Positions 1-64,000 of a stretch of DNA of 64,000 nucleotides are shown piece by piece. The stretch comes from Cellvibrio sp. UBA7671 (lineage in GTDB: Bacteria > Pseudomonadota > Gammaproteobacteria > Pseudomonadales > Cellvibrionaceae). The notes under the pieces were generated by a model that saw nothing but the letters and a program-made list of their open reading frames with translations, did not search any database and had not been told where the DNA came from. The stretch lies in the NCBI GenBank assembly GCA_002483145.1, contig DLHJ01000019.1, positions 310,001-374,000 of the forward strand. The letters are read 5' to 3'. Position numbers and translations under genes: made by a program. Within the stretch, counting starts at the first letter, position 1. Every line of letters starts with the position of its first letter.

Positions 1-1
1 T

Positions 2-523
2 TTTAGCGGCGTACCTGAGGTATTGTTAGCGGCAGTTAATAAGACCGGTCTGGCAGTGCTGCCGACCCCCAGCGAACGCGCGCTTAAACTGCCAAAACAG
101 GAAGCGGCACCCCAGGCAGTTGAGGCAGTGATCGAACGCGTGGTGGAGACGGTGGTCGAAACCGTGATCGAAGAGCGACTGGTTCAGCGGCAGAGTAAAG
201 TCGTCACCCGCCCGGTGCGCTCCGGCCAGCAAATTTACGCTGAAGGTGCAGATTTGATTGTGCTGGCGCAAGTGAGTGAAGGGGCTGAAGTACTGGCCGA
301 TGGCCATATCCATATTTACGGCACTTTACGTGGTCGCGCGTTGGCCGGCGTAAAAGGCGATGAAACCGCGCGTATTTTTTGCCAGCAAATTGAAGCCGAA
401 TTAGTGTCGGTCGCCGGTAATTTTGTACTGCAGGATTCACTGCCCAAAGAACTGTTAAAAAAGCCGGTGCAAATTTCTCTTAAGGGCGAAAAGGTTGTTG
501 TCGAAGCCCTTGTCAGTAATTAA
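2..523 (+). CDS. minC: Septum site-determining protein MinC, 5' end outside window
   Basis: The frame is open from base 2 with no stop, giving the last ~173 residues of MinC (family ~230-240), so the N-terminal FtsZ-inhibitory domain is mostly cut off by the window edge. An acidic, Val/Glu-rich linker (about residues 40-60 of the visible part) is followed by the C-terminal beta-helix dimerisation domain, with the family RSGQ motif and a glycine-rich core ending in LKGEK. In the Min system MinC blocks FtsZ ring assembly and is held at the membrane by MinD. minD follows after a 93-base gap that carries a clear ribosome binding site for minD, in the usual minCDE order. Identity is well supported by domain and context. 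Confidence 0.93.
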
Positions 524-616
524 GCCTGGTGAGTAAATAAATTTCTGCATCCATTTATTGTTTATTTTTTTGGATGTTATTTTTTTAGACATTGAATATT
601 TTACAGGAGCCTTCCC

Positions 617-1426
617 TTGGCCAAGATTATCGTTGTTACATCAGGTAAAGGCGGTGTGGGCAAAACCACATCCAGCGCAGCAATTAGCACCGGTTTGGCG
701 ATGCGCGGCCATAAAACTGTGGTTATCGATTTTGACGTCGGCCTGCGTAATTTGGATTTGATCATGGGCTGCGAACGTCGTGTAGTGTACGATTTTGTCA
801 ACGTGATTAAAGGTGAAGCGACCCTGAATCAAGCGATGATCAAAGACAAGCGCACTGAAGGTCTTTACGTATTACCCGCATCGCAAACCCGCGACAAAGA
901 TGCATTGACCCGCGAAGGCGTTGAAACAGTCATTAACGAACTCGCCAAAGATTTTGAATTTATTGTGTGCGATTCTCCTGCCGGTATTGAGCAGGGCGCA
1001 TTGATGGCATTGTATTTTGCCGACATCGCGATTGTTGTGACCAACCCGGAAGTGTCTTCGGTGCGCGACTCGGATCGAATCCTCGGTATTCTGCAAAGTA
1101 AATCGCGCCGAGCAGAACAAAATCTGGAACCGATCAAAGAACATTTGTTGTTGACTCGCTACAACCCGGTGCGTGTTGAAGCGGGTGAAATGCTCAGCGT
1201 GAATGATGTGGAAGAGATTCTGGCAATCCCATTGCTCGGTGTAATCCCGGAATCAGAAGCGGTATTAAAAGCGTCTAACCAGGGTACACCAGTGATTCTG
1301 GATGAAACGACACCAGCTGGACAAGCCTACAACGATGCCGTTGATCGCCTGCTCGGTAAAGAAATACCACACCGCTTCCTTGAAGCGGAAAAGAAAAGTT
1401 TCCTGAAGCGTTTGCTGGGGGTATAA
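617..1426 (+). CDS. minD: Septum site-determining ATPase MinD
   Basis: Membrane-cycling ATPase that recruits MinC to the membrane and is displaced by MinE. The protein is 269 residues, normal for MinD. A deviant Walker A motif GKGGVGKTT lies at residues 10-18, Walker A' DFDVGLRN near 40, and the CDSPAG Walker B region near 118. The C-terminus (SFLKRLLGV) is the amphipathic membrane-targeting helix. The start is TTG at 617, chosen because CAGGAG at 604-609 sits 7 bases upstream and the protein then begins MAKIIVVTSGKGG as in the family. It lies between minC and minE; minE starts 3 bases after the stop, so the two are probably translated together. Confidence 0.97.
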   Translation: MAKIIVVTSGKGGVGKTTSSAAISTGLAMRGHKTVVIDFDVGLRNLDLIMGCERRVVYDFVNVIKGEATLNQAMIKDKRTEGLYVLPASQTRDKDALTREGVETVINELAKDFEFIVCDSPAGIEQGALMALYFADIAIVVTNPEVSSVRDSDRILGILQSKSRRAEQNLEPIKEHLLLTRYNPVRVEAGEMLSVNDVEEILAIPLLGVIPESEAVLKASNQGTPVILDETTPAGQAYNDAVDRLLGKEIPHRFLEAEKKSFLKRLLGV

Positions 1427-1429
1427 GCC

Positions 1430-1687
1430 GTGAGTATTCTGGATTTCCTCATCAAAAAACGTGCGCCCTCGTCGGCCTCGGTCGCCAAGGAGCGTTTGCA
1501 AATTATCGTTGCGCACGAGCGCACCAAACGCAATTTAAGCCAACCGGATTTTCTGCCACAGATGCAGCAAGAAATTATTGCGGTGATCCGTAAATATATC
1601 CATATCGAATCCGATCAGGTCACAGTTAATCTCGACAATTCCGATAACTGTTCGGTGTTGGAATTGAATATTACCTTGCCGGATTAA
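1430..1687 (+). CDS. minE: Cell division topological specificity factor MinE
   Basis: 85-residue MinE, the usual size. The N-terminal segment (SILDFLIKK) is the membrane-binding/anti-MinCD helix; residues ~15-35 ([12 protein letters not shown]) are the MinD-contacting region; the C-terminal half is the dimerising topological-specificity domain. MinE stimulates MinD ATPase and drives pole-to-pole oscillation, keeping MinC away from midcell. The start is GTG at 1430, three bases after the minD stop. A strong hairpin terminator follows, so minE is the last gene of the minCDE operon. Confidence 0.97.
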
Positions 1688-1717
1688 AGCGTTATGCTGC
1701 ATGACCCACGCAGCAGG

Positions 1718-1755
1718 AAAAAAGGGATGCGCCGACTCTGGTGCATCCCTTTTTT
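1718..1755 (+). terminator. Rho-independent terminator of minCDE
   Basis: Inverted repeat AAAAAAGGGATGC / GCATCCCTTTTTT with a 12-base loop, about 30 bases after the minE stop. The A-run on the 5' side and T-run on the 3' side make it able to act in either direction, but the only convergent transcript would come from much further away. Confidence 0.85.
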
Positions 1756-1794
1756 ATTGCACTACATTTTTTGTTATCCATCTGGCTTTGATTT

Positions 1795-2445
1795 ATGAAT
1801 ATTGATTTTCATTCCTTGCCTGCTGACCAATTGGTAGTATTCGATTTTGAAACTACCGGTCTCTCACCTGATATGGGCGATCGGTCAATTGAAATTGGCG
1901 CCGTGCTGATTGAAAACGGAAAAATTACCGGCCGCTTTCAGCAGTTGATGAATCCCGGTGTACGCATTCCACTATTTATTGAGAATCTCACCGGCATTAC
2001 CAATGCGATGATTAACGAATCGCGTAGTAACACTGAAGTAATGAGCGATTTTTACGATTTTATCGCCGGCCGCAATCTGGTTGCACACAACGCCAGTTTT
2101 GATGAGCGCTTTCTGCGCGCGGAATTTCGTCGTATTAAAAAGCAGTGTTCGTCAGGTATTGCCTGCAGTTTATTAGCCGCACGCCGCATCTTTCAAAATG
2201 CCCCCAACCATCAATTGGCAACTCTGGCGCAGTATAAAAATTTGCCCAGCGATGGCGTTTACCACCGCGCCTTGGCAGATGCCGAAGTCACAGCGCATTT
2301 ATGGTTGAGTTTATTGGCCGAGTTACGCGAGCAGCATGAGTTTGATGAACTCACATTTGGCTTTATGCATACACTGACTAAAACGCCCAAGCACCAATTG
2401 CGTCAGTTTTATGCAAAACACAAGGTTAAATCTCCAGTTATCTAA
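1795..2445 (+). CDS. DnaQ-like 3'-5' exonuclease (DEDDh)
   Basis: 216-residue protein with the three exonuclease motifs of the DEDDh superfamily: Exo I FDFETTG (residues ~16-22, metal ligands D and E), Exo II HNASFDERF (~100-108) and Exo III HRALADAEVT (~162-171, catalytic H and D). This is the fold of DNA polymerase III epsilon and of stand-alone proofreading or RNA-trimming exonucleases. About 45 residues follow Exo III with no recognisable domain, and the polymerase-binding tail of true DnaQ is not evident, so a free-standing exonuclease is preferred over dnaQ. Start ATG 1795 has only a weak ribosome binding site. It is a singleton between the minCDE terminator and a lipoprotein gene. Confidence 0.85.
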   Translation: MNIDFHSLPADQLVVFDFETTGLSPDMGDRSIEIGAVLIENGKITGRFQQLMNPGVRIPLFIENLTGITNAMINESRSNTEVMSDFYDFIAGRNLVAHNASFDERFLRAEFRRIKKQCSSGIACSLLAARRIFQNAPNHQLATLAQYKNLPSDGVYHRALADAEVTAHLWLSLLAELREQHEFDELTFGFMHTLTKTPKHQLRQFYAKHKVKSPVI

Positions 2446-2482
2446 TCAAGACTGGTTATGAATACTAAGGAGTCGATCTGCA

Positions 2483-3100
2483 ATGCAACACAATTTTATT
2501 AAAACCGTTGCCATTTTTATCCTACTGCTTCTGGTCAGCTGTGGCACGCTCATCAAGCCCAATGTAAAAACCGGCATAGTGCAACTGGAAAAAGGTTCTT
2601 ACCAGCTCGATCAAACCCACGTCGCTGTTTTATTTAAAATCAACCACATGGGCTTGTCTACGTTTGTGGGCCGTTTTAATAAAGTCGATGCAACGCTGGA
2701 GTTTGATCCTGCTAATATTGCCGCTGCTAAATTGTCGGCGATAATCGATGTTGCCAGTATCGATGCGAATAATCCCGATTTGGAAGAGACCTTGCGCGGT
2801 AGCAGTTGGCTCGATACTGAAAAATATCCGCAAGCGTTTTTCCAAACTACCAATGTCAAAGTGCTTGACCAACATTCTGCGATATTTTCCGGTGATTTAA
2901 CCCTACACGGAGTGACGGCCCCAATTGATTTAACTGTTACCTTTAATGGCGGCGCTAACAATATGCTTACCGGCTTCTATACTTTAGGTTTCTCTGCTGC
3001 CAGCACTTTGAACCGCTCGACGTTTGGTGTGGATTATTTAATTCCCGCGATTGGTGATGCAGTGGCAATTGAAGTCTTTGCTGAGTTTCAAAAAAATTAG
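2483..3100 (+). CDS. YceI-family lipoprotein
   Basis: 205 residues. The N-terminus has a charged start, a hydrophobic stretch and a lipobox ending LVSC (Cys20), so it is probably lipid-anchored and periplasmic or outer-membrane. The remainder is a YceI-like lipocalin-fold domain starting GSYQLDQTHVAVLFKINHMG and including SSWLDTEKYPQAFF and the DLTLHGVTAPIDL strand pair typical of the family. YceI proteins bind polyisoprenoid or amphiphilic ligands; the physiological role is poorly defined, and none is claimed here. TAAGGAG at 2466-2472 supports ATG 2483. Most YceI proteins are soluble periplasmic; the lipobox is a variation. Confidence 0.88.
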   Translation: MQHNFIKTVAIFILLLLVSCGTLIKPNVKTGIVQLEKGSYQLDQTHVAVLFKINHMGLSTFVGRFNKVDATLEFDPANIAAAKLSAIIDVASIDANNPDLEETLRGSSWLDTEKYPQAFFQTTNVKVLDQHSAIFSGDLTLHGVTAPIDLTVTFNGGANNMLTGFYTLGFSAASTLNRSTFGVDYLIPAIGDAVAIEVFAEFQKN

Positions 3101-3168
3101 CTTAACAACATTGGTTCGACAAAAAATAGTTCAACAGTAATAAAAACGATTATTTTTCAGGAGTTGTT

Positions 3169-4710
3169 ATGACCACTCACTTTCTTATTGGCGGCAACGG
3201 CGCTCAATCAGCACAGTTGAACTTGCGTATGGCGAATCGCCACGGGTTGATCGCTGGTGCAACGGGTACGGGTAAAACTGTGAGCTTGCAAGTGCTCGCC
3301 GAAGGTTTTGCCAAAGCCGGTGTGCCGGTATTTATGGCCGATATTAAAGGCGATTTGTCCGGCCTCGCCAAAGCCGGCAAGCCACACTCCAAAGTGGATG
3401 AGCGTGTGCAGCTGATGAATATTACCGATTACCAGCAACGCTTATTCCCCTGCGTATTTTGGGATTTGTACGCAAAAAAAGGCCATCCGGTACGCGCCAC
3501 TATTTCAGATTTTGGCCCGCTGTTATTGGCGAATTTTTTCGATCTCAACGAAACCCAAACCGGTGTGCTCTACGCCGCGTTTAAAATTGCCGATGACCAG
3601 GGCATGTTGATGCTGGATTTAAAAGACCTGCAAGCCATGCTCAATTGGATGAAGGACGAACGTAAAACATTGGAGGATGAATACGGTGGTATCAGCGAGG
3701 CCAGCATCGCCGCCATCCAACGTCGGTTAATGATGTTGGAGCAAGAAGGTGCAGATCAATTTTTTGGTGAACCGGCGCTGGATCTAAATCACCTGATGCA
3801 AATCACTCTTGAAGGTACTGGCGTCATCAATATTCTCGATGCCACCACCCTTGTCAACCAGCCCAAACTCTACGCGATATTTTTACTCTGGTTAATTTCT
3901 GAATTATTTGAAAATTTACCTGAGCAGGGCGATGCCGATAAACCCAAATTGGTATTTTTCTTTGATGAGGCGCATTTGCTGTTTAACGATGCGCCTAAAT
4001 TATTGGTCGATAAAATTGAACAAGTCGTGCGCTTGATTCGCTCTAAAGGCGTGGGTATTTATTTTATCTCCCAAAGCCCTGCCGATATTCCCGATACAGT
4101 GCTCGGCCAATTGGGCAACCGCGTGCAACACGCGCTGCGCGCTTACACACCCAAAGACCAGCAAGCAGTAAAAATTGCGGCGCAAACTTTTCGCCCCAAT
4201 CCAGCATTTTCAACCGAAGCGGTGATCACTGAGTTGGGTATAGGGGAAGCATTGGTATCGGTATTGGATGAGAAGGGTTCACCCACACCGGTTGAGCGTG
4301 TGATGGTTGCGCCGCCTGCATCGCGTATTGGCCCCTTGGCCGATGAGGAGCGCACCGAGGTAATGGGGCGCTCACCTTACAAGGCGATTTATAACCAAAT
4401 AATTGACCGTGAGTCTGCGTATGAAATTTTAAAAGGGCGTGTTGCCCAGCAAGCACAAACCGAGCAGCAACAAATAATCCAGGAGCAGTTGCGCGTTGAG
4501 CAGGAGCGCATTTTTAAACAGCAGCAAAAGGAACAGGTGCAACAACAGAAAGAGCAGGCGCGTGCACAGCAGCAAGCTGAGCGCACAAGTGCACAGCGTG
4601 CAACGGCGGTAGATGCCTTTGCCAAAAGTGCAGCACGTGCGATAGGCAGTAGCCTTGGTCGACAAATCGTGCGCGGCATCCTCGGGTCGCTGTTAGGCGG
4701 ACGGCGTTAG
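3169..4710 (+). CDS. HerA/YjgR-like ATPase (DUF853 family)
   Basis: 513 residues. An N-terminal RecA-like P-loop (GATGTGKT, ~residues 29-36), a Walker B strand [10 protein letters not shown] near 262-271, an arginine-rich segment [19 protein letters not shown] and a [15 protein letters not shown] sensor region match the DUF853/YjgR family of HerA-type ATPases. The last ~90 residues are a Gln/Glu/Lys-rich coiled-coil (many QQ pairs), then a Gly/Arg-rich tail GSLLGGRR. HerA relatives are hexameric DNA translocases; for YjgR the substrate is unknown. There is no nuclease partner (NurA) beside it. The gene appears monocistronic; GGAG at 3160-3163 serves ATG 3169. Confidence 0.85.
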
Positions 4711-4934
4711 GCCGCGTAATGTTATTGTCGGATTCATCGGCTATAGTGAAGTAAATATTCCGGCCAAGTAAAACATTCTGGCGAAATAAAACAGGATCTA
4801 CTTGGGTCATTTAACCGTTAATGTGGGGTAGCAAAACGTAAAACAGCAAGGAAAATTCAGCATTCGTCATGTCAAATAAGACTGCACTTTTCAATGGATG
4901 GTCAGGTGCAGTCATAAAATGTTGAGGATGCAGC

Positions 4935-6599
4935 ATGAAAAAAATGACAAGCATAGGAGGGCAATCCTCCATGTTAATGCCGATGTTAAACTGCTTTTTC
5001 TTGAGCCTTCTTCTTTATGGTGCTGCCAGCCAGGCTACAAAACCCGTTGAGGATGATACGATTTATTTAGATCAGGGCTGGGATCATCATACCCGCCAAA
5101 CGCTATCCTTCACTTCTTTTGGTTCCCGATTTATTCCCTACGCCTGGTTTCTCGCGCTGGAGCAGCCTGATAATTCCCGCTCATTTCGCGATAATGATTA
5201 TCTGTCTGCAATGGGTTTTATTTCTACAATTGCAGACCAATACAATCCAGATGGATTACCAGTTGGACTGGTACGCGATAGCGATAAAAAAAATGGTGAT
5301 GCTCTAGGTATGACGTGCGCATTTTGCCATACCGGGCAAGTCAGGATTCACGGCAAACGTATTCGCATTGATGGCGGTCAAGCGTTGGTTGATTACACAC
5401 AATTTGAGCAGGCAACACTAGCCGCACTAAAAGCAACGCTCACTGACAATGAAAAGTTTTCTCGTTTTTCCCAACAAGTCATTGCCAGTGAACCAAGCGC
5501 AACACTGACACCACAACTGCTGAAAACCCAATTGCAAACTCGCATTGCAGAATTGGAAAAACACTACGCTGTTAATGCAACCGAGGTCCCCTACGGGCAC
5601 GGGCGGCTGGACGCATTTGGGCAAATTTTTAATGCGATTGCCGTTGAAGCACTCAATATGCCCGAAAATATTCGCGCACCCAATGCGCCTACCAGCTATC
5701 CGGTATTGTGGGATGCATCGCATTTAAACATCGTACAGTGGAATGCATCGGCGCCCAATAAAGAACCGGGGCCACTATTTCAAAATGCGATTACGGCACT
5801 CGCGGTTTACGGTATTGTCTCCGTATCCAAAGATAAACTCACTTATCAATCATCAATTCGCATCAGTAATCTCGGTGATATACAGCGAGATTTTTATCAG
5901 CTCGTCGCACCGCAATGGCCGGTAGAAATTGCCGGAGCTCTTGATGCAGAAAAAGTTGCTGTTGGTAAAAAACTCTATGATCAGCATTGCTTGAAATGCC
6001 ACAGCATTGTTGATCCAACTAATAGAAAACGTAAGTTGCAGGCAGTACTAACCCACTATAAAGAAGTGGGTACTGATCCGTTAATGGCAGAAAATTTTAT
6101 CCAGCACAAAGTGAAAAGCGGCTTGTTGGAGGGCGATAAAGTCATGGTGTTATTTGGCGACAAACTCCCTGCGGAAACCTCGCCGCTGGACTTGGTCACC
6201 CATGTAGCAACTGGCGCACTCTTTAACCAACCATGGCAAACCACAAAGGCATTGTTTAAAGAATATCGTTCCAATGATGCACCGCCCGAGCAAACGGTGT
6301 TTAACAGTTATAAGGCTCGCCCCATCAACGGTATCTGGGCGTCTGCACCTTATTTGCATAATGGTTCAGTTCCCAGCATTTATGATTTGTTACTGCCGGC
6401 GGAACAGAGGCCAGCAACATTTTATGTCGGTAACATTGAATTGGATTTGGTAAAAGTGGGACATGTTTATAGCGCGGCGCCTAACACCAGTTTTTTCGAT
6501 ACCCGCCTGCTCGGTAATTCTAATGCGGGGCATGAATATGGCACCCAACTCAATGATGAGGAGCGGTGGGCCTTGGTAGAGTATGTAAAAAATTTATAA
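4935..6599 (+). CDS. Exported di-haem c-type cytochrome, cytochrome c peroxidase/RoxA-like
   Basis: 554 residues. A hydrophobic N-terminal signal (about residues 14-36, ending ASQA) directs it to the periplasm or outside. Two haem-c sites are visible, CAFCH at residues 128-132 and CLKCH at 352-356. The spacing and the later NGIWASAPYLHNGSVPS motif are typical of large di-haem proteins in the cytochrome c peroxidase/RoxA superfamily. Classical bacterial peroxidases are ~330-350 residues; this is much longer and closer in size to RoxA/RoxB-like proteins. The substrate is unknown: peroxide detoxification or oxidative cleavage are both possible. Flanking genes give no functional hint. GAGGAT at 4923-4928 supports ATG 4935. 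Confidence 0.82.
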   Translation: MKKMTSIGGQSSMLMPMLNCFFLSLLLYGAASQATKPVEDDTIYLDQGWDHHTRQTLSFTSFGSRFIPYAWFLALEQPDNSRSFRDNDYLSAMGFISTIADQYNPDGLPVGLVRDSDKKNGDALGMTCAFCHTGQVRIHGKRIRIDGGQALVDYTQFEQATLAALKATLTDNEKFSRFSQQVIASEPSATLTPQLLKTQLQTRIAELEKHYAVNATEVPYGHGRLDAFGQIFNAIAVEALNMPENIRAPNAPTSYPVLWDASHLNIVQWNASAPNKEPGPLFQNAITALAVYGIVSVSKDKLTYQSSIRISNLGDIQRDFYQLVAPQWPVEIAGALDAEKVAVGKKLYDQHCLKCHSIVDPTNRKRKLQAVLTHYKEVGTDPLMAENFIQHKVKSGLLEGDKVMVLFGDKLPAETSPLDLVTHVATGALFNQPWQTTKALFKEYRSNDAPPEQTVFNSYKARPINGIWASAPYLHNGSVPSIYDLLLPAEQRPATFYVGNIELDLVKVGHVYSAAPNTSFFDTRLLGNSNAGHEYGTQLNDEERWALVEYVKNL

Positions 6600-6633
6600 T
6601 TCTGCAAAATTTACACAAATGTAACCGCTTGTT

Positions 6634-6665
6634 AGTAAACAGAAGGCATACGCTTTCTGTTTACT
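6634..6665. terminator. Inverted repeat between convergent genes, possible weak terminator
   Basis: Perfect 11-bp stem AGTAAACAGAA / TTCTGTTTACT with a 10-base loop, lying between the convergent cytochrome and YgjP-like genes. There is no T-run on either side, so termination is only suggested by position. Confidence 0.4.
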
Positions 6666-6671
6666 ACAGCA

Positions 6672-7175
6672 TCAATAAATCCCTCCAAATAAATCCAACT
6701 GCGTTAAATACAAACGCAAATCAAATTCGTACTGATGATAGTTGGGTTCCATATGCCGGCAGAGTTGATAAAAGGCTTTGTTATGCTCTTTTTCTTTGAA
6801 ATGCGCTAATTCGTGCACGACTATCATTTTTAGAAAGGCTTCCGGGGCAGTGCGGAACACGCTAGCGATTTTAATCTCATTAACGGTTTTTAATTTGGCT
6901 CCCTGTACCCGGCTAATGTAATGGTGTTGGCCGAGTGCATGTTGAATAACTTTTATTTTGCTGTCGTAGCCCACCCGGCTCAGGGGCTGGGTTTTGCCCA
7001 TATATTCACTTTTGATGTTTTGGGTGTACTGGTAGAGCGCATTGTCGGTGCGTACATCGTGAATCTGTGGATAGCGCTTAAGTAATACTTCGCCAAGGCG
7101 GCCTTCTGCGACGATTTGCTGGACTTGCTGCAGGGTTTCGGTGGGGTAGCCGGTGAGATATTTCAAATGTGACAT
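6672..7175 (-). CDS. YgjP-like metallopeptidase-domain protein
   Basis: 167 residues with the gluzincin motif VVHELAHFKEKEHNKAFY (about 120-137): HELAH gives two zinc ligands and the catalytic Glu, and the nearby H in KEHNKAF is the expected third ligand of the YgjP/WLM/DUF45 group. The N-terminal half carries the conserved RYPQIHDVRTDNALYQYT-like segment. E. coli YgjP has been reported to act as a nucleotide pyrophosphatase, while most annotation pipelines call the family M48-like peptidase; the sequence alone does not decide. It is transcribed convergently with the cytochrome gene and divergently from the exopolysaccharide operon. Confidence 0.8.
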   Translation of the reverse strand: MSHLKYLTGYPTETLQQVQQIVAEGRLGEVLLKRYPQIHDVRTDNALYQYTQNIKSEYMGKTQPLSRVGYDSKIKVIQHALGQHHYISRVQGAKLKTVNEIKIASVFRTAPEAFLKMIVVHELAHFKEKEHNKAFYQLCRHMEPNYHQYEFDLRLYLTQLDLFGGIY

Positions 7176-7627
7176 GCTGACCTATGCGTCGCTGGGTACG
7201 TGAATAACCGTATGGCGAATGGCTATAGGCGGCAATTATAAAGGTTGTTATTGGTTTAGGGTCAATACCAGGTTGTTTTCATCAGTGCATTTTAGGGCGT
7301 TCACTGCATTAAAGTGGGGCGCTTGATGTCTGCATTGTGAAAAATAGGTAACCATGATGCGTTCGATTAGTGGATTTATCGAGTGCGACTTTTTTCTGCA
7401 GGATTTTTTTCACATTCTGTGTGTGCGCTTTTAGCGAAAAGTCGTTAATCAGCGTAGGTAGATTAATTCTTGGCCTGATAAATGCTTTGACTAAATATGC
7501 AGCAGAAGGGTATTCGCTAAAACTTCATGTGTCGTTTCACCTCCCGCTGCTAAAAACGTAATTTACCTATTAGTAATTTATTTGCATATTCGTACTTTAC
7601 TCATGAGTGATTCGCATGGAGGTAGTA
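7176..7627. other. 452-base non-coding interval upstream of the exopolysaccharide plus-strand operon
   Basis: AT-rich, with no convincing gene; a 63-codon open frame at 7370-7561 lacks a ribosome binding site and any family resemblance. It probably carries the promoters of the divergent YgjP-like gene and of the exopolysaccharide operon, with a leader of 100 bases or more before the priming transferase. No riboswitch or recognisable operator was found by eye. Confidence 0.6.
7487..7516 (+). promoter_or_regulatory. Candidate sigma-70 promoter of the exopolysaccharide plus operon
   Basis: TTGACT (7487-7492) resembles the -35 consensus, with TATTCG (7511-7516) 18 bases later as a poor -10. It is the best pair seen in the interval, but the -10 is weak (3 of 6), so an activator or another sigma factor may be used. 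Confidence 0.3.
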
Positions 7628-9085
7628 ATGAGCGATTTATCGGTAGAAGGCGTTGCGGTCAATCCCATTGGCTTATCAAGTGAACCGCCTGTGGTTCGCT
7701 TCCATCATTCGAAAATACTTGCGCTATTTCGCGCGCTCGATAGCGCCCTCATCGTATTTATGCTGTGGGGTTGCCTCAAATTATTGGGGTTAGAGTGGAA
7801 TAATATTTACACCGGCTTTGCTATTAGCGCGGTGATTATTTTCGGTTTTTTTGCCGAGAGTAATGAAGTGTATTATTTGTGGCGTGGCCACTCGATGATT
7901 GATTTATCCATTCGTTTATTCCTCGCGTGGTTTGCTACCTTATTGTTCTTGGTTTTGTCACTGGTAGTAGTTTATCCATTTACGACATTGAGTTTACTGG
8001 CGATATCTGTCTGGTTCGTAACAACCCCCGGGGTGATGATTGCGATGCATATCGGGCGGCGGCTGTTGCTGGCCAAATTGCGTGCAAAGCCTACTGAACC
8101 GCGCAGAGTTGCGATTGTAGGTGCTAATGATTTGGGTCTGCGGCTAATTAATTCCATGTCTGTTATGCCTTGGTTGGGTTACAAGGTGACTGGTTTTTAC
8201 GACGACCGGGCACCTAGCAATGATGTGGGGCGCCGCCTGTTTGGAAAGAACATTGAAGTGAAAGGCGGTCTGGAACAACTGTATCAGGATGCGCACGATG
8301 GCAAGATTGATATTGTTTTCGTGGCGCTCCCTATGCGTGCGGAGTTGCGTATGCATTCGGTGATTGATCGCTTGGCCGATACGACAGTCTCCCCCTACGT
8401 GATTCCCGACGTATTCAGTTTTGACTTGTTACATTCGCGCCTGACTTGTTTGCAGGGCATTCCTGCGCTGAGTATCTACGATTCGCCGCTGGTGGATAAC
8501 AGCTGGGCGAAACGTTTGGAGGATCTAGTGCTGGGGCTGGGTATTTTAATGGTACTGGCGATTCCTATGTTATTGATTGCTGTCGGTGTAAAGATTACAT
8601 CGCCTGGGCCCATTTTTTTCAAACAGACTCGTTACGGCATGGGGGGCGATCGCATCAAAGTGTGGAAGTTCCGCTCCATGACGGTATGTGAAGATGGCGC
8701 TAATGTTGCACAAGCAAAGCGTGCGGATCCACGTATTACGCCTTACGGAAATTTTTTGCGTCGCACATCGCTCGATGAGTTGCCGCAATTGTTTAATGTG
8801 ATCTCCGGTAGTATGTCGCTTGTTGGCCCGCGTCCACACGCCGTTGCACATAACGAATTTTATCGTGGCCAAATTAAAGGATATATGTTGCGTCATAAAG
8901 TGAAGCCTGGCATTACCGGGTTGGCGCAAGTGAATGGCTTTCGCGGTGAGACCGAAACGTTAGACAAAATGTCTGGCCGTATTGCTTATGACTTGGAATA
9001 CATCCGCAATTGGTCGGTGATTTTGGATATCAAAATTTTATGGAAAACTATTTTCAAGGGTTTCGTCGGACAGAATGTTTATTGA
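7628..9085 (+). CDS. Undecaprenyl-phosphate glucose phosphotransferase (GumD/WcaJ/EpsB-like)
   Basis: 485 residues from ATG 7628. The open frame extends to GTG 7607, but TGGAGGT at 7617-7623 lies 4 bases before ATG 7628. The layout is that of polyprenyl glycosylphosphotransferases: about four N-terminal membrane helices (to ~residue 135), a Rossmann-like domain (VAIVGANDLGLRLINSM), one further helix near 310, then the catalytic bacterial sugar transferase domain with PIFFKQTRYGMGGDRI, VWKFRSM, SLDELPQLFNV and SLVGPRPHA. Such enzymes load the first sugar phosphate on undecaprenyl phosphate at the inner membrane. With the gum-like glycosyltransferases downstream, glucose-1-phosphate is the likely donor group, as for xanthan GumD. 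First gene of the plus arm; overlaps the next gene by 11 bases. Confidence 0.9.
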   Translation: MSDLSVEGVAVNPIGLSSEPPVVRFHHSKILALFRALDSALIVFMLWGCLKLLGLEWNNIYTGFAISAVIIFGFFAESNEVYYLWRGHSMIDLSIRLFLAWFATLLFLVLSLVVVYPFTTLSLLAISVWFVTTPGVMIAMHIGRRLLLAKLRAKPTEPRRVAIVGANDLGLRLINSMSVMPWLGYKVTGFYDDRAPSNDVGRRLFGKNIEVKGGLEQLYQDAHDGKIDIVFVALPMRAELRMHSVIDRLADTTVSPYVIPDVFSFDLLHSRLTCLQGIPALSIYDSPLVDNSWAKRLEDLVLGLGILMVLAIPMLLIAVGVKITSPGPIFFKQTRYGMGGDRIKVWKFRSMTVCEDGANVAQAKRADPRITPYGNFLRRTSLDELPQLFNVISGSMSLVGPRPHAVAHNEFYRGQIKGYMLRHKVKPGITGLAQVNGFRGETETLDKMSGRIAYDLEYIRNWSVILDIKILWKTIFKGFVGQNVY

Positions 9086-10232
9086 TGTGTGTGCAAAAAA
9101 AAAATGGCTGCGTTTGCTGCAATGGATGGTTATAGCACCACTTGCACCGGCAACCGTCGCAGCTCCCGATCGCGTTACCCTTTCGGTGGGCGCGCAAGAA
9201 TACTGGGACAGTAATTTTGCGCGCAGCGCTGATGTGGATTCAGAGCATTACACTCGCTCCGTAGTTTCGCTCGCACTAAATGAGCGATTGAGTAAACAGG
9301 ATTTTTCGCTTGGTGTGAGTGGCAACCGCTATGAGTACACGCAGCGTGATGATCTGGATGTCGATTTTGTTGAAGGCAATGCCAGTTGGCGCAGTGACTG
9401 GAGTTCACGCATTAAAACCTCGGTGAATTGGACGCGTGATGCCTATGCGGTAGATCGATTGGAATTTGCCGATAAAGATGTAGTTTCACTTAATAATTTT
9501 ACTGGCCAATTGACTCTCGGTACGCGCAAACATCTTGGCATTACTGTCGGCGCCCGGCAGGCAACGCAGACTCATTCCAATGACCTGCGCGAATCTCTGG
9601 ATTTTGATGAAGATGAATGGTTTGTGGCTGGCACTTACAACACACCCAATAAATCTTCATTAAATGTGCGCTTGCGCGAGGGTGAACGCTTGTATGTTCA
9701 CTTGGTGCCTGGTGATTTACGCGTGTTGGATTTTGATTATCGCCAGTTGGAGTTAGAAGGTAACTGGGCACTCACGCGCAAGACGCAATTGGGATTTACC
9801 CTGGGACGCTTCAAGCGCGAAGGAGAGATCAACGCCGGCACTGGTACTCAAGCGCTGGTAGATTTGGGCTGGTCAGTCAGCGAAAAGCTCAGCTTTTCAC
9901 TCAGCTACAGCCAGAGTGAACCTGCTGTTGGTGAAACATCAGATTCACCGGCGGATGTGCGCACCAGCAAACTTGCACTGAGCTGGGAGCCTTCGCCCAA
10001 ATGGTTACTCAGCATGGATGCTGCCTATAGTGAACAGACTTACCTCCAGCGTTTGATGGAACCGGCGCGTGCTGAAACCATCACGGCAGTTAGTCCCTTG
10101 ACGCTGACCTACCGTTTCTCTGATTTGCTCAATATTCGCCTCGATAGCCAGTGGGTGGATCGCAAATCGCCACTGTTTTACCGAGATTATGACTATGCAC
10201 TGGCCAGCCTGGGGCTGACGCTGGTTTTCTAA
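9075..10232 (+). CDS. EpsL-like outer-membrane beta-barrel protein of exopolysaccharide export
   Basis: 385 residues with a signal peptide (basic KKKWLR, hydrophobic core, probable cut after ATVA near residue 29). The mature part is rich in alternating polar/aromatic strands (for example SLNVRLREG, KLSFSLSYSQSEP, WLLSMDAAYSE) and ends in LGLTLVF, a terminal aromatic expected of an outer-membrane barrel. Size, composition and position after an EpsB-like transferase match the EpsL family of exosortase-associated polysaccharide loci. It may form or support the polymer exit channel; this is inference. ATG 9075 overlaps the previous gene; GTG 9087 is an alternative. A run of ten A residues (9095-9104) lies near the 5' end. 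Confidence 0.72.
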   Translation: MFIDVCAKKKWLRLLQWMVIAPLAPATVAAPDRVTLSVGAQEYWDSNFARSADVDSEHYTRSVVSLALNERLSKQDFSLGVSGNRYEYTQRDDLDVDFVEGNASWRSDWSSRIKTSVNWTRDAYAVDRLEFADKDVVSLNNFTGQLTLGTRKHLGITVGARQATQTHSNDLRESLDFDEDEWFVAGTYNTPNKSSLNVRLREGERLYVHLVPGDLRVLDFDYRQLELEGNWALTRKTQLGFTLGRFKREGEINAGTGTQALVDLGWSVSEKLSFSLSYSQSEPAVGETSDSPADVRTSKLALSWEPSPKWLLSMDAAYSEQTYLQRLMEPARAETITAVSPLTLTYRFSDLLNIRLDSQWVDRKSPLFYRDYDYALASLGLTLVF

Positions 10233-10270
10233 GATATTGTTTGATGCATTGATTGCTTAAAGGAGTACCT

Positions 10271-11086
10271 ATGTTTAGACGTCTGGCTGCTTATCTGGAG
10301 ACACCGGCCGAGTTGAAGCCGCGTTTACCATTCCCCTATGTGGATCTCTACAACTGGATGCCCAAAGACGGACGCATTAATTTTGGTGATCATCTCGCCG
10401 AAATTGTGACACGCCAACTGCTGGCACTGCAGGGATTGAGTCTGGATCAGGAGGTGAGCCAATGTGCGCGTCTGCTGGCGATAGGCTCGATCTTGCAAAA
10501 CAGTACCGATGGCGATCACATTTGGGGTAGCGGCTGGAATGGCAAGGTGCCAGAGTCGATGTTCAAATCCCGGAAGCTCAATGTGCATGCTGTGCGCGGG
10601 CCTTTAACCGGGGAGTTTCTGCGCAGCCGCGGCTTTGTGGTGCCGGAAGTTTACGGTGACCCGGCACTGTTGGTGCCGCATTTGTTCAAGGGACGTTTTA
10701 GTCCCAATCCCCAGCGCGATTATGTGTTTGTGCCCAATCTCCATGATTTGTCGATCCTGCCAAATGGCACCCCAAATGTTATTTCACCATTACAGGGGTG
10801 GAATAGGGTGATTGAGCAGATCCTGCAAGCCAAACTGGTGCTGGCCAGTTCGTTACATGGGTTGATTATCGCTGAGGCTTACGGAATTCCTGCACGTTAC
10901 GTGCGCCTGTCGCAGACGGAGGATCCGTTCAAGTACAAGGATTATTATCTGGGGAGCGGCAGGCTTGAGTCAGAGCTGCAATTTGCCAGTTCCATTGACG
11001 AGGGGAAGGAGATGGGCGGGATGCCCGGATTGCGCTTTGATCATCAGCCATTGCTGAATGCGTTTCCACTGCAGCTATGGCGATAA
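10271..11086 (+). CDS. GumL-like exopolysaccharide ketal pyruvyltransferase
   Basis: 271 residues from ATG 10271, which has AAAGGAG at 10259-10265; the frame also extends to TTG 10253. Polysaccharide pyruvyltransferase features: GRINFGDHLAEIV near the start, LLAIGSILQ, WGSGWNGKVPE, VHAVRGPLT, EVYGDPALLVP and SSLHGLIIAEAYGIPAR. The order and wording closely resemble xanthan GumL as remembered, including FKYKDYYLGSGR near the C-terminus. The family transfers pyruvate from phosphoenolpyruvate to a terminal sugar as a 4,6-ketal, adding negative charge to the polymer. It acts in the cytoplasm on the lipid-linked repeat unit. Last gene of the plus arm, followed by a hairpin terminator. Confidence 0.88.
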   Translation: MFRRLAAYLETPAELKPRLPFPYVDLYNWMPKDGRINFGDHLAEIVTRQLLALQGLSLDQEVSQCARLLAIGSILQNSTDGDHIWGSGWNGKVPESMFKSRKLNVHAVRGPLTGEFLRSRGFVVPEVYGDPALLVPHLFKGRFSPNPQRDYVFVPNLHDLSILPNGTPNVISPLQGWNRVIEQILQAKLVLASSLHGLIIAEAYGIPARYVRLSQTEDPFKYKDYYLGSGRLESELQFASSIDEGKEMGGMPGLRFDHQPLLNAFPLQLWR

Positions 11087-11108
11087 ATTGAGTTTATCTT
11101 GTCTCTGA

Positions 11109-11137
11109 ACTCCCGCGCAGGCGGGAGTTAGTTTTTT
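11109..11137 (+). terminator. Rho-independent terminator of the exopolysaccharide plus operon
   Basis: Stem ACTCCCGC / GCGGGAGT with a GCAG loop, then TTAGTTTTTTG. The T-run is only on the plus-strand side, so it mainly ends the pyruvyltransferase transcript; no equally clear terminator was seen for the convergent minus-strand operon. A smaller inverted repeat, GATAAA / TTTATC, spans 11082-11098 just before it. Confidence 0.8.
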
Positions 11138-11164
11138 GTCCCTCGAGTAACCCGTACATCACTT

Positions 11165-12655
11165 CTACACCAACCTTAGTAACCGTTGTAAATAATTGAT
11201 TACCGGTTTTGCTCTGGCTGGAGCCATAGCGGCGCTTTCGCCGAGAAAATGTTTGGTCTCCTGCCGGAAGATACTGGACATAAGGGCGACGTAACTCAGT
11301 GCGCCCAAACCCGCCAGCAGCAACAGGCGAACCCCCAGGGCAAGGTCGCCAGGCAGGGTGTATTTGGCGAGCAGCACTATTCCCAGCATCATCAGTGAAG
11401 CTGCAAAAGTGGGCGCGATAGTACGTAGTTGCCGGCTGATATCCACCGCGAATACCTGCTTGAAAAAATACATATTGAAGAAAATGCTGAGGTAAGTCCG
11501 CAGGGCAAAACCGGCTGCCGCTGCGACTATCCCGTAGGGCACCAACAGAAATCCGAGCAGGCAATTCAGTGCAAAAGTGATGCTGGCGAGGATCATTACC
11601 CGCTGTGAATGTCCGCCTGCGGTGAGCGCTGCGTTGACCTGATAGCCTATGACCAACGGCGCTATACCCAGTGCCAACAATGTCATCACCTGGCCGCTTT
11701 GTGCCCATTTTTCGGTGAACGCGAGCTGGATAAATTCTGGCCCCAAAGCAGCTGCACCAAAAAAAATCGGGAAAGTAAAATAGGCGCTCATGCGCATCAC
11801 CCGGAGGGTTCCCTGGGCGCGCTGTTCCCGTTCGCTCATGCGCGCTAATGCCGGTAGCAGGGTCTGTTCAAAGGGTTTGAGCACAATTTCCTGCAGGATA
11901 AACAGCGCCCGTCCACCGACACGGAAAAACCCCAGTGCGGCTGGGCCGAGCAGCAGGCCGACCAGCATTTCATAAATCTTGGAGGCGAAGTTGCTGATCA
12001 TCTGCGCCAGCGTCAGTGGTGTGGAAAAGGCCAGAAGGGCACGCGCGTGGGCGAGCGAAAATTGCAAGCCGGGTAGCCAGCGGGCGCTGTGCAAGGTCAC
12101 CAGCGTCACTACCAGTTGGTTGAGCAATTGCTGCCAGACCAGTGCCCACACCCCATAACCCTGGAACGCCAGAACCACGCCCACCAAACCTGCGAACAGG
12201 CTACCGACCACAGTGCGTAAAGCGATGGCGCGGAAATTAAATTCGCGTTTGAGCTTCCCCTCGTGCACGGCCTTTACGCCTTCCAGTAAAAACACTATCG
12301 ACAAGACTTGCACCAGCAGTTCTGCACGCGCGTCGTAGTAGTAGGCGATCACGGGTGCGGCGATAAAAAACACCAGCAGTGTCACCAGCGCGGCCAGCAG
12401 CAGGTTGAGATAAAAACAGGTGGCGGCATAGCGTTCATCCCACTCGGGATAGCGCACTATTGCTTGTGGCAGCCCGGCATTCACAAGGATCTTTCCCAAC
12501 TCCACCACAATCAGCGCAAAAGCCACCAAGCCGATTTCTTCGGGCGCCAGCAGGCGCGAGAGGATAATAAAAATCACAAAGCTGATCAGGCTGTTGCCGC
12601 TTGCCGCGGCGCTCATCCAGAGGGTGCTTTTGCCAAAACTTTTTTTCAGGCTCAT
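11165..12655 (-). CDS. Wzx-type polysaccharide flippase (GumJ-like)
   Basis: 496 residues, almost entirely membrane helices (about 12-14), beginning KKSFGKSTLWMSAAASGN and containing LSRLLAPEEIGLVAFA and the VGLLLGPAALGFFRVGGRAL region typical of the MATE/PST oligosaccharide flippase group. It should move the undecaprenyl-linked repeat unit across the inner membrane to the Wzy polymerase. It is the last gene of the minus-strand exopolysaccharide operon, 64 bases after the GumI-like gene. The functional pairing with GumJ is from position and topology rather than specific residues. Confidence 0.87.
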   Translation of the reverse strand: MSLKKSFGKSTLWMSAAASGNSLISFVIFIILSRLLAPEEIGLVAFALIVVELGKILVNAGLPQAIVRYPEWDERYAATCFYLNLLLAALVTLLVFFIAAPVIAYYYDARAELLVQVLSIVFLLEGVKAVHEGKLKREFNFRAIALRTVVGSLFAGLVGVVLAFQGYGVWALVWQQLLNQLVVTLVTLHSARWLPGLQFSLAHARALLAFSTPLTLAQMISNFASKIYEMLVGLLLGPAALGFFRVGGRALFILQEIVLKPFEQTLLPALARMSEREQRAQGTLRVMRMSAYFTFPIFFGAAALGPEFIQLAFTEKWAQSGQVMTLLALGIAPLVIGYQVNAALTAGGHSQRVMILASITFALNCLLGFLLVPYGIVAAAAGFALRTYLSIFFNMYFFKQVFAVDISRQLRTIAPTFAASLMMLGIVLLAKYTLPGDLALGVRLLLLAGLGALSYVALMSSIFRQETKHFLGESAAMAPARAKPVINYLQRLLRLV

Positions 12656-12719
12656 GGGCTACTTAGGTCAGTGGCTATTAGGGCGATTGATCAGGGGCGA
12701 TTGGTTATGCGCCGGGCAA

Positions 12720-13802
12720 TTAGCGCGACTTGCCAGCCTCCGGTATTTCCGCTGTGTCAGTTGGTGGCGTGGTGAGTTGGCGATAAAAATCCAGGGTGCT
12801 GGCGGCGAGTCTATCCCAATTGTAGTTGTCGAGTGGGCAGATGGGCGGGCGCGTGCTGTGCTCCAGCGCGACCAGTGCATGTTGCAGGCAGCTTGGTGTC
12901 AGCTCCCCGGCGTAACCGTAAATCCACTGCAGGCCGAGGTTTTTTTGCAGGTCGATAATCGCCCCCATATGCGGTGCTATCACCGGCCGGTTGTACGAGA
13001 GTGCCAGCAGCAGCGCACCCGAGTTAAGGATCGCTTTGTAGGGCAGGATCACCACATCTGCCGCGCTCATATACACGTTCAGTTCACTGTCGGGGATAAA
13101 ACGCAAAAACAGGCGTGTATTAGCACCTTTGAGTGTCTCCAGCTCTGCGCGCAAGGCATCGCTGTCGGGCGTGCCGGCGATGACTAATTGATAGTCGCCC
13201 AGATGGGCTTCATTGAACGCTTTCATCAATCCGGGAATATTTTTGTAGGGCTTTATCATGCCTACAAATAGCAGCACCTTCTTTTTGGTGTTCAGCGCCA
13301 GCTTCTGTTTTGCAGCCACTTGGTCCATGGCCGGTGGGTAGCAGCTGCGATAGTGGCCGTGGGGGATTATTGCGTAGCGGGTGTTTTCCGGCGGTTGATA
13401 GCGCTGGTAAAACGCAGCCTTGTTTGCCTCGCTCATAAAGATAAAACCATCGCAGCGGCGGATAAACCAGCCCATAAACCATTGCGATAACTTTGGCCGT
13501 ATGGCGTCGTGGGGTGCGGTATTGTGCACTGTCCACACCAGTTTGCTGCCCTTGAGTTTGAGCGCGCAGACCATCATTCCCAGCAGCAGCATGCGCTGCC
13601 AGGTTTTTACCAATCCCCGTTGGTTGATATAGCCGTCCGGCCAGTGAAAGTGCACCAGATCCGTTGGTTCTTGCAGGGCTTTTGCGTGGCGATACTCTCC
13701 AACACCGACCCCCAATTTTTGCAGTTCGCGGTAGAGCAGGGCGTTGTAGGGATTGACCTTTTCGTTGCTGAACGCAGGTGCGGCGAGAATACGCATAACC
13801 AT
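12720..13802 (-). CDS. Glycosyltransferase, GumI-like (probable beta-mannosyltransferase)
   Basis: 360 residues with a GT-B layout. The N-terminus MRILAAPAFSNEKVNPYN is followed by VHFHWPDGYINQRGL, a C-terminal nucleotide-sugar domain (VLLFVGMIKPYKNIPGL, LFLRFIPDSELNVYMSAADVVILPYK) and GALLLALSYNRPVIAP. The N-terminal wording and position suggest the GumI group, which adds the terminal beta-mannose of the xanthan side chain, the sugar that GumL pyruvylates. The classical EX7E motif of GT4 enzymes is not obvious. Its start overlaps the stop of the GumM-like gene by one base (TAATG), indicating coupled translation. Glycosyltransferase activity is firm; donor and linkage are inference from context. 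Confidence 0.78.
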   Translation of the reverse strand: MVMRILAAPAFSNEKVNPYNALLYRELQKLGVGVGEYRHAKALQEPTDLVHFHWPDGYINQRGLVKTWQRMLLLGMMVCALKLKGSKLVWTVHNTAPHDAIRPKLSQWFMGWFIRRCDGFIFMSEANKAAFYQRYQPPENTRYAIIPHGHYRSCYPPAMDQVAAKQKLALNTKKKVLLFVGMIKPYKNIPGLMKAFNEAHLGDYQLVIAGTPDSDALRAELETLKGANTRLFLRFIPDSELNVYMSAADVVILPYKAILNSGALLLALSYNRPVIAPHMGAIIDLQKNLGLQWIYGYAGELTPSCLQHALVALEHSTRPPICPLDNYNWDRLAASTLDFYRQLTTPPTDTAEIPEAGKSR

Positions 13803-14569
13803 TAACCTTTGCTGGAGCCACTGTTTGTGTAATTGCCGGTGCGCTTGCCGGTGCGCAGACAGAGGGCGAGGAACAAGCCGATATCCAGGGTGTAGCGGCG
13901 GGCGAGTCGGGCGGGTTCAAGGCAAAGGCGATAGAACCACTCCAGACGCAGGCGGCGGATCCAGTCGGGAGCGCGCGGTTTATCGCCGGCCAGGAAATCC
14001 AGCAGGGCGCCGACACCAAACAATAGCGTCACCTTCAAATTGGCGCGCTGCTGCAATATCCAGCGCTCCTGCAATGGGTTGCCCATAGCCACCAGCAGCA
14101 CATTGGCACCGCTGTTGTTGATTTGGTTAATCAGGGCTTGGGTGTCTTGCCCCTGGCTATAACCATCGCTGACACCTACCACATTCACGCCAAATTCCGT
14201 GCGCAGGGTGTTGGCGGCACGCAGGGCGATACCGGGTTTGCCGCCAAACAGGTACACCCGCCCCTGCTGCTGGATGCTGTGCAAGAATGCCGGGATAAAG
14301 TCGGTTCCATTGAGGTTCTGCGGGAAGCGGGTGCGGTGTACCAGCCAGGTGCCTATATCCACCCCGATACCGTCATTGATGATCAAGGTACTCTGTGCCA
14401 TCTGCTCCTGCAGCCCCTGGCATTGCACAATAAAATTGGTATTGGCAAAAAAAAGCGCCGTTTGCTCACCATGCTCCAGATGACCTTGCAATTGCTGTTC
14501 AAGCTCATTGCCTGTGGTGCGCAGCAGCTTGAAACCGCCGAGGGCGAGGTACTTGTCCGCTTGGCTCAT
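13802..14569 (-). CDS. WecG/TagA/CpsF (GT26) glycosyltransferase, GumM-like
   Basis: 255 residues with the GT26 signature set: FFANTNFIVQCQ, IINDGIGVDIGTWLV, NGTDFIPAFL, YLFGGKPGIA, DGYSQG and VAMGNPLQERWI. Family members add the second sugar to an undecaprenyl-pyrophosphate-linked sugar at the inner membrane face; GumM adds a beta-1,4-glucose to give cellobiosyl lipid. Its ATG overlaps the preceding gene's stop (ATGA), and its stop overlaps the next start. Assignment as GumM rather than a ManNAc transferase (WecG) is based on the surrounding xanthan-like set. Confidence 0.85.
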   Translation of the reverse strand: MSQADKYLALGGFKLLRTTGNELEQQLQGHLEHGEQTALFFANTNFIVQCQGLQEQMAQSTLIINDGIGVDIGTWLVHRTRFPQNLNGTDFIPAFLHSIQQQGRVYLFGGKPGIALRAANTLRTEFGVNVVGVSDGYSQGQDTQALINQINNSGANVLLVAMGNPLQERWILQQRANLKVTLLFGVGALLDFLAGDKPRAPDWIRRLRLEWFYRLCLEPARLARRYTLDIGLFLALCLRTGKRTGNYTNSGSSKG

Positions 14570-15747
14570 ACCACCAACTCCGTATCGGCAAAGGCATTGG
14601 GGGTGAGCATGCGCTCGGCTACTTGCTCCCAGTTGAGTACCGGTTGGGCGCGCAGTGGCTGTTCAGGGTGAAGTGCGCGCTCAATCGCAGCGGCGATGGA
14701 GTCTGCATCCCCCAAATCATAGCCAAAGCGGTTGCTGTAATCGGCCGCGATAAAATGCGGGCAGATCGCCGGTACCCCAAAAAAGGCATATTGGATTAAC
14801 TTCATGGACGTATCGCGCAGGTATACCGGCAAATTGATACTGGAATAGGGGGCGATCCCCAACTGCGCGTGTTTGATATAGGGCAGGGTTTGGGCAAAGG
14901 GCATCTCGCCGTAGAGATGCACATTGGGACCGTAATCCGGATGTGCTGGTTGTCCACAGCCAATAATGTGGAACTGGATATCTGGAAAACGGCGCGCTGC
15001 AAGTACAAAAAATTCCGGGTCAAATAGCATAGAGCCGACCGACACCGCGTGGATGCCTTCACCATAAGGAGATGGGTCGGCCTGCTCCGCCACGGCATGG
15101 TCTATACCGTGGGGCACAAACGCCAGGTTGTGGCGGCTGGGGATGCCTTCAGCCAGCGCCTTGGATGGCAGGGCGATGGCATCCATCTGCGGCGCGGCGC
15201 GCGCAAACGCCTGGTTCACATACTCGGCCACATTGATGGTATCCAACGCATCCGAGGCGCGGTAGAGCACTTTGGCCGACGGGTTTAGCTGCTTGATCAG
15301 ATCGAAGAAGATCGGCGCTACACCGCTTTCCAGCAGAATCACATCCGCCTCGCGGATCCAGCGGCGCAAGACCTGATTGCGCCCGCGGCTGTAAAGGCGG
15401 TACATCAGGTTTTCCAGCGGGCGTAGCCAGGGGCGGCGGGTGTTAAAGGGGTGATAAAGCGTCTTCCATAAATAGCACTCCACACCGTAATAAAAGCCGA
15501 TTTGATTGGCCTCATTGTCGAGCGACAGGCGCGGGTCATGCGTGTAGCGCGACAGCTTGCTGTAGCGCAGCGAGAAGAACCGGGTGGTGCCGAGTTTGGC
15601 CAGCTCACGCGTAATAAAATGGATATTCGCCCGGCGCGGGGAGCGGTAGTCGTGGGCGGAGAGCACCAAAAAAACGGGTTTTGAGGCAGCAGTTACTGTG
15701 TTTGCCGGTGTAGGCGCAGGTGCCGGGGCGTTTACAGTCTGGTTCAT
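14566..15747 (-). CDS. GumK-like glucuronosyltransferase
   Basis: 393 residues from ATG 15747, which has a strong AAGGAG; the open frame begins 78 bases earlier without such a site. After a Pro/Ala-rich N-terminus come FLVLSAHDYRSPRRANIHF, ITRELAKLG, FFSLRYSKLSRYTHDPRLS and, in the second half, VSVGSMLFDPEFF and FHIIGCGQPAHPDYGPNV. These resemble xanthan GumK (GT70), a membrane-associated GT-B enzyme that adds beta-1,2-glucuronate to the inner mannose. A glucuronate would make the polymer acidic. The gene lies between the GH5 endoglucanase and the GumM-like gene and shares a 4-base overlap with the latter. Confidence 0.85.
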   Translation of the reverse strand: MNQTVNAPAPAPTPANTVTAASKPVFLVLSAHDYRSPRRANIHFITRELAKLGTTRFFSLRYSKLSRYTHDPRLSLDNEANQIGFYYGVECYLWKTLYHPFNTRRPWLRPLENLMYRLYSRGRNQVLRRWIREADVILLESGVAPIFFDLIKQLNPSAKVLYRASDALDTINVAEYVNQAFARAAPQMDAIALPSKALAEGIPSRHNLAFVPHGIDHAVAEQADPSPYGEGIHAVSVGSMLFDPEFFVLAARRFPDIQFHIIGCGQPAHPDYGPNVHLYGEMPFAQTLPYIKHAQLGIAPYSSINLPVYLRDTSMKLIQYAFFGVPAICPHFIAADYSNRFGYDLGDADSIAAAIERALHPEQPLRAQPVLNWEQVAERMLTPNAFADTELVV

Positions 15748-15811
15748 GATGCACTCCTTAAAGTGATGTTGATCTTTAGGTGACTCATTGGTTGCAGGTG
15801 ACCCTGGGCGT

Positions 15812-16858
15812 TCAATCTGTTGCATCCTTCGGGGGCAGTGGCGGACTTAGATCGCCTCCCCGGTAAAATGCGGCTTTCAGGGGTGCCCATTGAGGTGAGG
15901 GGTTGAGTAGATCGCTATTTAACGCAAAGGGGTAATCACCCCACCAGCGGCCGCCGGCCCAATAGCTCCAACCTTTCCATTCGTTCCCCCGCATGAGCTT
16001 CAGGAAGTACGCCAGCGTTTCCATGCAGGGCTGGGTGGCGGCCATACCGAATTCACCCAGAAAGAGTTGCAGTTCGTTGTCGCGCGCCCATTGGCTGATG
16101 CGTGCAAAAGGTAGGTCAAAATGGGTTGGTGGATAACAGTCTTGCGCGGTACCGGAATAGTCGCGGTCGGCGTATTGGTGCACTTCGATTACGGTGCGTT
16201 TGAGTGGGTCTTTGAGCCCGGCAAACGCTATGGCGTTGGAGGCGCCATCTTGCTCACTAAACCAGCTGTGCAAACCGTTCCAGCCACCGCCACCCACCAT
16301 CACCAGATGGCTAAGCCCCGCCTTGCGCAACGCGGCAAGGGTACGTTTGGCCAGTGTTGCCCAGTCGGCCAGCGGGATATAAGCCGGTTCATTCATTAGC
16401 CCGAGGGCGACATAATCCGGATTACCCAGCGCGCTGGCCAGATTAACCCAGAGGTCCACAAACGCATCCTGTTGAGCGGCGCTGGTGATTGGCTCGCTGT
16501 AGTATTTGGCGTAGTTATGCACATCCAGTAACACACACAAATCGTGCATTTGTGCCTGGATGATGGTGGTTTGCAGACGCCTGAGTTCAGCTGCATCAAA
16601 CGCGAGATCCAGCCGTGGTTGCAGCCGCTCCCAGCGGAATGGCAGACGGATGATAGTGGCGCCCTGAGCGGCGACAAAGGCCAGTTCCTGGTTGGAGGGA
16701 TAGATGTAATCCTTGGCGATCACACCGGGTAGTTTTTTGCTGTTGAACTCCGCTCCGGCCAGATTCACGCCAGTGAGCCGGGTGTTGTCCAAACAGCCCG
16801 CCGAGACGCCAAAAGGCATCAGCAGCGAGAGCAGAAGAATCCATCCAAACCTGTTCAT
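15812..16858 (-). CDS. GH5 endoglucanase (cellulase-like), secreted
   Basis: 348 residues. Signal peptide at the N-terminus (WILLLSLLMPFGVSA), then a GH5 TIM barrel: TGVNLAGAEF, RLPFRWERLQP, VLLDVHNYAKYY, LMNEP with the acid/base Glu, HQYADRDYSG, LFLGEFG with the nucleophile Glu, and WSYWAGGRWWG at the substrate cleft. There is no carbohydrate-binding module or polyserine linker, unlike typical secreted plant-wall cellulases of Cellvibrio, which fits a dedicated periplasmic or cell-surface role. The start overlaps the gumH-like stop by 4 bases, so it is translated as part of the polymer operon. Likely role: trimming or releasing a beta-1,4-glucan-backbone polymer. The exact substrate is unproven. 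Confidence 0.9.
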   Translation of the reverse strand: MNRFGWILLLSLLMPFGVSAGCLDNTRLTGVNLAGAEFNSKKLPGVIAKDYIYPSNQELAFVAAQGATIIRLPFRWERLQPRLDLAFDAAELRRLQTTIIQAQMHDLCVLLDVHNYAKYYSEPITSAAQQDAFVDLWVNLASALGNPDYVALGLMNEPAYIPLADWATLAKRTLAALRKAGLSHLVMVGGGGWNGLHSWFSEQDGASNAIAFAGLKDPLKRTVIEVHQYADRDYSGTAQDCYPPTHFDLPFARISQWARDNELQLFLGEFGMAATQPCMETLAYFLKLMRGNEWKGWSYWAGGRWWGDYPFALNSDLLNPSPQWAPLKAAFYRGGDLSPPLPPKDATD

Positions 16859-17985
16859 GGCCGCCGCCCCAGTTGTTCATAGAGTGCCAGATAGCGGTCA
16901 GCTACCTGCGGCCAGGCGTAGCGCTGGGCAAATTCCATGGCCGCAGCACGGCGCACTTGATAACCCGCATCACCCTGGGCATGAAGTTGCACGAGCATAT
17001 TGATACTTGCCGAAGGGGCTGAGTCCAGCTCGGTGAGGCTGCCCAGGCCGGACTCATCCACCAGGCGGCGGAAGGGAGGAATATCGCTCAGGATGGGGGT
17101 TAAGCCGGCACTCATTGCTTCGATTGGGGCGATCCCAAATCCCTCGTGGCGTGACAGGCAGAGGAAGTAGCTCGACTGGCGGATCAACTGGCGGATTTCT
17201 TCATCGCTTGGGTTGGGAACCAATTGCACTGCGCCCTGTAGTCCCAAGCTGTCGATTTTCTGTTGCAGCTCGACGGCCGTGTGGTCGTACTCGCGTCCGG
17301 CGACAGTGAAACGCCACTCGGGATGCTGACGATGCAGAGCGGCAAACAGCTCCAACGCGGGTAGCAAGCCTTTGTTGATCGACCAGCGGCCAAAGTAAAT
17401 CAGGCTCGGTTGTAACGCTGTTGCACCCTGGTTGGCGTACTTTTCGATATCTACCCCGTTTTCAATTACCTGCAATTTGTCCTGCCCCATGATTTGGCCA
17501 AACAGCTGGCCATCGTTGGCGCTGGTTGCCACTACCTGGCTGTAGGCATGGGCGGAGAGGCGGGTGACGGTGTTGAAATAGGCGAGTTTGGCGCGAGAGG
17601 CGAAGCGGGTGTGAAAGAAACCGCCGTGAGTGGACAGCAGCAGTGGGCGTCGGTGCAACCATTGGGTCGCGGCGAGGAAGTCGTAAAAAAAATCCACTCC
17701 GTGGACATGGATCAGGTCGCTGTCACTAACATACTTGAGCACTGTGGGGCAGAGCGGGTAACGGCTGGAACCGCGATAGGGCAGACGAATAACCTCAATA
17801 CCATCAATCAGCTCGCGCGCCGGCAACTGCTCGTCAGTATTGCGGAACAAGCGGTCGAGGGTAATTATTCGCGTCGCCTTGTGCCCTTGGCGCAACTGGT
17901 GCCGGGCAATATTACGCACGACTTCTTCCATACCGCCAATCGAAGGTAAATATTGACGTACCACATGGGTGACACTGACGGTCAT
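16855..17985 (-). CDS. GT4 glycosyltransferase, GumH-like alpha-mannosyltransferase
   Basis: 376 residues. The N-terminus VTHVVRQYLPSIGGMEEVV, LIHVHGVDFFYDFLA and LLLSTHGGFFHTRFASRAK closely recall xanthan GumH, the alpha-1,3-mannosyltransferase that adds the first side-chain mannose to the cellobiosyl lipid. The C-terminal domain has LIYFGRWSINKGL and the GT4 EX7E motif in SRHEGFGIAPIEAMSAG. It overlaps the polymerase gene before it and the endoglucanase gene after it by ATGA junctions. Retaining GT-B chemistry with GDP-mannose is expected from the family. Confidence 0.87.
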   Translation of the reverse strand: MTVSVTHVVRQYLPSIGGMEEVVRNIARHQLRQGHKATRIITLDRLFRNTDEQLPARELIDGIEVIRLPYRGSSRYPLCPTVLKYVSDSDLIHVHGVDFFYDFLAATQWLHRRPLLLSTHGGFFHTRFASRAKLAYFNTVTRLSAHAYSQVVATSANDGQLFGQIMGQDKLQVIENGVDIEKYANQGATALQPSLIYFGRWSINKGLLPALELFAALHRQHPEWRFTVAGREYDHTAVELQQKIDSLGLQGAVQLVPNPSDEEIRQLIRQSSYFLCLSRHEGFGIAPIEAMSAGLTPILSDIPPFRRLVDESGLGSLTELDSAPSASINMLVQLHAQGDAGYQVRRAAAMEFAQRYAWPQVADRYLALYEQLGRRP

Positions 17986-19277
17986 GGGTTACCTCGGTAG
18001 TTGGGAGTGGGAAGTGGCAGCGAAGTGGCATAGCCCGGCACCGATGTGCGGGTGGCCAGGCGCGCCGGGTTTTGCAGCAGACATCCAAGCATGCACCAGA
18101 GTAATGCTGAGGTCTTGAAGGCAAACAGCGAAGAGCCACTGATGGCCAAAATGAGTGAGATATAAAGTGCGATAAAAGCACGAAAGCGGCGGCCGCGTTC
18201 GTCGGGCATCGGCTGCAACCAGATGCTAAACCAGAGTAACAGGCATAGTGGCAGGCCAAAACCGGCAATCAAGTAGGCGTAACCCATGTCGCCGTAAAAG
18301 CGAGGTGTGGTTATGGCGAGCAACAGTTCAACGTCAAATTCCAGCAATGCCCAACCACTCAGGGCAATTCTGCCCATAAAGTTGTCGCCGTATTCGGATG
18401 TGGTTACCCCGACCAGCAGGACAAGCCCAATCGCAATGAAGGGAGCGAGCAAGGCCAGATTGAGTGCCGCACCGTGTAAAAAAACGCGAGTCAGCAGCAT
18501 TAAGGGCACTAGTATGAGCGCGAAACGGGAATCGCACAGGATGATCATCACCACAGCTGAGCTCACAAAAAACACGCCTTTGCGCCAATCGCGTAGATCG
18601 CGGCTCAGCCCCCAGGCAGCAGTGATAGTGGCGAAGTTGCCCAGGGATACCGGCTCCAGAAATACCGATGACACCCTGTGGCTACCCAGCAGGCTTGGCA
18701 ATAGCGTGCGCCCTATACCCTCCGGGCGGGTGCCGTTGAGCTGCAGTTTGCTCTCGCGCACATAATCCGTAATGGGTGCCAGGTTTCCGGTGCTGACGTA
18801 GTAGCTGAAAATATCGAAAAAACGTGTGTAAGTGTCGAGCATCAACAGCTCAAATAACCCCAGGCCAAGCACTACCGTAACAATGCTTACCAATGCGCGA
18901 TCCACCACCTCCGGTCGGCCGAGGTTGCAGCCCAGCCAGAAAAAGCACAGGGGAATGGCAAGGTCGCGGAAGGTTTTGGGATTGAGTTGGCCGCTGGCGA
19001 TGGCCCCTATGCAGAAATAAGCGACCGCTACCAGACCGATAATGATGAGCCCGGGTCGCAGGCGGCGAACTAACATGGGCAGGCAAGCGAGCATTATCAA
19101 CGCCTCAGTCATACCCACAACCGCCACCGATGTGCGCAGACCGAAGGTATTCAGCAGGCACAACACCGCTTGATAGGCCACCGCGGCGAGCAGTATGCCG
19201 GTCACCCACCATTGATCCTGGTTGGCAGCAGTTGTTGCCAACGGGAGCGGATTCGTAAGGTGATGCCCGTTGTTCAT
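17982..19277 (-). CDS. Wzy-like polysaccharide polymerase (GumE-like)
   Basis: 431 residues with about ten to eleven hydrophobic segments and one larger periplasmic loop (around residues 145-215, containing YVRESKLQLNGTRPEGIGRT), the arrangement of O-antigen/exopolysaccharide polymerases. It carries little sequence conservation beyond topology, as usual for Wzy proteins. The only polymerase-like gene in the locus, it is placed between the kinase-like ATPase and the gumH homologue. It should link repeat units in the periplasm. AGGAG overlapping the preceding stop supports ATG 19277. Confidence 0.78.
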   Translation of the reverse strand: MNNGHHLTNPLPLATTAANQDQWWVTGILLAAVAYQAVLCLLNTFGLRTSVAVVGMTEALIMLACLPMLVRRLRPGLIIIGLVAVAYFCIGAIASGQLNPKTFRDLAIPLCFFWLGCNLGRPEVVDRALVSIVTVVLGLGLFELLMLDTYTRFFDIFSYYVSTGNLAPITDYVRESKLQLNGTRPEGIGRTLLPSLLGSHRVSSVFLEPVSLGNFATITAAWGLSRDLRDWRKGVFFVSSAVVMIILCDSRFALILVPLMLLTRVFLHGAALNLALLAPFIAIGLVLLVGVTTSEYGDNFMGRIALSGWALLEFDVELLLAITTPRFYGDMGYAYLIAGFGLPLCLLLWFSIWLQPMPDERGRRFRAFIALYISLILAISGSSLFAFKTSALLWCMLGCLLQNPARLATRTSVPGYATSLPLPTPNYRGNP

Positions 19278-19288
19278 ACAAGCGTCTC

Positions 19289-20221
19289 CTACGTCTGTTT
19301 TACCTGGCCGAGCATGGCGGCGCCCAACAAACGCACACCCAGATCACGCAACCTTTGGCAAATGGCTGCCAGTGCCTGGGAGCGGGTCTGGTGTTGACGT
19401 GCGAGTAACAAGGCAGCGCCAGCCTGCGCAGCGACTATCTGCGCATCGCGGTTGGAATCCATGGGAGTAGTGCTGATTAGGGTGATATCAAACTGCTGCG
19501 TCAATGCCGCAAGCCGCTCTTGGTAACGTTTACCTGAAAGCAGTTCTTGGGGATTGGGCGCGCGCGTGCCAGCGGGCAGTACCCATAGCGAGCGCACCAT
19601 TGCAATATTGATTGGAGCTACCGCCGTGCGGCTGGCGAGCCAATCAGACAAACCGGGCGTATGCTCTGGCAGATGCAACAAGCGATTGAGTTGGGGTGAA
19701 CGCAGGTTGGTATCGATTAGCAGGGTGCGCAGTCCCAATTGCGCAAAGCAGATCGCAAGATCGGCGGCTGCCAGCGCCGAACCTTCGGCATCTTCGGCAC
19801 TGACCAGCGCCAGCGAACGCTGCGACTGGTTGTTGAAATAGCGCAGCATTAACTCACTGCGCAGACTGCGCAGCGCTTCTGCCTGGGGGCTATCGGGTTG
19901 GAACAGGGCGCTCAGGCGATGGTCGAGCTGGCTCGACTGCGCAGGAGTTTGTGTATAGGCAAATTGCTCGGCGAGTATGGAGTTGATGTCCTCTACCTGC
20001 ACCAGTCCAAGCTTTAATGCTGCCTCGCCAAAGCGCAGCCCTTCCCGTTTTTGCAAGGCGAGGATTAGCGTCAGGTCTTTCTGACCGAGTTTGCCTGCCG
20101 CCACCAGCATAGGTCCCATTTGAGTGGAAGATTGATTGGCGCTAGTGGGGATGCTGCTGGAGTGCAAGGTATGGGCAAGCCGGCCATCGCCATTGAGGAG
20201 CTGTGCTGTGAGATCGTTCAT
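19289..20221 (-). CDS. EpsG-like BY-kinase homologue with degenerate P-loop
   Basis: 310 residues in two parts. Residues ~30-85 (LVAAGKLGQKDLTLILALQ... EDINSILAEQF) resemble the N-terminal domain of type II secretion/EpsG-type ATPases. Residues ~105-305 resemble CpsD/BY-kinases (SLRSELMLRYF, LLIDTNLRSPQL as Walker A', GLSDWLA, LPAGTRAPNPQELL). In the Walker A position the protein reads SAEDAEGSALAAADLA: the lysine and the Ser/Thr of GK[ST] are missing. There is also no C-terminal tyrosine cluster. It is therefore probably a non-catalytic partner of the adjacent GumC/Wzz protein. The ATG overlaps the Wzz stop. Confidence 0.78.
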   Translation of the reverse strand: MNDLTAQLLNGDGRLAHTLHSSSIPTSANQSSTQMGPMLVAAGKLGQKDLTLILALQKREGLRFGEAALKLGLVQVEDINSILAEQFAYTQTPAQSSQLDHRLSALFQPDSPQAEALRSLRSELMLRYFNNQSQRSLALVSAEDAEGSALAAADLAICFAQLGLRTLLIDTNLRSPQLNRLLHLPEHTPGLSDWLASRTAVAPINIAMVRSLWVLPAGTRAPNPQELLSGKRYQERLAALTQQFDITLISTTPMDSNRDAQIVAAQAGAALLLARQHQTRSQALAAICQRLRDLGVRLLGAAMLGQVKQT

Positions 20222-21636
20222 ATCTTGGCCTCCTTCAATACAGCAGAGCCTCTGCGGGGTCGGTAGTTAGCACGGTTGTAGGTTGCAGGGATGTGTGCGA
20301 GTAGCACCAGTCCCAGCCCTTGCTCAAGGTCAAGTGGATGGCGGATTCGTGGATCAAACCATTCCCAACCCAGTGCAATTGCAGTGCCTAATAACAGCCC
20401 GGCTACGCACGCCAAAACCAGCGTTATGGCCGGTTTGGGGGAGGTTGGGCGCGCTGGAGGTGTAGCGCTATTGAGTACCGCAACATCGGTAGTGGCGATC
20501 TGGCTTTCCAGGCGCGACTGCGCGCTGCGCGCCAGTGCTGCGTCATAGGCGGCCTGGGCATTATCGGCCTCCTGTTTGAGCAGGGTGAGTTCGTTGCGGT
20601 TGCGGCTGAGTTGTAACACCAATTCTTTCTGACGCGCCAACTCGATTTTGAGCTGCTCTTCACGCGCTTGTGACAATTCCACCGAGGACTGCAAGCTGCC
20701 GCTGATTAGCTCCAGCATAAGATCCATTTGCTTTTTCAGTGTGTCTACTTCACTCAGTGCCTGCTTGTATTGCGGGTGGTTTTCCCCTACCTGGCGCGCC
20801 ACTTCAATCAAGCGCGCTTGCGCTTGCGCCAAAGTAGCCGCCAGATTTTGTACTTGTGGGTTATCCAGCCCACGGGTATCTAATTGGCCTTTTTTGGGAT
20901 TGGCCGCGGTGTTGGCAATCTGGTCGCTGCGGCTTTGGGAGTTCAAACGCTCGTTTTGCACTGCAATCAGCATGGACGACAAGTCAGCTAGCTTGGCTGA
21001 CTCCAAATCCAGCCGATCCGAAGAGGCGAGGATGTTGTGCTCCTCCTGATAGGTGGAAAGCAGGTTTTGTTTCTCGATCAATTCATTGCGTAGCCCGGTC
21101 AGTTGTTGGTTGTACCACTGGCTAGTCTGTTTGGCGGGCTCAATGCGCAATTCCAGGTTGGTGATCATATAGGCCTGCGCAAAGGCATTGGCGAGCTGCG
21201 CAGCCAGCGCCGGATCTTGCGCCTTGAAGCTGATGGTCAATACGCTGCTATCGCGCTTGGGGGTGACGCCCAGACCCTGCGCGAGAAAGCTAAGTATAAG
21301 ACGTTGGTCGCGGATGGCATCGCCGGTGAGTTTGACTGCTTTGAGCATCGCCGGGTGGCTGGTTAACCGCAGGTCGGTGATGACTTTTATAGCAACATTG
21401 CGGCTGCGGATGATATCGGTCTGTGTTGCCAGATAGCCGCCAGTGATACGTCCGGGTTGGGCTTGGCCACTAATAGGATCTAGCCCCCGGCTGTCAATTA
21501 GCAGGTCGGTCGCGGCGGTGTAGGATTTGGGGGTGAGTAAGATCAGCAGCAGGGCAGCAGCTAGAGCTGCAATAGTGGTGGCGATAATTGCCCATCGGCG
21601 TGCACGCAAAATACCGATCAGAGTAGTAGGGTTCAT
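20218..21636 (-). CDS. Chain-length determinant / polysaccharide co-polymerase (GumC/EpsF-like)
   Basis: 472 residues. Wzz architecture: first membrane helix at ~residues 15-33, a periplasmic Wzz domain (YTAATDLLIDSRGLDP), a long coiled-coil (about 175-400) rich in Gln, Ala and Leu, and a second helix near residue 425 (ITLVLACVAGLLLGTAIAL) preceded by PPARPTSPKP. It controls polymer length and links the Wzy polymerase to the outer-membrane exporter. No kinase domain is fused; the next gene encodes the separate, P-loop-deficient homologue. GGGAG precedes ATG 21636. Confidence 0.88.
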   Translation of the reverse strand: MNPTTLIGILRARRWAIIATTIAALAAALLLILLTPKSYTAATDLLIDSRGLDPISGQAQPGRITGGYLATQTDIIRSRNVAIKVITDLRLTSHPAMLKAVKLTGDAIRDQRLILSFLAQGLGVTPKRDSSVLTISFKAQDPALAAQLANAFAQAYMITNLELRIEPAKQTSQWYNQQLTGLRNELIEKQNLLSTYQEEHNILASSDRLDLESAKLADLSSMLIAVQNERLNSQSRSDQIANTAANPKKGQLDTRGLDNPQVQNLAATLAQAQARLIEVARQVGENHPQYKQALSEVDTLKKQMDLMLELISGSLQSSVELSQAREEQLKIELARQKELVLQLSRNRNELTLLKQEADNAQAAYDAALARSAQSRLESQIATTDVAVLNSATPPARPTSPKPAITLVLACVAGLLLGTAIALGWEWFDPRIRHPLDLEQGLGLVLLAHIPATYNRANYRPRRGSAVLKEAKI

Positions 21637-21648
21637 ATATTGCTCCCG

Positions 21649-22485
21649 TTAAAAGAGGCTTTCCTTAATCACCAGGACATCGCCATCCAATACCCGGTCA
21701 TCGGGCTTGGCACGTAACTCCTGAACCGATCCATCTGCCCGCTGGCGGAACACTTTCACACTGCTCTCGCTGGCGCGCGCTGTTGGACCACCCCCGGCGC
21801 TAAGTGCCTGACGCACATTGAGTGGGCGGTCGAGGCTGTACATGCCCGGGGTATGGACTTCGCCGTTCAAATAAAATCGCCCGGCGTTGGGCACATAGAG
21901 TGTATCGCCATCCTTCAGCCACACCGTTGGCGATGGATCTGCTGCCTGATTTAGCAATTGCTGTAAATCATATTCCGTTCGCTCCTGACGGCCATCCGGG
22001 GCCATGCGCATCAGCACTAGCCGCTCACTGCCATTGGCAGCTATGCCACCCGCCCAGGCCAGCGCCTGGGTCAGGCTGGTTGGTCCTTCCAATACCAGCT
22101 TCCCTGGGTTATTGACCTTGCCGAGAATCGCGACTACCTGGCTGCGGTATTTGGTTACCAAGAGATTTACCTGGGCATTTTTAAGGACGTTGTCTTGCTC
22201 GTAGCGATTGGCGATCAGGGCAGCGGCAGCTGTGCTGGTTTTGCCCGCAATGGGCAAATTGCCCAGTAGGGGTACCATCACCATGCCATCAGCGCTGACC
22301 TGAGTTTCCGCAGTCAGATCCGGCTGCCCGTACACGCTGATACGAAGTTCATCGCCGGCGCCAATTAAATAGCTGGCATTGCTGGCTGTTTGCGCATGCA
22401 CTTGTACTAGCGCCCCCAGCATGACCAAGCCTAGCGTCCATCGGTAAAATTGTCGGTAGCACTGCCCGCACCACTGGAAAACCAT
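21649..22485 (-). CDS. Outer-membrane polysaccharide export protein (GumB/Wza/EpsE-like)
   Basis: 278 residues with an N-terminal signal (LGLVMLGALVQVHAQ). No lipobox cysteine is present, so it may not be lipidated like Wza. The polysaccharide export domain begins YLIGAGDELRISVYGQPDL and is followed by SLBB-type repeats (VAILGKVNNPGKLVLEG and FYLNGEVHTPGMYSL). It should form the export channel across periplasm and outer membrane together with the GumC-like protein. It is the first gene of the minus-strand operon. A short leader before ATG 22485 carries AAGGAC as a modest ribosome binding site. Confidence 0.9.
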   Translation of the reverse strand: MVFQWCGQCYRQFYRWTLGLVMLGALVQVHAQTASNASYLIGAGDELRISVYGQPDLTAETQVSADGMVMVPLLGNLPIAGKTSTAAAALIANRYEQDNVLKNAQVNLLVTKYRSQVVAILGKVNNPGKLVLEGPTSLTQALAWAGGIAANGSERLVLMRMAPDGRQERTEYDLQQLLNQAADPSPTVWLKDGDTLYVPNAGRFYLNGEVHTPGMYSLDRPLNVRQALSAGGGPTARASESSVKVFRQRADGSVQELRAKPDDRVLDGDVLVIKESLF

Positions 22486-22910
22486 ATGCTGTCCTTAAAA
22501 AGCCTGAATCGGTTCGGGGCGAACCCGCGAGCCGGTGTGTGAATAGTCATCAGCTTGAGCTGTGCAAAAGCGAGGCCTATCCGGCGGAATGGCGCTAAAA
22601 AAAAGTAAAAATGCGCTACAGCGCAGATTCCACGCGGGATTTGGCGTGAAAATAGGGTGGGAAATCGGAGAAAAACTCTATCAAGTATCCATTAATGCCC
22701 TTTTTTGGTGCCATAGTGGTATTCAACGGTAGGTGTTTGAGGAGCATTCCATAGGCGACCGTCGTCATGAATGTAATTGCTACACTGCATGAGTTTTTTG
22801 CGTGGCAGCTTTTTGGGCGCCTGGTGTACAATGCGCGCCTAAATTTCCCTCCTTCCCATCCATACCCTCGGCCAGCTTTTTTGGTCCGCAGGTCAACTCA
22901 GGACTTATCT
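22486..22910. other. 425-base divergent regulatory interval, gumB-like gene / glyA
   Basis: No gene supported. It should hold the promoters of the minus-strand exopolysaccharide operon and of glyA. A short perfect hairpin GGTTCG ggg CGAACC lies at about 22511-22525. TACAAT at 22827-22832 is a plausible -10 for glyA with no good -35. The open frame can be read from 22767, but glyA homology starts only at 22911. Confidence 0.55.
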
Positions 22911-24176
22911 ATGTTTGATAAAAACCAAACTATTGCTTCTTTTGATCCCGAAATCTGGGCTTCCATCCAGAATGAAGGCAAGCGCCAGGAAGAGCATATC
23001 GAGTTGATTGCCTCGGAAAACTACACCAGCCCTATGGTGATAGCAGCCCAAGGCACCAAGCTGACCAATAAGTACGCCGAAGGCTATCCGGGTAAGCGTT
23101 ACTACGGTGGTTGCGAATATGTAGATGTCACCGAAGCCTTGGCGATTTCGCGCGCGAAAGAGTTGTTCGGTGCCGATTATGCCAACGTACAACCGCATTC
23201 GGGTTCACAAGCGAACAACGCCGTTTACGCTGCACTCTGCGCACCGGGCGATACCGTGCTGGGCATGAGCCTGGCACACGGTGGTCATCTGACTCACGGT
23301 GCCAAAGTGAACTTCTCTGGTAAAATTTACAATGCTGTGCAATATGGTCTAAATCCTGAGACTGGCCTGGTTGATTACGATGAAGTTGAGCGTCTGGCGA
23401 TTGAGCACAAACCCAAAATGATCGTTGCCGGTTTTTCAGCCTACTCACAAGTATTGGATTGGCAGCGTTTCCGCGATATCGCCGATAAAGTAGGTGCTTA
23501 TTTGTTTGTTGATATGGCGCATGTTGCCGGTCTGGTAGCCGCTGGTGTTTACCCTAACCCGGTACAAATTGCCGATGTAACTACTTCTACCACCCACAAA
23601 ACCCTGCGCGGTCCACGTGGCGGTATCATCCTTGCCAAAGCCAACGAAGAGATTGAGAAAAAGCTCAACTCAGCAGTATTCCCCGGTGGCCAGGGCGGTC
23701 CTTTGATGCATGTGATTGCCGCTAAAGCCGTCAGCTTTAAAGAAGCCATGACTCCTGAATACAAGGCTTACCAAAAGCAAGTAGTGGTGAATGCCAAGGC
23801 AATGGCCAAGACTTTCTTGTCGCGCGGAATCAAAATTGTGTCTGGCGGTACTGAAAACCACCTGATGCTGGTTGACCTGATAGGCAAATCCTACAGCGGT
23901 AAAGATGCGGATGAAGCCTTGGGTAAAGCACACATCACCGTGAACAAAAACGCGGTACCTAACGACCCTCGCTCGCCTTTCGTAACCTCTGGTATTCGCG
24001 TAGGTACTCCTGCGGTTACCACTCGAGGCTTCAAAGAAGCAGAGTGTGTGCAGTTGACCAATTGGATCTGCGATATTTTTGATGCGCTGGAAGCAGGTAA
24101 CGCCGATGCGGTTATCGCCAGTGTTAAAGCGAAAGTGTCTGATCTGTGCAAGAAATTCCCTGTTTACGCAGAGTAA
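22911..24176 (+). CDS. glyA: Serine hydroxymethyltransferase
   Basis: 421 residues from ATG 22911 ([16 protein letters not shown]), the usual length; upstream in-frame codons are not family-like. Converts serine and tetrahydrofolate to glycine and 5,10-methylene-THF. Visible motifs: [36 protein letters not shown], and the PLP lysine in [16 protein letters not shown]. Pyridoxal-phosphate-dependent, cytoplasmic. In relatives glyA often sits just before nrdR-ribD; here about 6 kb of accessory genes separate them. A strong terminator follows. Confidence 0.98.
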
Positions 24177-24227
24177 TAACCGGCTAAATAAAGCTCCAAG
24201 GTGTGACTTTGGGGTGTTTTTCAGATA

Positions 24228-24261
24228 ACAAAAAGGCAGCCCAAGTGGCTGCCTTTTTGTT
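24228..24261. terminator. Rho-independent terminator of glyA
   Basis: Stem AAAAAGGCAGCC / GGCTGCCTTTTT with a 5-base loop CAAGT. The flanking A and T runs make it usable on both strands, so it can also end the convergent collagen-like gene, though it lies beyond that gene's stop by about 40 bases. Confidence 0.9.
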
Positions 24262-24302
24262 TCTGGTGATAATCCTTACCCCAGCATCAATAGCGTTTTC
24301 GA

Positions 24303-25105
<803 letters not shown>

Positions 25106-25819
25106 ATGGCGCTTTCTTCCTCGGTCAATATCAAGCGATTTTATCTGGCAGTGAGCGCCATTTTGATTGCCGCCTTGGTGTATCAAATCACACGGGAAGA
25201 AACCTTGCTGAAACCAGACCAGCGCTTACAACTGGCACTCGATGAGCAGTCGCCGTTGACTACTGATCCTGCTGTCAATCCGGTGTTAGCCAAGGCGAAT
25301 AGCAAACTGGCTCGTGCACAGCAGGCGTTGAATCCGGCCGCAGCGAAGCCAGTCCCCCCGGTTGAGCTGGCAAAGGCGAATGAAACCACTGCAGTAGTGC
25401 CCGACGCTTGGCGCGCGGCAGATGCAAACGCTGCTACCCCGGTAATGCCCCTGCCAAGTGGAGTTTCGGTCTATGAACCGGTATCGGTCGATATGGAAAA
25501 TCCGTCCTATCCAGAAGGGGGTCAGCAAACGAGTGTGATATTGCCCGGCGGAGAGCGATTGCAAGTGAATGTGGAATCTGGCGGTACGAATCCTAATGGT
25601 GATTACAGCTGGCGCGGACATCTGGATGGCCATGGCGATGAGTATCCGGTTGTGATGACCTATGGCGGCAACTCGGTCTTTGCCACAGTGACAACCCCCA
25701 AAGGCAGTTACACATTGGAATCCGTTAATGGCAGCGGATGGATTTACAAAAATCCATCCGAGTTTGAATTATCCCATCCAGGCGCTAATGACTTTCTTGA
25801 AATACCGCACGACCATTAG
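25106..25819 (+). CDS. Membrane-anchored protein with M72-protease-prodomain-like region
   Basis: 237 residues from ATG 25106 (TTG 25082 is an alternative; neither has a strong ribosome binding site). One N-terminal membrane helix (FYLAVSAILIAALVYQI) is followed by a low-complexity Ala/Pro/Lys linker (about residues 50-120). The C-terminal ~110-residue domain contains TSVILPGGERLQVNVES, DYSWRGHLDG, YPVVMTYGGNSVFATVTTP and GSYTLESVNGSGWIYKN. That pattern is what I recall from the propeptide region of peptidyl-Asp metalloendopeptidases (M72), whose catalytic domain is encoded by the next gene, 163 bases downstream. Inference: a trans-acting chaperone or inhibitor of that protease. No function is proven. 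Confidence 0.6.
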   Translation: MALSSSVNIKRFYLAVSAILIAALVYQITREETLLKPDQRLQLALDEQSPLTTDPAVNPVLAKANSKLARAQQALNPAAAKPVPPVELAKANETTAVVPDAWRAADANAATPVMPLPSGVSVYEPVSVDMENPSYPEGGQQTSVILPGGERLQVNVESGGTNPNGDYSWRGHLDGHGDEYPVVMTYGGNSVFATVTTPKGSYTLESVNGSGWIYKNPSEFELSHPGANDFLEIPHDH

Positions 25820-25982
25820 TGCTTTTTAAAACATATTTTTCATTGTTTGTAATCAGACGGAGTCGTTATGCACAGTTAATAAAGCAACACGTTGAACTTT
25901 AATGGATACGCGCAAATTTTGGTTTTATATCTGAGTTTGTCAATCACGGAAGGTTTTAAGTAAAGTCAATCGAGAGAATTCT

Positions 25983-27452
25983 ATGAAAAATTTTATTCAA
26001 AATTTTATCCGTGCTTCTGCTATCACATTATTGTCAGCCGCCGCTTTTCCTGCGCTTGCAGCCTCCACCGTAATTGATGTTCTTGTTGTGTATACCAAAG
26101 GCACTGCCAATTTATACGGTGGTGATCCCACCACTCGCATCAATCAAATTTTTCAGGTCACCAATCAAATTTATGCCGACAGCGGCGTGGATTTGGAAAT
26201 TCGCGTTGCCCAAACCTTGCAGGTGGATTACACCGACGACAACAACGCCGAGACCGCGTTGAATAATATTACTTTCAATCAACATACTGCATTTAGTGGT
26301 GTTGCCGCTGCACGCGAACAGGCTAAAGCGGACATGGTTATTTTGTATCGCCCCTATATGAATTCACACGGCAGTTGTGGCATCGCCTGGATAGGTGGCA
26401 GCAATGGTGCCATGAGTGCAGGCCACAAAGCCTACATGTTTGCCCATGTCGCAATAAATTCTTGTGGAGATTTTGTAACGGCGCATGAGCTGGGTCATAA
26501 CATGGGTTTAAAACATTCACGCAAACAAGATGGTGTGGGTGGTGTTTTCCATTATGCATTGGGGTACGGAGTAGCAAATTCATTTACTACAATAATGGCT
26601 TACCAAAGCGAATTTAATGTGGATTACTGGACTGGCAAAGTGTACAAATTTTCCAATCCTGACATTATTTGCAAAAACAATTTGCCCTGTGGCGTGGTTC
26701 GTACCAATACCACCAGTGGGGCAGATGCTCGCCACGCCTTGAGCATTACTGCACCACAAATTGCCAGTTATTATGCGGGCGCTTCGGTATCCAGCGCTGC
26801 ATCTTCTTCACTCAATTCGAGTTCCAGCGTGGCCTTGTCATCCAGCAGATCTTCCAGCTCGGCAAGCAGTGTTAGCAGTGTCGACGCAGCGACATTAAAA
26901 ACCCGGGTGGAAGCAGCACGCACAGCGCACTCTGCAGCAGTGGCTGCGGTAAGCGCAAACAAAGTGGCGATCAGTGCAAAAACTGCAGTAGAGAAAGCGG
27001 CAAAAACAACGCTGACGACGGCCACTAAAAATCTTACCACTGCTACCAAAAATTATGAAAAAGCGGTTGCTACTTACAATGGGTTGGTTGCAAAAGTGAA
27101 TCCATTGGTAACCCAACTAAATACGGCATTCGCTGCTTACAATTCTGCTACTGCTTCGGCCAAAGGATCTAAATTAACCGCCTATAACAATTTGGTGGCT
27201 AAATACAATGCATTGGTTGCGCAAATCAGTGCCGCAGTTACTGCAGCCAATACTGCATTTCAGCAAATAGCTCCTGCTACAACAGCGGCCAATGCAGCGA
27301 CCAATGCTTACAACGTCGCTGTTGCAGCAACTACAGCGGAAAAAGCCAAAACTGCCGGGCTGACTGCAACAGTGACCAGCGCATTAGCGACGTTAAAAAC
27401 CTTGGAAAGCGAGTACAAGGCCGCGTTGAAAGCCTGTAAATGTACGGTGTAG
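25983..27452 (+). CDS. Secreted M72-type (peptidyl-Asp) metalloendopeptidase with C-terminal coiled coil
   Basis: 489 residues. Signal peptide ending ALA near residue 26; the mature protein starts at once with the catalytic domain (VIDVLVVYTKGTANLYGG), with no prodomain. Zinc site HELGHNMGLKH at residues 168-178 (HExxHxxGxxH) and Met-turn TIMAY near 202 define the metzincin/reprolysin-like fold; the surrounding sequence matches M72. From about 265 to 303 comes a polyserine linker of the kind common in Cellvibrio secreted enzymes. The last ~185 residues are an Ala/Thr/Lys-rich helical region predicted by eye to be coiled coil, ending CKCTV. Likely extracellular protein degradation. Followed by a strong terminator. 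Confidence 0.87.
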   Translation: MKNFIQNFIRASAITLLSAAAFPALAASTVIDVLVVYTKGTANLYGGDPTTRINQIFQVTNQIYADSGVDLEIRVAQTLQVDYTDDNNAETALNNITFNQHTAFSGVAAAREQAKADMVILYRPYMNSHGSCGIAWIGGSNGAMSAGHKAYMFAHVAINSCGDFVTAHELGHNMGLKHSRKQDGVGGVFHYALGYGVANSFTTIMAYQSEFNVDYWTGKVYKFSNPDIICKNNLPCGVVRTNTTSGADARHALSITAPQIASYYAGASVSSAASSSLNSSSSVALSSSRSSSSASSVSSVDAATLKTRVEAARTAHSAAVAAVSANKVAISAKTAVEKAAKTTLTTATKNLTTATKNYEKAVATYNGLVAKVNPLVTQLNTAFAAYNSATASAKGSKLTAYNNLVAKYNALVAQISAAVTAANTAFQQIAPATTAANAATNAYNVAVAATTAEKAKTAGLTATVTSALATLKTLESEYKAALKACKCTV

Positions 27453-27513
27453 TTCTTCTGCGTTTATCGCACATCACCTGATTTTTTGTTCGTTGTTTTA
27501 GTGGTCTGTCTTC

Positions 27514-27536
27514 ACCCGGCTTCGGTCGGGTTTTTT
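27514..27536 (+). terminator. Rho-independent terminator of the M72 protease gene
   Basis: Seven-pair stem ACCCGGC / GTCGGGT (one G-T pair) closed by a TTCG tetraloop and followed by six T, 60 bases after the stop codon. Confidence 0.92.
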
Positions 27537-27694
27537 GTTTTTGCAGAAAGGTAAAACTCCGTAAAGCCCTTCTATTTAACCAACGCCTGGCCTAAGATCC
27601 CCGCACAACCATAATCAGTGATCACAACAGAATTACACATAGCAGACCTGACATAACAATAAATTCCCTGGACTTTTACGCAGGAGTTATCTGG

Positions 27695-28870
27695 ATGAAC
27701 CATTTTTTAGTGCATTACCTTCGCTCGCACCTCGTTTCTATTTGCTCAATGTTATTGTTTCTGTTGCTAATCAGTGGCTGTGCACACAAGCCTGTTGCAA
27801 CAATCCCTGCACCTCAATCAGTTGCCGAAGTTGCCAACCGCGCTGCAGATTGGCAATTGGCGCATATGGAAAATTTTGATTATGTACGCACCTTTCGCGA
27901 CCACACTGAAAACCCGCATGGCTGGATTCAAGGCGCATTTTTTGTAGGATTAAATCGCTGGGCAGAGCACAGCCAGAATGCAGATTATCTGCAAGCCTTG
28001 GTTGCAAAGGGCAAAGCCAATAAATGGAAGCTCGGCGACAAAAGCTGGCATGCCGATGACCAGGTAATTGGTTTCTCCTACGCCGCAGTCGCCGCGCGCA
28101 AAAATGATCTCAGTCTGATCGCACCAACACAAAAAATATTTAAAGAGATCATGGCAAACCGCAAAACTCACAGTCTGGAATACAACTCCGATCCAACAGG
28201 CCAGGGCGAAGCAACTTGCCAGCATCGCTGGTGCTGGTGCGATGCCTTATTTATGGCACCACCCGTGTGGGCAGCCGTGGGTAAATTAACCGGTGACCCT
28301 GTTTATTTAAATTACGTCGATGAAGAATATCAGGCAACAATTGATTATTTGTTTGATAAAGAAGAGCACCTGTTTTATCGCGATGGCCGCTTTTTTGAGC
28401 GCCGCAGTAAAAATGATAAAAAAATATTCTGGAGCCGCGGCAACGGCTGGGTGTTTGCGGGCTTGCCCCTGTTGATTGAACAAATTCCAGCGAATGATCC
28501 GCGCAAACAAAAATACGAAAACCTATTTAAAACCATGGCAGCAAGTTTGCTCAAGCTCCAACAACCCAACGGTTTCTGGCCGTCATCACTTCTGGATAAA
28601 GACGAATTCAATGTGCCCGAAACCAGCGGCACGGGTTTTATGACGTTTGGTATCGCGTGGGGAATCAATAATGGTTTGTTATCAAAAGCAGAATATTTAC
28701 CGGCAGTAAATGCTGGCTGGAACGGGCTCTCCAGCGCAGTCGATAAAACAGGCAAGCTCGGTTGGGTTCAGCAGGTGGGTGCATCGCCAGAAAAAATATT
28801 ACCGGAGGATACACAACTCTACGGCGTAGGCGCACTATTGTTGGCCGCGTCAGAGGTTAGTCTGTTGTAA
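27695..28870 (+). CDS. GH105/GH88-type unsaturated glucuronyl/galacturonyl hydrolase, lipoprotein
   Basis: 391 residues. Lipoprotein signal ending LLISGC (Cys29). The rest is an (alpha/alpha)6 barrel of the GH88/GH105 group: QGAFFVGLNRWAEHS, SWHADDQVIGFSYAA, WCWCDALFMAPPVW (catalytic Asp region), FWSRGNGWVFAGLPLL and FWPSSLLDKDEF. These enzymes hydrate the unsaturated uronate left by polysaccharide lyases acting on rhamnogalacturonan or related polymers; no lyase is next to it. A role on glucuronate-containing products cannot be excluded, given the nearby acidic polymer locus. AGGAG at 27682-27686 supports ATG 27695. Family firm, substrate open. Confidence 0.85.
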   Translation: MNHFLVHYLRSHLVSICSMLLFLLLISGCAHKPVATIPAPQSVAEVANRAADWQLAHMENFDYVRTFRDHTENPHGWIQGAFFVGLNRWAEHSQNADYLQALVAKGKANKWKLGDKSWHADDQVIGFSYAAVAARKNDLSLIAPTQKIFKEIMANRKTHSLEYNSDPTGQGEATCQHRWCWCDALFMAPPVWAAVGKLTGDPVYLNYVDEEYQATIDYLFDKEEHLFYRDGRFFERRSKNDKKIFWSRGNGWVFAGLPLLIEQIPANDPRKQKYENLFKTMAASLLKLQQPNGFWPSSLLDKDEFNVPETSGTGFMTFGIAWGINNGLLSKAEYLPAVNAGWNGLSSAVDKTGKLGWVQQVGASPEKILPEDTQLYGVGALLLAASEVSLL

Positions 28871-28993
28871 TGGGTTGATTGGTGTAATTGACATTAAGGT
28901 AACAGAAAGATTGATCTTGTTGCCAGCAAACAGATATTTCTGTAGTTTTTTGCTTGATGTGTCTAATAAATTTATAAATATTGGAGGTTTCTA

Positions 28994-29944
28994 ATGTTTG
29001 TTGGAATGGAAAAAAAGGAAATTCATTTTCTTATGGGAGCTGGAGCCAGTTTTGCAAGTGCCGACACTACTCCATTTCGAGTCCCGTTGGGGAAAGATTT
29101 ATTCGATAGTCTGGAGAGGACTATCGGAGGTTATTATTTCCAGAATATGGAAGAAAAAATAAAAATAGTTTTTCGGGATGATTTCGAAAAAGGTATGGAA
29201 ATTTTATTTCAAAATAATGTTGATGCTACTTGGATGCAGATTGCATTATCTAAATATTTTTTACAATTCGTGGCGGGGGAGCAAAATGTTTATTTGAGGC
29301 TTCTCGACATGCTTATTAATCGTGATGTCGTTTATTCATTTTCTACTACCAATTATGAATTGTTGATTGAGCAGTGTTTGAACCAAAAAGAACTGGTTCC
29401 ATATTATGGTATTGGCATAAGACAAAATTCTTACAATCTCATCTCTCTTCTTAAGATTCATGGTTCGCCCAATTTTATCCCTGACGCAAATGTAGATAAT
29501 TTTCTTATGCAGGGATGTGTTTTTCCTGCAAAAAAAACTATTGCATCATATCCCGTGAAGGCTGTTATGCCGCAAGAGGCTTTAGATTTTGCGTATAAAA
29601 ATAATGGTCTTGCAGCATCTATGGCAATGTATGCAATGGGCAAAGATGTTCTTCATGCTCCTAGTGTCGTTGAATTGCAGCAAGAACTATGGCGCTTGAA
29701 ATTAAAGCATCAGTGCAAGTTTATTGTAATTATCGGGTTGCGTATTATAGAGCGTGACGAACATATATGGTCTTTTTTGGCAATCCAAGTAAACATCCCA
29801 ATATTGTATGTGGGTGATGAAGTTGAATTTTTCGATTGGAAACGCAGAAACAATAGGAAAAATTGCTTTTATTTGGGAGATAGGTTCGAAAACTGTATAT
29901 CTGAAATCGAAGCGTATATATCGGGGGAGAGAAGTTTGACGTAG
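28994..29944 (+). CDS. Stand-alone SIR2-like domain protein
   Basis: 316 residues. SIR2-type NAD-binding features: FLMGAGASFAS (residues 12-22), FSTTNYELLIE with Asn120, and LLKIHGSPNF with His156, matching the GAGxS, T-N-Y-[DE] and IHG motifs of bacterial SIR2-like (SIR2_2) proteins. There is no zinc-finger cysteine set of protein deacetylases. Such domains act as NAD-degrading effectors in several anti-phage systems, but no partner gene is adjacent and no extra domain is fused. The coding sequence is visibly more AT-rich than its neighbours, suggesting transfer. TGGAGG at 28982-28987 supports ATG 28994. Defence function is a hypothesis. Confidence 0.75.
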   Translation: MFVGMEKKEIHFLMGAGASFASADTTPFRVPLGKDLFDSLERTIGGYYFQNMEEKIKIVFRDDFEKGMEILFQNNVDATWMQIALSKYFLQFVAGEQNVYLRLLDMLINRDVVYSFSTTNYELLIEQCLNQKELVPYYGIGIRQNSYNLISLLKIHGSPNFIPDANVDNFLMQGCVFPAKKTIASYPVKAVMPQEALDFAYKNNGLAASMAMYAMGKDVLHAPSVVELQQELWRLKLKHQCKFIVIIGLRIIERDEHIWSFLAIQVNIPILYVGDEVEFFDWKRRNNRKNCFYLGDRFENCISEIEAYISGERSLT

Positions 29945-30081
29945 CTTTAAATTGTTTTGGTGCGGAGCTACCTATGTAGGGCAGTCATGACACCTAATTG
30001 GAGTTGCTTTTCCCATCCGCCAACCCGCTGGTTCTTCCCCTTGTTGTGATATGGAGCATGGGGCGAAAACCCTGCATTTTG

Positions 30082-30090
30082 TGCTAGTAT
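30082..30090 (+). promoter_or_regulatory. Candidate extended -10 promoter of the nrdR-rib operon
   Basis: TGCTAGTAT is an extended -10 (TGn TAGTAT) about 35 bases before the nrdR start; no -35 box is seen 17 bases upstream, which extended -10 promoters tolerate. Confidence 0.35.
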
Positions 30091-30124
30091 GCGCCCACTT
30101 TATCAATCGCTGGGGCCGATGATC

Positions 30125-30589
30125 ATGCATTGTCCGTTTTGTAGTGCGGAAGATACCAAAGTTATAGATTCACGCCTGGTGGCGGAAGGCGACCAGGTGC
30201 GCCGTCGCCGTGAGTGTTTATCCTGCCATGAGCGCTTCACTACTTTTGAAGTGGCCGAATTGGTGATGCCGCGCATCATCAAGCAAAACGGTACCCGCGA
30301 ACCCTTCGATGAAAACAAACTGCGCGCTGGTTTATTGCGTGCGCTGGAAAAACGCCCGGTGAGTATCGAGGCGATTGAATCGGCCATTAACCATATCAAA
30401 CACTTTTTGCAGGCGACCGGCGAGCGCGAAGTAAAGGCATTGCTGGTAGGCGAGAAAGTGATGGAGCAATTGCAAAAGCTCGATGAAGTTGCCTATGTGC
30501 GCTTCGCTTCTGTGTATCGCCGCTTTAAGGATCTCAACGAATTCCGCCAGGAAATCGACCGCCTCGAACAGCAACCTGAAAACGACTAA
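30125..30589 (+). CDS. nrdR: Transcriptional repressor NrdR
   Basis: 154 residues from ATG 30125, which gives the family N-terminus MHCPFC; an in-frame ATG 30089 adds 12 unlikely residues. The N-terminal zinc ribbon has CPFC and CLSC pairs with [17 protein letters not shown], and the ATP-cone domain follows (about 49-139, [17 protein letters not shown]). NrdR represses ribonucleotide reductase genes in response to ATP/dATP. It heads the riboflavin operon, as in many proteobacteria; ribD starts 7 bases after its stop. Confidence 0.97.
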
Positions 30590-30596
30590 TTTTCTG

Positions 30597-31736
30597 ATGA
30601 CCCTATCTTCGGTTGATTTTGAATTTATGGCGCATGCGTTCCGTTTGGCGGAGCGCGGCCTTTACACCACCATGCCCAATCCGCGTGTCGGTTGTGTGCT
30701 GGTGAAGGACGGGCAGGTGATCGCTGAAGGCTGGCATGTCCGTGCCGGTGAAGCCCATGCCGAGGTTAATGCGTTAACTGCGGCGGGCGATTCTGCAGTT
30801 CACGACGGCGCGCGCGGCGCAACGGCTTATGTAAGCCTTGAACCCTGCAGCCATACCGGTAAAACCGGCCCCTGCTCGCAAGCCTTGATCGATGCCGGTA
30901 TCGCGCGGTTGGTCTACGGTATGGAAGATCCCAATCCGCTCGTTTCGGGCAATGGCATCGCTATGGTGCGCGCTGCGGGTATTCAAGTTGATGGCCCGGT
31001 TTTGGAAGATGATGCGCGTGCACTCAATCCCGGTTTTGTCCGCCGTATGGAACGCAAACTGCCTTACGTGCGCTGCAAAATGGCGATGAGTATTGATGGC
31101 CGTACTGCTATGGCTTCGGGCGAAAGCAAGTGGATTACAGGCCCCAAAGCGCGTGCCGATGTGCAGCGTCTACGTGCTCGTTCATGCGCGATTATTTCCG
31201 GTGTCGATTCCATCCTGCAGGACAACGCTTCACTTACCGTGCGTGTGGATGAGTTGGGTTTGCCTAACGCTGAAGAGGCCGCCGCGAAACAACCGCTGCG
31301 GGTGATCCTCGATTCACAACTGCGCACACCGCGCACCGCCTTGATGTTTAAACAATCCACCCCGATATTGCTGGTGCACAATGGCAAGGTAGAAGCTGAG
31401 CAGTTAAATGATTGGCCGGATTTTGTTGAGCTGATTGCGTTGCCGGGCAAAGATGACCGCATCGATTTAAACGTGCTCTTGCGCGAGCTCGCCAAACGTC
31501 ACTGCAACGAAGTGTTAGTCGAAGCGGGCGCCAGGCTTTCTGGCAGTTTTTTACGCCGTGGCTTGCTCGATGAAATCATTATGTACATGGCGCCGAAACT
31601 GCTCGGCAGCAATGCGCTGCCACTGTTTGATTTGCCGCTGGATACTATGTCCGCTGCGCTTTCGCTGAAAATTAAAGACATTCGCGCCGTCGGGCGTGAC
31701 TGGCGTATCACCGCCGTGCCTGACACTGAATACTAG
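30597..31736 (+). CDS. ribD: Bifunctional diaminohydroxyphosphoribosylaminopyrimidine deaminase / reductase
   Basis: 379 residues from ATG 30597 (MTLSSVDFEFMAHAFRLAERG). The N-terminal deaminase domain has the zinc motifs HAEVNAL and PCSHTGKTGPC; the C-terminal NADPH-dependent reductase domain begins near residue 150 (PYVRCKMAMSIDGRTAM) and includes EAGARLSGSFL. Catalyses the second and third steps of riboflavin synthesis. It follows nrdR by 7 bases, without a strong ribosome binding site, suggesting translational coupling. The frame overlaps nrdR if read from further upstream, which is not the true start. Confidence 0.97.
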   Translation: MTLSSVDFEFMAHAFRLAERGLYTTMPNPRVGCVLVKDGQVIAEGWHVRAGEAHAEVNALTAAGDSAVHDGARGATAYVSLEPCSHTGKTGPCSQALIDAGIARLVYGMEDPNPLVSGNGIAMVRAAGIQVDGPVLEDDARALNPGFVRRMERKLPYVRCKMAMSIDGRTAMASGESKWITGPKARADVQRLRARSCAIISGVDSILQDNASLTVRVDELGLPNAEEAAAKQPLRVILDSQLRTPRTALMFKQSTPILLVHNGKVEAEQLNDWPDFVELIALPGKDDRIDLNVLLRELAKRHCNEVLVEAGARLSGSFLRRGLLDEIIMYMAPKLLGSNALPLFDLPLDTMSAALSLKIKDIRAVGRDWRITAVPDTEY

Positions 31737-31748
31737 ATAGGTAACACC

Positions 31749-32324
31749 TTGAACGATCAAGCTCCCGATTTACAACCCACTCCAAACTCACCTCAGGTGG
31801 ACAACACGGCGTCGCTCGGCCAGCGTTTTGCTGCGTTTATGTTGGACGGCGTATTCATGGTTATTTCGATGATGTTCCTGATGCAGTATTTGGGCTTGAC
31901 CGAGTTTGATCCCAACAAGGCGCAAGATGCCCAGGCGATGCAAACCGAAATCCTTGCCAAAGTGGCCGCTTTGTCGAATGGGCAAAAGGTATTGCTCGCG
32001 TTGTTTCCCTACATTTCATTTTTGGTATTACATGGGTATTTGCTCAGCCGCTACGGGCAAACCATCGGCAAGCGCATCATGGGTATTGCCATTGTAACTA
32101 TGGATAATCGCCTCCCGCCGTTTTTCCAATTGATCGTCCAGCGCTATTTGATCCAATGGTTGGCAGGCCGTGTGCCTATGGTGGGTGGCATATTGCGCTT
32201 GGTGGATATTCTGGCGATTTTCCGTGCGGACAAGCGCTGCATCCACGATCATCTTGCCGGCACTAAAGTGATTGATTTAAGAATCCCTGTTACCCAAGGC
32301 AAACCAACCAGCATCATCGTATAA
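31749..32324 (+). CDS. RDD-family membrane protein
   Basis: 191 residues starting at TTG 31749. After a short Pro/Gln-rich N-terminus comes the RDD signature LGQRFAAFMLDGVFMVISM (R..D in the first helix), then helices around residues 70-100 and 120-150 with QTIGKRIMGIAIV and DKRCIHDHLAGTKV, the conserved tail of the family. RDD proteins are small membrane proteins of uncertain role; some take part in cation transport. It lies inside the riboflavin operon between ribD and riboflavin synthase, with 12- and 33-base gaps. Confidence 0.85.
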   Translation: MNDQAPDLQPTPNSPQVDNTASLGQRFAAFMLDGVFMVISMMFLMQYLGLTEFDPNKAQDAQAMQTEILAKVAALSNGQKVLLALFPYISFLVLHGYLLSRYGQTIGKRIMGIAIVTMDNRLPPFFQLIVQRYLIQWLAGRVPMVGGILRLVDILAIFRADKRCIHDHLAGTKVIDLRIPVTQGKPTSIIV

Positions 32325-32357
32325 GTCTCTCGACTATCGCGATTCCGAGGTAAATCT

Positions 32358-33014
32358 ATGTTCACCGGAATTATTGAAGCCATCGGCGAAGTGGTGGCGT
32401 TGCAACCTAAAAATGGCGATCTGCGTCTGCGCATCAAAACCCACAGCCTGAATCTGGGTGATGTGCATCTGGGGGATTCCATCGCTACCAACGGCGTTTG
32501 CCTGACGGTGGTGGATTTGCCCGGCGATGGCTATTGGGCGGATGTATCGCGCGAAACTTTGGATAACACCACCTTGCCCGGCTGGAAAGTTGGCCAGCGG
32601 GTTAATCTGGAAAAAGCCCTGACCCCGCAAACCCGCTTGGGTGGCCATATTGTTAGCGGCCATGTCGATGGTGTGGGCGAAGTTGTCAGTCGTCATCCTG
32701 ACGCGCGCTCCGAGCGCTTTCGCATCCGCGCACCCAAGTCATTGGCAAAATATATCGCCCACAAGGGGTCAATCACGGTAGATGGTACTAGTCTTACCGT
32801 TAATAAAGTGGACGGCGCCGAATTTGAACTCAACATAGTCCCGCACACCTTGCAGTGGACCATTATGGATAGCTACAAAACTGGTACCCAGCTCAATCTG
32901 GAAGTGGACGTGCTCGCTCGCTACCTTGAGCGCCTGATGCTTGGCGATAAAGCGGCCGAGGGCGAAGGGCAGGGTATTACCCTGGAATTTTTGGCGAAGA
33001 ACGGTTTTGCCTAA
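32358..33014 (+). CDS. ribE: Riboflavin synthase, alpha subunit
   Basis: 218 residues (E. coli RibC 213). Begins MFTGIIEAIGEV, the conserved start, and shows the two lumazine-binding repeats: GDSIATNGVCLTV with LGGHIVSGHVDGVGEV in the first half, and KGSITVDGTSLTVNKV with FELNIVPHTLQ in the second. Dismutates 6,7-dimethyl-8-ribityllumazine to riboflavin. Operon position between an RDD protein and ribBA. Named ribE in Bacillus-style and ribC in E. coli-style nomenclature. Confidence 0.96.
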   Translation: MFTGIIEAIGEVVALQPKNGDLRLRIKTHSLNLGDVHLGDSIATNGVCLTVVDLPGDGYWADVSRETLDNTTLPGWKVGQRVNLEKALTPQTRLGGHIVSGHVDGVGEVVSRHPDARSERFRIRAPKSLAKYIAHKGSITVDGTSLTVNKVDGAEFELNIVPHTLQWTIMDSYKTGTQLNLEVDVLARYLERLMLGDKAAEGEGQGITLEFLAKNGFA

Positions 33015-33045
33015 GCGGAATTACTTCCTTACATAGAGATTGTCT

Positions 33046-34161
33046 ATGCAACTCAACACAATTGAAGAACTGATCGAAGACCTGCGCCACGGTAAAATGG
33101 TCATCCTGATGGATGACGAAGACCGTGAAAACGAAGGCGATTTGATTATGGTCGCCGAGCAGGTGCGCCCGGAAGATATCAACTTTATGGCGACTCACGC
33201 TCGCGGTTTGATCTGTTTAACCCTATCGCCTGAGCGCTGCAAACAACTGGATTTGCCGCTGATGGTGAGCGACAACAAATCCCAGCACACCACTAATTTC
33301 ACTTTATCGATTGAGGCAGCAGAAGGTGTTAGTACCGGTATTTCGGCGGCCGATCGCGCGCTGACTGTGCGTGCAGCGGTAAAAGCTAATGCCAAGCCGA
33401 CAGACATAGTGCAGCCCGGTCATATCTTCCCCTTGATGGCGCAACCGGGTGGTGTTATGAGCCGTGCGGGTCATACGGAAGCTGGTTGCGACCTTGCGCG
33501 TCTGGCCGGTTTCGAGCCAGCAGCGGTGATTGTTGAAGTGATGAACCCCGACGGCACCATGGCGCGCCGCGCGGATCTTGAGCAATTTGCCGAGCAACAT
33601 CACCTGAAAATCGGTACCATTGCCGACCTGATTCACTACCGCGCCACCAAAGAGAAAACCGTTGCCTGCATCAATACCCGCAAAGTAGAAACCCTTTACG
33701 GTGAATTTGAACTGCGCACTTATCGCGATCTGGCGCGCGGCGATCTGCACTTTGTGATGATCAAAGGCGAGATAGATGCCGAGCCAACGCTGGTTCGTGT
33801 ACACGTTATGGATATTGCCCGCGACGTGTTGAGTCTCAAGCGCACGTCAGTCGCTGGTGGCAAAAGCTGGACCTACCAGGATGCGCTGCGCAAAGTGAGC
33901 GAAGAGGGTAAGGGTGTCGTACTGCTGATCTGCCACGACGAATCGACTAAAGAAGTTGAAGACAGCATCGATTGGTTGATCTCCGGCAAACAAATGCGCC
34001 GCAGCTCGGAAGTGCTCTACAAACAAGTGGGCACCGGCTCGCAAATCCTGCGTGATTTAGGCGTGCGCAAAATGCGCGTGATGTCGGCGCCCATGCGCTA
34101 CTCAGCGCTCTCGGGTTTTGATTTGGAAGTAGTTGAATATATTTGCCCTGAGGGTGACTAA
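33046..34161 (+). CDS. ribBA: 3,4-dihydroxy-2-butanone-4-phosphate synthase with degenerate GTP cyclohydrolase II domain
   Basis: 371 residues from ATG 33046 (TTG 33040 is two codons earlier). The N-terminal DHBP synthase domain is intact: DDEDRENEGDLIMVAEQV, HARGLICL, FTLSIEAAEGVSTGIS, RAGHTEAGCDLARLAG. The C-terminal half aligns in shape with GTP cyclohydrolase II but has no C-x2-GD-x8-C-x-C zinc motif, so that activity is probably lost. A separate, complete ribA at 37515 supplies it. This split is common in pseudomonads. The stop codon region is tandemly duplicated just downstream. Confidence 0.94.
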   Translation: MQLNTIEELIEDLRHGKMVILMDDEDRENEGDLIMVAEQVRPEDINFMATHARGLICLTLSPERCKQLDLPLMVSDNKSQHTTNFTLSIEAAEGVSTGISAADRALTVRAAVKANAKPTDIVQPGHIFPLMAQPGGVMSRAGHTEAGCDLARLAGFEPAAVIVEVMNPDGTMARRADLEQFAEQHHLKIGTIADLIHYRATKEKTVACINTRKVETLYGEFELRTYRDLARGDLHFVMIKGEIDAEPTLVRVHVMDIARDVLSLKRTSVAGGKSWTYQDALRKVSEEGKGVVLLICHDESTKEVEDSIDWLISGKQMRRSSEVLYKQVGTGSQILRDLGVRKMRVMSAPMRYSALSGFDLEVVEYICPEGD

Positions 34162-34185
34162 AAGGTTTGCCCTGAGGGCGATTAA
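34142..34185 (+). repeat. 24-bp tandem duplication of the ribBA 3' end
   Basis: TTTGCCCTGAGGG at 34142-34154 recurs at 34166-34178, each copy followed by GA[CT]TAA (one T/C difference before it). The offset of 24 is a multiple of three, so the second copy's stop is in the same frame as the ribBA stop. Confidence 0.85.
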
Positions 34186-34211
34186 CAATTTCATCGTTAA
34201 GAGAAAATAGC

Positions 34212-34682
34212 ATGAGCAATATCAAAGTAGTTGAAGGTGATTTTTCCGCGTCAGCAGGTAAGTACGCGTTGATCGTTAGCCGTTGGAACAGCTTTGTTGT
34301 AGAGAGTCTGAAAGACGGCGCATTGGATACTTTGCGCCGCCACGGCATCAAAGATGAAAATGTCACCATCTATTACGCTCCCGGCGCTTTTGAATTTCCA
34401 TTGACTGCACAAAAAATTGCAGCGAAAAAAGAATTCGACGCGATCATTGCGTTAGGTGCAGTCATTCGCGGTGGCACACCGCACTTTGATTATGTTGCGG
34501 GCGAGTGCGTTAAAGGTTTAGCTCAGGTTTCCTTGCAATATGGTGTGCCCGTAACCTTTGGTGTACTGACTGTTGATTCAATCGAGCAAGCAATTGAACG
34601 CTCGGGCACCAAAGCGGGTAACAAAGGTGTTGAGGCTGCTTCCACCGCACTGGAAATGGTTTCCCTGTTTGGGAAAATATAA
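34212..34682 (+). CDS. ribH: 6,7-dimethyl-8-ribityllumazine synthase
   Basis: 156 residues, the usual size. Lumazine synthase motifs: [47 protein letters not shown] (with the catalytic His) and [20 protein letters not shown]. Condenses the RibBA and RibD products to lumazine; forms icosahedral or pentameric assemblies. Fifth gene of the riboflavin run; nusB follows after 82 bases that include a short GC hairpin without a T-run. Confidence 0.97.
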
Positions 34683-34764
34683 CGCCCGTTACGATTTAAT
34701 TGTTGTTATTTTTATTTCATGCCCGTGCACGCGGGCATTCAAGTTCTTTATCAGGTAATTGTTC

Positions 34765-35253
34765 ATGACTACTCCTTCAGGTCAAGCCGGAGCATCCGCG
34801 CAAAAAGGCCACACCGCTGCAACCCGCCGTATGGCTCGTCACTACGCGATGCAAGCGCTGTATCAATGGCATATGACCGGTAATTCGCTCAACTCAATCG
34901 AAGCAGAATTCCGCACCGATAACGATATGAGCAAAGTGGATGTGGAATATTTCCACGATATCCTCCACGGTGTGCCTGAACATTTAAGCGAACTTGATGC
35001 TGTTTACGAACCCTTTCTGGTTGATCGCTCACTGGCAGAATTGGATGCAATCACTCGCGCGTTGCTGCGTCTTGCCACTTACGAATTTAAATTCCGTATT
35101 GATGTTCCATACAAAGTAGTCATTAACGAAGCTGTTGCGTTGGCGAAAAAATTTGGCGCAGAAGACAGTCACAAATTTATCAACGGTGTGTTAGATAAAA
35201 CGGCCGTGGTATTGCGCGCATTGGAAGTCAACGCCGAACGCAAAAGCCGTTAA
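34765..35253 (+). CDS. nusB: Transcription antitermination factor NusB
   Basis: 162 residues from ATG 34765 (TTG 34759 is two codons upstream). An N-terminal basic region [19 protein letters not shown] is followed by the all-helical NusB fold, with [15 protein letters not shown] and [31 protein letters not shown]. Works with NusE (S10) at boxA in rRNA antitermination. Placement after ribH is the standard gammaproteobacterial order. The N-terminal ~20 residues are longer than in E. coli NusB (139). Confidence 0.96.
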
Positions 35254-35338
35254 TTGTTCGGGCGATTGTCCGTCGCTCTTCGTTCCAAAGGCGATTCAAC
35301 TCTTCTAAAACGGCTTAATTTTTTAAAAAGACGTAAAA

Positions 35339-36304
35339 GTGCCCAGTGAATTCCAACTGATCCAACAATTTTTCCAGCGCGAGCAAGCCGAGCAGCCTGC
35401 CGAAGGCGTGTTGCTGGGGATTGGTGATGACTGCGCACTTTTGCAAATCCCCGCTGGAAAGCAACTAGCAGTATCGGTCGATACGCTGGTTGCTGATGTA
35501 CATTTTCCCAGGGATGCTGATCCCGAACTAATTGCCGAGCGCGCATTAAGAACCAATTTAAGCGATCTCGCCGCTATGGGCGCAGATCCGCTCTGGTTCA
35601 CACTTGCACTGACCCTACCGGAAGCCAATGAAGACTGGCTGCGCAGTTTTAGTCGTGGGTTATTTAAATGCGCGCGCGCATACGGCATTGCACTGGTTGG
35701 GGGGGATACGACATCAGGCCCCTTATCGATTACGATCCAGGTGATGGGTGCAACCCAACCGCAACACACACTGCGGCGCGATGGTGCCAATATTGGTGAT
35801 TTTGTTTTAGTGACCAATTTTGTGGGTGACGGTGCAGCTGCATTGGCCGCAATTCAAAATACCCAACAATTTACCGATGAGCATACAGACTATTTGCAGC
35901 AACGTTTTTATCGCCCAACACCGCGTTTGGCTGAGTCTGCATTAATTCGTGAACTCGCCAGCAGTGCATTGGATATTTCTGATGGTTTGGTTGCCGACTT
36001 GCAACATATATGCGATGCAAGTGATTTGGGGGCGGTGATTGATGTCGAAAACTTGCCGCTATCACCTGCGCTAAAATCTTTAAACAATGATGCGCAAGCT
36101 TACCAATGGGCGCTCAGTGGTGGCGATGACTACGAACTGTGTTTTACGGTTCAGCCTGAAAAGATGGCTGATATCGCCATGTTAATTGCGCAGGGAGAAT
36201 TACAAGCCACAGTGATTGGGGAAATGATCGCGGGCGGTGAAGTCATCTGTGAGTATGAAGGCGCACCATTCAAGGTGGCCACAACGGGATATCAACATTT
36301 CTAA
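35339..36304 (+). CDS. thiL: Thiamine-monophosphate kinase
   Basis: 321 residues from GTG 35339. PurM-like fold: GIGDDCALLQIP near residue 29, VSVDTLVADVHF with metal-binding Asp residues, ERALRTNLSDLAAMGADPLW, GGDTTSGPLSITI and LDISDGLVADL. Phosphorylates thiamine monophosphate to the diphosphate cofactor. Its stop overlaps the pgpA start (TAATG), so the two are coupled. Confidence 0.96.
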   Translation: MPSEFQLIQQFFQREQAEQPAEGVLLGIGDDCALLQIPAGKQLAVSVDTLVADVHFPRDADPELIAERALRTNLSDLAAMGADPLWFTLALTLPEANEDWLRSFSRGLFKCARAYGIALVGGDTTSGPLSITIQVMGATQPQHTLRRDGANIGDFVLVTNFVGDGAAALAAIQNTQQFTDEHTDYLQQRFYRPTPRLAESALIRELASSALDISDGLVADLQHICDASDLGAVIDVENLPLSPALKSLNNDAQAYQWALSGGDDYELCFTVQPEKMADIAMLIAQGELQATVIGEMIAGGEVICEYEGAPFKVATTGYQHF

Positions 36305-36798
36305 TGACGACACCCACTTTTAAACAATTGTTTAACAATCCCAACCACTTGTTTGCGTTTGGATTTGGCAGTGGGCTTGCAAAAAGGGCTCCCGGCACCT
36401 TTGGCACACTTGCAGCGATTCCGTTTTTTTTGCTATTGCAAAATTTATCCTGGCCAGTGTATTTGAGTTGGTTAATAGTGACCTTTGCATTAGGTGTGCT
36501 CTGGTGTGACCGCTCATCCCGGGCGCTAGGAGTGCACGACCATGGTGGCATTGTGTGGGACGAATTTGTCGGCTTCTGGATCACTATGTTTATGGCGCCG
36601 ACTGGTTGGCTGTGGATACTCATCGGGTTTGTGTTGTTTCGGTTTTTTGATGTTCTGAAGCCCTGGCCAATCAATTGGCTGGATAAAAAAGTGCACGGGG
36701 GTTTCGGCATAATGATCGATGATGCGCTCGCCGGGATTTATGCGTTCATTTTTTTACAATTGGCAGCTCTCTGGTGGGGCGTTTCATTGTTCGGATAG
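36304..36798 (+). CDS. pgpA: Phosphatidylglycerophosphatase A
   Basis: 164 residues. PgpA features: FGFGSGLAKRAPGTFGTLAAIP at the N-terminus, HDHGGIVWDEFVGFWI with acidic metal ligands, FRFFDVLKPWPINWLD and IMIDDALAGIYA, with three to four membrane segments. Dephosphorylates phosphatidylglycerophosphate in the inner membrane. Standard partner of thiL, with overlapping stop and start codons. Confidence 0.95.
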   Translation: MTTPTFKQLFNNPNHLFAFGFGSGLAKRAPGTFGTLAAIPFFLLLQNLSWPVYLSWLIVTFALGVLWCDRSSRALGVHDHGGIVWDEFVGFWITMFMAPTGWLWILIGFVLFRFFDVLKPWPINWLDKKVHGGFGIMIDDALAGIYAFIFLQLAALWWGVSLFG

Positions 36799-36807
36799 GG
36801 AGGTCGC

Positions 36808-37449
36808 ATGTTGTATTACTGGTTGAATCTTTCGTTGATTGCGTGTGTTTTTTTTGCTGCTCAGGTGAAAGCGATGGATTTGCAGGTAAAAATGTTGGCA
36901 AAGGATGCCGCGCTAATTGTTGTTGATGGTAAGCAGCGCATGTTACGTGTAGGCGCGGTCAGCCCTGAAGGAGTTAAGTTGGTATCAGCAGATGGTCTTC
37001 ATGCAGTAGTTGATGTGGCTGGCAAGCGAGAAACATTGAAGTTAAATCGAAAAATCTCTACACAATTTATTCAGGCGGAAAAAGCGGAAGTGCGTATAGC
37101 CTCCGCAGAAGGTGGACATTACTTTACGCAGGGGAAAATCAACGGCACTTCAGTTAAGTTTATGATTGATACTGGTGCGACTGGTATTGCAATGAATTAC
37201 CGTGAAGCTGAAAAAATTGGTATTGACTACCTTGCGGGAACTCCAATTTCTGTGAGAACGGCGAATGGTGTTGCGCAAGCATACGCGGTTGTTCTGAATC
37301 GTGTTTCCGTGGGCGATATTGAGCTTAATCAGGTGACCGCAGCTGTCAGCACAACAGAGTCACCGGAGGTGATTCTATTGGGCAATAGTTACCTGGGTAA
37401 AGTGAATATGTCCATCGCTAACGGTGTGTTAGTTCTTACAGAAAAGTAA
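36808..37449 (+). CDS. Exported retropepsin-like aspartic protease (clan AA, TIGR02281-type)
   Basis: 213 residues with a signal peptide (LNLSLIACVFFAAQVKA). Residues ~100-213 form a single-lobed retroviral-type aspartic protease domain: GGHYFTQGKINGTSVKF, the active-site motif MIDTGATGIAMN (Asp in DTG, about residue 121), VRTANGVAQAY and VILLGNSYLGKVN. As one lobe, it would need to dimerise. The N-terminal ~75 residues contain beta-strand-like segments without a known family. It follows pgpA by 9 bases and precedes ribA; its substrate is unknown. Confidence 0.82.
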   Translation: MLYYWLNLSLIACVFFAAQVKAMDLQVKMLAKDAALIVVDGKQRMLRVGAVSPEGVKLVSADGLHAVVDVAGKRETLKLNRKISTQFIQAEKAEVRIASAEGGHYFTQGKINGTSVKFMIDTGATGIAMNYREAEKIGIDYLAGTPISVRTANGVAQAYAVVLNRVSVGDIELNQVTAAVSTTESPEVILLGNSYLGKVNMSIANGVLVLTEK

Positions 37450-37514
37450 ATGTAATGAATAAGCAGTTAATTTTTTAGTGTGCTCTTTTTGTGAAAGAGT
37501 AATTGAGGTCTTCA

Positions 37515-38117
37515 GTGACAATTCGATTTATAGAGTCCTGTAAATTGCCAACTCCCTTTGGGGTGTTTGTGATGCATGGTTTTACTGATGTTGAAACAGA
37601 TAAAGAGCATGTTGCGTTAACAATGGGTGATATTAATGACCCTGCACCTTTGCTTGCCCGTATTCATTCCGAGTGTCTTACTGGTGATGGATTATTTAGT
37701 CTGCGATGCGATTGTGGCCCGCAGTTACAGGCTGCGATGCACAAAATTGGTGTTGCTGGGCGCGGCGTAATTTTTTATCTGCGTCAGGAAGGGCGCGGAA
37801 TTGGCTTGCTGAATAAAATCAAAGCCTATCATTTGCAAGATCAAGGCGCAGACACCGTTGAAGCAAATGAGCAATTGGGTTTTGGTGCAGATATGCGCGA
37901 TTACTCCATCCTCAAGCCCATGCTCGAACATCTCAATATCAAAGCTTTAAAATTGCTCACCAATAATCCACGTAAAGTAAAAGCCTTGCAGGATATGGGC
38001 ATCAATGTAGTGGAACGCATCCCGCATCAAACCGGCCGCAATCCTCACAACGCAAAATACCTTGAAACAAAAGCAGGTAAGCTTGGCCATTTGTTTAATA
38101 GTGAAGACGACGAATAA
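37515..38117 (+). CDS. ribA: GTP cyclohydrolase II
   Basis: 200 residues from GTG 37515, chosen because GAGG at 37505-37508 lies just upstream and the protein then resembles E. coli RibA (196). Zinc motif in [18 protein letters not shown] (three Cys), [15 protein letters not shown] with catalytic residues, [16 protein letters not shown] and [18 protein letters not shown]. First step of riboflavin synthesis, complementing the degenerate cyclohydrolase half of the RibBA protein in this window. Confidence 0.97.
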
Positions 38118-38138
38118 TGTTTAATTTTTTTGCAATGA

Positions 38139-38963
<825 letters not shown>

Positions 38964-39006
38964 ATTTAAAATCAACTTTCCAGAAAATCGCTCAGGGAAT
39001 TAAAGA

Positions 39007-39915
39007 ATGGCTGGTTCCAGTTTATTAGCATTGCTTGATGATATTGCTACAGTGCTCGACGATGTGGCGGTTATGACCAAAGTCGCTGCGAAAAAAACAG
39101 CCGGTGTACTGGGCGATGATCTAGCGCTCAATGCACAGCAAGTTGCGGGTGTGCGCGCAGAACGCGAGTTGCCCGTGGTATGGGCGGTTGCCAAAGGTTC
39201 TGCGCTCAATAAAGCGATTCTGGTTCCCGCCGCACTGTTGATCAGCGCATTTGTTCCCTGGTTAATTGTTCCACTGCTGATGATCGGTGGTGCTTATTTG
39301 TGTTTTGAAGGATTTGAAAAACTCGCGCACAAATATTTCCATTCCAAAGCAGAGGATTCCGCACATCATCGCGAATTGATCGAAGCCGTTGCCAATCCGG
39401 AGGTGGATATGGTCGCTTTCGAAAAAGATAAAATTAAAGGCGCTGTGCGTACGGACTTTATTCTTTCGGCAGAAATCATCGTTATCGCTCTTGGATCGGT
39501 AGCTGCTGCGACTTTTGCCAAGCAGGCCGCAGTGGTCGTCAGTATTGCGGTATTGATGACTGTGGGCGTCTATGGGTTTGTCGCATTGATTGTGAAGTTG
39601 GATGATATAGGCATGCACCTGTGCAAAAAGCCCAACCCAGTTGCACAATTTTTCGGAGATTTTTTACTGGCCGCTGCTCCGCGCCTGATGAAGCTCTTAT
39701 CCGTATTGGGTACTGCGGCGATGTTTATGGTCGGCGGCGGTATTGTGACGCACAGTATTCCTGTTATTCATCATTGGATTGAGCATGCCACTGCCGCAAC
39801 TGAACCAGTGGGTTGGTTGACTTCATCGGTATTGAACGGAGTCGCTGGCGTGGTCATTGGTGCGCTGGTGCTAGCAGTGGTGAGTTTGATTGGGAAGTTG
39901 ATTCGTAAAGGCTGA
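39007..39915 (+). CDS. DUF808-family inner-membrane protein
   Basis: 302 residues. Begins AGSSLLALLDDIATVLDDVA, followed by MTKVAAKKTAGVLGDDLALNAQQV, the conserved start of DUF808 (YedI-like) proteins. Five or so hydrophobic helices lie at about 78-100, 155-175, 180-202, 232-255 and 275-295. A conserved cytoplasmic loop carries FEGFEKLAHKYFH and EKDKIKGAVRTDFILSAEI. Function unknown. It is 43 bases after dapB and is followed by a long intergenic stretch with a terminator. Confidence 0.85.
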   Translation: MAGSSLLALLDDIATVLDDVAVMTKVAAKKTAGVLGDDLALNAQQVAGVRAERELPVVWAVAKGSALNKAILVPAALLISAFVPWLIVPLLMIGGAYLCFEGFEKLAHKYFHSKAEDSAHHRELIEAVANPEVDMVAFEKDKIKGAVRTDFILSAEIIVIALGSVAAATFAKQAAVVVSIAVLMTVGVYGFVALIVKLDDIGMHLCKKPNPVAQFFGDFLLAAAPRLMKLLSVLGTAAMFMVGGGIVTHSIPVIHHWIEHATAATEPVGWLTSSVLNGVAGVVIGALVLAVVSLIGKLIRKG

Positions 39916-40314
39916 TACTGGCCCGATTCGGGTAGATTCCCATGGACAGGCGCGGGCGAGTCCCGTAGAATCCGCAGCCAGATTGCGGCCACCTCAAGTG
40001 GCTCTGCACAAAGAATACAAAACGGTTCGCACAAGAACATAAAAAAGCGAGATGAGATTAGAGTTTCATCTCGCTTTTTTACAACCAAACGTTTTACAGT
40101 CAGATTAATTTTGCCTTTTAACTCAATGACTTATCGCGATGCTCACTTCATAAGTGTCAATGCGACTGACTTTTTGAGCCTGAAGAAACTGAACGTCTGT
40201 GCGATTTGGATGACGAACCTACAACGATTTATTAGCTTGCTTTAAGGGTATCCCGCAGGGTTAGTAACTGCAGGTGTTCTCCAAGCCAAAACCCAACCAG
40301 CTCAGGAGGTTGTT
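39916..40314. other. 399-base interval upstream of carA
   Basis: Contains the bidirectional terminator at 40041-40080, then ~230 bases expected to hold the carAB promoter and leader. No PyrR or arginine-operator motif could be recognised by eye, and no short leader peptide with an obvious codon run was found. Confidence 0.5.
40041..40080. terminator. Rho-independent terminator after the DUF808 gene
   Basis: Long stem AAAAAAGCGAGATGA / TCATCTCGCTTTTTT around a 10-base loop; symmetrical A and T runs. It lies 125 bases after the DUF808 stop. Confidence 0.88.
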
Positions 40315-41475
40315 TTGACTACTCAGGAATCCCTTCCTGCCCCGAAGAAGGCCATTTTGGTCCTTGCCGATGGTAGTGTTTTCCGTGGTATCGCAATTGG
40401 TGCTGAAGGTTTATCCGTTGGTGAGGTGGTGTTTAATACCGCAATCACCGGCTATCAGGAAATCCTTACCGATCCATCCTATGCCCAGCAAATTGTTACC
40501 CTCACTTATCCCCATATCGGCAATACCGGTACCAACAGCGAAGATGAAGAATGCGAGCGTATTTGGGCCACTGGCCTGGTGATTCGCGATTTGCCTTTGT
40601 TAGCCAGCAGCTTCCGCAATCAGGAAAGCCTTTCCGATTACCTCAAAGCGCGCAATGTGATTGGCATTGCCGATATCGATACCCGTCGCTTGACCCGCAT
40701 CCTGCGCGACAAAGGAGCTCAAAACGGCTGTTTGATGGCAGGAGATGAAATCGACGAAGCCAAAGCTCTCGCCGCTGCCAAAGCGTTTGGTGGATTGAAA
40801 GGCTTGGATCTCGCCAAAGAAGTGACCGTAAGCGAGTCATACACCTGGAATGAAAGTAGTTGGACTTTGGGCGAAGGCCACAAAGCCTTAAACGGTGCAA
40901 AAAAGTTCAAAGTAGTGGCTTACGATTACGGCGTGAAGCGCAATATTCTGCGCATGCTCGCAGACCGCGATTGCGAGCTAATTGTTGTGCCCGCTAAAAC
41001 CACGGCTGCCGAAGTACTGGCAATGAATCCGGACGGTGTTTTCCTCTCCAATGGCCCTGGCGATCCTGAGCCATGTACATACGCCATCGAAGCGATTAAA
41101 AATATTCTGGAAACTGATACTCCCGTATTTGGTATCTGCCTCGGTCACCAATTGTTGGCGCTGGCCTCGGGTGCCAAAACCATCAAGATGAAATTTGGCC
41201 ACCACGGCGGCAACCATCCGGTACAGGATCTTGAATCCAAACGCGTGATGATCACCGCGCAGAACCACGGTTTTGCGGTGGAAGAATCCAGCTTGCCCGC
41301 AAACCTCAAGGCGACACATAAATCCTTATTCGATGGTTCCTTGCAAGGTATTCATCGCACCGATAAGGCCGCGTTCAGCTTCCAGGGTCACCCTGAAGCC
41401 AGCCCTGGCCCACACGATGCCGATACCTTATTCGACCACTTTATTGAATTGATGCAAGCGCGCAAGGCGTCCTAA
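40315..41475 (+). CDS. carA: Carbamoyl-phosphate synthase small (glutaminase) subunit
   Basis: 386 residues from TTG 40315, with CAGGAGGT at 40303-40310. An N-terminal CarA domain ([40 protein letters not shown]) is followed by a class I glutamine amidotransferase: [27 protein letters not shown] (nucleophile Cys) and [11 protein letters not shown] (His, Glu). Supplies ammonia to CarB for carbamoyl phosphate used in arginine and pyrimidine synthesis. carB follows after 11 bases. Confidence 0.98.
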
Positions 41476-41486
41476 TCGGAGCAGAC

Positions 41487-44400
41487 ATGCCAAAACGTAC
41501 AGACATAAACAGTGTATTGATTCTCGGCGCTGGCCCGATCGTAATCGGCCAGGCGTGTGAATTTGACTACTCAGGCGCGCAAGCCTGTAAAGCCCTGCGT
41601 GAAGAGGGTTACCGCGTTATTTTGGTGAACTCCAATCCAGCCACCATCATGACCGACCCGGCGATGGCGGATGCAACCTACATCGAGCCGATTGAATGGC
41701 AAACCGTAGAAAAAATTATTGAAAAAGAACGCCCCGATGTAATCCTGCCCACCATGGGCGGCCAAACGGCGCTCAACTGTGCGTTGGCGCTTGCTAAACA
41801 CGGTGTGTTGGAAAAGTACAATGTTGAGTTGATTGGCGCGAAAGAAGAAGCCATCAACATGGCAGAAGACCGCAATTTGTTCGACCAGGCGATGAAGCGT
41901 ATTGGCCTTTCATGCGCTCGCGCGAAAATCGTTCATACCTTGGAAGAGGCGAAAGAAGCACCGAAAGAATTCGGTTTCCCATGCATCATTCGCCCGTCAT
42001 TTACCATGGGTGGTTCCGGTGGCGGTATCGCTTACAACTGGGACGAGTTCGAAGAAATTTGTACGCGCGGTTTGGATCTGTCACCGACCAATGAACTGCT
42101 GATTGATGAATCCCTGCTCGGTTGGAAAGAGTACGAGATGGAAGTTGTGCGTGATAAAAATGACAACTGCATCATCGTCTGTTCGATTGAAAACTTTGAT
42201 CCGATGGGCGTGCATACCGGCGACTCGATCACCGTTGCTCCAGCGCAAACTCTCACCGATAAGGAATACCAAATCATGCGTAATGCATCGATTGCGGTAT
42301 TGCGTGAAATCGGTGTGGAAACGGGCGGTTCCAACGTGCAATTTGCGGTGAATCCAGTTGATGGCCGCATGGTGGTGATTGAGATGAACCCGCGTGTATC
42401 GCGTTCATCAGCACTTGCATCCAAAGCGACGGGTTTCCCGATTGCAAAAATCGCTGCCAAGTTGGCGATTGGTTATACCCTCGACGAATTACAAAATGAA
42501 ATTACCGGCGGCGCAACACCGGCATCATTTGAGCCATCGATCGATTACGTCGTTACCAAAGTGCCACGCTTTACCTTTGAAAAATTCGGTGACGCTGATG
42601 CGCGTTTAACAACGCAAATGAAATCCGTTGGTGAGGTGATGGCGATTGGTCGCACTTTCCAGGAGTCGCTGCAAAAAGCATTGCGCGGTTTGGAAGTGGG
42701 CTCTGCCGGTTTTGAATCCAAAGTGGATTACACCACCGAAGAAGGCGCAGCAAAAGTTCGTCGCGAATTGACGACTGCTGGTGCAGAGCGTATCTGGTAT
42801 CTCGGTGATGCGTTCCGCATGGGCATGAGCGTCAATGATGCATTTAATCTGTCAAAAATCGATCCTTGGTTTTTGGTGCAAGTCAAAGAGTTGATCGATA
42901 TCGAGCAGTCACTGCGTGGTAAATCACTCACCGATCTCGATGCAGACAAATTGTTCCAGCTAAAGCGCAAAGGTTTTTCTGACAAGCGTTTAGCTTTGTT
43001 GGTAGGCGCGACTGAAAAAGCAGTGCGTCATCATCGCCAGGGTTTAAATATTCGCCCGGCGTACAAGCGTGTTGATACCTGCGCGGCGGAATTCTCTACC
43101 TCGACTGCTTACATGTATTCGACTTACGAAGAAGAGTGTGAAGCTAACCCGAGCGATAAGAAAAAGATTTTGGTTATTGGCGGCGGCCCTAACCGTATCG
43201 GTCAAGGTATCGAGTTCGATTACTGCTGTGTACACGCCGCATTAGCGATGCGCGAAGACGGTTACGAAACCATTATGGTTAACTGTAACCCTGAAACCGT
43301 ATCGACCGATTACGACACGTCTGATCGCTTGTTCTTCGAGCCGGTGACTCTGGAAGACGTATTGGAAATCGTCCACAAAGAAAAACCGGTTGGTGTGATT
43401 GTGCAATTCGGTGGCCAGACGCCGCTGAAATTAGCGCGTGCATTGGAAGCGGAAGGCGTACCCATTATCGGCACCAGCCCGGATGCTATCGATAAAGCGG
43501 AAGACCGCGAGCGCTTCCAACAAATGATCCACAAGTTGGGTCTGTTGCAGCCGCCAAATGCGATCGTTCGTTCGCTGGAAGAAGCATTACTTGCCGCTGA
43601 TAAAGTTGGCTATCCATTGGTAGTTCGCCCGTCTTATGTATTGGGCGGCCGCGCGATGGAAATCGTTTACAAAGAAGATGAGCTGCGCACCTACATGCGC
43701 ACCGCCGTACAAGTATCGGAAGATGCGCCTGTTTTGCTTGATCACTTCCTCAATAATGCTATCGAAGTCGATATTGATTCTGTGTCTGATGGCCAACAAG
43801 TTGTGATCGGCGGCATCATGCAACACATTGAACAATGTGGCGTTCACTCCGGTGACTCGGCTTGTTCGCTGCCACCTTACTCGCTACCTGCCGATGTGCA
43901 GGACGAAATGCGCGAGCAAGTAAAACAAATGGCAATTGAGTTGGGCGTTATCGGTTTGATGAACACCCAGCTCGCGTATCAAGATGGCAAAATTTATGTC
44001 ATCGAAGTAAATCCGCGTGCATCGCGCACTGTGCCGTTTGTGTCCAAATGTATCGGTGTGTCGCTGGCGAAAGTTGCTGCACGCTGTCAGGCAGGCACCT
44101 CTTTGGCGGAGCAAGGCTTTACCAAAGAAATTATCCCAACCTATTTCAGCGTGAAAGAAGCGGTATTCCCGTTCAATAAGTTCCCGGCCGTTGACCCGAT
44201 CCTCGGGCCAGAAATGAAATCGACCGGTGAGGTGATGGGCGTGGGCGACACCTTCGGCGAGGCCTATGGCAAATCCCAATTGGGCGCGAGCAACCGTATT
44301 CCTGCAACTGGAACTGCGTTCCTGAGTGTTCGCGATATGGATAAAGATGGTATTGTCGGCGTTGGCCTGGATTTGGCGAAGCTTGGTTTCAAACTGGTTG

Positions 44401-44708
44401 CGACGCGCGGTACCGCCGCAGTATTAGCCGCAGCAGGTCTGGACGTGCAGATCGTCAATAAAGTTCAAGAAGGCCGCCCACATATTGTGGATATGATCAA
44501 GAATGATGAGATCGACTTAATCCTCAATACCGTTGAAGGCCGTCAGGCTACGCGCGATTCATCATCCATTCGCCGCAGTGCCGAAAATCACCGTGTCTAT
44601 TACAACACCACATTGGCTGCAAGTCAGGCTGTATGTATGGCGCTGAAACAAGGTCAACATATTGAAGTGCGCCGTTTGCAAGATTTGCATCAGCGCCTGA
44701 ATAAATAA
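41487..44708 (+). CDS. carB: Carbamoyl-phosphate synthase large subunit
   Basis: 1073 residues, full length. Two homologous ATP-grasp halves: [19 protein letters not shown] with [18 protein letters not shown] in the first, and [19 protein letters not shown] with [17 protein letters not shown] in the second. The C-terminal MGS-like allosteric domain (about 935-1073, [15 protein letters not shown]) binds UMP/ornithine in the E. coli enzyme. Forms the heterodimer with CarA. greA starts 9 bases after its stop. Confidence 0.99.
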
Positions 44709-44717
44709 GGATTGTCC

Positions 44718-45197
44718 ATGAGCACCAAGTTCCCCATGACTAATCAAGGCGCTGAAAGATTAGCGCTTGAATTGGAAGACCTGAAAAAAGTACAGCGCCC
44801 GCGCATCGTTAACGCGATTGCCGAGGCGCGTGCCCACGGCGACTTGAAAGAAAACGCTGAGTATTCTGCCGCGCGTGAGCAGCAGAGTTTTTGTGAAGGC
44901 CGCATTCAGGAAATTGAAGGCAAGCTTAGCAATGCGCAAATTATTGATGTGACCAAAATCCCGCATACCGGCAAAGTGATTTTTGGCACTACCGTTACCA
45001 TCATTAATCTTGATACTGATCAGTCAGTGACTTATCAGATCGTGGGCGATGACGAGGCGGATGTAAAAGCCAATAAAATCTCGGTCAACTCACCGATTGC
45101 GCGCGCATTGGTGGGGAAGGAAGAGGGTGATGTGGTGGTGGTCAGAGCACCGGGCGGCGATGTAGATTACGAAATCGATAAAGTAGAGCATATCTAG
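44718..45197 (+). CDS. greA: Transcript cleavage factor GreA
   Basis: 159 residues from ATG 44718 (TTG 44712 is two codons earlier; AAGG at 44707-44710 favours 44718). An N-terminal antiparallel coiled coil contains the tip acidic residues in [16 protein letters not shown]; the C-terminal FKBP-like domain has [18 protein letters not shown] and [17 protein letters not shown]. Stimulates RNA cleavage in backtracked RNA polymerase. carAB-greA-yhbY is the usual order in pseudomonads. Confidence 0.98.
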
Positions 45198-45214
45198 CTG
45201 ATCCAGGAATTATC

Positions 45215-45257
45215 ACCCATAAAAAAACCGCCATTTAACGGCGGTTTTTTTATGGGT
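45215..45257. terminator. Bidirectional terminator between greA and yhbY
   Basis: Perfect 18-bp stem, ACCCATAAAAAAACCGCC at 45215-45232 and its complement at 45240-45257, with a 7-base loop. A7 and T7 runs inside the stem let it end both the greA (+) and yhbY (-) transcripts. Confidence 0.93.
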
Positions 45258-45273
45258 ATTTGGCTCTGTGATC

Positions 45274-45576
45274 TTAACGCTGCACATTAGAAAGCTTGGG
45301 ATTGGCTCTTTTATTGTGGCGATAGAGTAAAACTACTTTGCCAATTTCCTGAATCAGTTCAACATTGGGCAGGGCTTCAAGCTCGGCGACGACTTCTTTG
45401 CGTTCGTCGCGCTCGGCAATGGCCAGCTTTACTTTGATCAGCTCATGGTCATCTAACGCACGATTGAGTTCGGCGAGTACGCCATCGCTCAAGCCATTAC
45501 CGGCAATGGTGACAATGGGATTAAGCTTGTGGCCAATAGTACGAAATTGTTTTTTACGCTCAGGATTAATCGGCAT
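45274..45576 (-). CDS. yhbY: YhbY/CRM-domain ribosome assembly RNA-binding protein
   Basis: 100 residues. CRM domain: KKQFRTIGHKLNPIVTIAGNGLSDGVLAELNRALDDHELIKVK, then VELIQEIGKVVLLYRHNK. It contains the GxxG-type loop (AGNGLSDG) that binds RNA. E. coli YhbY associates with pre-50S particles. Convergent with greA; upstream, where rlmE is expected divergently, there is only non-coding sequence. Confidence 0.95.
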   Translation of the reverse strand: MPINPERKKQFRTIGHKLNPIVTIAGNGLSDGVLAELNRALDDHELIKVKLAIAERDERKEVVAELEALPNVELIQEIGKVVLLYRHNKRANPKLSNVQR

Positions 45577-45985
45577 AAACTTACCTTAAGGATTGGAAGA
45601 AATAATGGTGGTCATTCTACTCCATTCTGCGTCCCGACGTTTGGATTTGCCTGGCTGGTTGCCTTAGTTTTACTACTAGGCGTATGTGGATTTACAAGTC
45701 GGGGCTTGCAATTTGAGCACCAGCCCCCAAATGACTTGCATAGATAAGTTTGTCTGGCGGCTCGTCTAAGGTATCCTGATTGTTCGTATTTCAAGGTGAT
45801 GAATGCTACCTTGAAAGTCAGATTCAGGCGTCAAAAAGGCGTTAAGCTATGAAAAATTCGACGATTTCAACTGGTAAATGTGCAAGTATCTGTTATCGGT
45901 AAACCATAGCTAATATTACTAGCCTATCGATTGGGCGTTTATTGCCAGCCATTAATAAATTTGATGTAACTGTGAGGAATTTTCC
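45577..45985. other. 409-base interval between yhbY and ftsH, without rlmE
   Basis: Only short open frames without ribosome binding sites or family likeness (such as 17-codon frames near 45798 and 45849). In many gammaproteobacteria rlmE lies here, but no remnant of an SAM-methyltransferase sequence was recognised. GAGGA at 45973-45977 belongs to ftsH. Confidence 0.6.
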
Positions 45986-47893
45986 TTGAACGATATAACC
46001 AAGAATCTCGTGCTTTGGCTGGTCATTGCCGTAGTCCTTTTCAGTGTCTTTGAGGGCTTCAACAAGCAATCTACCAGCAACACGCTCAACTACTCCGATT
46101 TTATCTCCAGTGTGCGCGATGATCGGGTGCAGGAGGTAACCATTGATGGTTTGGTTATCGAGGGGATCTATAAGGACAATACCACCTTTAAGTCTATTCG
46201 CCCCAATCTGCAAGATCCCAAGTTGATTGACGACCTTTACAACCACAATGTAGTGATTAAAGGGCGCGAAGTTGAGCAGCCAAGCCTGTTGAACCAATTG
46301 CTGGTCGCCAGTTTCCCTATTTTGATCATTATTGCAGTCTTCTGGTTCTTTATGCGTCAGATGCAAGGTGGCGCTGGTGGTAAAGGCGGCCCTATGAGTT
46401 TTGGTAAAAGTAAGGCGCGTCTGCTCGGTGAAGATCAAATCAAAACAACCTTTGCCGATGTGGCAGGGGTCGATGAAGCCAAAGAAGAGGTGCAGGAACT
46501 GGTGCAGTACCTGCGCGACCCCACCAAGTTCCAGCGTTTGGGTGGCCAGATCCCGCGCGGCGTATTGATGGTGGGCCCACCAGGTACCGGTAAAACCTTG
46601 CTGGCCAAAGCCATTGCTGGTGAAGCAAAAGTCCCTTTCTTTTCAATCTCCGGTTCTGACTTTGTTGAGATGTTTGTCGGTGTAGGCGCAAGCCGTGTAC
46701 GCGACATGTTTGAGCAGGCCAAGAAGCAGGCGCCGTGCATTATTTTTATCGACGAAATCGATGCCGTGGGTCGTCATCGCGGCGGCGGGCATGGTGGTGG
46801 TCATGATGAGCGCGAACAAACCCTGAACCAATTGCTGGTGGAGATGGATGGTTTTGAAGGCAACGATGGTGTAATCATTATCGCTGCAACTAACCGTGCC
46901 GATGTGCTGGATAAAGCGCTGTTGCGCCCAGGTCGTTTTGACCGTCAGGTTTATGTTGGTTTGCCGGATATTCGCGGCCGCGAGCAAATCCTGAAAGTCC
47001 ACATGCGAAAAGTACCATTGGAGGATCGTGTCAGTGCATCAGTTATCGCACGCGGTACTCCGGGTTTTTCCGGTGCTGAGCTGGCTAACCTTGTCAATGA
47101 AGCGGCTTTGATGGCAGCGCGTGGCAACAAGCGTTTGGTCACTATGGAAGACTTCGAAAAAGCGCGCGATAAAATCATGATGGGTGCTGAGCGCAAATCC
47201 ATGGTGATGAGCGAAAAGGAAAAAGAAAACACTGCTTATCATGAGGCTGGGCACGCCATTATTGGCTGTGTAGTGCCAGAACATGATCCGGTGCATAAGG
47301 TGACTATTATTCCTCGTGGCCGCGCATTGGGTGTTACCCAGTATCTGCCCGAGGAAGACAAATACAGTTACAGCAAACGCTCACTGGAGTCGCGTTTGTG
47401 TACGCTTTTCGGCGGACGCATCGCAGAAGAAATGACTTTGGGAATCGATGGCGTTACTACCGGTGCGTCGAATGATATCGAACGTGCTACCCAGCTGGCA
47501 CGCAATATGGTGACCAAATGGGGCTTGTCCGCTAAGTTGGGTCCACTGCATTACGGCGAGGAAGAGGGCGCTTATCCGGGCATGGCGACACAACAATACT
47601 CTGATGACACTTCGCGCAATATCGATGAAGAAGTGCGCCGAATTATTAATGACTGCTATGCACGTGCTACCAAAATTCTTGAGGATAACCGCGATATTCT
47701 GGAAGCGATGAAAAATGCCCTTATGGAATATGAAACCATCGATGCTGAACAGGTTGCTGATTTGATGGCGCGCCGTAAAGTGCGCCCGCCGCGCGAGTGG
47801 AATGATGATGATTTCAACAGCCATTTGCGCGATAAGGATGCCTCTGGGGAAACCCCGGCAGGCCCTATAGGTGGCCCAGCTAACACGCATTAA
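45986..47893 (+). CDS. ftsH: ATP-dependent zinc metalloprotease FtsH
   Basis: 635 residues from TTG 45986 with GAGGA at 45973-45977. Two membrane helices (about 8-24 and 105-122) flank a periplasmic domain; the AAA+ module has GPPGTGKT (Walker A), [12 protein letters not shown] (Walker B) and the second region of homology [18 protein letters not shown]; the protease domain has HEAGHA (zinc) near residue 420 and the [15 protein letters not shown] helix. The tail is Gly/Pro/Asp-rich. Degrades membrane proteins and regulators such as LpxC. Followed by a terminator. Confidence 0.98.
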
Positions 47894-47913
47894 TTTTTTG
47901 TATTTTTGCCAAT

Positions 47914-47947
47914 AATAACCCCGGGCTTGCTCGGGGTTATTGTTTTT
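47914..47947 (+). terminator. Rho-independent terminator of ftsH
   Basis: Stem AATAACCCCG / CGGGGTTATT with an 8-base loop, followed by GTTTTT, about 20 bases after the ftsH stop. folP, starting 46 bases later, may rely on readthrough or its own promoter. Confidence 0.88.
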
Positions 47948-47992
47948 CCCTCTATCAGTTTTAATCACCTCAAAAATAGCTTAGGCATTTGA

Positions 47993-48853
47993 ATGCAATC
48001 CCATCCAGATAAAACCCTTCTTATTTGCGGTAGACATCAACTTGATCTCACTCGCCCTGTAGTGATGGGAATTCTCAATACTACGCCGGACTCCTTTTCC
48101 GACGGAGGCAGCTATTACACCGGCAGCGCGCTGAATCTGGATCTGGTTGTGCATCGCGCAGAACAGATGATGGCAGAAGGCGCGCAGATCATTGATGTTG
48201 GCGGGGAATCAACAAGGCCAGGCGCCGCAACAGTATCTGAGCAAGAAGAGTTGGATCGTGTTGCCCCTGTGGTCGAGGCATTGGTTGATAAACTGGGTGC
48301 ATTAGTCTCGGTCGATACCAGCACCGCGAGTGTGATCACCGAATCGGCAAAAAAAGGTGCAGGATTGATTAATGATGTGCGCGCACTTCAGCGTGACGGT
48401 GCATTGCTTGCTGCTGCTGCTAGCGGTTTGCCTGTCTGTTTGATGCATATGCAAGGGCAACCTGACAGCATGCAGCAAAACCCACACTACGATGATGTGA
48501 TAGCAGAAGTGAGTGATTTTTTACACGCACGTATAGCGGCTTGTCATGCACAGGGTATTCCTTCAGAGCGAATTATTCTCGATCCCGGGTTTGGCTTTGG
48601 TAAAACACTCGCGCATAATCTCGCGCTTTTACGGCGCTTGCCGGAGTTGGGTGACTGGGGTTATCCCTTGTTGGTGGGTATGTCGCGCAAGTCCATGGTC
48701 GCGCAGTTGCTCAATCGTCCGGTTGATGGGCGTTTACCGGGCAGTTTGGCTTTGGCAATGCTGGCAGCTGAACGCGGCGCTGCCATTATCCGTGTGCATG
48801 ATGTTGCTGCCACGGTAGATGTATTAAAGGTTCTCGCTGCTGTGGTTGAATAA
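47993..48853 (+). CDS. folP: Dihydropteroate synthase
   Basis: 286 residues. TIM-barrel DHPS motifs: PVVMGILNTTPDSFSDGG (phosphate/pterin loop 1), IIDVGGESTRPGA (loop 2), VSVDTSTASV, LINDVRAL, LMHMQGQPDSMQ, DPGFGFGKT and the terminal IIRVHDVAAT. Condenses p-aminobenzoate with the pterin diphosphate; target of sulfonamides. Loops show no insertion of the resistance type. It lies between ftsH and glmM, the standard order. Confidence 0.97.
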   Translation: MQSHPDKTLLICGRHQLDLTRPVVMGILNTTPDSFSDGGSYYTGSALNLDLVVHRAEQMMAEGAQIIDVGGESTRPGAATVSEQEELDRVAPVVEALVDKLGALVSVDTSTASVITESAKKGAGLINDVRALQRDGALLAAAASGLPVCLMHMQGQPDSMQQNPHYDDVIAEVSDFLHARIAACHAQGIPSERIILDPGFGFGKTLAHNLALLRRLPELGDWGYPLLVGMSRKSMVAQLLNRPVDGRLPGSLALAMLAAERGAAIIRVHDVAATVDVLKVLAAVVE

Positions 48854-48889
48854 TCGCAGCGCATTTTTTTGTTAGCGGAGTAAGGAATT

Positions 48890-50227
48890 ATGTCTCGCAA
48901 GTATTTTGGCACTGATGGTATTCGCGGTTTGGTGGGCGAGTTCCCAATCACTCCGGATTTTATGCTCAAGTTAGGTTGGGCGGCTGGCTGTGTACTCAAG
49001 GATCGTTTTGATGGCCAAAACATGATTTTGATCGGTAAAGACACGCGTATTTCCGGTTATATGTTTGAATCTGCATTGCAGGCTGGATTGATTAATGCCG
49101 GCGTTGATGTCGGCTTGCTTGGCCCTATGCCCACCCCTGGTGTCGCTTATCTCTCACGAACATTTAAGGCTCAGGCCGGAATAGTGATCAGCGCATCTCA
49201 CAACAGCTATGTCGATAACGGGATCAAGTTTTTTGGTGGCAATGGCAGCAAGCTTCCCGACGAATTGGAAACCCTGATTGAAGCGCAACTTGAAAGACCC
49301 ATGTCCACCGGCGAAAAGCTGGGTAAAGCTCGCCGTATTGCGGATGCATCGGGTCGCTATATTGAGTTCTGCAAAGGCACTATGCCGTGGGGATTTAATC
49401 TCAAAGGGATGCATATCGTTCTGGACTGCGCAAACGGTGCAACCTACAACATCGCACCTGATGTATTCACCGAATTGGGTGCCCATGTCACCTCTTTGTT
49501 TGTTGAACCTAACGGCACCAATATCAATCGCAGTTGCGGCTCCACTAAACCTGAAGCACTGCAGGAAAAGGTAGTTGAGCTGGGCGCTGATATAGGTATC
49601 GCGTTTGATGGCGATGGCGACCGCGTAGTGTTTGTGGATCACAAGGGTGAATTAGTTGATGGCGATGAGCTGCTCTACATCATTGCCGCATATCAACAGG
49701 AATATGCGGGCGGTTGCGATGGTGTGGTCGGCACTTTAATGAGTAACTTCGGCTTCGAGTTGGGGCTTAAAAAACTGAATGTCCCTTTTGCGCGCGCTAA
49801 GGTGGGTGATCGTTACGTTATCGAGATGATGCGCAGCAACGGCTGGCGATTGGGAGGCGAGAACTCTGGTCACATCGTGTGCAGCAATGTCACCACTACG
49901 GGTGATGGAATAATTGCAGCCTTACAAGTGCTGCTTGCTGTAACCACAATGGGTGATTCTTTACATCGCATCAAGAAGGGGATGAACAAGCTGCCTCAGG
50001 TCATGATTAACGTACATATATCAAAGCGTGTTGATCTGGCGAATAATGACACCGTTCAAGCAGCAGTAAAACTGACGGAAGAAAAGCTCGCGGGAACCGG
50101 ACGCGTTCTTCTGCGCCCTTCGGGCACTGAGCCTGTGGTGCGGGTAATGGTTGAAGGAGAGGATAAAAAACAAGTTAAAGAGTTGGCTCAAGAGCTTGCA
50201 GCGACGGTAGAGGCCGCGCTCAGCTAA
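48890..50227 (+). CDS. glmM: Phosphoglucosamine mutase
   Basis: 445 residues (E. coli 445). Begins [15 protein letters not shown]; the phosphoserine loop [18 protein letters not shown] places the active Ser at 103; the metal loop is [12 protein letters not shown]; the sugar loop is [10 protein letters not shown]; the phosphate-binding loop near the end is [17 protein letters not shown]. Converts glucosamine-6-P to glucosamine-1-P for UDP-GlcNAc, peptidoglycan and LPS. AAGGA precedes the ATG. Confidence 0.98.
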
Positions 50228-50449
50228 TATTAACGGGAATGCAATTTGTTAATAAAAAGAGTGATGACAAATCAGCGCTCAAAAATCGGCCAAGGCGCAG
50301 ATTTTATATTCAGATGCTCGGTGCTCAGGGCAATATTGCCGGTTGTATCGTAAAAAAACGGATAAAAATCAGGGTGTAAGCGAAGATTGGGTTGTATGTT
50401 CAAATCTTCTTAGCTAACATTGGCGCCCGCTTTGGGGGAGGTATTGCTG

Positions 50450-51211
50450 TTGAACAAAGCAAGTAACGCCAAGCGTCGCCAACTGGTGGTTGGCAATTGG
50501 AAAATGAATGGAAACCTGCATGAAAATGCAGACTTGTTGGTCAAGGTTGTGGCTGGTTGGCAAGGTGAGCATAATGCAGATGTAGTTATCTGCCCACCGT
50601 TTCCTTATTTAATACACACTGGAAGTTTGTTGTCTGGTTCAGCGATATTGCTGGGTGCACAAACCACAAGTGAGCATAGTAAGGGGGCTTACACAGGCGA
50701 AGTTTCAGCATCAATGCTTGCAGATTTGGATTGCAAATTTGTAATAATTGGTCACAATGAGCGCCGCCGACTGCAGGGTGAAACGGATGAGCAAGTTGCT
50801 CGCCAATTTATAGCTGTACAGCAAGCTGGTTTAATACCGATACTCTGTGTAGGTGAATCTCTAAAGGATCGCGAACAGGGGCGTCAGTTAGAGACTATTG
50901 GCCGGCAGCTCGATGCGGTCTTTGCGCATACAGGTAAAGATGTATTCAATAATGCCGTGCTTGCGTACGAACCTGTATGGGCTGTAGGGACCGGCAAGAC
51001 AGCTACACCTGAGCAAGCAGAAGAAGTGCACCGTTTTATGCGTGCACAGCTGGGTGAGTTAGCTGGGAAAGTCAGGATTTTGTACGGTGGTAGCGTCAAA
51101 GCGCACAATGCACAACAGTTGTTTGCATTGCCCGATATAGACGGTGCCTTACTTGGCGGCGCATCTTTAGACGCTGACGAGTTTTTAGCAATCTGTAGGG
51201 CTGCTGATTAA
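50450..51211 (+). CDS. tpiA: Triosephosphate isomerase
   Basis: 253 residues from TTG 50450, which lies 8 bases after GGGGGAGG (50434-50441); other in-frame TTG codons at 50420 and 50444 are too far or too close. Catalytic features: NWKMNG (Lys18), the electrophile His102, YEPVWAVGTGKTATPEQ (catalytic Glu and flexible loop) and LYGGSVKAHNA (phosphate loop). At the normally near-invariant IxGHSERR motif this protein reads IIGHNERR, with Asn103 replacing Ser. Interconverts dihydroxyacetone phosphate and glyceraldehyde-3-P. Position between glmM and secG is the usual one. Confidence 0.96.
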   Translation: MNKASNAKRRQLVVGNWKMNGNLHENADLLVKVVAGWQGEHNADVVICPPFPYLIHTGSLLSGSAILLGAQTTSEHSKGAYTGEVSASMLADLDCKFVIIGHNERRRLQGETDEQVARQFIAVQQAGLIPILCVGESLKDREQGRQLETIGRQLDAVFAHTGKDVFNNAVLAYEPVWAVGTGKTATPEQAEEVHRFMRAQLGELAGKVRILYGGSVKAHNAQQLFALPDIDGALLGGASLDADEFLAICRAAD

Positions 51212-51251
51212 TTTCATCAGCTAAACACCAAGCGCTCAAGAGAGCTTTGCA

Positions 51252-51665
51252 ATGGAAAAACTGGTACTGATTATTCATTCGCTTGCGGCACTGGCTATTA
51301 TTGGCTTGATTTTGCTGCAGCAAGGTAAGGGCGCAGCAGCAGGCGCATCATTTGGCGCTGGAGCTTCGCAAACTGTATTCGGCAGTGAAGGGAGCGGTAA
51401 TTTTTTCACTCGCGCAACTTGGATTATTGCAACCGTGTTTTTTTGTACTAGCTTTGGTTTGGCAATTATTGCGAAAAATCATTCAAAAGTAGCAACGCAG
51501 GGTATAGTTGTCCCCGCTGTGCAGCAACAAGAAGTCCCCTCTGCTTCCGATGTGCCTGCCAGTGAAGTACCTGCAGCGGCTGCATCTGATGTGCCAGCTG
51601 CGCGAGCTGAAGTTGCTCCAGCGTCTGTAGATGCAGCCGCTCAAACAGAAGCAAAGAAAGAGTAA
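51252..51665 (+). CDS. secG: Preprotein translocase subunit SecG
   Basis: 137 residues. Two membrane helices (about 3-22 and 55-73) flank the conserved LLQQGKGAAAGASFGAGASQTVFGSEGSGNF-type loop, then a long Ala/Pro/Val/Glu-rich cytoplasmic tail from residue 80. The tail, with repeated VPAS/DVPA segments, makes it longer than E. coli SecG (110). Part of the SecYEG channel. The Leu-tRNA gene follows 13 bases after the stop, as in E. coli and pseudomonads. Confidence 0.96.
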   Translation: MEKLVLIIHSLAALAIIGLILLQQGKGAAAGASFGAGASQTVFGSEGSGNFFTRATWIIATVFFCTSFGLAIIAKNHSKVATQGIVVPAVQQQEVPSASDVPASEVPAAAASDVPAARAEVAPASVDAAAQTEAKKE

Positions 51666-51678
51666 TTTTAGAGTTAAT

Positions 51679-51763
51679 GCCCCGGTGGTGGAATTGGTAG
51701 ACACGCTATGTTGAGGTCGTAGTGGCGAATGCTGTGCCGGTTCGAGTCCGGCCCAGGGCACCA
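51679..51763 (+). tRNA. tRNA-Leu (anticodon GAG)
   Basis: 85-base type II tRNA with encoded CCA. D-loop GGAATTGGTAGACAC, anticodon stem CTATG/CGTAG with loop TTGAGGT (anticodon GAG), a variable arm, T-stem GCCGG/CCGGC with TTCGAGT. The acceptor stem GCCCCGG / CCAGGGC pairs at six of seven positions, with a C5-A68 mismatch. Position after secG corresponds to leuU. Confidence 0.96.
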
Positions 51764-51767
51764 AATT

Positions 51768-51796
51768 AAAAGCGCTCACAAGAGCGCTTTTTTTTC
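51768..51796 (+). terminator. Rho-independent terminator after tRNA-Leu
   Basis: Stem AAAAGCGCTC / GAGCGCTTTT with an ACAA loop, followed by further T residues. Only 5 bases after the tRNA CCA end, so it closes the tpiA-secG-tRNA transcription unit. Confidence 0.92.
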
Positions 51797-51844
51797 GTCT
51801 GTAATTTGATGGTTTGTGTAGCTAACTCTCCCTGCGGGTAATTG

Positions 51845-52582
51845 ATGACCAATAATTTCTCCAACCAATATTTGCAATTGCGTGCACAGCGTTTGGCTGA
51901 ATCCACTCGCGAATTTCTTGCGCGTGGTAAATCGGTTGTGCGCTGTGAGCATTGTCAATTAGCTGCATTTGCCTGTATATGTCCGTGGCGCCCGGATTTG
52001 GAGGCGCGCTGCGAGTTTGTATTGTTGATGCATCGCAATGAGGTATTCAAACCAACTAATACCGGGCGCTTGATCGCTGAGCTATTGCCGCAGCAGACTC
52101 ATGTGTTTTGCTGGAGCCGCACGGAACCTGCGCAGGAATTGTTGGGTTTGTTGGGGGATTCCCGCCGCCGCTGTGTGATTGTATTCCCTGCTGATGCTAA
52201 CGAAACGGGTTCAAAGCAGCGGGGTTTGGTAACTGAATTACCGGATGATGGAAAAATCACAACTTTTGTATTGTTGGATGGCACCTGGAAGCAAAGTGGC
52301 CGAATGTTTCATTTGAGCCGATGGTTGGAGGAAATCCCCTGTGTAGTCTTGCCTGAAGCTTTAGTGCGCGGCTATGCGGTGCGTAAATCTCATCAGGAGC
52401 ATTATCTGTCTACCGCTGAAGCGGCTGGATTGTGTTTGGAGATGGCGGGCGAAGTGCGTGCCGCCAGTGCCTTACAGGATTATTTTGGATTATTTAATCT
52501 GCACTACCTAGCAACGCGCGGGGCAGTCGCCCCCGTCATTGGCGAGTTGCATGAACGGATGGCGGCTTACAAAAAGGCTTGA
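51845..52582 (+). CDS. DTW-domain tRNA-uridine aminocarboxypropyltransferase (TapT/YfiP-like)
   Basis: 245 residues from ATG 51845. N-terminal zinc-type cysteines RCEHCQLAAFACIC, then LLMHRNEVFKPTNTGRL and the family hallmark LLDGTWKQSGRMF (DTW-type motif), RKSHQEHYLSTAEA. E. coli TapT makes acp3U at position 47 of tRNAs using S-adenosylmethionine; this protein has the same motif order and similar length. Adjacent to a tRNA gene only by chance order. Weak ribosome binding site. In relatives rimP-nusA often follows the tRNA here, so the junction is rearranged. Confidence 0.85.
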   Translation: MTNNFSNQYLQLRAQRLAESTREFLARGKSVVRCEHCQLAAFACICPWRPDLEARCEFVLLMHRNEVFKPTNTGRLIAELLPQQTHVFCWSRTEPAQELLGLLGDSRRRCVIVFPADANETGSKQRGLVTELPDDGKITTFVLLDGTWKQSGRMFHLSRWLEEIPCVVLPEALVRGYAVRKSHQEHYLSTAEAAGLCLEMAGEVRAASALQDYFGLFNLHYLATRGAVAPVIGELHERMAAYKKA

Positions 52583-52815
52583 TATCTGCCTGGTTTCCGC
52601 AGGGTTATAAGCCAAATGCCGCTGTGAGCTGTAGCTAATTTCCTACAACATTCATTGAATTTTGCGACTATCGTCACTCCCCAACTTGCTTGAAAATGGC
52701 TTCTAACAAGGAGGTCGTCAGGGAAGGTAGGTTGACCAAGCAGGGTCAAGGGAAGCGCCTAATTCATAGCGCCATTTTCATTTAATCAGGTCATGCTCAC
52801 GAGTGGCGATTCCAC

Positions 52816-52840
52816 GATTCGGAACCGGATGTTCCGAATC
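52816..52840. repeat. 10-bp perfect inverted repeat
   Basis: GATTCGGAAC / GTTCCGAATC with loop CGGAT, in the interval between the TapT-like and DUF3530 genes, 8 bases from a second, larger inverted repeat. No T-run next to it. Confidence 0.8.
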
Positions 52841-52848
52841 TGGTAAGC

Positions 52849-52893
52849 AAAACGAAAACGGGATCAGTCGGCGACTGATCCCGTTTTCGTTTT
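52849..52893. terminator. 22-bp perfect inverted repeat, probable terminator of the DUF3530 gene
   Basis: AAAACGAAAACGGGATCAGT... at 52849-52870 is repeated as its exact complement at 52872-52893, with only one central base. On the minus strand it starts in the DUF3530 stop codon and ends in CGTTTT, so it could terminate that gene; AAAA on the other side makes it usable from the left as well. Confidence 0.7.
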
Positions 52894-53971
52894 ACTGTTG
52901 TACATTTTCGCTTTGTGCTTTCAGCTCAGTACCACTGGCTTTTTGTTGCATGAAGCCGCGCACCCTTCCTAATAAAAAGCTTTGGTGATCCTGTTCGACT
53001 AACTTGGGTTGATCATCGATTAGTAGCTGTTGGTAATCCACTACTTTCTTGCGCATGGCGACTGCTCTGTGCAACTCCCTCGCTTGCAGTTGCCCCGCAT
53101 CAATCGGTGCGAAGAAAAGATCTAGTACGGGCAGTTGTTTTGCAGCAAAAATGGTTTCCAGTTCCTGCTTGATGATTGGCTCTTGTTGCTGGAGGTTGGT
53201 GACAATAAGGGCTTGTAGTGGTCCATCAACAACTGTTGTATCGCGGCTGTTATCCTTAATTTTCGGGGCTAGTATCTGCATAATCTGAAATGCCAAGCTG
53301 TTGTCGGTCAGTACTACCGTGTTGAGTTGACCCTTTTCTTTTAAGAAATTAAACGCCGCATCGACATAAGTGGCGATTAGCGCATCGCGCGCAACGCTTG
53401 AAGAGGTTGCGGTGGATGAGCTTGGTACACTGCTGGAGGCGGATGCCGCCGCCGTCTCTTCGGGGGGTGTTTCCGCTGCAGCTTCAGTATCTGCAGCGGC
53501 GCTTGATAAGGATGCGCTCGCCGATGCTGAACTAGGCCGGGCGGGAATTGCCGCCAGATAACGTTGTGGCAGGCTAATCGCCAGAGTTTCCCATCCGTAG
53601 CGCGGCAGGTTCGCGCGCAGGTTCTCCAGAGTGGGCGGCCAGAGTTGGGGGTTTTCTGCCGCATGGAGCAGGATCAATACGCCGAGCGTTTTTTTAGCCT
53701 CAGTCGGGCGATAAAGCGCAAGAATTTTTCCGTGTTCAGTCTCCAACCATTGCGCCTCATCATTCATGGCGGCGGCGATCAAACTTTTATCGCGAATATC
53801 GCGCGATGGGTAAAGCGGAGCTTCGGATGATTTGCTAATCGAGCTGATCGCACTGCTTGCGGTAGAGGATTCGGTGTTTTCTTCCGGCTCCTGCGCGATC
53901 GCAGCCAGGGGTGACAGGCAAAGGGCAAGCAGGGCATGCGCTAATCGCGGGCGGCGGTTAATAAATCTCAT
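52892..53971 (-). CDS. DUF3530-family exported protein
   Basis: 359 residues from ATG 53971, chosen because it opens a clean signal peptide ([22 protein letters not shown]); the frame continues 29 codons upstream without a ribosome binding site. The mature protein has a Ser/Glu-rich start, then an alpha/beta-hydrolase-like segment ([30 protein letters not shown]) interrupted by a ~55-residue Ala/Ser/Glu low-complexity insert (about residues 165-220). It resumes at [12 protein letters not shown] and [13 protein letters not shown]. The classic GxSxG nucleophile motif is not evident; TDNSL occupies its place. Function unknown. It is divergent from rpe. Confidence 0.72.
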
Positions 53972-54078
53972 TGGCCATGGGCCGGTGTTCGCAGGCATGG
54001 TTTGGCTCTTTAGTGGGTTTTGGTGGCAAACCTTATCACGTAGAATGCGGGCTGCCATTTATCAATATCGGGACATTT

Positions 54079-54762
54079 ATGCAGAACTTTAAGCGAGATT
54101 ACAAAATAGCACCTTCAATCCTTTCGGCGGATTTTGCCCGTTTGGGTGCTGAGGTAGATGCAGTACTCGCTGCTGGTGCCGATATCATCCACTTCGATGT
54201 GATGGATAACCACTATGTCCCCAATCTGACTGTCGGCCCTATGGTCTGCGAAGCCCTGCGCAAATATGGAATTACGGCTCCGATTGATGTGCACCTGATG
54301 GTCGAGCCGGTGGATGATTTGATCGTCCAGTTTGCCGATGCAGGTGCGACCTACATCACTTTCCATCCGGAAGCCTCGCGCCATGTAGATCGTTCGCTGC
54401 AACTGATTAAGGATAAGGGCTGCAAAGCGGGTCTGGTGCTCACTCCCGCCAGTTCTCTCGACAATATCAAGTATGTAATGGGTAAGCTGGATATGCTGCT
54501 GTTGATGTCGGTTAACCCGGGTTTCGGCGGTCAGACGTTTATTCCCTATATCCTCGATAAGCTGCGCGAAGCCCGCGCGCTTATCGATGCCAGTGGTTTT
54601 CCTATCCGTCTCGAGGTTGATGGTGGGGTTGGTCTGGCGAACATTCGCGAAGTTGCAGAAGCCGGTGCCGACACCTTTGTCGCAGGTTCGGCGATCTTTA
54701 ATGCGCCCGATTACGCTGCGGTTATCGCCCAAATGCGCGAGCAATTGGCTTTGGTTAAATAG
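54079..54762 (+). CDS. rpe: Ribulose-phosphate 3-epimerase
   Basis: 227 residues from ATG 54079; the open frame upstream overlaps the divergent gene and is not homologous. TIM barrel: [33 protein letters not shown] (metal His and Asp), [45 protein letters not shown]. Interconverts ribulose-5-P and xylulose-5-P. In pseudomonads gph and trpE follow; here a 335-base gap leads straight to trpE. Confidence 0.97.
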
Positions 54763-55097
54763 CCGCTCCTTTGCGGGTTAGGCGGCGTCCAGAGGGTAGG
54801 CACAGGCGCTTTATTTCAGTACACTTGCTCGAAGCTCAAACAGGAATCATCCTCGTGAAACACGCAACCTTATTTACAGAGTGCGCTACCCACCTTGCCG
54901 CCCGATGGCGTCGCTAGTTCATCTCGCTTTGGCAACATCTTCATTGATTTTGCACTGAGCCTGCCTTTCCCTGTTTGCGCATAGGCTATCTGTTCATAGA
55001 TGTTTAAAAATGATTTTTCATGAACACTGCTGCGCAAATACAATATTGATAAAGATAAAAGCTTGCCCCTTCGTCTGGCGAGCATAAAGGTAATTCC
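54763..55097. other. 335-base interval between rpe and trpE, without gph
   Basis: No gene supported. A 20-codon frame from GTG 54855 contains one Trp codon near its end but no tandem Trp codons and no attenuator hairpin with a T-run, so a trp leader peptide is not claimed. Expected to contain the trpE promoter. Confidence 0.5.
55015..55044 (+). promoter_or_regulatory. Candidate sigma-70 promoter of trpE
   Basis: TTTTCA (55015-55020) and TACAAT (55039-55044) separated by 18 bases, 54 bases before the trpE ATG. The -10 is good (5 of 6), the -35 moderate (4 of 6). Confidence 0.38.
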
Positions 55098-56609
55098 ATG
55101 AACTCTGACCCGTTTATTGATCAAGAAAAATTCACCCAATTGGCCGCGCAAGGGTACAACCGTATTCCCGTTATGCGTGAAGTGCTGGCGGATCTGGATA
55201 CACCACTGTCTTCTTATCTGAAGTTGGCCGCTGGCCCTTACTCCTACCTATTTGAATCTGTGCAAGGCGGCGAAAAATGGGGGCGTTACTCCATGATCGG
55301 CTTGCCTGCGCGCACTGTGCTTAAAGCCTTTGGCGATGCGATTCAAATTGAACGCGATGGCAAGATTGTTGAAACCCATATCTGCGCCGATGCTCTGACG
55401 TTTGTGAAAGAGTTCAAGAAGCGTTATCGCGCACCTGAGTTGCCTGGGCTGCCGCGTTTTACCGGTGGGTTGGTTGGTTATTTTGGTTATGACTGCGTGC
55501 GTTATGTGGAACCACATTTAAAGGCCGGCACACCCAAAGATGTGATCGGCACACCGGATATTTTGCTCAGCGTCTCCGATGAAGTATTGGTGTTCGATAA
55601 CCTTGCCGGTAAATTGATTTTTGTAATCCATGCGAATCCGGAAGTGGAAAACGCATTTGTGAAAGCCAATGCGCGTTTGGATGAGTTGGAGCAAAAACTG
55701 CGCGGTGAAATTCCGGCAACACCCAGTTTATCGCTGGGGAATAATGGCCATAACGAACCGCTGTTTAGTTCCAATTGCGGTGAAGAAAACTTCCACCGCT
55801 ATGTTGATAAAATCAAAGAATTTATTTTAGCTGGCGATACCATGCAAGTGGTTGTGTCCCAGCGCTTATCGATTGATTTTACCCAGGAGCCGATTAATCT
55901 TTATCGCGCCCTGCGCAATTTAAATCCATCGCCTTATATGTATTTTATGGATCTTGGCGATCACCATGTTGTAGGTTCCAGCCCGGAAATTCTCGCGCGT
56001 TTGGAAGATGGTGAAGTGACCGTGCGCCCGATTGCAGGAACCCGTCGTCGCGGCTACACGCCAGAAGAAGATAAAGCGCTGGAAATTGAATTGGTGAATG
56101 ACCCCAAAGAAATTGCCGAGCATTTAATGCTGATTGATTTGGGGCGCAATGATGTGGGCCGTGTGGCGAAAATCGGCAGCGTAAAACTGACCGATAAAAT
56201 GGTGGTAGAGCGCTACTCACATGTGATGCACATTACCTCCAATGTCATCGGTAAATTAAAAGATGATCTGCGTGCGATGGATGTATTGCGCGCGGCATTA
56301 CCGGCCGGCACTTTAAGTGGTGCGCCCAAAATTCGCGCGATGGAAATTATCGACGAATTGGAGCCGGAAAAACGCGGTATCTACGGTGGCGCTGTGGGCT
56401 ATATCTCCTGGAATGGCAATATGGATACTGCCATTGCTATTCGCACTGCTGTCATTAAAAACGGCAAACTCTATGTACAAGCAGGTGCAGGGGTAGTGGC
56501 CGATTCAGTGCCTGCGCTGGAGTGGAAAGAAACCATGAATAAAGCGCGCGCAATTTTTAAAGCCGTTGATATGGTAGGCACTGCTGCAGTAATAGGGGAT
56601 GCAACATGA
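55098..56609 (+). CDS. trpE: Anthranilate synthase component I
   Basis: 503 residues. N-terminal domain with the tryptophan feedback segment near [29 protein letters not shown]-like residues 43-70, then the chorismate-binding domain: [78 protein letters not shown] and [10 protein letters not shown]. Makes anthranilate from chorismate with ammonia from TrpG. The stop overlaps the trpG start (ATGA). Confidence 0.98.
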
Positions 56610-57187
56610 TTTTAATGATTGATAACTACGATTCATTCACCTACAACCTGGTGCAATATTTTGGCGAGTTGGGTGCGGATATTAAAGTTGTACGCAATGA
56701 TGAAATCACCATCGAAGAGATTGCAGCCTTAGCACCAGAAAAAATTGTTATTTCCCCTGGCCCTTGTACCCCTACTGAAGCGGGGGTGTCGGTGGATACC
56801 ATCAAAACCTTCGCCGGAAAAATTCCGCTGCTCGGGGTTTGTCTTGGTCATCAAAGTATTGGTCAGGCGTTGGGCGGTAAAGTGATTCGCGCCCCCTTCG
56901 TAATGCACGGTAAAACGTCACCTGTATATCACAACAATAAAGGTGTATTTGCCGGGTTGAAAAATCCGTTTCAGGCAACGCGCTATCACTCGCTGGTTAT
57001 TGAAAAGGAGTCCATCCCTGAATGTTTGGAGATCACCGCCTGGACGCAAAATGAAGATGGCAGCATGGCAGAAATTATGGGAGTGAAACATAAAACGCTC
57101 GCATTGGAAGGCGTGCAATTTCATCCGGAATCGATTTTGACCGAGCATGGCCACGATATGCTGCGCAATTTTTTAAAGGCGTACTGA
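56606..57187 (+). CDS. trpG: Anthranilate synthase component II (glutamine amidotransferase)
   Basis: 193 residues. Class I amidotransferase with [12 protein letters not shown], nucleophile Cys79 in [17 protein letters not shown], and the His-Glu pair in [13 protein letters not shown]. Supplies ammonia to TrpE; may also serve p-aminobenzoate synthesis, as the single TrpG/PabA-type protein does in some species. Starts within the trpE stop codon and is followed after 19 bases by trpD. Confidence 0.97.
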
Positions 57188-57206
57188 TTCATAAAAGGTA
57201 ATGGCA

Positions 57207-58238
57207 ATGGATATCAAACAAGCATTAACAAAATTGGTAGCACGGATTGATTTAAGCACAGAAGAAATGATTTCTGTGATGCGAGTAGTTATGACAGGTG
57301 GAGCAACACCCGCACAAATTGGTGGCTTTTTGGTGGCGCTGCGGATGAAAGGCGAAACCCTGGATGAAATCACCGGTGCGGCCATGGTGATGCGCGAACT
57401 GGCGACGCCGGTAGATATTGATGTGAATTATTTAGTCGATACCTGCGGCACCGGTGGCGATGGTGCAAACTTATTTAATATTTCCACTGCCAGCGCATTT
57501 GTTGTCGCCGCTGCCGGTGGACGCGTGGCAAAACACGGTAATCGCTCTGTCTCCAGCTCAACCGGTAGCGCAGATGTTTTGGAGGCGGCGGGGATTAAGC
57601 TTGATATTACCGCTGAACAAGTTGCGCGCTGTGTGCGTGAAATTGGAGTGGGTTTTATGTTTGCCCCTGCACATCACAGTGCGATGCGCCATGCAATTGG
57701 CCCGCGCAAAGAACTAGGTATGCGCACCATTTTTAATATGCTCGGCCCTATGACTAACCCCGCGAAAGTTAAGCGTCAGGTTATTGGTGTGTTTAATGGC
57801 GAGTTGTGTAAACCTATGGCTGAAGTGCTTGGTCGTCTTGGCAGCGAGCATGTGATGGTGGTGCACGCTAAAGACGGTTTGGATGAAATTAGCTTGTCGA
57901 CTGAAACACAGATCGCTGAACTAAAAAACGGTGAGATTCGCGAATACATCATCAAGCCCGAAGATTTTGGTATGCAGTCCAAAAGTTTGATTGGCTTGAG
58001 TGTATCTAATGCCGAAGATTCATTGTTGTTGATTCGCGATGCATTAGGTAATCGCCGTGGTCAATACGCGGAAAAAGCAGCCGATATCATCGCGCTTAAT
58101 GCTGGTGCAGCGATTTATGTTAGCGGCGTTGCTAGTACTTTATCTGACGGTGTTGAAATGGCGCGCGATGCTATCGGTAGCAGCCTTGCGGGTGAAAAAA
58201 TTCGCGAACTGGCCGCTTTTACGCAATATTTGCAATAA
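57207..58238 (+). CDS. trpD: Anthranilate phosphoribosyltransferase
   Basis: 343 residues from ATG 57207; AAAAGG at 57193-57198 is 8 bases upstream, better placed than for ATG 57201. Motifs: [18 protein letters not shown] (PRPP loop), [49 protein letters not shown] and the [10 protein letters not shown] segment. Transfers phosphoribosyl to anthranilate. Third gene in trpEGDC. Confidence 0.97.
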
Positions 58239-58269
58239 CTTTTTTTGCCACACGTTTTTGGAAAATTCA

Positions 58270-59070
58270 ATGTCTGATACACCAACGGTACTGCGTAAGA
58301 TTATTGCGCGCAAATGGGAAGAAATTGCTGAGCGTAAGGCGCAGGTTTCGCTGGAACAATTAAAAGCACTTGCAGCTCAACAAGCACCAGCACGTGGTTT
58401 TGTAAAGGCAATCGAAAATAAAATTGCGCAAGGTAACGCGGGTGTGATTGCGGAAATTAAAAAAGCATCGCCCAGTAAAGGTGTGATTCGCGAGCATTTT
58501 ATTCCCTCTGAACTTGCGCGTTCTTATGAACGAGGTGGCGCTGCTTGCCTGTCAATCCTGACTGATGTGGATTTCTTCCAAGGTGCAGATGAATATTTGC
58601 AGCAGGCGCGTGCAGCGGTAAGTTTGCCGGTGATCCGTAAAGACTTTCTCGTTGACGAATACCAGATTTACGAAGCGCGTGCCATGGGGGCTGATTGTGT
58701 ACTCTTGATTGTGTCCGCACTGTCATCGGAAAAATTAAAGGAACTCAATACGCTTGCGCAATCAATCGGGTTGGATGTATTGGTAGAAGTGCACGATGAA
58801 GTCGAGCTGGATATTGCGCTGGAGTTGCCGAATAAATTGATCGGTATTAATAACCGCAATCTGCACACCTTTGATGTAACTCTGGAAACGACATACAAAT
58901 TGCTGGATAAAATCGCCAGCGATCGTATTGTAGTAACAGAAAGCGGAATTCTTGCACCAGCCGATGTGCAGGCCATGCGCAGCAAAAATGTAAATGCATT
59001 TTTGGTGGGTGAGGCCTTTATGCGAGCAGATGAGCCGGGTGTCGCATTGGCAGAGTTCTTCTCCCAATAA
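58270..59070 (+). CDS. trpC: Indole-3-glycerol phosphate synthase
   Basis: 266 residues from ATG 58270 ([15 protein letters not shown]); the long open frame before it overlaps trpD and is not coding. TIM barrel with [15 protein letters not shown] (catalytic Lys), [57 protein letters not shown] and VTESGI. Not fused to TrpF, as usual for pseudomonads. Last gene of the trp operon, followed by a terminator. Confidence 0.97.
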
Positions 59071-59118
59071 ATATATTTTACTTAGCATCGACCATTTTTT
59101 TACAGTCAGTAGAAAAAC

Positions 59119-59148
59119 AAAGCCCGCATTGTGCGGGCTTTATTTTTT
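59119..59148. terminator. Terminator between trpC and crp (convergent)
   Basis: Stem AAAGCCCGCA / TGCGGGCTTT with a 3-base loop, followed by ATTTTTT on the plus strand and preceded by AAAAAC, so it may act in both directions. Confidence 0.9.
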
Positions 59149-59164
59149 GCACTAAGCAAAAGTC

Positions 59165-59800
59165 TTAGCGTGTACCGTAAACCACCATGGTTTTGCCTTT
59201 TACCATCACCAAGCCTTGCTCTTCCAAGGTCTTGAGTACGCGGCCAACCATCTCGCGGGAGCAGCCAACAATACGGCCGATTTCCTGGCGGGTGATTTTA
59301 ATTTGCATACCATCCGGGTGGGTCATTGCATCTGGTTCTTTGCAGAGTTCCAGCAGCGTACGTGCAACACGGCCAGTCACATCAAGGAAGGCCAGATCGC
59401 CCACCTTGCGTGTCGTAGCGCGCAAGCGACGAGCCATTTGGCTGCCCAGTGCAAACAGAAACTCAGGGTGGGTTTCAGAGATTTCCTGGAATTTGGCGTA
59501 GCTGATTTCAGCTACTTCACATTCGGATTTCGCGCGCACCCAAGCACTGCGCGAATCTTTCTCGTCGAACAAGCCCATTTCACCGAAGAAGTCGCCGTCA
59601 TTTAGATAGGCGACAATCATCTCGTGCCCTTCATCGTCCTCGATCAATACAGTGACTGAACCTTTAACGATGTAGTACAGCGAATCACTTTTGTCGCCCG
59701 CGTAAATAATGGTGCTTTTGGCGGGATAACGGCGACGGTGACAATGAATTAAAAACTCTTCCACATTCTTAATGTGCGGTGTAAGCGAGACAGCGACCAA
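59165..59800 (-). CDS. crp: cAMP-binding global regulator Crp (Vfr-type)
   Basis: 211 residues, very close to Pseudomonas Vfr (214) as remembered. Starts at TTG 59800, with AGGAG 7 bases upstream (complement of 59808-59812). Cyclic-nucleotide domain with [23 protein letters not shown] (phosphate-binding cassette RSAW in place of E. coli RTAW), dimer helix, and C-terminal helix-turn-helix [24 protein letters not shown] with the RE...R DNA-contact residues. Controls catabolic, motility and virulence-type genes in relatives. A possible regulator of the hydrolase and exopolysaccharide genes here, but no site was confirmed. Confidence 0.97.
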
Positions 59801-60061
59801 GGTGTGGCTCCTGTTGATGGATTTTTATATTACTAATTCAAATATGAAATTTATTATGACGACAAGGCCTTCACACTGCTATAGATATGCCATGACAACC
59901 TGAAAATTTGTGATGCAGTTATAAGCCTAGATAATTGAATTGTCTACAAAAAGTCACCATTTATAAGATAATTGTTGATTTTGACGCCATTTTCGATTTT
60001 TCGCCTCGCTGTGATAGGCTAGGCGCCAATTTTCTGGGGCATTCTTACAACGGGTACGATT

Positions 60062-60481
60062 ATGCAAGCAGTAGTGAAATGGGTTGATGGTGCGCAATTT
60101 TTAGGCGAATCGGGCAGCGGGCATGCGGTATTAATGGATGGTCCGCCGGATCACGGTGGCCGCAATACGGGTGTTCGCCCTATGGAAATGCTGCTGATTG
60201 GTTTGGGTGGTTGTTCTTCATTCGATGTCATGAGCATTCTGACTAAGGCGCGTCAGCAGGTAACAGATTGCCGCTGCGAGCTGGATGCGGAGCGCGCGGA
60301 TGGTGTGCCGTCACCGTTTACCAAAATTCATATGAAATTTTTGGTCACCGGCAAAGAATTAAAAGAGGCACAGGTAAAACGCGCGGTGGAGTTGTCAGCC
60401 ACCAAATACTGCTCTGCATCGATTATGTTGGAAGCCGGTGGAGTAGAGATTACTCACTCCTACGAGATTCGCGAAGCGTAA
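60062..60481 (+). CDS. OsmC-family peroxidase-like protein (YhfA-type)
   Basis: 139 residues. OsmC/Ohr fold: VLMDGPPDHGGRNTGVRPMEMLLIGLGGCSSFDVMSIL with the first reactive Cys in GGCSS, and the second Cys in ATKYCSASIML. The YhfA subgroup is typically divergent from crp in gammaproteobacteria, exactly as here. Possible thiol-dependent hydroperoxide reduction; physiological substrate unknown. Followed by a bidirectional terminator. Confidence 0.9.
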   Translation: MQAVVKWVDGAQFLGESGSGHAVLMDGPPDHGGRNTGVRPMEMLLIGLGGCSSFDVMSILTKARQQVTDCRCELDAERADGVPSPFTKIHMKFLVTGKELKEAQVKRAVELSATKYCSASIMLEAGGVEITHSYEIREA

Positions 60482-60504
60482 GTTTAGAATCGGTTTTGTG
60501 AAAT

Positions 60505-60535
60505 AAAAATGCCCGCTGATAGCGGGCATTTTTTT
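60505..60535. terminator. Terminator between the OsmC-family gene and coq7 (convergent)
   Basis: Stem AAAAATGCCCGCT / AGCGGGCATTTTT with loop GAT and a longer T-run on the right; serves the plus-strand gene and, through the A-run, possibly coq7. Confidence 0.92.
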
Positions 60536-60563
60536 GTGATAATTTTGTGCGAAGACTTTATTC

Positions 60564-61211
60564 TTAAATTCGGTAACTGGTTGTTGTCATTACTTTAGAT
60601 ACCAGCGTCATAAAGCCTTTCACCGGTCTTGGAAAGTTATAACCACCAGCGTTCAATGCCATATCCGCATGGCGCGCTTCATCTTCGAGCATTTGTCCGA
60701 CGACCGCGCGGCTGCGGACATCCTGCTCCGGTAATTCGTGTAAGTGATCTTGTAAATGTTTGCATACCTGATCTTCTGTTGCTGCAACAAATCCCAAGCT
60801 GACTTTGTCGCTAACCAAACCTGCACCTGCACCAATCGCAAATGAAAGTCCGTACCACAGCGGATTTAAATAGCTGGTGTGGCTGCCGAGTGCGTCTATG
60901 CGCTCCTGGCACCAGACTAAATGATCGATTTCCTCTTCGGCTGCCTTTTCCATTTCGGCGCGTACATTAGGTAATTTGGCCGTTAGCGCCTGTCCCTGAT
61001 AAAGCGCTTGGGCGCAGACTTCGCCGGTGTGATTTACGCGCATCAATGCCGCTGATTTTTTGCGTTCGGCCTCGCTGAGATCGGCTTCATTTAATGAACG
61101 AGCGGGCGAAGCGCGCTCACTGGTCATATCACTTCCGGCTGCGAGGGTTCGCAAGGCGCGGTCCGCGTTGACGATAAGTGTGTCGATCAGGCTTAACTGT
61201 GTGCTGGGCAT
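60564..61211 (-). CDS. coq7: Ubiquinone hydroxylase Coq7 (DMQ monooxygenase)
   Basis: 215 residues. Four-helix di-iron carboxylate protein: [17 protein letters not shown] (Glu ligand), [15 protein letters not shown] (ExxH), [14 protein letters not shown] (Glu) and [16 protein letters not shown] (ExxH). Hydroxylates demethoxyubiquinol at C6 in place of UbiF. The N-terminal ~50 residues are a variable extension. Pseudomonads have speD between osmC and coq7; it is absent here. Confidence 0.95.
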
Positions 61212-61354
61212 ATTGGTTCCCCCTTGGGCGATAAGCTATTTAAACAGAAATCCGGCAGCCACTTAACCCTATTTTACTTGTATGCAAGCAAAACTCTATT
61301 TATAGTCATTTAAACAATAACATTTTGATAGTGGCTCTCTTGGGGAAATTCATC

Positions 61355-64000
61355 ATGGCTTTATTTAGGTCTTTACTGCTGATGCTTATTGGCAGCGCTT
61401 CTTCATTATGTCTTTCCCAGCAGGCGACATCGATAACACCAACCCCAATTTACAAGGATCAATCGCGCAATTTTGAAATGCGCGCCGCAGATTTAGTCGC
61501 GCGCATGACACTGGAAGAAAAAGTCAGCCAGATGCTGAATGACGCTCCCTCCATTCCGCGGTTGGGTGTGCCCAAATACGAATGGTGGAATGAAGCGTTG
61601 CATGGTGTGGCGCGTGCGGGTGATGCGACGGTATTCCCGCAGGCGATTGGGTTGGCGGCGACTTTTGATCCTGAATTGGTGGGTAAAGTTGCGCGCGTGA
61701 TAAGTGACGAAGGCCGCGCAAAGCATCATGCCTTTGCTAAACGCGATCAGCGGCTGCGCTATCAAGGCCTGACGTTCTGGTCGCCCAATATCAATATTTT
61801 TCGTGATCCGCGCTGGGGGCGCGGCCAGGAAACCTACGGGGAAGACCCCTACCTCACGAGCCGGATGGGCGTTGAATTTGTAAAAGGTTTGCAAGGTGAT
61901 TACACCGATGCACCCACGCACAAATATCGCAAAACCGATGCAACAGCTAAACATTTTGCGGTGCATAGCGGCCCGGAAGCCGATCGCCACCATTTCGATG
62001 TCTACCCCAGTGAGCGCGATCTATACGAGACCTACTTGCCCGCCTTCAAAGCCTTGGTACAAGAGGCCAATGTTGCTTCAGTGATGGGTGCATACAATCG
62101 TGTCAATGGTGAATCAGCCTCTGCCAGCCAGCGTTTGTTAATTGATGTGCTGCGTAAAGACTGGGGTTTTACTGGTTACGTGGTATCGGACTGTGATTCG
62201 ATTGAAGATATTTTTTTGTATCACAAGATAGTTAAAACGGCCGAAGAGGCGGCGGCACTCGGTGTTAGAAAAGGCACTGAATTAAATTGTGGAAAAACTT
62301 ATCATGCGCTAGTAGGCGCAGTTAAAAAAGGGTTGATTACGGAAGCAGAGTTGGATGATTCGCTGCGTCGTTTATTTTTAACTCGTTTCCGCTTGGGAAT
62401 GTTCGATGCAGATAGCGATGTGCCTTGGGCGCAAATTCCCTATTCGATAAACCAATCCACCGAACATGATCAGCTCGCGCACAAAGCTGCGCAATCATCG
62501 ATTGTGCTATTAAAAAATAACGGCATCTTACCCCTAAAAAAATCATTGAAAAAAATTGCTGTGATTGGACCAACTGCAGATGAGGTAATGTCGCTGCTCG
62601 GTAATTATTACGGCACACCAGCGGCACCCGTGACGATTCTGCAAGGCATCCGTGCAGCGGTTCCCAATACCCAAGTAAGTTATGCGCGCGGAGTGGATTT
62701 GGTGGAGGGAAGGGAAGATCCGCGCGCGGCGACTGTGATTGAACCCACTTACTTACGCCCCTCGCCAAATTCGACCGAACAAGGTTTACGCGGAGAGTAT
62801 TTTAAAACTGCTGATTTAACCGGCGCACCACTGCTAACCCGTATCGATGCGCGCATTGCTTTTCGTTGGGATCGCGGCGCACCAACCGATTCACTTGTTG
62901 CGCGCGGTGAAATTGCAGCAGGCACCGGGTTACCCAGTGATAATTACAGTGTGCGCTGGACGGGGCAATTGCTGCCGCCCGTATCCGGTATGTACGAATT
63001 AAATGTCAGCGCCAACGATGGTGTGCGATTAACAATTAATGGCAAGACCCTGATCGATTCCTGGGAGTTGGCTGAGCGTTTGCGCAGCCACAGTGTTGCG
63101 GTTGAATTGGAGGCGGGCAAAGCATACGACATCCGGCTCGACTATTTTGAAGATATCCGCGATGCCGAAGTGCGTTTGGGTTGGCGTTTGCCTAAAGCGA
63201 AGGCACCATTCGAAGAGGCGATTGAAATAGCGCAGGATGCTGAGGTCATTATTTTTGTGGGCGGTTTAACGGGCGATGTAGAGGGCGAAGAAATGAAAGT
63301 GAATTACCCCGGTTTTGCCGGTGGTGACCGCACTGATATTCGCTTGCCTGCAATCCAACAAAAATTACTGGAAGCCCTGCATAAAACGGGCAAGCCAGTC
63401 GTGATGGTGCTCACCGGCGGCGCGGCCATGGCGATTGATTGGGCCGATCAAAACCTGCCTGCGATTCTGATGGGTTGGTATCCCGGCCAGCGCGGTGGCA
63501 ATGCAATGGCGGACGTGCTGTTTGGTGATGTGAATCCCGCTGGTCGTCTGCCCGTTACCTTTTACAAAGCCGATGAAAAATTGCCCGCGTTTGACGACTA
63601 CTCAATGCACAACCGCACCTATCGTTATTTTAGCGGCGAAGCGCTTTATCCTTTTGGTTACGGGTTGTCCTATACGCGTTTTAGCTATTCCAACCTAAAC
63701 GTGAATCAAAAAACATTCGCTGCGGATGAATCTATTAAGGTGCGGATGCAACTAAAAAATACAGGCAAATACGCGGGCGATGAAGTGGTGCAGGTGTATA
63801 TCAAACCTATTAATCCCCAGCGTGCCCGTGCTCTAAAAGAGTTGCGCGCAGTTGAGCGAGTGCATTTGCAAAAAGGCGAGCAGCAGGAGTTGAGTTTCAC
63901 CCTGTTGCCGAATAAGGATTTGCTTATTTACGATGAACAGAAAAAAGCCTATGCCGTAGATGCTGGACGCTATGAGATCCAGGTGGGTGCTTCCAGTAGT
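61355..64000 (+). CDS. GH3 beta-glycosidase with inserted PA14 domain, 3' end outside window
   Basis: 882 codons visible from ATG 61355 (GGGGA at 61342-61346), open to the window end. Signal peptide (LLLMLIGSASSLCLS) for export. The GH3 N-terminal barrel includes YEWWNEALHGVARAG, FPQAIGLAATFDPEL, RDPRWGRGQETYGEDPYLT, KHFAVHSGPEADRHHFD and SDCDSI, with the probable nucleophile Asp279. That SDCDS pattern is typical of the xylosidase/arabinosidase-like GH3 group. A PA14 domain (about residues 476-608, GLRGEYFKTADLTG... WELAERLRSHSV) interrupts the second GH3 domain. A fibronectin III-like domain starts near residue 790. Substrate uncertain: beta-xylosidase or beta-glucosidase. Divergent from coq7 across 143 bases. 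Confidence 0.9.
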   Translation, partial: MALFRSLLLMLIGSASSLCLSQQATSITPTPIYKDQSRNFEMRAADLVARMTLEEKVSQMLNDAPSIPRLGVPKYEWWNEALHGVARAGDATVFPQAIGLAATFDPELVGKVARVISDEGRAKHHAFAKRDQRLRYQGLTFWSPNINIFRDPRWGRGQETYGEDPYLTSRMGVEFVKGLQGDYTDAPTHKYRKTDATAKHFAVHSGPEADRHHFDVYPSERDLYETYLPAFKALVQEANVASVMGAYNRVNGESASASQRLLIDVLRKDWGFTGYVVSDCDSIEDIFLYHKIVKTAEEAAALGVRKGTELNCGKTYHALVGAVKKGLITEAELDDSLRRLFLTRFRLGMFDADSDVPWAQIPYSINQSTEHDQLAHKAAQSSIVLLKNNGILPLKKSLKKIAVIGPTADEVMSLLGNYYGTPAAPVTILQGIRAAVPNTQVSYARGVDLVEGREDPRAATVIEPTYLRPSPNSTEQGLRGEYFKTADLTGAPLLTRIDARIAFRWDRGAPTDSLVARGEIAAGTGLPSDNYSVRWTGQLLPPVSGMYELNVSANDGVRLTINGKTLIDSWELAERLRSHSVAVELEAGKAYDIRLDYFEDIRDAEVRLGWRLPKAKAPFEEAIEIAQDAEVIIFVGGLTGDVEGEEMKVNYPGFAGGDRTDIRLPAIQQKLLEALHKTGKPVVMVLTGGAAMAIDWADQNLPAILMGWYPGQRGGNAMADVLFGDVNPAGRLPVTFYKADEKLPAFDDYSMHNRTYRYFSGEALYPFGYGLSYTRFSYSNLNVNQKTFAADESIKVRMQLKNTGKYAGDEVVQVYIKPINPQRARALKELRAVERVHLQKGEQQELSFTLLPNKDLLIYDEQKKAYAVDAGRYEIQVGASSS

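What the first reader, a model, noticed from the sequence alone, without database searches (positions are those of the whole stretch)
7628..22485. Near-complete xanthan-like polymer locus outside Xanthomonas, split into two convergent operons
Homologues of GumB, C, D, E, H, I, J, K, L and M can all be read here (only the acetyltransferases GumF/G are missing). If the assignments hold, the repeat unit would be a cellobiose backbone with a Man-GlcA-Man side chain ending in pyruvate. The gene order differs from the Xanthomonas gum operon, and the pyruvyltransferase and priming enzyme are in a separate plus-strand operon. GumH, GumK, GumL and GumM likeness is seen in motifs; GumE/I/J is from topology and position.
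Basis: partly seen in the sequence, partly recalled or inferred. Interest (0 to 1): 0.82.

Follow-up and report, generated by a model that had tools for sequence, protein, structure and literature searches.

The report
Xanthan-type sugar line, swapped exporter
A bacterium of the genus Cellvibrio carries a near-complete set of enzymes of the kind that builds the thickener xanthan, including two capping enzymes that a review says have no relatives in other organisms, but it joins them to a different export machine.

Summary
Thirteen genes (7607-22485) form two convergent operons meeting at a hairpin (11108-11129). GumK, H, M, L and D are clear counterparts of the Xanthomonadaceae proteins (median identities 57, 52, 50, 40, 38%). 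GumI is distant (29%) but reciprocal-best and keeps three of six modelled site residues. GumE and GumJ are remote.

Three things change. (1) "GumB/GumC" are nearer to EpsE/EpsF of XrtB-type exopolysaccharide systems and come with an EpsG-like protein and an EpsL-like outer-membrane barrel: a xanthan-type sugar line on another exporter. (2) A GH5 glucanase and the polymerase resemble loci outside Xanthomonadaceae. (3) GumK marks the locus in 16 of 21 genomes of the genus. Over those 21, GumL never occurs without GumI (both 8, GumI alone 3, GumL alone 0, neither 10), as expected if GumL acts on the sugar that GumI adds.

The EpsG-like protein lacks the kinase P-loop in 15 of 15 readable copies, while a Mitsuaria relative keeps it; its N-terminus resembles a c-di-GMP receptor domain. 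A separate gene cluster encodes enzymes for the three sugar donors. Polymer chemistry is untested. New variant of a known kind.

The parts
7607..9085 (+).
   Evidence: TIGR03023 509 bits, cut-off 411; median 38% to 45 Xanthomonadaceae copies
9075..10232 (+). EpsL-like outer-membrane barrel, candidate exit pore
   Evidence: TIGR03014 104 bits, cut-off 275; AlphaFold model with 18 strands, pLDDT 75; outer-membrane barrel matches
10253..11086 (+). GumL-like pyruvyl transferase
   Evidence: PF04230 E 4e-11; median 40% to 44 Xanthomonadaceae copies
11108..11129 (.). terminator-like hairpin between the convergent operons
   Evidence: 9 pairs, 6 of them G-C, T tail on the plus strand; consensus scan only
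11165..12655 (-). Wzx flippase in the GumJ role
   Evidence: PF13440 E 1e-71; median 28% to 46 Xanthomonadaceae copies
12720..13802 (-). GumI-like glycosyltransferase
   Evidence: median 29%; reciprocal best; W68, N108, H112 kept
13802..14569 (-). GumM (WecG/TagA/CpsF family)
   Evidence: PF03808 E 2e-54; median 50%
14566..15825 (-). GumK glucuronosyltransferase
   Evidence: PF22059 E 1e-66; PDB 2hy7 E 8e-144; 56% identity
15812..16858 (-). secreted-looking GH5 endoglucanase
   Evidence: PF00150 E 3e-45; endoglucanases in PDB to E 1e-71; NEP and GEF motifs
16855..17985 (-). GumH alpha-mannosyltransferase
   Evidence: median 52% to 45 Xanthomonadaceae copies; EX7E motif visible in the sequence
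17982..19277 (-). GumE-like polymerase (Wzy)
   Evidence: no Pfam family; best 0.13 of self score in Xanthomonadaceae, 0.22 outside
19289..20221 (-). EpsG-like protein: MshEN-like N-terminus and kinase domain without P-loop
   Evidence: TIGR03029 263 bits, cut-off 314; P-loop lost; 5htl E 1.5e-8 with the profile
20218..21636 (-).
   Evidence: TIGR03017 391 bits, cut-off 423; nearer Mitsuaria EpsF than two GumC proteins
21649..22485 (-).
   Evidence: TIGR03028 218 bits, cut-off 263; nearer Mitsuaria EpsE than two GumB proteins; no Wza_C match

Best explanation
A Wzx/Wzy exopolysaccharide locus. GumD loads Glc-1-P on undecaprenyl phosphate, GumM adds beta-1,4-Glc, GumH alpha-1,3-Man, GumK beta-GlcA, and GumI a terminal Man that GumL pyruvylates. 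Wzx flips the unit and the GumE-like Wzy polymerises it into a cellulose-like backbone. The polymer leaves through EpsF, EpsE and the EpsL-like outer-membrane barrel. The GH5 glucanase cuts the backbone in the periplasm, setting chain length or clearing stalled polymer. The EpsG-like protein is a dead kinase kept for a regulatory role, possibly sensing c-di-GMP. Gene likenesses are shown by sequence; donor, acceptor and linkage specificities, the barrel's role, the GH5 role and the regulatory role are inferred.
For: GumK, H, M, L, D medians 57, 52, 50, 40, 38% to Xanthomonadaceae; GumK PDB match. GumI reciprocal best, W68/N108/H112 kept in 10 of 10 genus copies. GumL never without GumI in 21 genomes. 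PMM-GalU-GMP/PMI-Ugd gene cluster for UDP-Glc, GDP-Man and UDP-GlcA. EpsE/F/G/L likeness, 18-strand barrel model. Order kept in 16 genus loci.
Against: GumI is only 29% identical and Y71 is Gly and R179 Lys in 10 of 10 copies. GumE and GumJ are remote. All four Eps matches are under their curated cut-offs, and EpsE/EpsF are also the best models for the Xanthomonadaceae GumB/GumC tested, at lower scores, so the export difference is of degree. The window's EpsG-like protein is under the cut-off of the c-di-GMP motif and has Gln for the first-motif Arg. Five of 21 genus genomes show no GumK. No polymer data.
Confidence: 0.7

Rival explanations
1. The core Glc-Glc-Man-GlcA is as in xanthan, but the cap differs: the GumI-like enzyme adds another sugar or linkage, so the product is an acetan-like or new acidic polysaccharide.
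For: GumI is the least similar transferase (29%); two of six modelled residues differ in 10 of 10 copies and a third in 9 of 10; caps vary within the genus.
Against: N108, which the preprint links to acidic acceptors, and W68 and H112 are kept; GumL occurs only with GumI.
Confidence: 0.2
2. The exporter is not a separate chassis: EpsE/F-like and GumB/C proteins are one family that diverged within gum-type loci.
For: EpsE and EpsF are the best NCBIfam models for the one GumB and two GumC proteins tested too.
Against: Twice the score on those models, nearer to Mitsuaria EpsE/EpsF, and joined by EpsG- and EpsL-like genes, of which no EpsL match was accepted in the seven Xanthomonadaceae genomes.
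Confidence: 0.2
3. The locus is decaying and no longer makes polymer.
For: The EpsG-like protein has lost its P-loop; GumD lies in two pieces in L075; five of 21 genus genomes show no GumK, two of them rated 100% complete.
Against: All 13 window genes are open; order and core genes persist over 16 loci, and the P-loop-less protein is itself conserved.
Confidence: 0.05

Closest known systems
Xanthan gum cluster gumBCDEFGHIJKLM (Xanthomonas and relatives)
   Same: GumD, M, H, K, I, L likeness and a Wzx/Wzy logic
   Different: Two convergent operons, other order, no GumF/G in the locus, GumB/C replaced by EpsE/F-like proteins, plus EpsG-like, EpsL-like and GH5 genes; GumE and GumJ remote
Acetan and acetan-like clusters of acetic acid bacteria (seen in passages, PMC7961339 and PMC5050591)
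   Same: GumK-, GumH-, GumM-, GumE-like genes and a glycoside hydrolase in the cluster
   Different: Those papers list aceP/aceQ/aceR and, for Kozakia, no gumI or gumL; here GumI and GumL are present and the exporter is EpsE/F/G/L-like. No acetic acid bacterium was compared by sequence here
EpsE/EpsF/EpsG/EpsL export genes of XrtB-type exopolysaccharide systems (NCBIfam; Mitsuaria sp. 7 plasmid)
   Same: Four matching proteins; EpsE-F-G order as in Mitsuaria
   Different: All under curated cut-offs; no exosortase gene among the 13; EpsG-like protein lacks the P-loop
Class 3 OPX / 18-stranded beta-barrel exporters (passages, PMC9603273)
   Same: OPX protein without Wza_C match, encoded with a predicted 18-strand barrel
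   Different: The barrel is EpsL-like; whether it is related to WzpX was not tested

Membership tests
xanthan gum cluster | GumK glucuronosyltransferase | tested here: met
   PF22059 E 1.3e-66, PDB 2hy7 E 8e-144
xanthan gum cluster | GumD, GumM and GumH for the Glc-Glc-Man core | tested here: met
   TIGR03023 over cut-off; medians 38, 50 and 52% over 45 loci each
xanthan gum cluster | GumI terminal mannosyltransferase | tested here: inconclusive
   29%, reciprocal best; W68, N108, H112 kept, Y71 Gly, R179 Lys in 10 of 10, T260 Ala in 9 of 10
xanthan gum cluster | GumL pyruvyl transferase | tested here: met
   PF04230, median 40% over 44 loci
xanthan gum cluster | GumB and GumC as exporter | tested here: not met
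   nearer Mitsuaria EpsE/EpsF than two GumB and two GumC proteins; scores
xanthan gum cluster | GumE polymerase and GumJ flippase | tested here: inconclusive
   medians 29 and 28%; GumE nearer to loci outside Xanthomonadaceae
xanthan gum cluster | GumF and GumG acetyltransferases in the cluster | tested here: not met
   no acyltransferase family among 13 products
xanthan gum cluster | polymer of Glc, Man, GlcA with pyruvate | not testable with these tools
   needs polymer analysis
XrtB-type EpsE/F/G/L exporter | matches over the curated NCBIfam cut-offs | tested here: not met
   218/263, 391/423, 263/314, 104/275 bits
XrtB-type EpsE/F/G/L exporter | EpsG with intact kinase P-loop | tested here: not met
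   no GK[ST] in 15 of 15 copies; present in Mitsuaria EpsG
MshEN c-di-GMP receptor | two 24-residue motifs joined by 5 residues | tested here: inconclusive
   33.7 bits in the window (cut-off 38), 44.4 in L077; first-motif Arg is Arg in 6, Lys in 7, Gln in 2 of 15, window Gln; 5htl E 1.5e-8
Class 3 OPX with beta-barrel | OPX with Poly_export and SLBB but no Wza_C, encoded with an 18-stranded barrel | tested here: met
   Pfam matches; 18 strands in the model; interaction and relation to WzpX not tested

The most novel reading that the evidence does not exclude
Cellvibrio species make a family of xanthan-like polymers: the Glc-Glc-Man-GlcA core is fixed while the cap is swapped between species (Man with or without pyruvate, GT25 or GT4 sugars, a second pyruvyl transferase, or none), and export is gated by c-di-GMP through a conserved dead kinase that has become a pure sensor.
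Probability: 0.3. Interest if true: 0.8.

Novelty: new variant of a known kind. Interest (0 to 1): 0.62.

Why it matters
A 2019 review, citing earlier work, states that no homologues of GumI and GumL are found in other organisms (PMC6801904, passage), and a 2026 preprint calls GumI the only experimentally characterised GT94 member (PMC13104830, passage). This locus supplies likely homologues of both, side by side in a non-Xanthomonad genus, with natural losses that order the two steps. It gives diverged sequences for working out GumI and GumL specificity, a possible source of xanthan-type polymers with different caps, and a candidate outer-membrane pore for such a polymer. It also makes a question testable: can a conserved kinase homologue without a P-loop still control polymer export, perhaps through c-di-GMP?

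Tried and rejected

An EpsL counterpart was sought with one protein at E 0.01 (1 of 9 genomes, that of L020, which is a genus member) and with a 16-row profile at E 0.1 (1 of 9 genomes, seven of them Xanthomonadaceae; one 45-residue match at E 0.09 with a stop inside, taken as chance). The plasmid collection gave none. A pyruvyl transferase relative with a solved structure was not found at E 0.01.

I considered that the sugar dehydrogenase beside GMP/PMI might be the alginate enzyme AlgD; the two best NCBIfam equivalog models were UDP-glucose dehydrogenases, both under their cut-offs. One Cellvibrio paper was searched for xanthan, gum and exopolysaccharide (PMC7232360, passages): nothing on such a locus. 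Paper searches for a Cellvibrio gum or xanthan locus listed none (open-licence PMC only). The locus has higher G+C than its fetched flanks in 15 of 15 other genus loci, by 0.006 (L088) to 0.106 (L078), and higher than most of the window; a donor was not pursued.

Rows dropped: L001-L017, the near-duplicate loci L018-L020 and L071, and the remote L091 were left out of the residue test; L090 and L091 out of the alignment; the split GumD of L075 out of the tree. L082 is cut short and lacks GumE and the three Eps genes.
Full report
What is there. Thirteen open genes lie between 7607 and 22485. Three are on the plus strand (GumD-like, EpsL-like, GumL-like) and ten on the minus strand (in transcription order EpsE-, EpsF-, EpsG-like, GumE-, GumH-like, GH5, GumK, GumM-, GumI-like, Wzx). 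The operons converge on a 78-base gap with a terminator-like hairpin at 11108-11129 (a consensus scan). The organism is placed in Cellvibrio because the same-genus genome G023 has a 12877-base contig, the length of record DQHS01000190.1 (L018), titled Cellvibrio sp., with the genes at matching places.

Sugar line. GumK is unambiguous: Pfam GumK_N E 1.3e-66, PDB 2hy7 E 8e-144, 56% identity. One search gave 53 loci: 3 of this genus, 46 of Xanthomonadaceae, 4 others. Against the 46, median identities are GumK 57% (46 with a match), GumH 52% (45), GumM 50% (45), GumL 40% (44), GumD 38% (45), GumI 29% (45), GumE 29% (45), GumJ 28% (46) (loci differ in length, so a missing match may be a cut contig). 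GumD is over the curated cut-off of the glucose-1-phosphate transferase model.

GumI was the weakest transferase, so it was tested three ways. A Pseudoxanthomonas GumI finds only this gene in the window's genome at E 0.01. A profile of ten genus copies has its best hit (E 8e-46 to 7e-42) at the gum locus in 4 of 4 Xanthomonadaceae genomes; two of these show one further, much weaker hit each. Of six residues that a preprint names in modelled GumI (PMC13104830, passages), W68, N108 and H112 are kept in 10 of 10 genus copies, R179 is Lys in 10, Y71 is Gly in 10 and T260 is Ala in 9.

Export chassis. The genes in the GumB and GumC places score 218 and 391 bits on the EpsE and EpsF models, against 102 for one GumB and 194-202 for two GumC proteins of Xanthomonadaceae. 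They are nearer to Mitsuaria EpsE and EpsF (155 and 249 bits) than to two GumB and two GumC proteins (at most 73 and 139). EpsG-like and EpsL-like genes go with them. All four are under the curated cut-offs, and EpsE/EpsF are the best models for GumB/GumC too, so this is a difference of degree. The EpsL-like protein models as an 18-strand barrel (pLDDT 75, pTM 0.63, four sequences) and matches outer-membrane barrels of many kinds. The OPX protein has no Wza_C match. A study of OPX proteins pairs such Class 3 proteins with 18-stranded porins in myxobacteria (PMC9603273, passages), so the barrel is the likely exit pore; relation to those porins was not tested.

Dead kinase. The EpsG-like protein lacks GK[ST] in the window and in the 14 other readable copies; L082 is cut short. 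Mitsuaria EpsG has it. In the 15 copies the Asp of Walker B is Ser, Asn or Cys, while the Asp of Walker A' is kept. The profile of the 15 copies finds tyrosine kinases CapB and Wzc (to E 2e-34) and, at the N-terminus, MshE 5htl (E 1.5e-8). The MshE-related c-di-GMP motif scores 33.7 bits in the window (cut-off 38) and 44.4 in L077; only these two were scanned. The first-motif Arg, which stacks on guanine in MshE (PMC5013675, passages), is Arg in 6, Lys in 7 and Gln in 2 of 15 copies, Gln in the window. Binding is therefore open.

GH5 and polymerase. The GH5 gene is in 15 of 15 other genus loci, has no match in the fetched Xanthomonadaceae stretches, and is 40-42% identical to GH5 proteins in 4 of 6 GumK loci outside both groups. 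GumE is nearer to 4 of those 6 loci (137-188 bits, best 0.22 of self score) than to Xanthomonadaceae (best 0.13). Passages on acetan-type clusters also list a glycoside hydrolase or endoglucanase (PMC7961339, PMC5050591). GH5 is closest to endoglucanases in the PDB. A periplasmic trimming role is inference.

Distribution. GumK_N over its cut-off: 16 of 21 genomes of the genus and 16 of 144 of the family, all in that genus; 3 of 398 drawn from the phylum, the window's own included; 2 of 299 of one other order, one being the genome chosen as centre. Gene order is kept in the 16 genus loci apart from gained and lost capping genes and the cut contig L082.

Linked capping genes. Over 21 genomes (E 1e-10): GumI and GumL 8, GumI alone 3 (one an incomplete genome with no GumK hit), GumL alone 0, neither 10. 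Among the 16 loci: 8, 2, 0, 6; Fisher p 0.007, which ignores relatedness; parsimony counts 4 changes each on a midpoint-rooted tree of nine genes with one node at 0.62 support. Other genes sit beside the flippase in some loci: GT25 in 5 (Pfam-scanned in 3), another GT4 in 5 (scanned in 1), a second pyruvyl transferase in 2 (both scanned), a DUF707-like gene in 1 (just under cut-off). L078 has neither cap gene nor any extra enzyme and would make a four-sugar unit.

Donor supply. An unlinked cluster (L095 7127-12308, minus strand) holds a phosphomannomutase-like gene, GalU, GMP/PMI and a UDP-glucose dehydrogenase-like gene. GMP/PMI, GalU and the general sugar-dehydrogenase model are over cut-off; the specific CpsG and TuaD models are under theirs. 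Together they would make UDP-Glc, GDP-Man and UDP-GlcA, the three donors of xanthan. Whether other genus members share this cluster was not tested.

Judgement. The locus is best described as a mosaic: a xanthan-type sugar line with GumI and GumL, a polymerase and glucanase like those of loci outside Xanthomonadaceae, and an EpsE/F/G/L-like exporter. A review says GumI and GumL have no homologues in other organisms (PMC6801904, passage); these would be such homologues. The polymer itself remains unmeasured.

Noticed in passing
window 27695-28870: A GH88 (unsaturated glucuronyl hydrolase family) gene lies about 5 kb beyond the locus; such enzymes can act on glucuronate side chains, but a link to this polymer was not tested.
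   Followed up: no
window 24303-24815: A collagen-like GNTGNTG repeat protein with an N-terminal stretch that looks like a lipoprotein signal.
   Followed up: no
window 4935-6599: A RoxA-like cytochrome c protein next to the priming-enzyme side of the locus.
   Followed up: no
L096 2800-7687: A second exopolysaccharide cluster in the same genome, of XrtA type (EpsB_2 priming enzyme, XrtA deacetylase, TviB-type dehydrogenase).
   Followed up: partly
L098 7986-9086: A Sphingomonas paucimobilis plasmid carries a GumK homologue (41%) inside an exopolysaccharide cluster with an IS3 transposase at its edge.
   Followed up: partly
L075 700-2130: The GumD-like gene of this genus member gives two separate BLAST pieces, so it may be disrupted or hold a sequencing error.
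   Followed up: no
L075-L089: The locus is richer in G+C than its flanks in 15 of 15 loci, by 0.006 to 0.106, which may point to old acquisition from elsewhere.
   Followed up: no
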